Shown here in pieces: positions 1 through 64,000 of a stretch of DNA of 64,000 nucleotides. The notes under the pieces are model-generated. The model saw nothing but the letters and a program-made list of their open reading frames with translations, was not told where the DNA came from and did no database searches. The position numbers and the translations under genes are program-made. Source of the stretch: Apostichopus japonicus. Taxonomy: Eukaryota; Echinodermata; Holothuroidea; Aspidochirotida; Stichopodidae. The stretch is taken from the NCBI RefSeq assembly GCF_037975245.1, contig NC_092568.1, positions 7,733,501-7,797,500 on the forward strand, given 5' to 3'. Position 1 is the first letter of the stretch; each line of letters starts with the position of its first letter.

Positions 1-238
1 TGTCTTTCCACAAGAAATGGCATTTCTTACTAGACTCTATGGAATTACAAGAATAGATTTCAAGTTATGGTTTAAGTTTCATATCGTCGTGGAAGCATTA
101 TATTACAAAAACAAATCTTTTGACAGGAAACCGCATCGTACGTGTAAGACTAAATGCAAATATAAATGTTGTGACGTCGTTATATATTAATATTGTACCA
201 GCTTAGTGAAAGTGTACTTGTTGTATTCATATGCGTAG

Positions 239-2618
239 GTCTTGAAGGAGGTATTGAGAATTGCCCCACCAGTGACGGGAGTGCAGCGAACTAACGAAGA
301 GGACATAATTGTAAATGGATTGAAAATCCCAGCAGGAAGTAACATATCAGTGAGTATACATGTTACAATACTCTGTATAGGCTGCCTGCTTCTGTATTTA
401 GTTACTCTTTGTGTATAACTTTTCTACTTAGGAAGAGGATCTTGATAACTATGACTTCATTATGACGTAAATAAGGTGATTCCGACGAATACAAATTGTT
501 CGGAGATTTGTGAATGTTTCTCAACTTTGCGAATATCCGAATTACCGTGCATAACGAAAAGAGGGGTTGCATGTAATGGGGAAAAAACATATTCTTTTTC
601 TTTATAAAAAAGTGTCAAAAACAGAGGTTCTAGTCCGTTATAATAGAAACTACAAATAAAGACAAAAGCCCCCAGACTAACTCAGTTAATACCAAAATCA
701 TTATTAAGGATTTTTAATATCGAAAATTGGGCAATCCCAATGCAAAAAGGTTGCTTTAACTGAATATTGCATGAACAAATGCATCCAATTAATCTTGGTT
801 TAACTTAATCATGTGCCGAAAGTTGGTGATTTTAGGATATAAAACTGACTACGTTTTTAATTTGTCAGCTGAACACTTATGCACTGGGACGAGATGAGAG
901 ATTCTGGGACGAGCCAGAAGTATTCAATCCAGAAAGATTCAGAGAAAAAAATAGCAGGTATGAATGAATGAATGAATAAGTGAGTGAATTAGTGAATAAA
1001 GGAAGACACGAGTGAGTGAATCAATGAATCAATTTTAATGAATTCACGGACGGACGGACGGACGGACGGACGGACGGACGGACGGACGGACGGACGGACG
1101 GACGGACGGACGGACGGACGGACGAAAAATACATTTTTTTCAATTCATTTTTCTTTTAAATTATCTTTCCTGAGAGGAAAATTGCATGCTTTACGGTAGA
1201 AATAGCACATGTCCTTCTCTATGAGTTGGAAAAATCCAGAATAATATTTAAAAAGTGCAATACTGCGACACTTACATCTGAGATAACATGCTAAGCAACT
1301 GAAACTCCGGTTTTGTTGAACAGATTACTACGTTTATGGTATTTGCAATTGATAACAATTCACTTTGTAGTATCACTTCATCTATTTGATGAAAATCACA
1401 AGTTTAGAATGTCGAATAAACGTCTTAATTTTGGATCTTTTGCATATCACTTTATTATAAACTTTCACAAAATATTGTCTTTATAATCCGATTTACTTTT
1501 TGCCCATATTTATGCTGCGGTCTTTTGCCTTTTCTTCAAATAATAGACATATGTACGCCTACTTTCCGTTTAGCTTGGGACCGAGGGTATGCATTGGACA
1601 ACAATTCGCATTGGTAAGAATTAAGAAAAGTTAGGAAATCCCAAACAGTTTTGAAATAGCAAATAGTTTCTCAAAATAATTGTACACGGAAATATTTGTG
1701 TACATTATTGGAGTGTGCCAATTTTGCTTTGTGTGTTGTTTGTTTCGTTTAGTTTTGTTTCGTTTCGTTTTTCTTTTTGGTCTATTTAAAAGATTAAAGT
1801 TGCAGTACCAAGTGTATTGAATAAACATGGAACAATAAACATGTTAACTGAGGCCCATCAGATTTCATCAATTTAATCTTGAAGCTTTCATCGTTTTATT
1901 ATTTACTTAACTTTTCCGTTTTATTTTATGTGAATGAAAATGTTTTATAACGAACTCCTTTACTACAATACATTTCTTACAATATCTTATTATTCGGACA
2001 TTAGGATGCAGTACAATGCGAACTTGCAGACATATTATTTGAGGTTAAAAAATTAATTTGTTCTCTTATATCGACTGATGTGTTATATTCACGAGAACTT
2101 GAATATTTCAAACTTTAAGAGAAATTCTATAACCAAATGGTAAATTTGGTACTATCCCCAAAATTCATTTCCGCAATTTAAGTTACTAAAAATACGTCAC
2201 AAGATTGTTGGTAGTCATATTCAGGGGCGTCGAGAGCCCCTCGGTCAATTATGCCTGAAGGCCCCGATTTTGCAATGTTCATATATCCTACACTTTACCA
2301 GCCCTCTATATTCCCCTGGCACTCAATTTAACCCATGGCCCGGGCTTTACCCCAGACCCTCCCACCCACTGCTCCGACCACCCCAACCCCACCCCCCCCC
2401 GCGCCTTTGAGGACAGCTAATAGCATGATTTGTACTTGTAATATTCTTTTCCTCCTCAGCTCGAGGCAAAGGTGGTTCTTGCCAAATTCCTGCAGCTATA
2501 TAAGTTCACTTTGGTTCCCAATGTCCAACTGAAGACATACATAGCTGGTACTCTGAAACCGGTGCATAAGACTCCTTTATATCTTAACGTACGAAGAGAA
2601 AACGTCCGCAGCTCTTAA
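239..2618 (+). CDS. CYP46A-like cytochrome P450, 3' four exons (partial)
   Basis: Four exons with good GT/AG borders and matching phases (239-349, 869-957, 1547-1613, 2460-2618, ending in TAA) encode the C-terminal part of a microsomal P450 monooxygenase. The first exon begins with VLKEVLRIAPPV, which carries the K-helix ExxR motif. The second has GRDERFWDEPEVFNPERF, the PERF region. The third holds the haem-binding loop FSLGPRVCIGQQ with the cysteine thiolate ligand. The last gives the C-terminal beta region. The FPFSLGxRxCIGQQFA pattern is closer to cholesterol 24-hydroxylase (CYP46A) than to CYP4 or CYP3, so oxidation of sterols or related lipids at the ER is the best guess; the substrate is inferred. 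The 5' exons (N-terminal ~70%) lie before the window or are missing. A second gene of the same type starts 4 kb downstream in the same direction. Confidence 0.88.
958..1124. repeat. Compound tetranucleotide microsatellite (TGAA)n then (GACG)n
   Basis: Within a P450 intron, an imperfect TGAA/TGAG run (about 958-1035) passes into about 19 near-perfect copies of the tetramer GACG (about 1047-1124). The GC-rich tetramer contrasts strongly with the AT-rich intron. It is likely polymorphic in length. Confidence 0.9.
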
Positions 2619-3114
2619 AACACTTGTTATCACTCGAGAGGATCATAACTTCCATCGAATGAACATTTTGTATTACAACTTAACAGCGTTAACATTTGCA
2701 ATCACTTCAATGCTTTTCATAGGTTTCAACATATGCAGTCTATACTCAATCCTCACTGTGTTTTAGCTGTCTGTTTTCAAATGATTCGTCATTTTCCCGC
2801 CAATTTCATTATAAAATTTGTCGAATTAAGCTTAAAGTGGCAGACGTATAGCCTATTTTGAAAGGGAAAGAATTTGGTTGTATTTATTTTCAACCGAGCG
2901 TCGTTCCATCATTCTAAAGTCAAATTCATATGTAAGTTCTGATCTCAGAGTTCAGATCGACAGTATGTATGTATTTTAGATCCTCCTGCAAGCAGGAACT
3001 CGCGAAGGAACTCTCATGTAGTCAGTAGTCAGTCTCTTAGATTCATATTTAACGTCCATGATTATGAATTGTCAATTGTCAACAAATCTGTAACTGGACG
3101 ACATACATTAATCT

Positions 3115-3182
3115 TGGAGTGACTCGAACTCGTGACCTTATGATTGAAAGGCACCGGTGTTAACCACTGATCTAACACTCCT
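3115..3182 (-). repeat. tRNA-derived SINE head or tRNA pseudogene
   Basis: Read on the minus strand, the segment begins GGAGTGTTAGATCAGTGGTT and carries a B-box-like GAGTTCGAGTC. This gives Pol III A-box and B-box spacing of tRNA type. The outer GGAGTG/CACTCC ends pair as an acceptor stem in six of seven positions. The T-arm does not pair well, so a functional tRNA is unlikely; a tRNA-derived SINE or tRNA pseudogene fits better. Confidence 0.55.
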
Positions 3183-5742
3183 AAGTATGATCAAGTTTTA
3201 CCACCATTTTCTCTTCTATCTCTTTTACTTCATCCTTTGTTATACCTTGCGCTCATTAGTTAAATAACAACTTGATCTTGATTATGCACTTTTGGAATAA
3301 AGAACAGGTTTTGAATACTTTAGCGGTAGAGGAAACAACATGTAACTAAAGAGTAAATTGAAGAAGTCAGATATGGAATGTTTAAGGCGCCGTCAAAATT
3401 ATAAAACCTTTCTATGCAATTTGGCCCTGCAAAATGTTGAAATGATTGACATTCTGATGTAAGCTTAATTCATCATTTCTTTGCAAACTGTGTAATTGGT
3501 GAAATATATTAAGTGATACGCTTTCAGTTTGCTTCCAAGCAAGGTGTTGAATTAATTCTTCACATGTTAGATTTAAGGAATTAGTCATTTTGTTGCAAAT
3601 TGTTAATACATTAGCTGAACAATTCAAAATACTTTCTTGAAAATTGCTACAATTTTTACAGCAATATGTTAATATTTTGACGGCACCTTTACGTTCAGAG
3701 GAACTCGTAATTCCATGAGTTCAAAAAACTAGATCATATTAAAAACTTCTTTATCATTTTAAATACTTCTTTATAATTTACTATTCAAAAGAGGGCAGCG
3801 TTTAGAACGCTCCTGTGTGGTATGCTTGAAATAAACAAAACGATTCCAAAAGTCATCTTTAACAAGAGCTATGTTTGTTTGCGTTTTCTTTATTTCTGGT
3901 TTCTTTGCTCCAAGGCATAACTTAATATTGTTTATTATTTTGATTTGTATGTTTTATTGTAAAGCGCCTTAGAGCGATTTTATATTGAATAACGCGCTAT
4001 AAAAATTCTATAAAATAAAAAATAAATAAACTCAATGTTAAATTATGTACTACTTATGTTGCCAACATTGAGCAAATATGTATACTTATGTTTCTTATTC
4101 TCCCCCACCCCCTCCCCAACTCCTCTTTGCTTTTAACTTTTCGTATCTTGTCCATACATGTAATTTACCCAAGAAAACAGATTGTACTCTATCGATAACT
4201 TGTGTAAAGCCTCACATATCTTCGACCTTTACATTACGCATATGTACTTAACTATGTTTATCACAATATTTTCTATCAAATCCTTCTTCGCAAGCCTTCA
4301 AACTTTAATCCATGACAAGTACCTCCTAATATGTTAACACTTGTCATAAAATCTCACATCGAAATTTGAACTAAACACTGTGTTTTTCACAATGCGTTTT
4401 ACTCGTGTCATAAGAGACATGGTTGTTAGTAGTTCCATAGGACATATTTCAAGTTAACCGTCATAAGAGCAAACACTTCATCAAATCCTTCATCGCAAGA
4501 AAACCCTTCAAACTATTATCTATGACAAGAACCCCTTCATATTTTTAATACTAGTCATAAAATCTCACATAGAAATTTCGAACCAATAAACATGATTGTT
4601 TCAAAATGAGTTTCAATCAAAGCGCCACCACTGAATGGTTCCAGGCCATTAACTGGGTTGCAGGGTGTGCAAAGAACATGAACAACAAGTTCCTCTTTGT
4701 AGCAGAATGCAAATATTCATACTGGTTGTGATGATACTATACAGTCACTATGTTGTAATGAGTCAGACAAGCTGTACATTGATGGTTTGAACATATTTGA
4801 TGAAGGAAGTACAGCAACTAAAGGTGACATGAATGTAATCAAAGTGATAGATGTTGACCACCAACCTCCAGTAATATGCTTCTTGTACTCAATGTTATAC
4901 ATGTGCATATATACTAAACATTAGATCTGTCCAAGTTCACCATCTTGAGATATATTTACGAGGTTGTCACTATTTGATCATTGTTGACTCTAACTGACTT
5001 TTTGACCTTCAACAAAAACGATAGTCTTCTGGCACTAATTTTGGTTCACCTGCAAACCTAATCTGAGGTGTATTCAAGCTTCCCTTCTTGAGATATCTTG
5101 GTTAAATACTTTTCACATAGGCCTATATGGACCTCAGCTGAACCCAATTCACATGTGACTTTCACACAGAATACAGATGATGTGTTCAAATGTTTCACAG
5201 TTTTCTTGGATTTCACGTCTGCTAATCTCAAATTACCTCTACTAAAAGCAATAGAGCACATTTACCAAGCATAGTGCATCCATATGTCAATTATGAAAGA
5301 AGAACTAGCTTCCGTACTTGACTCCATTACAGATTACAACTTTAATGCTATTGTCGTTCTACTCTTCAATTCAGGAACTAACCTAGACCTAAGTTACTCT
5401 ACCACGAACGTTATACATTAATTTTTTCCACACAGGCAAAACATGCGCCGACTTGTCGTGGGAAGGATGAGTTCGGCTTAAGCAACTACTTGACAATCCT
5501 TTGATCAATCGCACAACAATGTTTACTCGGTCCAAGCCTGTGACAGAGTTGTACTTCGAACAACAACGATTCACGAACCTCTGTCTGGGTCACGTAGGGG
5601 TCAAAACGGGGTCAACAGATGAGCGACTACATTGGTTCCAGGGAACCAAAAACGGCATGACGTATGAATTATTCATATGAATATAGCTGATCATTTTGTT
5701 TTGCAAGCGTTCAGAGTCACGAGACACTTAAAAACTGAATGA

Positions 5743-6246
5743 TTTAGGAGGAGCAATCCACAATCAACATTGACAATCAACCCGACGGAATATAGTTTTC
5801 TAAAGGTAGTGAGGTAAGTTATATCTTCGTCCCTCACAAATCCTAAGCATAAAATAAGTTGCATGCATCTTAAATCTGTTAATGAAGTGTTTAAGATAAC
5901 AATATCTAAACTGATCTGTACATTTAGGAGGAGCAATCCACAAGATATCAAATCATCCAGGTACCTATACTAATGTACATTGTGTCGTTAAAACGAAAGC
6001 ATAGCAAAAGCAACCCAACTACAAAGTATTGCAGCTGACATTGACAATCAACCCGACGGAATATAGTTTTCTAAAGGGTAGTAAGGTAAGTTATATCTTC
6101 GTCTCTCACATATCCTAAGCATAAAATAAGCTGTTGGTGTTAAGTGCATCCGTTCGGTAAAATAGCAGGCAAGAGTATCGAAACATGCATCTTAAATCTG
6201 TTAATGAAGTGGTAAAGATAACAATATCTAAACTTATCTGTACATA
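5743..6246. repeat. Diverged direct duplication
   Basis: A ~160-bp block (about 5768-5927) recurs at about 6040-6246 with few substitutions; the second copy carries an extra ~55 bp. A 20-bp motif containing GGAGGAGCAATCCACAA occurs at both 5743-5763 and 5923-5943, bracketing the first copy. This looks like a local tandem duplication, not a gene. Confidence 0.75.
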
Positions 6247-6474
6247 AACATCGGAGTAGCCAATTGAAGAGTAAAAATGTACATTTGTTAAATTTCTAAA
6301 TTGTCGAGTTCAAATGTAGGAATTGTTCTCTAATAACAGGTTTTGTATTTTTTTTTTTACATATATAAGTCAACTTTGTGTAAATTAAGGGTTCTTTCTA
6401 TTAACTTTACACATATCATCAACTCCCTTAATCCCTATATGTTTCCAACCGTCGTAATATTTTTGATTTGGTGC

Positions 6475-6478
<4 letters not shown>

Positions 6479-6549
<71 letters not shown>

Positions 6550-6555
6550 TTGGTG

Positions 6556-6614
<59 letters not shown>
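6479..6614. repeat. (TA)n microsatellite, two blocks
   Basis: Two long pure TA runs are separated by a repeated tag: GATTTGGTGCTT precedes both runs. The tag plus TA run therefore looks tandemly duplicated. It ends about 35 bp upstream of the second P450 start codon, so it lies in the promoter or 5' UTR region. Confidence 0.95.
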
Positions 6615-6616
<2 letters not shown>

Positions 6617-6647
6617 TTTTTTCAGTTACTACGTAAAGAGATAAATC

Positions 6648-7349
6648 ATGGTTTTCCTGAAATTATTATTTCTGGCCATCATGCTTCTCCTTTTGCTGCT
6701 TGCTGCACCTTTTGTATACACGTTTGGTCAAGTACTGCTGTTAAGATGGATATACAGACACATACCGAGCCCGAAAGTCAAAAGGTAGGCTTTATTTATG
6801 TTATAAATATTGTTACGATTTTAAAAAAAAAGTTGCGGGGGCTCTTTTTAGTCTAGATTCTTCTTGGTTTTGCTAGATATGACGAACTTATAACATTATG
6901 TAAAAACGAAACCAAATTTGCAACCAAAAAAAAAATAATGCTTGGGTATAGACGTAGTGTCGAAGATCATGTTGTAGGTCTAAAGGGTTTCTTTCTTTCT
7001 TATTTTAATTTTATTTATTTAATTCTTAGTATTTTTTGCAGTTTTAAATTACCAAAGGGGCGTACAAGATGGCGAGAACCCATTAAATTATTCTACCGCG
7101 CCTTATGTAAATGATTTGTACTAGCATTTGATCCCACCCTTGTGTATACCCCCCCCCCCCCACACCCAACACCCCATCCTTGGTCATATACGCGCGAGAC
7201 TTCTCATGTCCTCACTATATATATCTTGTTTTTACATATAGGACTTCTCAATGCACAAACACATAGTAGAATTTTACATAGCGATAATATGTATTAACTC
7301 AGATTCAGTTCGGCATTTACTCGTTTAGAATAAAGACGTATATATATAC

Positions 7350-7391
<42 letters not shown>

Positions 7392-8639
7392 CCCGTTCTC
7401 ATGTGTTTTGTTTTGCGTGTTCGTTAGAGTTAAACCAGCGGATACGTCATATACATTTGAAAAATATAACCGTATCTGATTGCAATACAAACAGAGAGGC
7501 TTAAAGTGGTGTTTGGACATAAAACTGTAGGGATTAAATACCAAATGCTAATTCGAGATGTTTCTTGATGAACGTTGTTCTCAAATGACCGTTAATATTC
7601 ATATTCGGATAAAATGAATTTTATTTAAAAAAAAATATCTAATTAATATACATTGTATTCATATTTTTTCAAATTGTTCAGTTTCCTTTTAGGACACGCT
7701 AAAGACCTTATCGAAATGGAGAAACAGGGAAAGTATTATTCCATGTTGATGGTGGATTGGTAAGAAATAGATGAGGTTGAAATTACAACGGAAACCAGCG
7801 AGAAGGGTAGTATATGTGATTCCCCCGCCCCCTCCCCACCAAAACAAATCATACTTTTTGATGGAGAAAATAGGTCATGCCTGCCTCTTCTTCAAAACAG
7901 GACATTCAGGAATTCAAAATAGATTACATACGTTTTAATACATTGGCTTATTACTTTGTAAGATATCTAGGTAACAAGTGAAGAAAGATTATTTGCATGT
8001 GTGTGTGTGTATGTTTCTTGTTTGTTTGCGTTTCTTTGTTTGTTTTCCTCTGACATAAAGAGCATATGATTTAGCTATTGCCGTGTGTTCCGAGTATGAA
8101 ACATCCAAATGACAATAAAAAAAACGTGAAAGGCCTTGAATAAATTATTCAATGTATTAGTAATGAATATTCATCTACAGAATGATGATTTCTTTTCTTT
8201 CTTTATCCCCCTTACCTTCACTTTCTTTCACAGTATATATGTATGAAACTTCTAGCTGCGTAGGTTATAACACCATAATCACGTATATTGTATGAATAAT
8301 ACGGTAAACTATTTGCTTTCTGCCCTCCCCCTCCCCCTCCCCCTCCCACTTCCCCTTTCCTCTTCCTCAAGTCCAGAATTACCGGTTGCGATTATGTTTG
8401 GCATAAATATGAATATAAATATATACAAGCATTCTCTTCATCACTAATTGGGGCCATGCGGTCCCCCATTGGTTCTGTACTTGTGAAAATGATATGATGA
8501 CCCTCAGTGCAGGTTGTGAAATTACCTATGTACATATAATGTGATATGACGGCCCCCAGTGGGGTTGTGATCATGCCTATGCTCATGTACTGGGATATGA
8601 CTGCCCCCAGTAGGGTTGTGAACAAGCTTCTGTATATAT

Positions 8640-8685
<46 letters not shown>

Positions 8686-8839
8686 CTGATGTACATATAC
8701 TGTGCTGATGTTCATATACAGTGCTGATATGCATATATATTGTGATTTTATACATAGGAAGAAAATACACGGATCCGTTTTTGTTCTGTTCTTTGTGAAC
8801 CGGGCAACAGTGATTTGCCTGGAGCCATATATCGTCAAG
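6648..8839 (+). CDS. CYP46A-like cytochrome P450, 5' three exons (truncated)
   Basis: Three phase-compatible exons (6648-6784, 7682-7759, 8758-8839) encode about 99 residues of a P450 N-terminus. The ATG at 6648 starts a Leu-rich signal anchor (about residues 4-24). After it come the HIPSP proline hinge and an SFLLGH motif. Then follow [19 protein letters not shown], the beta-1 strands, and [13 protein letters not shown]...SFLLGH is typical of CYP46A, making this a paralogue of the upstream gene. The exon that should follow (KF...Y helix B/C region) and all later exons, including the haem loop, were not found before the opposing lectin gene and a cluster of mobile elements. The gene is either a 5' fragment or continues beyond an insertion or misjoin. 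It is probably not functional as it stands. Confidence 0.8.
7346..7390. repeat. (TA)n microsatellite
   Basis: An uninterrupted TA run lies in the first intron of the second P450 gene. The apparent Tyr-Ile open frames across it are artefacts of the repeat. Confidence 0.9.
8490..8760. repeat. Short tandem repeats (51 bp x3, TA run, 20 bp x3)
   Basis: Three ~51-bp units beginning GATATGA (at about 8491, 8543, 8593), each carrying a CCCCAGT-type box, lead into a (TA)n run (8648-8682). Three ~20-bp units beginning GTGCTGAT follow. The block ends at the acceptor of the third P450 exon. Confidence 0.75.
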
Positions 8840-9782
8840 GTAACAATTGTCACATTATTACATTTTTTGGCAAAACTTTTGTTCTCCCAAAATTATAGTC
8901 GGATTATTCTCAGTAACTGACTATCCTACATAAGTCTATATTTGTCAGTTGTAGATATTTTGTGCGTTGTTATTTATATGAATTCAGTCATTATGGCATA
9001 TATATTCTTTAATAGTTTCCTATTTTTTTCTCTTCTCGGTATTACGATAGAGTTAAATGCACAACTGATTATGACGCATTCAAGGGGACGGGAAATTGGG
9101 AGAGATGTCCTACAAAATATTATTATGCCCCCCCAGTGAAAAATATGGAGGGGCGGAAGTATCATTCCGCCCCCACCCCCGCTTCGCAAGTCAGAAAACC
9201 CTTTTTTCATTTCCAAATGAGAAAAAAATCTCAATTGGAGCAGCAAATTGCATCTAAGGCCAGGTGAAAATGCAAATTCTTTTACAGATTGTAGTGGGTG
9301 GGTTGAAGTGTGCTATATTGCACCAAATTGCACCTGAGGCCACCTGAAAATGCAAAAAAAAAAATCCAAAGGGGGAGGGGGGCATGGTATAAGGAAACCG
9401 TGCGAGCATTTCAAGAATATGTTCAATTCTCGACATTTGTTCGTCCAGTTCGTTTTCATATTAGTACTAATCACATCCCTTATAAACAAATAGAGAGATT
9501 TCAAACATTTTTACGAAATTTTGTTTTGAAATAACACATGTCAAACTAACATTGTTGTGCAACATCGTCAATGTTTTGAGTGACTGTGTTAACCCCGAAC
9601 CAGTGACATGCGCATGCATGTTCAGAAGTGTGGTGGCAGATTTTAATTTCTTTCTCCGACTGATTTAGGTAGAAGTAAGGGCCTGAATGGAAGGACAAGA
9701 GGGAGTGAGACCCTGGAGTAGGTAAATTGGGCTCCCATTGAAGGGAATCTGGGTTTTGTCCGCAACCATAAAAGGGTATACG

Positions 9783-10878
9783 CAGGCGCGGCGGAACGGA
9801 AAAATTATTGGGGGGGGGGGGGCTAATGTGTGGAGACTATCTAAGCGGAGCGCCACCATCGGTTGGCCCGGAGCGTACAAGAAAATTTTGGGTTTTTCAA
9901 ACCCCCAGATGGCCAGAAACGGCACTTCCCGAGTGTTTTATGCTGCGAATACCTAGCCCTAAAATATGGGTCTCAAGCCTGCAATTTCTCAGATTGCACG
10001 TAAAAGTCTGTAAAAACATTGTAATTTGTATATTCGATGGTGTTTTAAGAGAGTAGCTATTACTCGTAGTGTACTCGCAAAGACGTTTTTGAGTGTAGTA
10101 AGGGCAGTGGCGGAGCTAGGGGTTTTGATCGGGGGGGGGGGCAAGAATGGTCTGTAGGGGCGCTTTCGACACTATCTAAGCAGAGCGCCACCACAGGTTG
10201 GCGCGGAGCGTACAGAAAATTTTTGAGTAAAGATACTCCCTAGATTGCAGGAAATGACCCTTTCCGGGCCTTGCTAATTTGCAGATAAACGGAGAATAAA
10301 TAGGTGTCGTCGCCATTTTGTCGGAAAATTACACCAACAGAATATGACAAATGTCAATAGGTATATGAGAGCGCAATAAAATAGTCAATAATCGCGAATA
10401 AGTAAAAAGTAGTGAAAAGCTGAAAAGGGCGCCAGCAGTCCATTTGAGTCCGTCAGGGGGGGGGGGGCATCCGCCCCTGACTGTATATATGGACGCTCCG
10501 CCACTAAGTAAGGGGATGTTGGAGAACTGGCTGAAATGAGGCAAGTCATTGGCCTAAGACGAAGTTGTGTTACGCTTACCGGTATTCACACTCACTGCTT
10601 CCACTTTTCACTGGGTGTGAAGACGCGGTTGGGGTGACAATGTGGTCTATAGCCAGGGGACGGGCCGAGGGTCCCCCAGCAATTACTAAAATTATTACAC
10701 CTATATAGTATACGTGTGCATCGGACAGATCGACAAGTATGCATTGAAAAATGGGCAGATGCACGTTTTGGAGCATGGTAAATATTGGGGGGGCTTATCA
10801 TGCATTTGCCCCCTCAACTTTTTCATTGGGGGCTGAGCCCCCCCCCCCAAGCCCCCCACCCCGGTTCCGCCGCCACTG
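9783..10878. mobile_element. Inverted-repeat DNA element (hAT-like MITE), host of a nested insertion
   Basis: The ends match as terminal inverted repeats: CAGGCGCGGCGGAAC on the left and the complement of a CAGTGGCGGCGGAAC-type end on the right, 13 of 15 positions. Both ends are flanked by the same 8-bp target site, GGTATACG (9775-9782 and 10879-10886). An 8-bp duplication and short CAG-starting ends suggest a hAT-type non-autonomous element. No transposase frame is present. About 400 of its 1096 bp is a second element inserted inside it. Confidence 0.8.
10105..10506. mobile_element. hAT-like MITE nested in a larger element
   Basis: This 402-bp element starts CAGTGGCGGAGC, ends in the inverted GCTCCGCCACT(A), and is flanked by the 8-bp direct repeat AGTAAGGG (10097-10104 and 10507-10514). 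It closely resembles the element at 36729-37105, including the internal block that begins ATCTAAGC and the CCGTCAGGGG stretch near the right end. It is non-coding, so any movement would depend on a transposase supplied elsewhere. Confidence 0.88.
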
Positions 10879-11206
10879 GGTATACGTCAAATGGTGCTTT
10901 TTGAGGTATATTTAGACTATAAGTTAGGTCTATAATTCGGTATAGACGCAAGCTTGTGGTTACAAATAAACTTGAATTGTAAAAGAAAGCCCCCCCCCCC
11001 ACCCAACTGACGTGGAGGTGTCAGCCATGGCACCCCTCCTCCACCTCTTTGGTCACACCACTGTGCCGAAAGACCGTTCAGTTATGACCGCCGTAAGAAC
11101 CATTACCGCTTATAGACGCGGGTTGAATATATCACGCGCTTGTTTTCAGTTACAGTTCAAAATCAGTTATTATTGCTTCTCCGTATAGAATGTTGTCAAT
11201 ACTCAC

Positions 11207-12385
11207 ATGTAAAGTTGACCTAACCATTTCTAAGAGAAAGTTTTGTTCTTCTTGGCTCTGAACAGATGCCAGATGACCACTGGCAAGAATATTACCTCGG
11301 CAGTCAACGAGTTTCGCTCCTTGACAGGCTGTCTCCGCGGCATCAAATTGTTTGGGTGCAGCAGCAAACAATCTGTAACGAATTGGAATGTAGATATGTT
11401 TGTGATTATAATGTTCCATTTGGATCGCCGAGTGATTTGAAAAGTACTGAAGAGTAGCAGGTACATTTCAGTTTTGGACTTTAAGGGAGGGGGGAGGGGG
11501 AAGAATCGGAAAATTACGGTTAAATTGAAGAGACACCCTATATAACCCCTTTAATGAGGAATTTTTAATTTATTGACGTAGCTGAAGTTCATCAACCGTA
11601 TATCAGAGGGTACCATAAAATCAACCATGTTGTTTTCATCTCAAGTTAAACATGAACAAGTTGACCACAGCCTAACGCAAAGACATGTGCGAGAGCAGAA
11701 AATGTTGCAGACACAAAGGTTTGAAAACCTTCAGATAATGAGATTTGCAGTGAGTTTGACCATGAAAGTTATCAAAATACTGTATAGTAAATATCAATCG
11801 CCTATCTTGAAATGTTTTACCTTCGTCATAGCCTATAATTAATGCATTCAGTGAGTAGCTTCCCCACACATGAGCAGTATCGTGGTTACTGGTTAGTTAA
11901 TTAAGATGACATAATCATTGGCATCATTGTGACAGATTATCTAACAATAGGCCTTCTCGTTATATAAAGCCAATTTTCAGGAGTCAGAAAGGAATTGAAT
12001 GTGCAATTTCTTAGCAGATTTGGATCATAATCAACAGAATATTATTGGTGGCATTTTTTCTTAGCAGACTGGCTACTCTCACTTCAGCTTCTCAACACGG
12101 CAACGCATCATAAATAGATTACATCTCACATGCAGGCCTTATAATATGCTATAGTTACAAATATATCCCAGTTTGGTAGTACGACGTGTTGCCAGATTGC
12201 AGTAACATACCAATATAATCAAGTTTGCAGAGAAACACGAATAGATCAGAAATAAATAAACATGATTACCTGTAACACTTTCCATTGAAGCCAGTCCATT
12301 TTGATGGACATGCCGTCAAAGTACAGCTGCTGGAATGCACAAACAACATGCAAGTGACAACGAGCAGAAAAACAGTGCGATACAT
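11207..12385 (-). CDS. Secreted C-type lectin, first two exons (3' part missing)
   Basis: Exon 1 (12385-12270) encodes a hydrophobic signal peptide (MYRTVFLLVVTCMLFVHSSS) followed by ACPSKWTGFNGKCYR, the classic C-type lectin opening with its paired cysteines. Exon 2 (11372-11207) joins in phase 2 and continues LFAAAPKQFDAAETACQ and then GHLASVQSQEEQNFLLEM, the helix-1/helix-2 core of the carbohydrate-recognition fold. The exon ends in phase 0 at a GTGAGT donor. Later exons, which should carry the WIGL, calcium/sugar-binding (EPN/QPD and WND) and final cysteine motifs, were not found down to the opposing P450 fragment, so sugar specificity cannot be judged. In echinoderms such proteins are typically coelomic or mucosal recognition molecules. 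It may be a truncated gene. Confidence 0.85.
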
Positions 12386-13249
12386 CTTGGGTAGTAGTTG
12401 TCGGATCTTCAATTCGCGATTAATGAATGTCTTGAATGATTCCCAGTTCTTGGTTTTATCCGATCATGTAAAACCAGTATCGTTGATGTCACATTATTGA
12501 CGATTGTGGTCGGGAAGGCGTGGCTTGCTTTTTTTTACGACTGATTGCAGCATAAAGTTAACTCATCGGTTTTGTAGCTAGCTGATGGCGTTATTTTTTT
12601 ATTTATTTATTTATTTTTTTTTCTATATGAAGTTTCTAAAAAACATCCAGAATCAAAGCGACTGTAAGGTTGAAAGTTCGCAGAACGGCAATACTTTACT
12701 GATATGTTGTTTATATGTAAAAAGTAAAATTATCTTGTAGATATTTACCAGGACGTTGATCCAGGATTTTTGGTTCCTTGCTTTTTGCAAAGCAAGGAAC
12801 CTATGCGTTCAACTTGGCGTGTGTGTGCGTGGGTGTGTGTGTGCGTTAGCAATTACCCTCAACCGCGGACGAAAATGTGAATACACACCCGTCAATCGCG
12901 GACGCCTCGGGAAACGCGGACGGTCCCCGATTGTTATTACAATGGGAACAGTATATTTTGGACCTAATAGTGGCGCTATTTAATTATTTCGTGCCTGTAA
13001 TGCTGGTCCACGATTGAACCGTACAGCGTATGTTGCAGTGTATCCAGTGTGTATGTTATGTCTGTCAATAGTACATTGTGTATCAACAGCGCCCTCATAC
13101 ACTTCCACAGTATGTTGGTCCAAGCAAGCTGCGTGTTTGCGCGCGTTTTTGTTACAAGCAAAGATTGTATGTTACAAGTTACGTACCCGTTCCGTGCACT
13201 GCACTACACAAGTTACGAGTCTATAGACGCTTGCCTCATCAGTTATTCG
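12386..13249. other. Intergenic region with hairpin repeat; possible upstream exon of the SET gene
   Basis: This region separates the divergent lectin and SET genes. It contains an A/T tract (12595-12622), a perfect 13-bp-stem hairpin at 12772-12801 that opens a dispersed repeat, and a less AT-rich segment at 12990-13249. That segment ends at a good donor (CGGTGAGTAA, cut after 13249) and could be a 5' untranslated exon of the SET gene. The exon proposal is weak and needs transcripts. Confidence 0.35.
12772..12801. repeat. Perfect hairpin at the edge of a dispersed repeat
   Basis: GGTTCCTTGCTTT and its exact complement AAAGCAAGGAACC flank a 4-base loop. A related GCAAGGAACC box occurs at about 31311 at the end of the repeat at 29680-31340, followed here and preceded there by similar GT-rich text. 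This suggests the hairpin marks one end of the same dispersed family. Confidence 0.6.
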
Positions 13250-13680
13250 GTGAGTAATGAACAGAATGTTTTTTTTTTCTGAGTGTCTCGGTTTGATATG
13301 ATTCCGATGTGCAGCACTGTCAGCCGAAAATAACAGTGCTACCTAACTCTAATTGTAAGAACTTAGTATTTTAAGTTTCATTGAAGGCTAGGCCTAGTAA
13401 TAGTATTACTATTAGTACTATTACTACTTCCGTGGCCGGCCTCTATCAGTATCACTGTTAGGCATAGTCTAACTCTAGTCTAATTGAGGCTATCATTGAT
13501 TGACTATTCTTGGCCGAGGCTTTAGGCCTCGAATTTCAAATATATCAAGTAGGACTTTCTAAATGCGATTAGAAAAGATAAGACTGAAGAAGCTAGGTGT
13601 AGGCCTAGTATTTTTCAGCAAGTTGAATTCATAGTGTAGTTTGTTTCACTCGTTTCTTTATCAAATAATTACATGGCTAC

Positions 13681-16600
13681 AGTACAGTAGGTCTAAACTA
13701 GCCTAGCACTGAACCCTTCTGTGGGTTCACCTCTCTATGTTCTGTGTTCCTATGGTACATTAATGGATGTGTATCTCCCCTATTAGATAATCAATCTTTT
13801 AATTGGTGGAATGTGTAGAGGAATGCTTAACTATTCAATGCCAAATGGTAATTAAGTTGTATTTATCTGCTCTCTATCACATAATTACAAAGGATACAGT
13901 ACAGTAACTTGTATAAGTCTAAACTTGCACAATTTTCCTTTCTGTTGGTTCACCTCTCTGTGTACTGTGTTGCTATAGTAATGTATTGGAGATATATGTC
14001 CTAGTTTATGGTAATTGTTAAGTCATTTTCACCTGTCTCATTAAATAATTACATGGGCTATAGTACAGTAGGTCTAAACAAGCACAATTTTCCCTCCTGA
14101 TGGTTCACCTCTGTTTGCTGTTTTCCTACGATACTGTATGGAAGATATGTCCCCTATTAGATAGTCAATCTTTACTATGTTGATATTCATAGGAATGACC
14201 AACTATTTTATGTTAAATGTTTAAGTTATATTCAACTGTCTCATTATTAAATAATTGCATGGCATTAATACAGTAGGTTTAAAAGGCTAGCACAGTTTTC
14301 CCAACTGCTGGTTCACTTCTGTGTGTGCCTGTGATGATATTTTACACTAAATGGCAATTCATATTCATCTGTTAAATTATCAAATAATTGCATTTCTACA
14401 GTAGATGTAAACTAGAACTGCTTCCTGTGTGTTCAGTGCCTGTGATGCTGTATTGTAGATATATGTCCCCTATCAGATAGTCAATCTTTTACTGTGTTGA
14501 CGTTTCATAGGAATGTGTAACTTATTTACGCTAAATGGTAAGTAATATTCATCTGTTTCATTAGCAAATAATAACATGGGATACAGTACAGTAGGTCTAA
14601 ACTAGCACAGTTTTCCCTTTTGCTGTTTCACCTCTCTGTGTGTTGTGTTGCTATGGTACATTATTGTAAATATATGTCCCCTATTAGATAGTCAATCTTT
14701 CACTTTGTGGAATGTTTACAGGAATGCTTAACTATTTTATGTTAAATGGTAAGTCAATTAATCTGTTTCATTAGCAAATAAAAACATGGAATAGTACAGT
14801 AGGTCTAAACTAGCACAGTTTTCCCTTTTGCTGCTTCACCTCTCTGTGTGTTGTGTTGCTATGGTACATTATTATAGATATATGTCCCCTATTAGATAGT
14901 CAATCTTTCACTTTGTGGAATGTTTACAGGAATGCTTAACTATTTTATGTTAAATGGTTAGTCAATTAATCTGTTTCAATATCAAATAATTACATGGGAT
15001 ACAGTACAGTAGGTCTAAACTAGCACAGTTTTCCCTTTTGCTGTTTCACCTCTCTGTGTGTTGTGTTGCTATGGTACATTATTGTAGATATATGTCCCCT
15101 ATTAGATAGTCAATCTTTCACTTTGTGGAATGTTTACAGGAATGCTTAACTATTTTATGTTAAATGGTAAGTCAATTAATCTGTTTCATTAGCAAATAAT
15201 TACCTGGGATACAGTACAGTAAGTCTAAACTAGCACAGTTTTCCCTTTTGCTGTTTCATCTCTCTGTGTGTTGTGTTGCTATGGTACATTATTATAGATA
15301 TATGTCCCCTATTAGATAGTCAATCTTTCACTTTGTGGAATGTTTACAGGAATGCTTAACTATTTTATGTTAAATGGTTAGTCAATTAATCTGTTTCAAT
15401 ATCAAATAATTACCTGGGATACAGTACAGTAAGTCTAAACTAGCACAGTTTTCCCTTTTGCTGTTTCACCTCTCTGTGTGTTGTGTTGCTATGGTACATT
15501 ATTATAGATATATGTCCCCTATTAGATAGTCAATCTTTCACTTTGTGGAATGTTTACAGGAATGCTTAACTATTTTATGTTAAATGGTTAGTCAATTAAT
15601 CTGTTTCAATATCAAATAATTACATGGGATACAGTACAGTAGGTCTAAACTAGCACAGTTTTCCCTTTTGCTGTTTCACCTCTCTGTGTGTTGTGTTGCT
15701 ATGGTACATTATTGTAGATATATGTCCCCTATTAGATAGTCAATCTTTCACTTTGTGGAATGTTTACAGGAATGCTTAACTATTTTATGTTAAATGGTAA
15801 GTCAATTAATCTGTTTCATTAGCAAATAATTACCTGGGATACAGTACAGTAAGTCTAAACTAGCACAGTTTTCCCTTTTGCTGTTTCACCTCTCTGTGTG
15901 TTGTGTTGCTATGGTACATTATTATAGATATATGTCCCCTATTAGATAGTCAATCTTTCACTTTGTGGAATGTTTACAGGAATACTTAACTATTTTATGT
16001 TAAATGGTTAGTCAATTAATCTGTTTCAATATCAAATAATTACCTGGGATACAGTGCAGTAGGTCTAAACTAGCACAGTTTTCCCTTTTGCTGTTTCACC
16101 TCTCTGTGTGTTGTGTTGCTATGGTACATTATTGTAGATATATGTCCCCTATTAGATAGTCAATCTTTCACTTTGTGGAATGTTTACAGGAATGCTTAAC
16201 TATTTTATGTTAAATGGTAAGTCAATTAATCTGTTTCATTAGCAAATAATTACCTGGGATACAGTGCAGTAGGTCTAAACTAGCACAGTTTTCCCTTTGC
16301 TGTTTCACCTCTCTGTGTGTTGTGTTGCTATGGTACATTATTATAGATATATGTCCCCTATTAGATAGTCAATCTTTCACTTTGTGGAATGTTTACAGGA
16401 ATGCTTAACTATTTTATGTTAAATGGTTAGTCAATTAATCTGTTTCAATATCAAATAATTACATGGGATACAGTACAGTAGGTCTAAACTAGCACAGTTT
16501 TCCCTTTTGCTGTTTCACCTCTCTGTGTGTTGTGTTGCTATGGTACATTATTGTAGATATATGTCCCCTATTAGATAGTCAATCTTTCACTTTGTGGAAT

Positions 16601-17990
16601 GTTTACAGGAATGCTTAACTATTTTATGTTAAATGGTTAGTCAATTAATCTGTTTCAATATCAAATAATTACCTGGGATACAGTACAGTAAGTCTAAACT
16701 AGCACAGTTTTCCCTTTTGCTGTTTCACCTCTCTGTGTGTTGTGTTGCTATGGTACATTATTGTAGATATATGTCCCCTATTAGATAGTCAATCTTTCAC
16801 TTTGTGGAATGTTTACAGGAATGCTTAACTATTTTATGTTAAATGGTTAGTCAATTAATCTGTTTCATTAGCAAATAATTACCTGGGATACAGTGCAGTA
16901 GGTCTAAACTAGCACAGTTTTCCCTTTTGCTGTTTCACCTCTCTGTGTGTTGTGTTGCTATGGTACATTATTGTAGATATATGTCCCCTATTAGATAGTC
17001 AATCTTTCACTTTGTGGAATGTTTACAGGAATGCTTAACTATTTTATGTTAAATGGTTAGTCAATTAATCTGTTTCAATATCAAATAATTACATGGGATA
17101 CAGTGCAGTAGGTCTAAACTAGCACAGTTTTCCCTTTTGCTGTTTCACCTCTCTGTGTGTTGTGTTGCTATGGTACATTATTGTAGATATATGTCCCCTA
17201 TTAGATAGTCAATCTTTCACTTTGTGGAATGTTTACAGGAATGCTTAACTATTTTATGTTAAATGGTTAGTCAATTAATCTGTTTCAATATCAAATAATT
17301 ACATGGGATACAGTGCAGTAGGTCTAAACTAGCACAGTTTTCCCTTTTGCTGTTTCACCTCTCTGTGTGTTGTGTTGCTATGGTACATTATTGTAGATAT
17401 ATGTCCCCTATTAGATAGTCAATCTTTCACTTTGTGGAATGTTTACAGGAATGCTTAACTATTTTATGTTTAATGGTAAGTCAATTAATCTGTTTCATTA
17501 GCAAATAATTACCTGGGATACAGTACAGTAAGTCTAAACTAGCACAGTTTTCCCTTTTGCTGTTTCACCTCTCTGTGTGTTGTGTTGCTATGGTACATTA
17601 TTATAGATATATGTCCCCTATTAGATAGTCAATCTTTCACTTTGTGGAATGTTTACAGGAATGCTTAACTATTTTATGTTAAATGGTAAGTCAATTAATC
17701 TGTTTCATTAGCAAATAATTACATGGGATACAGTGCAGTAAGTCTAAACTAGCACAGTTTTCCCTTTTGCTGTTTCACCTCTCTGTGTGTTGTGTTGCTA
17801 TGGTACATTATTGTAGATATATGTCCCCTATTAGATAGTCAATCTTGACAGTGTTGATGTTTCATTGGAAATTGGAACACTTAACTATTGTATTTTAAAT
17901 GTTTAAGCTATATTCACCTTTTCATTATGTAATAATTTCATGGCTACACTACAGTACATAGGTCTAAACTAGGAATGTTTTCCCATCTGC
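13681..17990. repeat. 210-bp satellite array, about 20 copies
   Basis: The marker box GTCTAAACTAGCACAGTTTT recurs every 210 bp from about 14595 to 17755. The core copies are nearly identical; degenerate copies lie at the left edge (13681-14580) and one at the right edge (about 17860-17990). Two variant classes (CATTAGCAAATAA versus CAATATCAAATAA) recur mainly as a three-unit pattern, a 630-bp higher-order period. The array lies upstream of the SET-gene coding exons, probably in a 5' intron or the promoter region. No open frame is maintained through it. Confidence 0.97.
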
Positions 17991-18786
17991 TGCATGAACT
18001 TTCTGTGTGATGTGTGCCTTTGGTATGTGTATGTTCAAACTAACACAGTTCACTGATTTTGCTGGTTAATACCACTCTCAACCGCTGGTTCAAGAATACA
18101 TTTCTACTGTACTGACAGTGTTCATATAACAGTGTTCATGTATTCATAGGAATAAAGATGTATTGTCAGTTATATTTTAGACAGCTCTAGGTCATTTCAC
18201 CACCATGTCAGATGAATAAAGTAATCACAAAAAGTATTATAATAAGCGAGATAACTGACATTGTCATAGTAAAGCAAACTACGTAGTTACCTGTATTAAA
18301 ACATTCAATTCAAGAACCTATTCATTCACCTTTAAGCATTATACATGTCACTTTGCAATGAGTAAAAAATACCTTTAATTTTCTGAAATACAGATTTGTA
18401 CCCAGCAGTAGGTCTTTGGTCAGATGGATAGTAACAAGCACCTGTAGTTAGCATATTAAAGTCCTATACAGTGAGAACACTATCACACATTGAGTATTGA
18501 CACTTAATATACAGCCAAAATGGAAAGTGCTGGGGTTGTCATGTAAAATGATTTTACCCTTCAGATTGCTTGTTCCCTTTATAGACAAATGGTAAATTTG
18601 TAATGACTAAAATTCAATGGATGTGTATTTGCATAGAACAATACTGCATGGCAAGCTTAATTTAGCAATGATGTTTCTATTCAGATAATATTAGTATTAA
18701 CATGAATTGGACCTAATAGTAGTACAGTTTGACTAGATTTTGTTTGAGTTTTCCATTTCTTCTTCTTTTTCTCTGCAATGCAAGGA

Positions 18787-18901
18787 ATGAAATGTGCTGG
18801 TGAATGGACATTGTACATCAGTTTAGCCGCCTTACTCATCAGTCTGATAATCATCATAGTCTACTTGATGATAATATACATTGAAGTTGCCATCAAACCT
18901 G
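18787..18901 (+). other. Possible alternative first coding exon with a membrane segment
   Basis: An ATG at 18787 opens MKCAGEWTLYISLAALL followed by a strongly hydrophobic Ile/Leu-rich run. The frame stays open for 38 codons to a strong donor (CTGGTAAGAA, cut after 18901) in phase 1. Spliced to the SET exon at 19826 the frame continues correctly (..IKPGRGVFAK). Spliced to the exon at 19250 it meets a stop two codons later. It could therefore be an alternative, membrane-anchored start of the SET protein, an upstream open frame, or chance. Confidence 0.3.
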
Positions 18902-19262
18902 GTAAGAAAATAGTATCCCATCACTTGTGTACACTTGTGTTTGTATAAGTAGGAAGGAAATTTATTTAGGGATGATGCTGAAACTACCTCCGAAAGTTTG
19001 ATTTCTCTAGTTTTTTTTTTTATTAAGTAACAGTAATATCCAAGTATATTGTTAACTTTCCCCACTTCTATCATCATTTTATCATCATGTTCTGCAGTGA
19101 GTGTTTGAATGAGCTACCATTTTCTACAGGAAAAGAAGAAATATGGATTACCTTTAAACTACTGTACCTCAATCTAATCTAAAATACATTATGACTTCTG
19201 TGAAAAGTAAATTTGAAAATGCTGCAATTAAATGAATTATTTTTTTCAGGTTGACACACAAA

Positions 19263-22200
19263 ATGAGGAGGAAAAGAAGAGAGAAACCAGAAGATGTTGC
19301 CATTTCCATGGTTAAACGAAAAACTGATAGAGATGGATTTTATGTAAAAGAAATACCACAAAAAGGTATCAAATTCAGTTTTATACTTCTTGTGCTGTAA
19401 TAAAGTAAGAATACCTTGACAGAAGTACCCACAAGTTTGTGTAGTGACATATTCACATTTAACATAGGACTATTTAGCAATGGCATAAATAGTGAGTGAA
19501 AACAACAGGAGAGTGACAATGAACCTAAGTGAAGAATGGGGCGAGGAGGGGAAAGGATCATTGGAGAATTAAGGAAAAGATGTTCTTCTTGGATGTTCAA
19601 GTAGTATGGATGTGGTGTGAAGGCATATTATTGCACACCCTTTCGACTGAGGCACAGAATGAGTGGCTATTAAAATTTACAGCTGCGTTTTGAAATTGTG
19701 TGGTTTTGAAACTCTTTCCCAATTTGGGTTCATTTTGTTGAATGTTGGGAAGGTGCAGCTAGTGATCTTGATAGAATGAGCAGTGAACTTTGTAAAAATA
19801 ACTTGGATTTTCTTCTCTGTTCTAGGCAGAGGAGTGTTTGCGAAGGTCAAATTTACCAAAGGAGAGTTTCTACTGCAGTATGCTGGGTCACTTCTGTCAG
19901 TTAATGAAGGAGATAAGCTTGAAGAGGAAGAAGGGTCATCAGGCTTTAGATTTTTCATTTCATGTAAAGGAAAGGAGTTCTGGTGAGTTGAATACCAAAT
20001 GATTCTTTTGTGAGAACATGTACTATTCTACTCTTTAACAAATTGTTAAATTGTCTGCCTGAGTGCAAATGTAAAGGAGTTCGCCAATTCATCTTGAACA
20101 GCGTGCTATATATTTGAAACACTGTTTGCATGCAAAATTGTTTGCTGCATACTTCTAGTACTACAGTCGAGTCAACATGGTCAAATACAGAAATAATAGC
20201 ACTAAACATATGTAATTTGTGGTTTAAACAGTTCAAATATGGGTAAATAATTCACATGCATAAGCCTGAAGACATATTAGCTGTTCCATATTTATACAGT
20301 AGTCAAAGCAATGAAACCCAAACTCCAATCTCTGAAGTAAATTGTAATCCTGAAATTGTTGAGTTTTCATTAACGTTTTACATTTGTGTCTGTAGTAAGT
20401 GACATGTCAACAATCACTCATCTTCTAATCAAACTATTAATCCTTAAAGTGACAGGATTAATCAAGAGTAGACTTGATGATATTTCATAATATGGACCTT
20501 ATTTTCTTAAATAGTATTGATGCAACAGAAGAAAGAGAGACAGGGCCTATATTGGGACGGTTGGTAAACCACGGAGAGAAAAATGAAGTAAACGTGAAGC
20601 CATCTATTCTTGATTTTGAAGGCACACCAGTAATATGCCTTTTTGCCCTCACTGACATAGCAGAAGGTGAGGAGCTGCTATACGATTACGGTGTGTCTAA
20701 TCTACCCTGGAAGCAGCAAGCTAAGGTAAAAATTGAGGTTATACCATAAGGAAGACTTCTGTTACTGGGAATCATGAGAATGAAACAAGTGTTCAACACT
20801 TCACATTGCAACTTTAAATCTAGAATACCTTTGTGAGAAATTCCTTTGCTTTTCTATGAATAAAATGCAACCCAGTATAAGTAGTCTTCTACTTCATGAA
20901 AGTGAATGTTTCAAAACGTTTGCTATTCTTTAATATTCTTGTTGTTGCTTGAAGTAACATATGAAGTTTACTTTCATGTCAGTTTGCTTTGTTTATTGTA
21001 TTCATTAAAATGTTAATTATTATGAAGAAGCTATTCTCAGCTCAACTGTAAGATAGGTAACTTTGTACATAGTTCTCACCAAAGTTATAACTTTGTAGTT
21101 TGCCATAGTATATATGCTATCTGGCTTTGTGTTTAGCACATTCATACAGCAAAGTAGTGGAGCAAATATATGGAACCAATCAACGTTGCAACTCGTCTTT
21201 CACTTTTAATTGAATTTCTAGGATATTCAAAGACATCTCATTTAGTTGCATCACTTTGAGAATAATCTATAATATTTGCTGTGTATGTATGCTGAATGTG
21301 TCAATATAATATAAAATGTGCTCAGGTAATGTAGACAGACAGTAAAGAAACAACCTACTTGAGTTTTGTTTCTTAAGTTATTGACTTTATTCATCAGCAT
21401 TAAGTAGTTCTGACTGATTTATCAACTCAGACAATAATTCAGTCAGGTGAAACTCTGTTGAAACTATGATCATCACCGAACGAACTCACATTACTCAGAC
21501 TTAAGGATGTATTCTAACTTTGCTGAATATTACAGGCACATAATGAAAATGGATCAACATCATCTGTGGCAACGGGGATATCAGCATCTCTCAAAAAGGA
21601 TATTTTGTCATCGCTGGAAAAGAGAGTTTCAGATCAACACTCTGAGTTAATTTCGTCAGTCATAGACACAGAAGACTCACCAGAGAGCAATGCATTAACC
21701 AGTGACCCCACACCAATGACTGAGAGTGAACAAAATGAGAAGGAATCATCATCTCCCACAAAGATATCAGCTGAAGGACTTGAAACATTTTCGTTGGTGA
21801 TGGACACTAAAGAACCCTCATATGGCGATGTCTCAACTAGTGACTCACAACCCATGAATGCTAATGAACAAAACGAAGAGAGATCATCATCTCAGGAAAA
21901 GGACATATCAACTATAGGAACTAAAATAAGTTCATCGGTAATGCACACTGAGGACCCCTCAAACAGCAATGCCTTAAACTCTGACCCACAACCCATGACT
22001 GTTTCGGAACGAAATAAAAAGGGATCATCATCTCCAGACAAGGACATAACAGTTGAAGGACCTGAAATATGTTCATTACTCATGGACCCTGAAGACCCCT
22101 CAGACAGCTCTGCTTTAACATCTGATTCACAACCCATGACTGCTGATGATATGAAGTTTGCACCACAGATTTTGATGAAAGAGACTCCAATGAAGCATAC

Positions 22201-25200
22201 TGAAGTAAGCTCTTTGGTCCTGAACTTGGAAACTGAAAACGTTTTAAAAGATGCATCTCAATTACTCAATGAAAAGAGTCCACTTTCTTTGGAAAAGTAT
22301 ATGTCAGACATAGGATCTGAAATACGTTCCCTGATCATGGACACTGAGGACTCCTTGGAATGCAATGCCTCAACCATTGATTCTCAACTCATGACTCAGG
22401 ACATACCTGCTAAAGGGCCTGAAACATGTTCCTTAGTCATGGACAATGAAGTCTCTGAAAGTGATGCCTCAACCAGTGAGTCAGAATCTGAGTCTTCTCA
22501 TAGTGATGACTATGTGCCTGAATCTGATTATTCTGAGGATGGAGAAAGTTATGTCATACCCTTACCTCGATTCACACAGAGGAGTGGTTGTGTATCTAGC
22601 TCTTCAAGCAGAAAATGTTCATCTCACAATACAAAACAGAACTGTGAAGAAGAAACTGATTGTGTATCCAGCTCATCAGACATTATCAACCAATGCTCTC
22701 AGGAAAAAACCAGTTGTAACTCAGCATCATCAAGCAGATCATGTGGGATTCAGGTGTTGCAAACAAATAATGGTAGAAAAAGGAAATATGATAAGAGTGC
22801 ATATTGCCCATTTTGCCAAACAAGCCAAGCAAAATTGCCTCGACATCTCTCTGAATTTAAGGAACATAAGGATGAGCCAGAAGTTATTCAATGGCTGGCA
22901 ACTAAAGATCCAGAGCTGAAGGCTAAAAGACTTACAAAAATGAGAAATTATGGAAACTTTGTACACAATGCAAAAGTAAGGAAAGAAAACCAAGGAGTTT
23001 TGATTCCAGTTTACCGGCCAAATTTCACGGCAGACCCAGATGATTACTTACCATGCAGTGATTGCTTTGGCTATTATGCCAAAAGTGATCTGTGGAAACA
23101 CCGTTGTCCATTTAGAAAGCATGTAGGCGCACAAAATGCAAAACCAGCAAAGAGGAGGAATTACATTAAAGAAGGGAAAATGATGTTGCCTGAATTTGGC
23201 CTAACCAAGATAACTTCAGAAATCTTTTCGAGTCTTAGATGTGATGAGGAAGGCGTTGCACGTTTCATTAAAGCAGACACGTTAACCAGACAGCTGGCAG
23301 AAAAGCTTGCCTTGAAACTTGGTCATGATAAAGACCAGTATACATATATTAGAACGAAATTAAGAGAAGTTGGCCGCATGGTAGTTGAATACAGACAATT
23401 GACTGGTGAAAGTAATGCATCATTAACCGACTTGATCGATCCAAAGAAGTTTGTAGCTGTTGTAAACGCCACACGCCAGACATCAGGCTTTGATGCTGAT
23501 AGCCACCTTTATGAGACACCAAGTCTAGCACTAAAAATTGGTCACAGCCTGAAGAAGTCTGCAGAAATCTTAAAAGGTGATGCTCTAATGAAAGGTGATT
23601 TTGACCTTGAAAAGCGAAGCAAAGCCTTTATTGAGCTGTATAACATGAAGTGGGAAGAGCTTGTTTCAACGCATGCTTTGAGAACTCTAAATGAGAACAA
23701 GAGAAATGAACCAAAGTACCTCCCAGTCACAAGTGATATTGTCAAACTAACCAAGTACCTCAAAGACAAAGTTGCATGTGGAGTGAATGTACTGAAGAAT
23801 GAGTCAACAAGTAAACCAAATGACGCAAAACATACCTGGAAAGACCTAGCTGAAGTGACCCTCGCCTCCTTGATAGTGTTCAACCGAAAGCGATCAGGTG
23901 AAGTTGCAAAAATGACGACATCAGACCTAACCAAATGCACAAAGGGTGGTAATGGAGTTGCGGTGGAAGGATTATCAAAATTGGAACAGGAGCTATGCAA
24001 AGTACTGTGGCGAGTAGAGATAATCGGAAAGAAAACTAGAACTGTTCCAGTGTTAATGACAAACGAGTTGAAGGAAGCATTGGATCTACTCTACCAGAGA
24101 AGAAGAGAGGCTGGTGTTTTGGAGACAAATCCGTACATTTTTGCAACATTGCACAGTGAAGGTCATATCAGAGGACCTGATGTGATTAGAACACATGCCA
24201 GGAATTGTGGGGCGATCCATCCTGAGTATGTAACATCGACAAGCCTTCGCAAGCACATTGCGACAGTTTGCCAAATAATGAACTTAAAAGACAATGAACT
24301 TGACATCATTGCTCGTTTCATGGGACACGACATTAGGACACACAGAGAATACTACAGATTACCTGATCAGACGTTGCAAGTGGCAAAAGTGTCTAAAGTC
24401 TTGTTCAACATAGAAAATGGCAACCTCCAAAATGTAGTTGGAAAGAGCTTGGATGAAATCCAAATACAGCCTGATGAAGGTGATAATACTTTCTTGTTTT
24501 TAGTTGGAAAAAGCAGCAGACTGTTTTATTATATTAAATTGTGTACTCGAAGTAGTAATGGGAAGAGCGATGATTTGTCCTGTATGTTACAAGAATCCAT
24601 CATTACACCCTTCATTACATTATTCATCAGTACATTAGAGAGGTGTAATTGACCTGAACACATATTTATCTACCTGCATTAATGCTTATCAGGTATCTGT
24701 TAGTTTGTGACTGTAATGTCTAGCCTTGGAACATGAGAACTCGGCGTTCAGTCATTTCAATGATGACCTTTAAACATGATATTGAAACACTTCAGCTTTA
24801 AGCTGCACCTTTGTCTAACGAACAGCCATGGTAGTAAGAACTTCATTAAATTTCTTTTATGAAGTGATCTCACATGCATTGCAAGTAACTGTAAATAATT
24901 TGAACTAAACTTTTTGCCAAACAGTACTAATGATGATGTGCTAATTGGTAACAATTATCCACTTTCCAGAGGTCCCACGTGATGAAGACGTTGAAGATGA
25001 TTACAGTACTATTGCGGTGTCATCCACTGCATCCGATTACACAGACTCCAAGGTCAAAGCAAGTGAAGGTATGCAAATGCTATCAATTGTGAATTTTAAA
25101 GGTTATTACAAGTTGTCTTTTGTAATGTGTGAGAACTTCAATTTGCAACAAGATCATGAAAAAACTTTCACACAATCTTTTATAAATCTTATTATATATA

Positions 25201-25456
25201 CATGTTATTAAATTGATCAGGTGTAAAGAAGACAAAACAAAACACAACGAAGAAGCCATGGACCACAGAAGAAAAGCAAGTTGTAGCAAGAATATTCAAG
25301 AGCTGCTTTTTAAAGAACAATCTTCCTGGAAAAGACAAGATCATGACAGCTATACATGCTGAGCCAACACTACAATCTAGGACGTGGAGGAACATCAAAG
25401 ACTTCATTCGAAACCAAAATAGAAAAAGCGATCCATTGAGTTTTGTGACACTATAG
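19263..25456 (+). CDS. SET methyltransferase / zinc-finger / tyrosine-recombinase-like fusion protein
   Basis: Six exons in consistent phase (19263-19365, 19826-19982, 20515-20725, 21536-24479, 24970-25068, 25221-25456) give a predicted 1249-residue protein. Residues ~30-157 form a KMT5A-like SET domain: GRGVFAK, KEFCIDATEE, LGRLVNH and GEELLYDYG (cofactor and catalytic Tyr motifs). Residues ~190-475 are acidic Ser-rich ~47-residue repeats. Two zinc-finger motifs follow (CPFC..H..H near 581; CSDC..H..C near 664). Residues ~740-1110 resemble a tyrosine recombinase: NRKRSGEV (Arg I), GKKTRTVP (Lys), TSLRKHIAT (Arg II, with Thr where HxxR has His), GHDIRTHREYY (His and Tyr). The last ~78 residues (KPWTTEEK..RTWRNIKDFI) look SANT/Myb-like. 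The zinc-finger/recombinase/SANT part recalls a large animal family of uncharacterised proteins. Histone methylation and DNA binding are inferred. A polyadenylation signal lies at 25517. Confidence 0.85.
20859..20864 (+). promoter_or_regulatory. Possible intronic polyadenylation signal (AATAAA)
   Basis: If the intron after the third SET exon is retained, translation stops at 20747-20749 after six extra residues and AATAAA follows about 110 bp later. This could yield a SET-only short isoform of about 163 residues, lacking the recombinase part. AATAAA is common in AT-rich DNA, so this is suggestive only. Confidence 0.3.
21632..22490 (+). repeat. Coding tandem repeat (~47 residues) in the SET-recombinase gene
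   Basis: Five to six units of roughly 140 bp each contain a core such as SLVMDTEDPSDSNALTSD followed by QPMT and, in several units, EQNE and SSS. Units differ by substitutions and small deletions but keep frame. They form an acidic, probably disordered linker between the SET domain and the zinc-finger/recombinase half. Confidence 0.85.
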
Positions 25457-25516
25457 TACCTTTGATCATGGTCTTTGCATTACTGTTACTATATACTACA
25501 CTTATACTTTCTTTCA

Positions 25517-25522
25517 AATAAA
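25517..25522 (+). promoter_or_regulatory. Polyadenylation signal of the SET-recombinase gene
   Basis: AATAAA lies 61 bp after the stop codon at 25454-25456, a normal distance for a short 3' UTR. Confidence 0.55.
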
Positions 25523-25770
25523 GCCTTCTTGTTCCTGCTCAATCCCAGAGAAAAAGATTGTGAAAGACCTTCCAAAACTTAACATGCAAATAGTCAAGTC
25601 TTTGATGCATTCATTGAGGTCTATATTGATGAGTACCTTTTACGTTGTTTTATGCATTAAAGGTTTATCAGTTGCGTTGGTGACAATGGTGATTTTGTAA
25701 TACACTATGATTAGTTTACCAATTATAGTATTGGTAGTTATGTATAAGTAAAATGATGGGTGGAGTATTT

Positions 25771-27420
25771 TACCAGTAACATTTTAACAGTCAACTTGCC
25801 CTAGATATCCTTTTAAATTTACAGTGACATTGTAATCAATACAAGAACAAATAGTTTGTGAAATAATCCTATGATATGGTTTCATCTGTAGATGGTAGCA
25901 TCATCCCTTCCCTTCAATATGGTGGGTGAACCAAGAAGGGTGTGAAGGAGGGGGGGGATGGTGGAGAAGTAAGAGAGGTGGGTGCTTAACTCTAATTAAA
26001 GTAGATGTTGTTTATATAGTTTTAAAGTTAAAGTGTTAAGATAACATGTTTTACGTTAAAGATAAAGTGTTTAAAGTTTAGCAAGGTGTGTTATCTACAC
26101 ATTTTACCAGTCACCTTTCTAGATATCCTTTTAATTTTACAGTGAAATTGTTATCAACAAAAAAACAAATAGTTTGTGAAATAATCATATGATATGGTTT
26201 CATCTGTAGATGGTAGCATCATCCCTTCAATATGGTGGGTGAACCAAGAAAGGTGTGAAGGGGGGGGGGGGTGGTGGAGAAGTGAGAGAGGTGGGTGCTT
26301 AACTCTAATTAAAGTAAATGTTGTTGTTTATATAGTTTTAAAGTAAAAGTGTTTAGATAACATGTTTTACGTTAAAGATAAAGTGTTTAAAGTTTAGCAA
26401 GTTGTTTTATTTACACATTTTACCAGTCACCTTTCTAGATATCCTTTTAATTTTACAGTGACATTGTTATCAATACAAGAACAAATAGTTTGTGAAATAA
26501 TCCTATGATATGGTTTCATTTGTAGATGGTAGCATCATCCCTTCAATATGGTAAGTGAACCAAGAAGGGTGTGAAGGAGGGGGGGATGGTGGAGAAGTAA
26601 GAGAGGTGGGTACTTAACTCTAATTAAAGTAAATGTTGTTGTTTAGTATAGTTTTAAAGTTAAAGTGTTTAGAAAACATGTTTTACGTTAAAGATAAAGT
26701 GTTTTAAAGTTTAGCAAGCTGTTTTATTTACACATTTTACCAGTCACCTTTCTAGATATCCTTTTAATTTTACAGTCACATTGTTATCAATACAAAAACA
26801 AATAGTTTGTGAAATAATCATACAATATGGTTTCATATGTAAGTGATAGCTTCAACCCTTCAGTATGATGGGTGAACCAAGGAGGGTGTGAGGGGGGAGG
26901 GGGTGGTGGAGAAGTAAGAGAGGTCGGTGCTTAACTGTAATTAAAGATTATATAGTTGTTTATATAGTTTTAAAGTTAAAGTGTTTTAAAGTTAAAGATA
27001 ACATGTTTTAAAGTTGAAGATAAAGTGTTTTAAAGTTTAGCAAGTTGTTTTATTTACACATTTTACCAGTCACCTTTCTAGATATCCTTTTAATTTTACA
27101 GTGAAATTGTTATCAATACAAGAACAAATAGTTTGTGAAATAAGCATACGATATGGTTTCATCTGTAAGTGATAGCATCATCCCTTCAATATGGTGGGTG
27201 AAGCAAGGAGTGTGTGAGGAGGGGGGGGGGTGGTGGAGAAGTAAGAGAGGTGGGTGCTTAACTGTAATTAAAGATTATATAGTTGTTTATATAGTTTTAA
27301 AGTTTTAGTGTTTTAAAGTTAAAGATAACATGTTTCAAAAGTTGAAGATAAAGTGTTTTAAAGTTTAGCAAGTTGTTTTATTTACTTATTTTACCAGTCA
27401 CTTTCTAGAGGGGGGTGTGG
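25771..27420. repeat. ~320-bp tandem repeat, about five copies
   Basis: The box TACCAGTCACCTTTCTAG starts units at about 26105, 26421, 26738 and 27064, with related starts at 25771 and 27392, a spacing of 316-334 bp. Each unit carries GATATCCTTTTAA, a G-rich stretch (GGTGTGAAGG then a poly-G run) and TTAAAGT-rich text. Copies vary by small indels, mainly in the G run and the TTAAAG block. It lies just downstream of the SET-recombinase gene. Confidence 0.93.
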
Positions 27421-28619
27421 AAAAGTGAGAGGGGTGGGTGCGTTACTCTAATTGAAGTTGACAGGATTGCAGATTTGTTCCTTTAAAGTGAAGTTTAATG
27501 TTATAAAGTTCACCAAGTGAGTTCCTTTTTAAGTTTTACCAGTGAAGAGTGTTTGAATGAACTACCAATCAGTGAAAGCATGTGGATGATTTGTAGTTAT
27601 CAAAGTTTAAACTTTTCTGTTTAAAAACTTTAATTTTGTTTCATTAAGTGGCTTTTAGCCCTAGTATGTGGTTACCATACCCTGCTCTTTAACATGACAA
27701 CAAGTGGTAGTTTATCTCATTACTTCAATATTAAATACAAGTAGGACTTGTGCTGATGGATTGCCAACCTGAGCAAGGATTCACTTTTGTGAGATATTAA
27801 AGGGACATTGTACCTGAGCTTGTTCATGTGTTTGCTTGCATAGTTGGCATATCATATAATGTCTCTTACTACTTTATTGCTGTTGGTAGGCCTATACTTG
27901 TTGTGGTCTATAATGAATTATTCACATAGAATAGCAACAGGTCATACGACAATGATGAAGGCATGTAGCGCCACAAGTCACTTTCTGCAACTTGTAGATC
28001 TGCTGTATTGGCCCAAATATAGTGTTTTCATGTATGATTCATTGTAGTTTACTCTTTAAGAAGCCTCTGCATTGTTCACAGTGCATACATGCAAAGAACA
28101 AGTGAGATGTGACGTTACCATGTGTCAAGTCTCTATAGATATGGTAAATACTCTAAAGGAGCTGCATTACATGACAATACATGTGAACTGGAACAACAAT
28201 TTGTACATTGTTTATTGTCTATTTGTACATTGTTTTTTGTCTATGCTGTACATTTCATGATTCTTTGCATCGGTAAAGGTCAACATTGGAGCTCAAACCT
28301 AATTCTGGAGAGATGTTTTATTTCCTACTGAGCTTTAACATTTTGTAGACTTGGACCCCGCCACTGATTGTGTCATGAGAATGTCAGATTAATTTCTGAG
28401 GCTTCACTGGTTAGCTGTTTTATATGTCTTTCTAAACTACACAAAAGTTTACAGCTCAATATAGTTTAGACAAACAAATGGTTATCTGTTACATATATGT
28501 ACAGAAATAAAACCTTTCAGCAATGTAATACTTCCATGTTTGTAGGATGCTTTAGGCAGCCATATGTTACAAATAGCTGTAATATCCAGAGGTTGTGCAA
28601 ACACGTCCCCGCTTAGATT

Positions 28620-29510
28620 TTGGAAAACCCTCTGCTTAAGTGTGCACATCCACAATTGGATGGTATTCATTAAGTTCATAGTTGACATTGGGAACTTCCG
28701 CATTATAAACGCTGTGTCCACAATTGGATAGTATTCATTCAAATCCACAGTTAATATATGGAAACTCCACACTAAAGACACAGCATGTCCGCAGTTGGAT
28801 AGTATTCATTCATATCCACAGTTGATATGGGAAAACATCGTACTATAAGCTACCGTGTCCTCGGTTGGATAGTACGGTATTCAGTGTCAATATTTCAACA
28901 GTTGAGATATGGAAAATCACGTTGATCGCCAGTGATGACTAATTATGATGTTAACGTGGCACTTGTGCTATTTACATGTACAGAAAATATGCCTTTAACA
29001 GTAGGGTGGTGGTTTGAGCTGTCACGTGTTAAAAATATCTTGCATATGGAGGATATGCAAACATGTCCCTGGTTAGAATTGGGAAAACTACTACGGTGTT
29101 TCCAGCATTGGATTGCCTTCCCGTTGTGTCCACAGTTGCAATGTGCTAATTCACACTATACCCTGTCCACGATTGGATAGTCCGGTATTCCCATGATGTC
29201 CACAGTTGAATTGTGGAATATCACATATTGGTATTTGATAATAAATAATGACTATTCCTAATGTTTGTGTTCGGAAATTATAGGGTGGTGGTTTGAGCTG
29301 TCATGTGTTGCAAGTACCTGGCATATACAGATGCTATGCACACATGTCCCCAGTTAGAGTTGGGAAAACTCTACGCTAATGTGTCCACAATTGGATAGAA
29401 TTACCTTCGCATCCACAGTTGGTATGTGGAAAGTACACACATTATTGTGTGTCCACGATTGGATAATATATTTTCATTATGTCCACAGTTGCATGTGGAA
29501 AATCACATAA
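28620..29510. repeat. Degenerate two-scale tandem repeat
   Basis: A ~70-75-bp unit with GTCCACAATTGGATAG followed by TCCACAGTTG recurs with many changes. A longer block of about 300 bp, marked by GGGTGGTGGTTTGAGCTGTC at about 28986 and 29284, contains several of these units. It is an old, decayed satellite-like region. Confidence 0.75.
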
Positions 29511-29679
29511 TGATAATTGATCGTAAATGATGACAAAAATAAACAAATCAGGTATTTACATAATGTTTTATTAACAATCAAGGAAGTACGCTTGTAACCT
29601 GTAAACAATAACTTGATATGAAGACGTCCACACTTGCATAGTATCAACATATGGTCCCCGATTGAGGGCATTTACATGT

Positions 29680-31340
29680 ATGCGTGTGTGTATGTGACGC
29701 TTGGCTTGTGTACACGATATCTCAATAAGGAAATGATGTATCATGATGAAACTTGTTGGGTGGATAGCCCATAGTAAGAGGAAGATCCCTATTGTTTTTG
29801 GTGCCCGCAAAGGTCACCAAAGGTCAGTTAGATGCCAAAAACCAATATATTAAAAACAGCAATAACTCCCATTGACAGGGTCCGACATGGTTGATATTTT
29901 GGGAGTAGTTGTGAATGGGGTAAGGCATCGTTTCCAAACATAACGGTAATGTGATCGAAGGTCAACAAAGGTCAATTAATGATAAAAAACTAGTATTTTT
30001 GCGATAACTTGAGAACAAATTGTCCGTTAGGGTTGGGAGTTGCTTCAATGTAATCCAATTGTCGACCCGCATCTGGGTGACCCTTGACCTCAATTTGACC
30101 TCTGGTGACCTCTGGTGACCTTTTTGTGTTTTGTGGATTTTTACAGTTTCGATGCTATTTTCAGATGTTAAAGGTACCTTCTGATCATAAATGTCAATGG
30201 GTTGACCCCCGTGTGACCTTTGTGTGCGAAGTTATACGAGGTCAAAGTTAATTTTTAGACATTTAATGCAATAACTCCCAGTTCCAAGGTGTGACACGGT
30301 TGATATTTTTGGAGTAGTTGCAAATGGTATAGGGGAATATTTTCAAACTTAACGGTCATGTGATCCAAGGTCACCAAAGGTCAATTAATGATAAAAAACT
30401 AGTATTTTTGCGATAACTTGAGAACGACTTGTCAGTTAGGGTTGGGAGTTGCTTCTATGTAATCCAATTGTCCACCCACATCTGGGTGACCCTTGACCTC
30501 AATTTGACCTCTGGTGACCTTTTCGTGTTTTGGGGATTTTTACAGTTTTGATGCTATTTTCAGATGTTAAAGGTACCTTCTGATCATAAATGTCAATAGG
30601 TTGACCCCTGGATGAGCTTTGTGTGTGAAGTTATAGGAGGTCAAAGTTAATTTTCAGACATTTAATGCAATAACTCCCAGTGCCAAGGTGTGACAAGGTT
30701 GATTTTTTTGGACAAGTTGCGAATGGTATAGGGAAATATTTTCAAACTTAGCGGTCATGTGATCCAAGTTCACCAAAGGTCAGCTAATGTTAAAAAACTA
30801 GTATTTTGGGGGGAGAAAATGGGCAAAGAAAAAATGTTTGAATTTTTACAGTTTTGATGCTCTATTTAGGTCTCACCGATCAAAAATGTCAATTGGTTGA
30901 CCTACGGGTGACCTTTGTGTGTGAAGTTATGTATACAAGTTCAAAGTTAATTTTTAGACATTTAATGCAATTAAATCCCAATGCCAAGGTGTGACACGGT
31001 TGATAATTTGGGACAAGTTGTGAATGGGGTGGTGGAACATTTTCAAACTTAAAGGTCATGTCATCTGAGGTCACCAATGTTATCATATCTGTTGACCCAC
31101 TTGTAGGTGACCTTATATTTCTTACATTTTCGACGCCATATTTAGATCTCAAAAGTGCCTTTTGATCAAAAATCCGATCACATTTTGTGATCACAAAAGT
31201 GTTGGCTATAGTGTTGGTTACTTTATGGGAACATGTAGGACCACAATTACTTGGACTATTTGAGCCCAATCTTGCTTGATAATATTATGTGTATTGTCAT
31301 ATACCCCAAGCAAGGAACCACAGTGCCTTGGGCTCTTGTT
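29680..31340. repeat. GGTCA-rich dispersed repeat with internal tandem units
   Basis: After a GT-rich start and CACGATATCTCAATAAGG, three to four internal units of 300-395 bp follow, marked by AGTTAATTTTTAGACATTTA at about 30248, 30640 and 30942. Units contain repeated GGTCA/TGACC boxes (for example GTGACCCTTGACCT). The segment ends near a CAAGCAAGGAACC box and CCTTGGGCTCTTG. It looks like a non-autonomous mobile element family; no transposase frame is present. Confidence 0.75.
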
Positions 31341-32234
31341 TTCCAACGGAGGGGGGGGGGTGTAGCTCTGGGTCGTTGAAATGTAGGGGATGAGGCGGGT
31401 TCTCTTCAGAAAAAAGAAATACTAATTTGGACCGTCGTGTCAATGGGTGCATACTGAGGCATATGTATACTTTAAATTGGTTTATAAATCGATCTTAGGG
31501 CAATCTTGTGCTAATTACTACTTTTGAAGTTTTGGTAGGAGAATTAAAGGGATGTACACCCCACTACCTGTATGGATCCACGCAAATAGGTTTACAATAG
31601 CGTTGGTCAACCTGTTGTGATACATTGGAACACTTATCATTGATATCAAAAAAATATATCAAAATATTATCTTTCGTTATCTGGAGGCAAATGTTATTCC
31701 TCTCAATTTCCATGTCATTTTAACACACAAAAGAACATGTTAGGCAAATGAATCGATATAAAACTAACACCTAGAGAGAAAATTAATTTGAAAATTACTA
31801 AAGATAACCGTTGGTGGATCATTTGCCGTCTTTCTATATAAATAACACTTTAATAATGCACTCCAAATAGGAACACAAACGGAAATTTTCTTTTTTGGTG
31901 ACGGTGTCTATTGCCACGTACAGTAGTGTGTTTATCATGCCATGGTGTAAATTTTATCAAAATGGTGGTTCGGCCATATCCATTGTAACAGCTATTTCTG
32001 GTTAACAAGCAGAAGTCTAGTGCAATAAAGTCATCGAAACCTCAATGCGTGTTGCAAAAAAGTGCCTTGAACCTTATAGCACGATTAACACGATTAGCAG
32101 GAGCCAACAAGTCCTTTCACCTATACCAAAACGTCTGCTAGAAAAATAACTCTAAAAGTATTAATTTTCTTTAGTTTCAATTTCATTGTGCCAAACAGTC
32201 ATAAATACACAAAATTATACAATATATACATGAA

Positions 32235-32238
<4 letters not shown>

Positions 32239-32310
<72 letters not shown>

Positions 32311-33172
32311 GGCGTACGGGACCATTTCAGTTTGGGGGGGCAGGAATTTTTGTGCCCGAAAGTTCCCTCTATCTAAGCGGAGCGCCACCATCGGTTGGCG
32401 CGTAGCGTACAAGAAAATTTTTGGCAAAAAATGCCTCTCAGATTGCCGGAAACGGCACTTCTGAGGCCTTGCAAGTTGCATCTAAACATTCTTTATTTTA
32501 TAATCTCACGTTTTAGAAATTTACACTTCAAAAATTTGGTAAATTAAAGGAAGTAAAAATGGTAAAATCACTTTGAAGGGGAAAAATAGGACAGTATATG
32601 TTTTAAGCTCCTATTTAGTTACCGTATTTATTATTTTAACACAGTACTCAGCTACCTCCAGAAAAACATACATTGTTCGACGACACGTAGGCGGGATAAT
32701 GTCGCTGTGTCGGGTGAGACTGCAATTTGTCTCACAAAAAAAGTATAAAATATCACAAAGAATATGATAAACCTGTACTTCTAGGCTTGTATGCACTCCC
32801 CCCCCCCCCCCCCACCATCCATGAAAAAGAAAATGTTTCTTATATACACTCATGTCGGGGATGTCCAGGTATACAGTTGACTAGTTAGAAAAAAATTTGA
32901 TCGTGCAAAAAGCGTGGTAGCCCAGATGAGCTGCGCTTACGGTGGTGTTACACGGAAATATTCGGGCATCATGATGCTAAATAAAGAAAATCATGGAATT
33001 GTCGGGCAAAAAATTGAAAAAGATTCGGGCAAGCTACTGCATATTTATATACAAATATATATATTTTTTTTCTCCTCTTCGGCTGCCCCAATTTTTCAGG
33101 ACTTTTGCCCGAATTTCTTGTCCTCTGGAAATTTGGGGGGCAGTCCGCCCCCTGCCCCCCGCCTCGTATGCC

Positions 33173-33204
<32 letters not shown>
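32239..33204. mobile_element. Inverted-repeat element inside a (TA)n tract
   Basis: Long TA runs lie on both sides (32239-32306 and 33177-33204). Between them the ends read TATACATAGGCGTACGGG on the left and, inverted, TATACATAGGCATACGAGG on the right. The inside carries the same ATCTAAGCGGAGCGCCACC core (about 32370) seen in the other elements of this window, plus G- and C-tracts. There is no transposase. The host TA tract makes the target duplication impossible to define. Confidence 0.75.
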
Positions 33205-34388
33205 AGAATGCAGATCAGAAAGATTGTGAGGATATATGCGCAAGAGATGTTATTCAACATTACCCTCGGCCCCTGCCTCCCCCCCCACCCCACCCCCAGT
33301 CGACTTACTCATCCTCGATTCCCATACATGGTTGAATACTCCATTCAAGTCCCTTTTGCCCCTTCCCCCTCCCCCCACCCCTCATTGAGTGAAATACTAA
33401 ATCGTCAACGGAGGGTCGTTCTAGAGCAGAATTTTCAGTGAAAGGCAAAATCATTTTTCTGGATCCTGAAAAATTGATCATCCTTATTTGTTTCCATATC
33501 ATAACCATGACAATCTTTAGGTAACGTGGTGAGTGGGAGGAGGTAGTGTTCGTCACCGAATCCAAGTGTCAACTTAGCCTCAAAATTGAACCGATTTCCT
33601 GCGCTGACATAAAGTAGTCAAAAATTGATTCAATTGTCCACTTGCGTGTTTGCTACACGTATTCTTCAATATCCAGGCACTCTTAATATACGAAGTCACA
33701 AAACCAACCAAATCCCCAATAATATTTTGGGGGCATTCTCCTCTGAGAGAACACTGGGGTCTAATTATATCTAATTTACACCATCTGGAGTATGGTATGA
33801 GTGTTGTTTGTCAGAGAGGTGTTCCCTGAATATAATGCTATATAATACTGACTACATATTCCTGATTAATTATCTTTACTTATACGTTTCAGGACGTCAG
33901 AGGTTTTACTCTAAACAGCTGTTACCGTTGCCGCGCGCAACTAAAATGACAAATTAGTTTACCTTAGTTCCAAACAACACCGAAGTGTAGTAAACTTCCC
34001 TTACTTCGAACAGTTGGTTCCGTCATGTGTAACTAATGATTCATACCTTCGTTTTTTCTTCCTTTTTTTTTCTTTTTTTTTCTGTGTTCTCCGTTTTTCA
34101 TATTTCTTCTTCTTCTTAGACTTTTTTCGATCAAATTAGGATCTATCAGTCACAATTTTAGAATTATAGTAGCCAATATCAAACAACAAGAAATTATTAA
34201 TTTATTTGTTATTCATTAGTCGTTACACGTCCGCTCTTGCTGTTTTTTTCTATAATGTTTGCTTCAGTTTGCAAACATCACAAAACCAGAAACTTCATCA
34301 AACGTAATTTATTGGGAAATATTATTTTCTTGGTGAAAGAGAAATTTCCTTTGTCAAAAGAGCGATCACAATTCTCCGACAATATTCA

Positions 34389-37300
34389 ATGATGTTTGGC
34401 ACCGTTCTATTTGCCTCTCTCCTCTTCGTGGGTTGGCCTCCGGATCCAGTAGTGTCTGCTGGCGATTCAGCTAACTGGGTAAGAATTATAACGGTTTTCT
34501 ATATCGATACCTTTAAAAATGTTAATCATTTTAGCTTCATAAATTTTTCCATGAAGCATGATAAATAAAATATCCTTTCGCTTTCTATGTCATATTGGTA
34601 AAGTTCTCATTTTCAATAAATAATTGTATGTTAAGCCGATTTAGTCTGGAAATAGATGTGGAAACACTCTAAAATCAGTTGCTTGGTACAAAATATTTAT
34701 GTTTGGTGAAAATCTGGGTACAAGTTTAGTTGGGTAATAAGAAATAAGTATGAAACGTTGAACCTATATTCGGTGAATCTAATGTGAAGTAAAATATGAT
34801 TATCCAAATTTAGAAAGGAAACAAAATCAACAAGTATAGTATTTATACTGAAAATGTTTCATTTTATGTTAATAGAATAAAAGAAAATAATTTCATGTGA
34901 ACAAAATATGTGAATGTACGTTTTTGATATGTTTCATGACAGATTGAAAGCATTTTGGAAACGGTAAACCTTGAAAGAGAAAAACGACAAGCTGGTAAAC
35001 TTAACTCATATTTTGATATTTTCATTTATTATTCATTGTTTTTGTGTGTTATTCATGCTCTTTCTTGACCACAAAGAGAACAACAGAGACTGGGAAAACA
35101 CTCTTACATGAAGAGCTTCTCATGGAAAGAATTTCTTAAGATAGAAATTAAAGCTGCAGCTTTTTGACTTTTCTATTTTCGATTTGAAGTTTGATAATAT
35201 TCGATATAAAAAATTCCACATCAATTCACAATATTGGAATTGTTCCATTTGCATTATAGTCTATATTATCTTCATATATATGTAAATTAATGAGGGAAAA
35301 TTACAAAAGCTGGAAACTTTTCTTTTTAAATTCTGTCGCTGATTAACATATGTAGTATGAAAAATTCTCCGCTTATACAGAACGATAATTTCGGAACCGA
35401 TAAGCATGCACCAGTTAATAAATAGTATTGAATTGACTGCGTTTATTTTCATGTAACTTTGTAGAAGAGTATTTTCAAATTTGATCAATTATCTTGTTTT
35501 GAGGATACACTATTTATTCCCAAAACGGTGAAAATTCACTCTATGAGAGTGTCCAGGGTTATGACTTTTTAAGAGTGAATTAAGAACGAATTTCAAGAGG
35601 GACATAACTTACAGAGATGACAGAGCCGGGGGGGGGGGGGTTACAGGGAACACATGCCCAATTAACTCCTCACCCCACTCCCACTCAAAACCACAGAAGT
35701 GCCCCTTGATTGTAATAAAAAGTACCCTTTTTGTTTTTTTGGTGAATATATAGGTCAAACAGTGTGATTAAAATTTCCTAAATACACTTCTCAAGAAAAG
35801 CTTCAAATGATACGATACGTCATTTTTTCTTCAGATACTGGATTCTGTCCAAATCCCATGACCAGATATTCGGACTCAAAGTATCCAACAGATTGCTTTG
35901 ACATTCTTCGAGCATGCGCAGGACAACATCCCTCGAGTGGCCAATACGAAATCAAACCATACGGCCATGATAGCATACAAGTGTACTGTGATATGGAGAC
36001 TGACGGCGGTGGTTGGACAGTAAGTATATTTCATTTATTTTAACAGGCGCGTATCCAGGATTTTCAAACCCGGGGGGCGCGAATTACTATCTAAGCGGAG
36101 CGCCACCATCGGTTGGCGCGCAGCGTACAAGAAAGTTTCTTATTTTGATACCCCCCAGATCACCGGAGACGGCACTTCTCGGGCTTGAAATAACCAACCA
36201 GATGTACAATTTTTGCCTGAGAACCAAGTAATTCCTAATAGTTTTTTTTCCATCCATAACCTTTTTGAAGATTGTCAACCCGGCACACATCACGTTCGAC
36301 CTGATCGCATGTCCTGTGGGTCTTTGCTTTTGAAGGTGATTCTACGTCGCGGCCCACAATACCCGTCAGCCCCACTTTTCAAGGTTTTAAGCCCCATATT
36401 TGTTCAGAATTTGAAAATTCACATTTCTCGTGAATAAACTCAGTTCAAAACATACCCATAATGTTGTACAAAATTTCATCTATGGACAACCAATATAGAA
36501 AAACTTCCATCAACCCTAACAGACCGGTCAAAATTGCACGAGTAGAGGGAAGTGTGATGCAGAATGTTGGTCAGAAATTTTCGAAACTTCAGACACAGTT
36601 AATTTATTGGTGTACAAATATTAAAACCTCTTATAACGGCTATTATAAAACTTGGTTGAAGGAAATGAAAAAATAGCAGATATTTCCGAAACCGAACACT
36701 ACACACATAGGCGTAGGAGGCGCGGCGGCAGTGGCGGAGCTAGGGGTATTGGTCAGGAGGGGCGAGAATGGTCTGTAGGGGCGCTTTCGACACTATCTAA
36801 GCGGAGCGCCACCACTGGTTGGCGCGTAGCGTACAGAAAATTTTTGAGTAAAGATACTCCCTAGATCGCCGGAAATGACCCTTTCTGGGCCTGGCTAATT
36901 TGCAGATAAACGAAGAATAAGGTGTCATCGCCAAATTACACCAACAAAATGTGAGAAATGTCAATAAGTAGATAAGGGCGCAATAAAAAAGTCAATAATC
37001 TAGAATAAGTAAAAAGTGGTAAAGAGCTGAAAAAGGCGCCAGCAGTCCATTTGAGTCCGTCAGGGGGGCATCCGCCCCCATAACCGTATGGACGCTCCGC
37101 CACTGCGCGGCGGGGGTGCAGCCCCTAATTCGCCATTACTAATGTAAAAGAGAGTTTTGACATAAATGGACCTCCGTGCTTTTTATACATCTACATGAGA
37201 CATGTCGTTGTTTACATTAGCATCCCGCGGTATACTGCGCAATTTTAACGGAACGTACGGTACATGATGGCATGCGATGTAATAACCGAGGCTTGCTTAT

Positions 37301-40300
37301 ATGATATTGACATTAACACGTTGAGCGCGCGCGAAAATTTTTGGTTATTTTTTCAGGCAAGTCGGACAGTTTTGAGGCTTTTCATCCTGGAACGCCATTT
37401 TCATGCTCACTGATATGATGTGATATCTGCTGTTTGCGTTACAAATTCAAACAGGCGCGTAGCGAGGAATTTGTAAAGGGAGGGGCGAAGCCTGTAGGCA
37501 AATTATCTAAGCGTAGCGCCACCATAGGTTGGCGCGAAGCGTACAAGAAAATTTTGGCCGAAAATGCCTCCCAGATCGCTGGAAATGGCACTACCCAGGA
37601 CCATTTGTTAGCGCGAAGCGTACACGCAAATTTTGGCCAAAAATTTCTCCCAGATCGCTGGAAATGACACTTCCCAGGCCTTGTAAGTTGCATCTAAGCA
37701 CTTTCTATTTTGAAATTACTTAGCGATATCATTTAAAAAAATGCTGAATGGGGGGGGGGGGCGGGCGGTCGCCCCCATCCCAAAAATCGTCATGTTCCCC
37801 GACGACGCTGTCGAGTTCGAGACCAGCCACAGTTGGTTTCATAGCACAATTCTACACACGCGTTATGATAGACCATATATAGTATATATATGGATCATTA
37901 GTGAGAGAGGAAAATGGAAACGTCAAAAAATGGAGTTGTCGGTGTAAGGAGTAGGGTGAGTCACACATTTACGAAATCATTGATCCGTCACTGGCTACCC
38001 TTCAGCGCTGTAATGATGTCACTGTTCCTCTTTCTCTTCCCGATGTCTTCGCGCTTTTCTTTTACTCCCTCCTTTTTTCCTTTTTCTCTCTTTCTTCATT
38101 TTCTTTTCCCTTCCTTCCTCTCCTCCTCCTCTTTTTCCCCCTTTTTTCCTTTTTTCTTTTCTCTCCTCTTTTTCCTACCCGGGGGGCGCGCGCCCCCAAC
38201 GCCCCCCCTGGATACGCACCTGTTTAAAGTCTAATTAAGGTTTTGCTTTTAAAAACAAAGGTTTTATAAAACATAACTCAAAAAAATTTTCGCTTATACT
38301 TATCATCAAACATGTACTCATTTTTTTCTTTATATTTTGTTTAAGTGTCATTCATTTTCTTGTTATTGGAGGCGTCACGCCAGTGATCCGTAGCATTTAT
38401 ATAATGAGAGACATACATTAATGCTGCGCATATTGGAATTAAACTTCCGAATTCTGAATAACATTAGTACTCGTTTATTCAAGCAAAAACATTTGATTAG
38501 CTACATTCTTTGTGCCCGATTTTTCATAATCTAATAATACAGTAGAGTCAAATATTATATGTAAGCCCGGATGTCAGCCTTGGTAAAACTCCTGCTACGA
38601 ATAACAAAGTTTGATATCGCTATATATTTCTTTTCTATTTAATTGAAGCAAAATAATATACTAAAAAGGCAAACATCTTATATTATTTAATATTTACCTC
38701 TAACATCACTGGTAAACATTCTTAAACTTTGCCCAAAGCCTTTAAAATCTCTATACGGTCTTTGCGAATCAAGCTCTTCAAAAATTCTCCTGCGGCAAAC
38801 ACAGAGAAGAATTTTGAAAGAAATAGTTCAGAGGTACATGTAAATTTAGGGATTATCAAAGAGGAACTAAATTTTAGTGACTTGGTAAAACTTGTATATA
38901 ATTTCGACATGAAAAATTCCTGATAATGGTGCTTGAAGTTGTCACATATATATGCCAAGAGGGAACTTGGATTCAGCAGCCTTATAAATGCAATATGACA
39001 AAAAAAAGTTTTGTTTTCTGTTTGTCGCTCTATTTCTTTGCCATTGAAGTAGGTATGATACCAACTTGCCCCATCTCAGGGGTTTTAAACTTTATACAAT
39101 ATACACCAATAAAAATACCGTGTTATCGGATGCACTCAGGTTTAAGTTGGAAAACTTGAGTTGAAGCTTTTAAGCCTCCCCAAAAAATCATTTCTTAGCA
39201 GTTGTGTATTTACTTATATGAAGTTACATTTGTTTGATTAAATTTCATATTTGGTACAAAAAGTATAAACATTGAAAACAGATATTAGAAATTTTATAAA
39301 TTTCACAAGGATTTTAAGATTATATTCCTCGTTTAGATGACAAAACTTAAAGTATACCTCTTAACTATATCATTTTTATAACGATACAATGGAATTTCTC
39401 CGGAATACTTTGAGGGTGCAGGCCTATAAAATACTTGCTGTCTAACCATGAGTGAACATGTATGAACAGGGAGTCGCCTGAATGACAACTCCCTGGCCTG
39501 AGCAATGAGTGACCATTGTTTTAACCTATTAGCAAATTTTGGCACAATACGAATGACGTCTACACAACACTTGTTCTTCTCGCTAGGTTTTCCAACGTCG
39601 CTTAGACGGAACCATCGATTTCTACCGATCCTGGAATGCTTACAAAGTAGGCTTTGGTAATATGAATACCGAATTTTGGTTGGGCAACGATAATATCCAC
39701 TTCATTTCCACACAAGGAGAATACGAATTGAGCATCGACCTGACCAACTCTCTGGGGAACAAATATTACGCAAAGTATCAAAACTTTAGGGTTGGAGACG
39801 AACTAGCCAATTACATACTGCTGATTGGTCAATATTCCGGGACGACAGGTGAGATATGATGTTTAGATGAATCTCTTGAAGTAGACCTTTTTATAAGAGT
39901 GATGCATGTGATGAATATTTCCTCTCTGAACACCCCCCCCCCCCCGATGTCCCCCTCCGTTACACCCACCTACCAATACACGGAAGGAACTGAAATAAAA
40001 TTACAGTTTGCGCTTGCAAGATATCGAAGGTTTATGTTGGTAGCTGTGTCTATAACTATAGTGATCATTATGGAGTATTTGACCTATGTTTGTGACTTGT
40101 GTTACTTTTTACATTTCTCTCTAAATCTGGTGCCGAATTTTATTAGTGAGTTAGTTAACAATGGTATCGCATCTAACAAAGTCATTACTATATATAGCAT
40201 TAGAAACCTAGTCCTTTCCGCAGCGTCAACAGTTAGACTATTCCCTATATATTGTCATAAATAAGATACGGAACGGGATGAAAGGCAAAGGTTTGGACGA

Positions 40301-41517
40301 CCTGAACAAGCTTTGTTAGGCTGAATCAAACTTGCATGTCCATTCCGTCCAGCATCTGCCTTTCACGGAGATATGTTCTAACAGCTGTTTGAGGGGAACG
40401 GAAAGGGGATTGGGGGGGGGGGATACGGCGATTGACAATGGTACCAAGCCACACTAATGGAACGCAGTCCAAAGATTAACCCTCAACTCCATAAACCGAT
40501 TGAAAATGAATCGCGAGTTGATAGACTATATGGAAGTCACACCCACTTTGCCTCCTTCTTCTCACCTTCCTCGCTTCCCCACTTCCTCTCGCCCTCTTCA
40601 GAATTTCCATGTAGTGACCTAATCTGCACAACCGGTCCTTGCCCCGTCCGGCGTGAGATTCAACTCCATTCGAGTGCCCGTCCCATCCGACCCTACCATA
40701 CCCCCCCCCCCCCTCAACGTCATCTCTCCCATCTCCGCCATTGTAGCTGAAGTTATCACTGTATATATATACCAACACTGAGTGAACCTGAAGCAATAAA
40801 GGCCAAAATAGCTTTGTTTTTCATTATTTTTCTTTCCACTTTGTCCCTAAATGTTTTTACGAAGTTCACGCCAAAACCAAATTATATGGTACATTCAAAT
40901 TATAATGTCTCCAATTTTGGAGAACACAAGTGACGCAAGTTTGGAAAAGACCAAAGTAGTTTTGTGACCTAAATACATACGGTTTATGGCTTCACCGTGA
41001 CAGATTATTCGCTCTAAGTTCACTGATGTTGTTACAGAACATTTGAACTTTCAATGTTTATTACCCTACATACCGTCGAAATGGTATATCGAAATTAAAT
41101 GCAGATTGCTCCACGATGCAGATCATGTTCCGCATTTGCCAATTCTAGATAATAAAAAAAAATAATGATAATTTTTTTTTTAAACTACCATTGCACTATT
41201 ATTTTTCAGTAACTTGTAGCCGTTAATAAATACTGATTTCCTCCCTCACTCTGTCCTCTTTAGGTGATTCCTTGACAACCTGTCATCTCAAGCAATTTTC
41301 AACCTACGACCGTGACAACGATCAGTATTCGTCGTACAACCAAGCATCGCGATACCGCGGAGCTTGGTGGCTGTCATCCAGTATATATACCCAACTAAAC
41401 GGAAACTACTACGGTTATACGGGAGCGTCGAGTATCTACTGGTCGTTACTACCCGGTGATAACGACAATATCATATACACCGAGATGAAGATGCGACCGA
41501 TGAATCGCAAATATTGA
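34389..41517 (+). CDS. Secreted fibrinogen-related protein (fibrinogen-like protein A type)
   Basis: Five exons in phase (34389-34478, 34943-34994, 35835-36019, 39587-39848, 41264-41517) encode about 280 residues. Two ATGs occur in tandem; the first is taken. A signal peptide (MMFGTVLFASLLFVGWPP) is followed by a short charged linker ending EREKRQAG, which contains a furin-type REKR. The fibrinogen C-terminal domain runs from DCFDILRACAG through [20 protein letters not shown] and EFWLGNDNIH to STYDRDND, GAWW and the C-terminal EMKMRP. The calcium-loop DRDND is kept. The usual late cysteine pair (NCA and WWYxxC) is replaced by NQA and WWLSSS, so that disulphide is absent. The length fits sea cucumber fibrinogen-like protein A, and a role in recognition or clotting-like defence is inferred. 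The third intron holds a 2.2 kb nested transposon cluster. Confidence 0.93.
36729..37105. mobile_element. hAT-like MITE, second copy of the family at 10105
   Basis: This 377-bp element starts CAGTGGCGGAGC, ends GCTCCGCCACTG, and is flanked by the 8-bp direct repeat CGCGGCGG (36721-36728 and 37106-37113). The target itself is the GC-rich end of another element (GGCGTAGGAG..GGGGTGCAGCCCC), which is therefore older. The interior matches the copy at 10105-10506. Confidence 0.88.
37504..37690. repeat. Tandem double copy of the shared element core
   Basis: A full core starting ATCTAAGCGTAGCGCCACC is followed at about 37600 by a second, 5'-shortened copy (GTTAGCGCGAAGCGTACACG). Both end in a CCCAGATCGCTGGAAATG-type box. 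It is a local duplication of the motif shared by the other elements in the window. Confidence 0.7.
38058..38176. repeat. Polypyrimidine tract
   Basis: About 120 bp is almost pure C/T on the plus strand with only a handful of purines, near the right end of the composite element. It may form unusual DNA structure and is a likely site of assembly error. Confidence 0.8.
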
Positions 41518-55323
<13,806 letters not shown>

Positions 55324-55422
55324 GTGAGTACCCTCTGCAACTGGTTAGAAGTAGGAATGGAGGGAAAGAAACCTTGAGGATGAAAATTAAAATGTTTCTT
55401 GTGGGATCTTCTTCTGAATTCA

Positions 55423-55850
55423 GGCCCAAATAACCAGCCCTTTTGTGGGTTCTTCTTCTGAATGTAGGCGCAAATTACCAGCCCTTTTGTGGGTCCTTCT
55501 TTTGAATGTAGGACCACTTACCGGCCCTTTTGTGGGTTCTTCTGAATGCAGGCCCAAATTACCAGCCCTTTGTGGGTCCTTCTACTGAATGTAGGCCCAA
55601 ATTACCGGCGCTTTTGTGGGTTCTTCTTCTGAATGCAGGCCCAAATTACCAGCCCTTTTGTGGGTCCTTCTGAATGTGGGCCCAAATTACCAGCCCTTTT
55701 GTGGGTTCTTCTGAATGTAGGCCCAAATTATCAGCCCTTTTGTGGATCCTACTGAGTGTAGGCCCAAATTACCAGCCCTTTTGTGGGTCCTTCTGAATGT
55801 AGGCCCAAATAGCCAGCCCTTTTGTGGCTTCTTCTTCTGAATGTAGGCTT
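55423..55850. repeat. ~43-bp minisatellite, ten copies
   Basis: Units contain CCAGCCCTTTTGTGGGT, then TTCTTCTGAATGTAGGCCCA. About ten copies of 40-47 bp lie 100 bp after SEC23 exon 10. Open frames across it on the minus strand (PQKGW-type repeats) come from the repeat, not from a gene. Confidence 0.93.
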
Positions 55851-55904
55851 TGGTGAAGATTGGATATTTCTTCATCTGAGTATGATAAAAATGATCTGTG
55901 CATC

Positions 55905-56455
55905 TGTAAGAGGCATACTATATGGTATTGTACTGAGTTACAGAGGCACACTATATAGTATTGTACTGAGTTACAGAGGCATACTATGTATTGTACTGAG
56001 TTACAGAGGCACACTATGGTATTGTACTGAGTTACAGAGGCATACTATATAGTATTCTACTGAGATACAGAGGCATACTATATAGTATTGAACTGAGTTA
56101 CAGAGGCATACTATATAGTATTGAACTGAGTTACAGAGGCATACTATATGGTATTGTACTGAGTTACAGAGGCATACTATATGGTATTGTACTGAGTTAC
56201 AGAGGAATACTATATGGTATTGTACTAAGTTACAGAGGCATACTAGGTATTAATGAGTTACAGAGGCATACTACATGGTATTGTACTGAGTTACAGAGGC
56301 ATACTATATGCTATTGTACTAAGTTACAGAGGCATACTATATGGTATTGTACTGAGTTACAGAGGCATACTCTATGGTATTGTACTGAGTTACAGAGGCA
56401 TACTCTATGGTATTGTACTGAGTTACAGAGGCATACTATATGGTATTGTAATGAG
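55905..56455. repeat. ~32-bp minisatellite, about 16-17 copies
   Basis: Units of GAGGCATACTATATGG then TATTGTACTGAGTTACA repeat about sixteen times, with single-base changes and a few short deletions. It begins about 55 bp after the preceding, unrelated minisatellite. The 32-bp period is direct and without unique spacers, so it is not a CRISPR array. Confidence 0.95.
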
Positions 56456-58464
56456 TTACCATGATAGAACAATTTCATCTTTGCTAAGAGAATACTGTTT
56501 ATCACTTCTTCATCCAATTGGTGATTTCAGGACTATACCACACCTTAAATTACCTTAAATTCCGGCCATTCATTCTTGTGAGAAAAGCGATTAATAATAG
56601 TTGTCAACATCCTTTGTTGTATTGTGTGATTACTTTGGTGTCATTTGATACGGTTAATAAAAGTTTGCCGGTTTTAAAGTACATTTCATACAATATACAC
56701 ATTGATATGGTATTTTATGCATATGACGTTCTCAGTTGTTATTTTATTTTTCCTGCGTTCTACTAATCACTAATTCACCTCCATTCTCCCTAATACGTAA
56801 TATACTTCATTGAAGAACTGCGTCAACCGTTGGATAATTGACGCAATATGGTTAGATGAAATAGTGAACAAACTCTTCATGGAAAGTAAGCCCCCATGTC
56901 CTGATCAAGTTTCAACAACAACATGCTACAGACCCCAGATACGTTACTCAGGGAAGTGATCAAATATCAAAGTGAAAACTCAAGACTAGTGATCGGTGTG
57001 TTTTCTAGTCTTCACAACGCACTGTGCACTTTGAGCATTCATCCACTTTCTGTGATCCGCAAAATTAGTTTTGTGCAACTTGGAAAAAGATCTCAGATGA
57101 AACTATGGATCTATTTTCCAGGATAAGTGAATCATACACTTCGGACAATAGCTGGATTACTTAGATTATAACGTATCCCAAGAAAAAAAACAGACCAATT
57201 CTTCGTAGGAGAAATTGACGTCACAGTGTATCTGGATGTCGTAAATATCTAACTCGGATCTAATAGTGCTTGAGTGGACAGCAGATTCCTCCCACCCCAG
57301 AAATCAGTGTAAAGTGCAATGCACCTCAGCGTTCTGCTGCAAACTAAGGGTCTGATCTTGTGTGACACCAGTGTACCCTAGCCACAACCACCACCCCACC
57401 ACCACCACACATTATGTGATCTTGTGTCTCCACAAGACAACCAAGGTTCACTGTTACAATTTTACTAGGACTACATTTGCGGGTGTAGAGGGCAATTAAT
57501 GTACTACTCCTTGCAAATTTATGCTGTTATTGTTTAAGAGTTAAGATGTACTCTTCCCTTCAGAACATAAGAATCCAATAATCAGTTTGGCATGGTCAGA
57601 GATTATCACTGTTCCAATTTTCGTCTGAAAAAAATGAGTTTTTTTTTCTAGTAAATTTGTGATTTTAAGACCCACTTCCCATGTCACTGTTTTATATGCT
57701 GTAAAGAAATTTGGGAAACCTTAAAATTTGATATTAATCAAAGCAGAATGATGGAAAACTTTCAAGTCGTATTAAGCACATGGGTAAACAGTATCATATT
57801 CTATGGTCCTGTCTGACAAATCTCCAATGATTTCTCTGTAGCTCCGCAAATAAGAACACTTGATGGATCTCACAAGTACATGTTCTATGCCAAAGTGCCA
57901 TAGTTAACGACATTCTTTTAATCACACATTTAGGCGGTCTGTATGAAGGTATTTATAGATGGCATGCCAAGAAGTGGGTTAAACTTACGTCAAGTATCTC
58001 CTGCTGAAGAGAGATCAAAGGCTTCCGTATCGAAATGGTTGACATTTCTTTACTGATACACCTCACATTCAAGAACATTTGCTCTAAAAGTGTTTTGACT
58101 TGTCAACTTTTTTTTCTGGTCTCTTCATCCTTCAGTGCATCTTGAAATTATCTCATTTCATACCTCGTAAAAGGGAACAGACCTCACTCGCTGGTAGTTT
58201 GTAATTACATGTGGTTTTTCTCTTTTGTTGTCATGGTGACAGTGTGTTATTATTAGCTAAACTCAACTCGGACGGTGCTGGGATATCCATCAAAAGTCTA
58301 AGACAGTTTGATAAAAGTTTCATTTAATCCAAGATATCAAGTGATATCATTCGAATCTATTTGTAGACTCTGTGGTTATAGTAACTTATTAAAATCTTTC
58401 AAAAATTCCTCTAGTAAACATATGTAGTTAAATTCCCTCGATCAGGTATTCTGTCTAATTCTGC

Positions 58465-58546
58465 CCACTGATACTTGGCAGTAACCGTGATTTGAACTCG
58501 CGCTTGTGGTTGATACACGGTTACACAATTCTATAGCCTCTCACAG
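58465..58546 (-). repeat. Degenerate tRNA-like SINE remnant
   Basis: On the minus strand a B-box-like GCGAGTTCAAATC follows a weak A-box-like region at tRNA-type spacing. The stems do not form well. It is probably an old tRNA-derived SINE head. Confidence 0.35.
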
Positions 58547-58860
58547 TTGAATGAGTCACCATTGGGCCCCCATGCTGGTATTATGTGCAACTCAAAATAA
58601 TAAAAAACATGAGACCTCAAGCGATCTGGATGAAAGACTTTCTGTTGTACTATAAACCAAGGCTAATCCCTCTTCTTGTGTCACTGCAAAGGCAGGAATC
58701 TGTTTCAAGGGATTGGTTTAATGTTATATACATAGAAAAGATTCCTGTACTTTGGTAGCTTAAGTAGCTTTTGATTAGACTGATTACTTTTTTTCATTGC
58801 TATTTTGATACTGAGTCCCACAACATTGTGGTTTGCTTAAACACGACTAGTCAATTACCG

Positions 58861-58949
58861 GAGCTGTTGCCGAGTGGATAAAGGCGGTGGCATTTGAAGC
58901 AATAAGGCTTAGCAATCGGGAGGTTCCATGTTCGATCCCCGGCCGGGTC
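58861..58949 (+). repeat. tRNA-derived SINE head (Leu/Ser-type)
   Basis: GAGCTGTTGCCGAGTGGATA is a good Pol III A-box region, and GGTTCCATGTTCGATCC an excellent B-box. The ~89-base length with an extra arm resembles class II (Leu/Ser) tRNAs. The acceptor ends (GAGCTGT against CCGGGTC) do not pair, so this is a SINE or pseudogene, not a working tRNA. The SINE body probably continues into the sequence after 58950. Confidence 0.65.
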
Positions 58950-59462
58950 ATAGTAAGGGGGCAGGGGGTATTTCATCCAAGAGCAATCTATGGTTTTCCC
59001 TTTTGAAATGACTTTCTAAATTGAAAAGGTTCCAAATTTGAGTTTAAAATGTTGAATTGGAAGCCACGCGACATGTAAGTTGTAACCCATAAGCCATTGC
59101 GGGTTTCTCCCATATTTGTGATCACTTAAGTGTTGTAAAATAACTGCTGTTACACATGTTTCAACTTGAATAGTAGTAAAGATTTCGGGGTGGAAATGTT
59201 GCATATGGATTCATTTGTTGGAAATGTCTGAATGGGGTGTCCTAGTTTGATCAATAACAATTTTAATTTGAGTAAAACTCTGTAAAAAAGAACAAAATGC
59301 ATAAAGCTACTTCAGAAAATTGGGGAAATAGGTCTGGCAACAGTCGTGTTTGTGACATACCTGTAATTGGCCGTGACAGGTTTACTGTATTAGCTAATCG
59401 CCATCTCTGTTGTACATTTGTTGTTGTTAATGCAGTATTTCACTATTTACACTGTTGACTAG

Positions 59463-59463
<1 letters not shown>

Positions 59464-59519
<56 letters not shown>

Positions 59520-59600
59520 AATATATATATATATGTATATTCATACATATATATATATATTCATACATATATATATATTCATTGATATATATATATATTC
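59464..59600. repeat. (TA)n microsatellite with ATTCA interruptions
   Basis: A long TA run is followed by TATATTCATACATA-type interrupted units. The open frame of Tyr/Ile/His residues that crosses it is an artefact. Confidence 0.92.
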
Positions 59601-61247
59601 ATTCATGTGTCTATGTGAGGGTATCCAGAATTCATTTTTTATAGTGAGTTGTTCTTTAATTTTAACCTTTAACTTTAGCTGTGTGGAATTTTCTGCCTTT
59701 TACAGCATGCTAGTATTTTTAAGTCCCAGTATTTTACACTTTGCCAGATTATTCATCGGATAATACTTTCTGTTCAGTACATCCAATTTCCAGGTACTTT
59801 CCAATTCAACCCTGCTCTTTAATATAATAAATTGCCATGGCAGACCACCCAGTTGTGCATGGCACTATGTAATTGGCATCCCGAAGAATGTGGTGACTGT
59901 TTAATGTCCTAAATGTTTCTGCCTTTATTCCCTAAAGTGAATCAATTTTCAGACATTTTCTATTACCCTGTCCACAGTTTTGGTATATTGGAATGATTAA
60001 TATATAATTTTTTTCTTTTAAGCAAAAGCAAGAACACAGATGTGAAGCATTGTATTAAACACTTCAAAAATATTTGTAAGGCTTATTGGTGACATTTGTT
60101 TTTTTTTGTGACGTTTGCTTTATTTGTGGCATTTGTCTGATAGCTTGAGCCTAATCTTGTTTTATATAAACCTAAACTAACCCCTTTAAGGTTTATCCAA
60201 CTTGACAAAGAATAACAGAATGTATCATGGTGAGACATTCTTGTGCAAGCAACATTTTCTCTCCCCCCCCCTCCCCACACCCTGATTGATCAGTTCATTT
60301 GCAGCACAGTTTGCAAGTGATCTGTCTTCCCATAATGACTGAAGCTGCTTGTACACTTAATTATGAAATTGTTTGACTCTCTTAATTGCCTCATTTAATA
60401 CATCTGTTCATGGCAGAACTTTATTAAAGTCCTAGTTCTTTTATAAATATAGAGTATACCAAGTCTTTTAGTTAGTTAGTAGGTGTACTGAGCCATGATA
60501 GCTGGATTACCTGTAATAATAATTCACTGTTAGTTTCTTTGGTTTTGCCTCAAATGTTGTCACAATTCAGTGACAGTCTCTGCATCAGAAATTTGCAAAG
60601 TTGAATTTAGTAAATATATTTAACCTAAATGGATGGTTTTGCATGTGATGATAAAGTGATGTTTACCAGCAGTTGATTTCTTTGGTGAATACTCATTTTC
60701 TATGTTGATTTATGTAGAAGACGAGAGAGTATCACAATAAGAAATACTCTACTGTTGGCTCATTCCACAGGCACTGCAAGGACCCTCCTTTAATCTTCTT
60801 CTTTTTGGGGGGTGGGGGGGGGGGTGACAGCTTGAAAAAAATGAGAGAAGGGCAAGATTCTCCTACTGTCCATTGCCCAGTTATACAAAACAAATTTCAT
60901 ATCATTACTTACAAAATAAATATGAAATGGGAAATCTCCCAAAAATTTGTTGCATTTTGGGCGCATTCTCCGCCTCCAGATTTACAGGTTAGGTATTGAA
61001 TACGCGTTACAAGTGTTTTTATGAGTTATCAATGGTATCTATATTATTGTCAAAATTGTTTGCCAGCAATCAGAGAACTTTCTCTAAGTTTTCCGACTAA
61101 ATTGTATTTCAATTTTGTTTTCATTCATAAATTTGATAACTGAAATTTCACAGTTAATTCACAGGTGGGGGGGGGGTAGGGTGGAGGTGAAGGGATGTAC
61201 AAACAAAAGAAATAAAAGGACCAGATGCAACTTGTTGTGATTTTCTG

Positions 61248-63217
61248 CTAAATTGTTTTATTCCTAGTCACAGGTGTTGAAAGAGATTTCTGCATTTGAG
61301 AGCTAGTTGAAACAGTTATTTGTGGCTCCGAGACTTGATTTGGTAAAAGTGGTACCCGCTTAGTTTCCAAATCTTCCTGTTTTATCTGACTTTGACTCAT
61401 TTGGTCCCTCTGCCTGCCAAAGTCGCCGCGTTTCAGCTCCATGTCGGAAGGTGGGCGAACTTTATTATCGTCGCAGTAACAAAATACTCTAATACTGTCA
61501 CGAATGTTTTTATACTGTTTACATGCGGCGGTGCGAAACGTCCTGTTGAGAATTGAGTATAGCCATGGGTTGATGGCAGCATTCATCAATGTTAATGCGA
61601 GAGATAGCTGACACAGACTGCATTGCAAATTGTCAGGTTTGAAGAGGTCAATCACAGTAAGGATGTTCAGTGGTAACCAACAGGTCGCAAAAACACCTGT
61701 AAGAACGACACCAAAAAGAAAGGCAGGCAATTATTTTAATATAGTTAAAAATTGATTAAATATATATTTAGAATGCTGCTGCAGTGGTTGCTCTGATAAG
61801 ATATCAAATATGTCTTTTTTTTTCTATCCTAATATAGGTTTTATGGTGTATATACCTTTTAGGCGATATTTTTCTACTATTTGCTTTGAATGTTTCCTGT
61901 ATTTGAAATGTTTCCTGTTTAGTAATTGTTTCAATTCCTGTAAAGCGCTTCGAGCAGCGTTGCTGATCGAGTTCTCATCGTTTGGAAAGATCTCAAAACC
62001 TACAGAAGGAGTTTACTCGTCACTTTGTGTTAGAGTATTTATGACTTTTTCATCCTATTCTGGTGATCTTGTAAATAAGTCGGTAATTTAAATGACGCCC
62101 TACAAAATGTTGAGTTTCCTTGCCTCTTGAACCCAGTCACCATGACGACAGCTGTAATGAATCACCTGAACTCTTGTTACATCTAACTACAGTACATATC
62201 GTAATAATAGGCGAACCATCAAACCCTCTCCCTCCCTCTTAGCCCCTCCCCCATCCCCCCCTTCATCAGAGAAGCGCTAAATTTAAAGGGCAAAAACTTG
62301 ACAAACTCCTAGTGCAACCTGATATTGTCTCATCATAAAATACTCTTTTTTTTTTTTTTTTAATGGGAAACCCATTTTATCAATCAGATGGGGCAGTTAA
62401 AGGAAAAATGAAAGTAATTCTAGCGATTGATGGATCGTAGAGACTGTTTTATCGTGAGACTGGGTTTTGACTTACCGGCGAGTAGCGCTAGAATCTTGAC
62501 AGCTCTGTAATCTTTATGCTTGGGGGCAACATATCTACAGTTGTCTTCGTTGCATTCTATGACTTTCCGCTGCGCTTGAGTGAAGGCTGTCCGTCCGATG
62601 GATATGTACATGCAGCATAGGATGACGAACGGCAGACATATACCGATGCCGATGAAAGCCAGGGTGGCGGCCACTCCCAGCATGGGAAGACACATACGGA
62701 ACTGTCTGTGGAAGCTATAGCCTGGTAGTAACAGTGCGCTGCTCCAACACAACGCGCAGATCCAAAGTGAACAGACGGCGACGATCGCTCGGTGTTTCGT
62801 GACCCGCTGGTGGTAATGGAGCGGTTGATTCACCGCAAAGTATCGCTCTATGCTGAGTAGAGCCAACGTCCATACGGAGGCCTCGGCTAACACGGTGTAC
62901 GTGAAGCCTATTAGAGTACACAACCAGTGCTGACGCATGCCCCCGTTGGATGGCTGTATGCTAATCACCATCGGTACGAGAAGCGCGGCCGATAGGAAGT
63001 CGCTACTCGCCAGGTTCAACAACAGGCACCAGGTGATGGTATGAAGTTTGCTGGTCCGTATAATCACTGCTATCACCATGAGGTTTCCTAAGAAAGCAGC
63101 CATGGCAGTTAATGCTAAAACAGTGCACATGATGACATAGGTGTAGCTGGTAGAGATCACCTCAGGTTCCTCGGAAGTCACTGGGCTTACAGTAGCCATT
63201 CCAAAACAGGACATCAA
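61248..63217 (-). CDS. Rhodopsin-family (class A) G-protein-coupled receptor, orphan
   Basis: Two exons (63217-62476 and 61696-61248) joined in phase 1 encode about 396 residues with seven membrane helices. Class A hallmarks are present: GNLMV in TM1, NLASSDF in TM2, the TM3 cysteine in HWLCTL, SIERYFAV (ERY) after TM3, the TM4 tryptophan in SLWICAL, an ECL2 cysteine (RMC), LPF in TM5, CWLPLNI in TM6 and NPWLYSILNRTFR at TM7/helix 8. The tail has a CYC palmitoylation-like cluster. The intron splits TM6 at ALLAG/VFATCWLP. I cannot assign a ligand or subfamily; an amine or orphan-type receptor is possible. The ATG at 63217 is the first; MATV at 63199 is an alternative. The gene lies antisense downstream of the last SEC23 exon seen. 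Confidence 0.93.
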
Positions 63218-64000
63218 TTCCCAGTCAAGCCAATATTGAAATTTTGTCTCCCATTTTCATTCGCTAGACAAAAACCCTTTCTCTAGAAAAGTAGTTTGTC
63301 AACAATGACCCAAACTGTTGATGTTGACTGTTGAATGCTGGTAGAATATATTTGTATCATCTTGAGGGAGTCTCATCTAACTTTCTGGAAAACGATTAAA
63401 TACTGTTGGTTCCAATCACATCACCTTCAGAGACAGACTGGAGATTTTCAGCATAGCTTCAAATTAGCAGATAACAGGAAAGCTCTGAAATAAAGCAAAA
63501 CCATTTGTCAGAAACTTGCAGGCAACTTTAAGCATTGGCACACATTGTACCCCCTTCATATCTTGGTTGACATTTGCAACACCAAAAAGAGATTCCATTT
63601 GTTCTTCAGTGTTCTCTTAGGTGGTACAGTTGTCAATATCAATTGAGTCTTTAACTGTTGGAGGAAACATGACCCCTATCTTAATTGTAGAACAACAGGA
63701 AGATGTCCCGGTTTACTACTGTTTGTAATACAAATCTGCAGAGTGTATTCATTAATGGGAATCTACACACTACTATGGTATACCGTAGTGGCCTGAAACA
63801 AGACCAGATATATTTAAAAATGAACCAAATATTTAATACAACGGGGGAAAGAGCAAAAAAAAACTAACGCTCTAGAAAACATTTAGATAATTGAAGTTGC
63901 AAAATGAATTGACATGATGTTTATAACTTTTTGACAACCTTGTTAACAATGTTGTGTTTTGTAATATTTACAAACTTAAGCAAGTCTGATGAATTTCAAC
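63218..64000. other. Upstream of the GPCR; no gene seen
   Basis: This AT-rich sequence probably contains the receptor's 5' UTR and promoter. A minus-strand acceptor-like TTATTTCAG near 63490 could begin the coding exon's 5' UTR, but nothing here is certain. No missing SEC23 exon was seen. Confidence 0.4.

What the first reader, a model, noticed from the sequence alone, without database searches (positions are those of the whole stretch)
19263..25456. KMT5A-like SET domain fused to a zinc-finger / tyrosine-recombinase-like / SANT-like protein
Phase-consistent splicing puts a histone-lysine methyltransferase domain, a repeated acidic linker, two zinc-finger motifs, a tyrosine-recombinase fold and a SANT/Myb-like tail in one frame. 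A chromatin writer and a DNA strand-exchange fold in one polypeptide could be a domesticated mobile-element protein that marks chromatin at its DNA target, in a way parallel to SETMAR (SET plus mariner transposase). The seam is exact: SET exon 3 ends in phase 0 and the large exon opens in phase 0.
Basis: partly seen in the sequence, partly recalled or inferred. Interest (0 to 1): 0.85.

Follow-up and report, generated by a model that had tools for sequence, protein, structure and literature searches.

The report
Transposon recombinase fused to histone methyltransferase
An animal genome carries a recently moving 17-kb DNA transposon whose DNA-joining enzyme is built in one piece with a histone-methylating type of domain and which sits inside TG-repeat tracts, so a mobile element may carry its own chromatin-writing tool.

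Summary
The gene model holds. Six phase-consistent exons (19263-25456, +) encode 1249 aa: KMT5A-like SET, acidic repeats, two zinc-binding motifs, a tyrosine recombinase (YR) and a conserved tail. A relative (L051) has half of SET, linker, zinc motifs and YR in one uninterrupted 1263-codon frame, so the fusion does not rest on splice prediction. It is not a domesticated gene. The genome holds 80 YR matches; 59 have SET 5' on the same strand. The window copy is a 16.8-kb element (12844-29682); three others are about 97-99.5% identical in their longest aligned pieces, introns included. In the 11 copies fetched (three families), every right end lies in (TG)n, mostly inside a dispersed repeat of which empty copies exist. 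Ends are imperfect inverted repeats. YR exons, and against one copy SET exons, diverge less than non-coding DNA. Best reading: a microsatellite-targeting YR transposon, working like CryptonV, that captured a KMT5A SET domain with an intron. SET activity and role are inferred. A new variant of a known kind.

The parts
12767..12843 (+). Left piece of the host dispersed repeat: hairpin TTTTTGGTTCC...GGAACC, then arm CAACTTGGCG and (GT)n
   Evidence: empty-site copies elsewhere
12844..29682 (+). Whole YR transposon, family A, window copy, 16839 bp
   Evidence: ends by comparison of copies
12851..12884 (+). Left imperfect terminal inverted repeat
   Evidence: score 30, 0 of 5000 mononucleotide shuffles reach it
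14451..17846 (+). 210-bp tandem array inside the element (16.2 copies)
19263..19365 (+). Exon 1 (start Met, N-terminal side of SET)
19826..19982 (+). Exon 2, SET domain, GRG motif; ends TG| in a Cys codon
   Evidence: same intron position and phase as the genome's own KMT5A gene
20515..20725 (+). Exon 3, SET domain, NH and YDYG motifs
21536..24479 (+). Exon 4: acidic repeat linker, zinc motifs, tyrosine recombinase
21593..22396 (+). 141-bp (47-aa) repeats of the acidic linker
   Evidence: family D1
22805..22867 (+). Zinc motif 1 (C-C-H-H)
   Evidence: invariant in 20 of 20
23054..23107 (+). Zinc motif 2 (C-C-H-C)
   Evidence: invariant in 20 of 20
23891..24355 (+). YR catalytic residues R (23891), K (24029), R (24248), H (24326), Y (24353)
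24970..25068 (+). Exon 5, acidic
25221..25456 (+). Exon 6, C-terminal PWT...IKDFIRN domain and stop codon
25779..27409 (+). 316-bp tandem array inside the element
29641..29673 (+). Right imperfect terminal inverted repeat; the element then ends ..ATGTATG at 29682 and the (TG)n tract follows
29683..31319 (+). Right piece of the host dispersed repeat: (TG)n, ACGCTTGGCTTG, 399-bp satellite, end AGCAAGGAACC

Best explanation
This is a recently mobile DNA transposon of the tyrosine-recombinase class. SHOWN by sequence: several near-identical copies with different outer flanks; one long gene per element; a recombinase part with the conserved catalytic R, K, R, H and Y; ends that are imperfect inverted repeats next to (TG)n; insertion mostly inside the (TG)n of an abundant dispersed repeat, with empty copies of that repeat elsewhere; a KMT5A-type SET domain in the same protein, keeping one intron at the position and phase of the genome's own KMT5A gene; fewer changes in YR exons than in non-coding parts, and the same for SET exons against the most diverged copy. 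INFERRED: the recombinase binds the two terminal arms and joins the ends across a TG core to give a circle. The circle then recombines with a chromosomal (TG)n tract, so the element lands in TG repeats in a fixed orientation and leaves no duplication beyond the repeat itself. INFERRED, weaker: the zinc motifs and tail bind DNA, and the SET domain methylates a histone (by descent most likely H4K20, as KMT5A does) on nucleosomes at the element or its target, helping expression or recombination in chromatin or coupling it to replication or repair.
For: 80 YR matches in the genome, the window and three more at 99-100% aa identity at other places. Window vs copies on C8, C19, C14: 99.5, 98.2, 96.8% over 9.2, 11.5, 7.3 kb in the longest aligned pieces, introns included. 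Right ends of the 11 copies fetched (families A, B, C) all read ..ACATGTATG and run into (TG)n; left ends in (GT)n in the 6 of 11 whose left end lay in the fetched DNA. Joined flanks match 40 scored loci of 1608 candidates, 36 over the full 210 nt, at 92-98%. Terminal inverted repeats: 0 of 5000 (A) and 1 of 5000 (C) shuffles reach the score. SET 5' of YR on the same strand within 40 kb in 55 of 80, 0 on the opposite strand, 0 on the 3' side; 4 more among six matches picked from a KMT5A search. One-frame fusion in L051. Catalytic residues invariant in 20 of 20; Pfam Phage_integrase in 4 of 20, best 6.3e-5; hhalign to 10 phage integrases E 0.0019, five residues in register, 0 of 100 column shuffles as good. 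Window vs C14: SET 2/471 and YR 16/1690 changes against 192/6831 non-coding, p 5e-4 and 1.5e-6; vs C19: YR 2/1690 against 77/7701, p 4.5e-5 (nine tests, uncorrected). Intron TG|C before VDAT in the genome's KMT5A and TG|T in families A and C.
Against: No RNA evidence for splicing. No structure prediction. hhalign probability is only 14%, 9% in the rerun with E 0.0034. 21 of 80 YR matches have no SET found, among them 12 with 40-41% aa identity to the window that look like one multi-copy lineage, so mobility seems not to need SET. Distant families have ND in place of the NH motif, so SET may be inactive there. SET-YR distance matrices correlate only weakly (r 0.29, 195 of 10000 permutations reach it), so swapping is not excluded. 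SET exons differ from non-coding significantly only against C14, not against C8 or C19 (p 0.73, 0.13). Right flanks of two of the 11 copies (C14 and one B copy) are not the dispersed repeat. No circle and no empty allele of the same locus was looked for or seen; the data do not allow it.
Confidence: 0.87

Rival explanations
1. Domesticated host gene: an ancient YR transposon lost mobility and was joined to a KMT5A gene, as in SETMAR.
For: Fusion architecture; constraint on the coding parts.
Against: Near-identical dispersed copies with sharp ends, empty target copies, internally deleted derivative on C12, catalytic residues kept in 20 of 20 aligned.
Confidence: 0.04
2. SET is a captured but catalytically dead tether or scaffold that positions the recombinase on chromatin; no methylation takes place.
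For: NH to ND change in distant families; 12 SET-less matches that look like one multi-copy lineage.
Against: Family A keeps GRG, NH and YDYG, and its SET exons change less than non-coding sequence against C14.
Confidence: 0.35
3. SET and YR are two genes of one element, made from separate transcripts.
For: In the window they are joined only by a predicted 810-nt intron; B-family SET lies about 9-12 kb upstream of YR.
Against: L051 carries both in one frame, read directly; at seven other places the SET and the YR match are reported with the same open-frame length, 951 to 1429 aa, not read here.
Confidence: 0.08
4. Segmental duplication of an ordinary gene family rather than transposition.
For: Copies keep introns and long non-coding parts; a 40-kb tandem SET triplet exists on C13.
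Against: Copies on different chromosomes share ends, and those ends lie in TG tracts, mostly of paralogous repeats, with different outer flanks.
Confidence: 0.03

Closest known systems
CryptonV (Kapitonov & Jurka 2012, Repbase Reports; seen only as cited in PMC8869645, passages)
   Same: YR DNA transposon lineage of animals (cnidarians, by the cited title); some families insert specifically in microsatellites.
   Different: The Repbase report could not be read here. Whether CryptonV proteins bear SET, zinc motifs or the C-terminal domain is unknown to me. If they do, this is a known group in another host.
CryptonA / CryptonI of animals (PMC3212892, abstract, sections 3, 5, 8 and passages)
   Same: DNA transposon with YR as its only mobility enzyme; no reverse transcriptase frame seen here.
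   Different: That paper reports no C-terminal domain and no terminal repeats in animal Cryptons, and DUF3504 similarity for the three CryptonA-type YRs tested. Here a C-terminal domain and inverted ends are present, and no DUF3504 match appears in 20 of 20 YRs.
SETMAR (search listing only; otherwise recalled)
   Same: SET domain joined to a DNA-transposon enzyme.
   Different: SETMAR is one domesticated primate gene with a mariner (DDE) transposase. Here the mobile element itself carries the fusion, with a YR and a KMT5A-type SET.
HarbingerS and MuDR families of Phytophthora with SET genes (PMC12730594 introduction, passage)
   Same: DNA transposons that took up a SET histone methyltransferase.
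   Different: DDE elements of oomycetes; here YR, animal, KMT5A-type and one polypeptide. Their exact SET type and arrangement were not seen.
Endogenous nimaviruses with YRs targeting (TAACC)n (PMC10871703, abstract and passages)
   Same: YR, typically with a C2H2 zinc-binding domain, inserting into simple repeats.
   Different: Very large virus genomes with many genes; this element is about 17 kb with one gene found and no viral gene seen.

Membership tests
Tyrosine recombinases | Catalytic R, K, (H/x)xxR, H/W, Y in order with H-to-Y spacing of 9 | tested here: met
   R368, K414, R487, H513, Y522 invariant in 20 of 20 aligned, chosen among stop-free matches, in register with lambda Int. The H of HxxR is replaced (T484 in the window). 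The motif itself is recalled.
Tyrosine recombinases | Recognised by a family profile | tested here: inconclusive
   Pfam PF00589 hits 4 of 20 members, best 6.3e-5; not the window protein itself.
Tyrosine recombinases | Recombinase fold by structure | not testable with these tools
   Structure prediction switched off.
Crypton class (YR DNA transposon) | Multi-copy element with YR and no reverse transcriptase | tested here: met
   inside 12844-29682 no frame of 150 aa or more except exon 4 and two frames that overlap it.
CryptonA | YR similar to DUF3504 | tested here: not met
   No DUF3504 among the 12 families listed at E up to 1 for 20 members.
CryptonA/CryptonI | No terminal repeats, no C-terminal domain | tested here: not met
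   Imperfect inverted ends; tail domain.
CryptonV | Insertion in microsatellites | tested here: met
   (TG)n at 11 of 11 right ends and at the 6 left ends that lay in the fetched DNA; other families not examined.
CryptonV | YR sequence closest to CryptonV YRs | not testable with these tools
   No Repbase sequence available.
KMT5A/SETD8 SET domains | Best relatives are KMT5A | tested here: met
   PDB KMT5A/SETD8 chains 7e-22 to 2e-20, then one other SET protein at 2.8e-18, then MLL/KMT2A at 1.6e-11.
KMT5A/SETD8 SET domains | Intron in the Cys codon before VDAT/IDAT | tested here: met
   Genome's own KMT5A TG|C; window TG|T; family C TG|T. Read by eye from donor and acceptor sites.
KMT5A/SETD8 SET domains | Monomethylation of H4K20 | not testable with these tools
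   Needs an assay.
SETMAR-like domesticated gene | Single-copy, immobile | tested here: not met
SANT/Myb domain (tail) | Profile match | tested here: not met
   No Pfam match at E up to 10; 78 matches to it in the genome.

The most novel reading that the evidence does not exclude
A large lineage of animal transposons in which the integrase is itself a histone writer: one polypeptide recombines into (TG)n microsatellites and methylates H4K20 (or another histone lysine) on nucleosomes there, so integration, expression and chromatin state are coupled by the element's own enzyme.
Probability: 0.3. Interest if true: 0.9.

Novelty: new variant of a known kind. Interest (0 to 1): 0.72.

Why it matters
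SETMAR shows that a SET domain and a transposon enzyme can be joined after domestication. Here the living element carries such a fusion, in many lineages of one genome, with some sign of selection on the SET part. If the SET domain is active it would be a mobile element that writes its own histone mark, and it gives a concrete system for asking whether chromatin marking helps or limits transposition. Families with NH, with ND and apparently without a SET domain in one genome make a natural comparison. The element also points to an animal recombinase that enters TG repeats.

Tried and rejected
Domesticated single gene: rejected on copy number, ends and empty targets. Retrotransposition: rejected because near-identical copies keep introns and no reverse-transcriptase-sized frame is seen. 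DUF3504/CryptonA membership: not met. Viral or phage origin: no relative in viral contigs at tblastn E up to 1e-3 with a single-sequence query that finds close relatives only, none in phages at E up to 1; PHROGs nothing below 0.24. PDB search with the YR profile: nothing for the recombinase, weak zinc matches only. Rfam on the window: none at gathering score. Pfam on a frame over exon 5 and on a 35-aa exon-like stretch: nothing of use.

Papers: ten searches of the held open library listed no title or abstract start that reports a KMT5A-type SET fused to a YR. Most listings were cut (for example 30 of 52, 20 of 217, 20 of 82, 10 of 113), and Repbase Reports and most subscription journals are not held, so this is no proof of absence. 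Papers seen: PMC3212892 abstract, sections 3, 5, 8 and passages; PMC10871703 abstract and passages; PMC12730594, PMC5753468, PMC9004415, PMC8869645, PMC4455052, PMC3627910 passages only; SETMAR papers search listing only.

Limits: families A, B, C were chosen as the best-scoring groups; the ends of other families were not examined, and the left ends of C14 and of the four B copies were not found in the fetched DNA. In one search, tandem arrays and unaligned stretches were left out (for C14 799 bases of the 5' part, for C8 173 and 102 bases). In one search, for two of the 12 families (B and the C13 family) SET and YR came from different copies. In one search only six of the 68 KMT5A-query matches were paired with YR, and no opposite-strand control was made for them.
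Full report
What was claimed.

The gene is there. Six exons with GT/AG borders join in one frame of 1249 aa. The seam between SET exon 3 (ends 20725) and the large exon (opens 21536) is in phase 0 on both sides. SET is clear: Pfam 5.6e-17, nearest solved chains KMT5A at 7e-22. The large exon starts with 141-bp acidic repeats, then two zinc-binding motifs and the recombinase part. The tail has no Pfam match, so the SANT label stands unproved.

The fusion does not depend on splice prediction. A relative on C6 (L051) has one uninterrupted frame of 1263 codons that holds the C-terminal half of SET, an acidic repeated linker, both zinc motifs and the YR part; Pfam sees SET there at 3.2e-4, a little under its gathering score. 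At seven other places the SET and the YR match are reported with the same open-frame length, 951 to 1429 aa; I did not read those frames.

The recombinase. The window protein alone has no Pfam recombinase match. I aligned 20 sequences from the same genome: the window, one B-family locus and 18 pieces fetched for the purpose out of the 80 matches, picked for diversity and for having no internal stop. R368, K414, R487, H513 and Y522 are invariant, with nine residues from H to Y. Four of the 20 match Pfam Phage_integrase, best 6.3e-5. A profile comparison with 10 phage integrases gives E 0.0019 but a probability of only 14%; it puts these five residues on lambda Int R212, K235, R311, H333 and Y342 (the lambda catalytic set is recalled). 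A rerun in Python gave E 0.0034 and 9%; its score of 32 was reached by none of 100 column shuffles (highest 19.8) and the reversed profile scored 13.

It is a mobile element. The genome (671 Mb) has 80 matches to the YR part; some are pieces of one broken copy. Four copies, including the window, form family A. Their longest aligned pieces are 99.5, 98.2 and 96.8% identical to the window, introns included. The window copy runs from 12844 to 29682. A 243-bp right end is found at six places at 99-100%, two of them on C17 without a YR match. The left end is found at three places at 100% and on C12 at 85%. The C12 copy keeps both ends about 3.8 kb apart with only pieces of YR, as expected of an internally deleted derivative. 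The C14 copy and the two C17 right ends showed no left end.

Target and ends. I fetched 11 copies of three families (A 4, B 4, C 3). In all 11 the right end reads ..ACATGTATG and runs into a TG tract. Six left ends lay in the fetched DNA (window, C8, C19, C4, C15, C7), and all follow a GT tract. In 9 of 11 right ends and in these 6 left ends the tract belongs to variants of a dispersed repeat, always in the same orientation; the right-end exceptions are C14 and one B copy. With the element left out, the joined flanks of the window match 40 scored loci of 1608 candidates, 36 over all 210 nt, at 92-98%. These are empty paralogous targets, not empty alleles. Left and right ends are imperfect inverted repeats (A: 0 of 5000, C: 1 of 5000 mononucleotide shuffles reach the score; B not tested). 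Inverted arms beside a short core are what a YR site looks like (PMC3212892 section 3). A fixed orientation is what recombination between an element core and a target core of the same sequence would give; this step is inferred.

SET travels with YR. 55 of 80 YR matches have a SET match within 40 kb on the 5' side of the same strand; none has one on the opposite strand or the 3' side. Six matches picked from a KMT5A-query search add four more, so 59 of 80. The other 21 include 12 with 40-41% aa identity to the window; two of them were aligned and are almost alike, and five have almost equal scores. So SET seems not to be needed for spread in every lineage. 68 of 150 SET matches are unpaired. 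Only the best candidates were scored in these two searches, so counts are lower bounds.

Selection. Between the window and C14, SET exons have 2 of 471 changes and YR 16 of 1690, against 192 of 6831 in aligned non-coding parts outside the arrays (p 5e-4 and 1.5e-6). For C19, YR 2 of 1690 against 77 of 7701 (p 4.5e-5), SET 1 of 471 (p 0.13). For C8, YR 0 of 1690 (p 6e-4), SET 1 of 471 (p 0.73). The linker differs from non-coding against C14 (p 4e-4), not against C8 or C19. These are nine uncorrected tests. Recent gene conversion could give the same picture.

Origin of SET. The genome has what looks like its own KMT5A gene on C15, two exons 64-67% identical to the PDB KMT5A fragment used. Its intron splits the Cys codon before VDAT as TG|C. 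Families A and C split the same codon as TG|T. The simplest reading is a capture of genomic DNA with its intron, long ago, since the element's SET is far less like KMT5A than the genome's own gene is. SET and YR distances over 12 families correlate weakly (r 0.29, 195 of 10000 permutations reach it), so one capture followed by joint descent is favoured but not proved. Families nearer to A keep the NH motif; distant ones have ND, so activity may be lost in them.

How it probably works. The protein would bind its terminal arms, excise or copy out a circle joined across the TG core, and integrate in chromosomal (TG)n. The SET domain would act on nearby nucleosomes. The first part follows from the YR class and the ends; the second is inference from KMT5A and untested.

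What is known. YR transposons that enter microsatellites are known as CryptonV (cited in PMC8869645, passage). DNA transposons with SET genes are known from Phytophthora (PMC12730594, passage). SETMAR is a domesticated SET plus transposase. The combination found here, an apparently recently mobile animal YR element with a KMT5A-type SET in the recombinase protein, did not appear in the listings of ten searches of the held library. Repbase could not be consulted, and no other animal genome could be searched, so both the novelty of the fusion and its spread remain open.

Noticed in passing
window 12767-12843 and 29683-31319: Abundant dispersed repeat that serves as target: hairpin left end, right end AGCAAGGAACC, 399-bp satellite, internal (TG)n. 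In one variant the arms beside the (TG)n, CAACTTGGCG and CGCCAAGCTTG, are nearly inverted repeats; 1608 first-look candidates.
   Followed up: partly
G000 C17 (37.2 Mb): 18 of the 80 YR matches lie on this one chromosome, many of them broken or short; perhaps a region of low recombination or a sex chromosome.
   Followed up: no
G000:C13:9222253-9309425: Three sets of SET exons at a spacing of 40,027 bp, perhaps a tandem triplication of a large unit.
   Followed up: no
window 18796-18901: Exon-like stretch inside the element upstream of the SET gene that would encode a hydrophobic segment; an AG acceptor also lies just before 19250, so a further 5' exon is possible. Pfam finds nothing in a 35-aa reading of it.
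   Followed up: partly
G000:C4:182760-182930 and similar: About a dozen 79-aa frames with almost equal scores against the C-terminal domain and no YR match close by, perhaps another mobile family that uses the same domain.
   Followed up: no
window 61248-61730 and 62420-63256 (-): Reverse-strand frames that by eye look like a rhodopsin-type G-protein-coupled receptor.
   Followed up: no
window 56000-56464: Frame made of a repeated short peptide (RGILYSIELSY), a minisatellite by eye.
   Followed up: no
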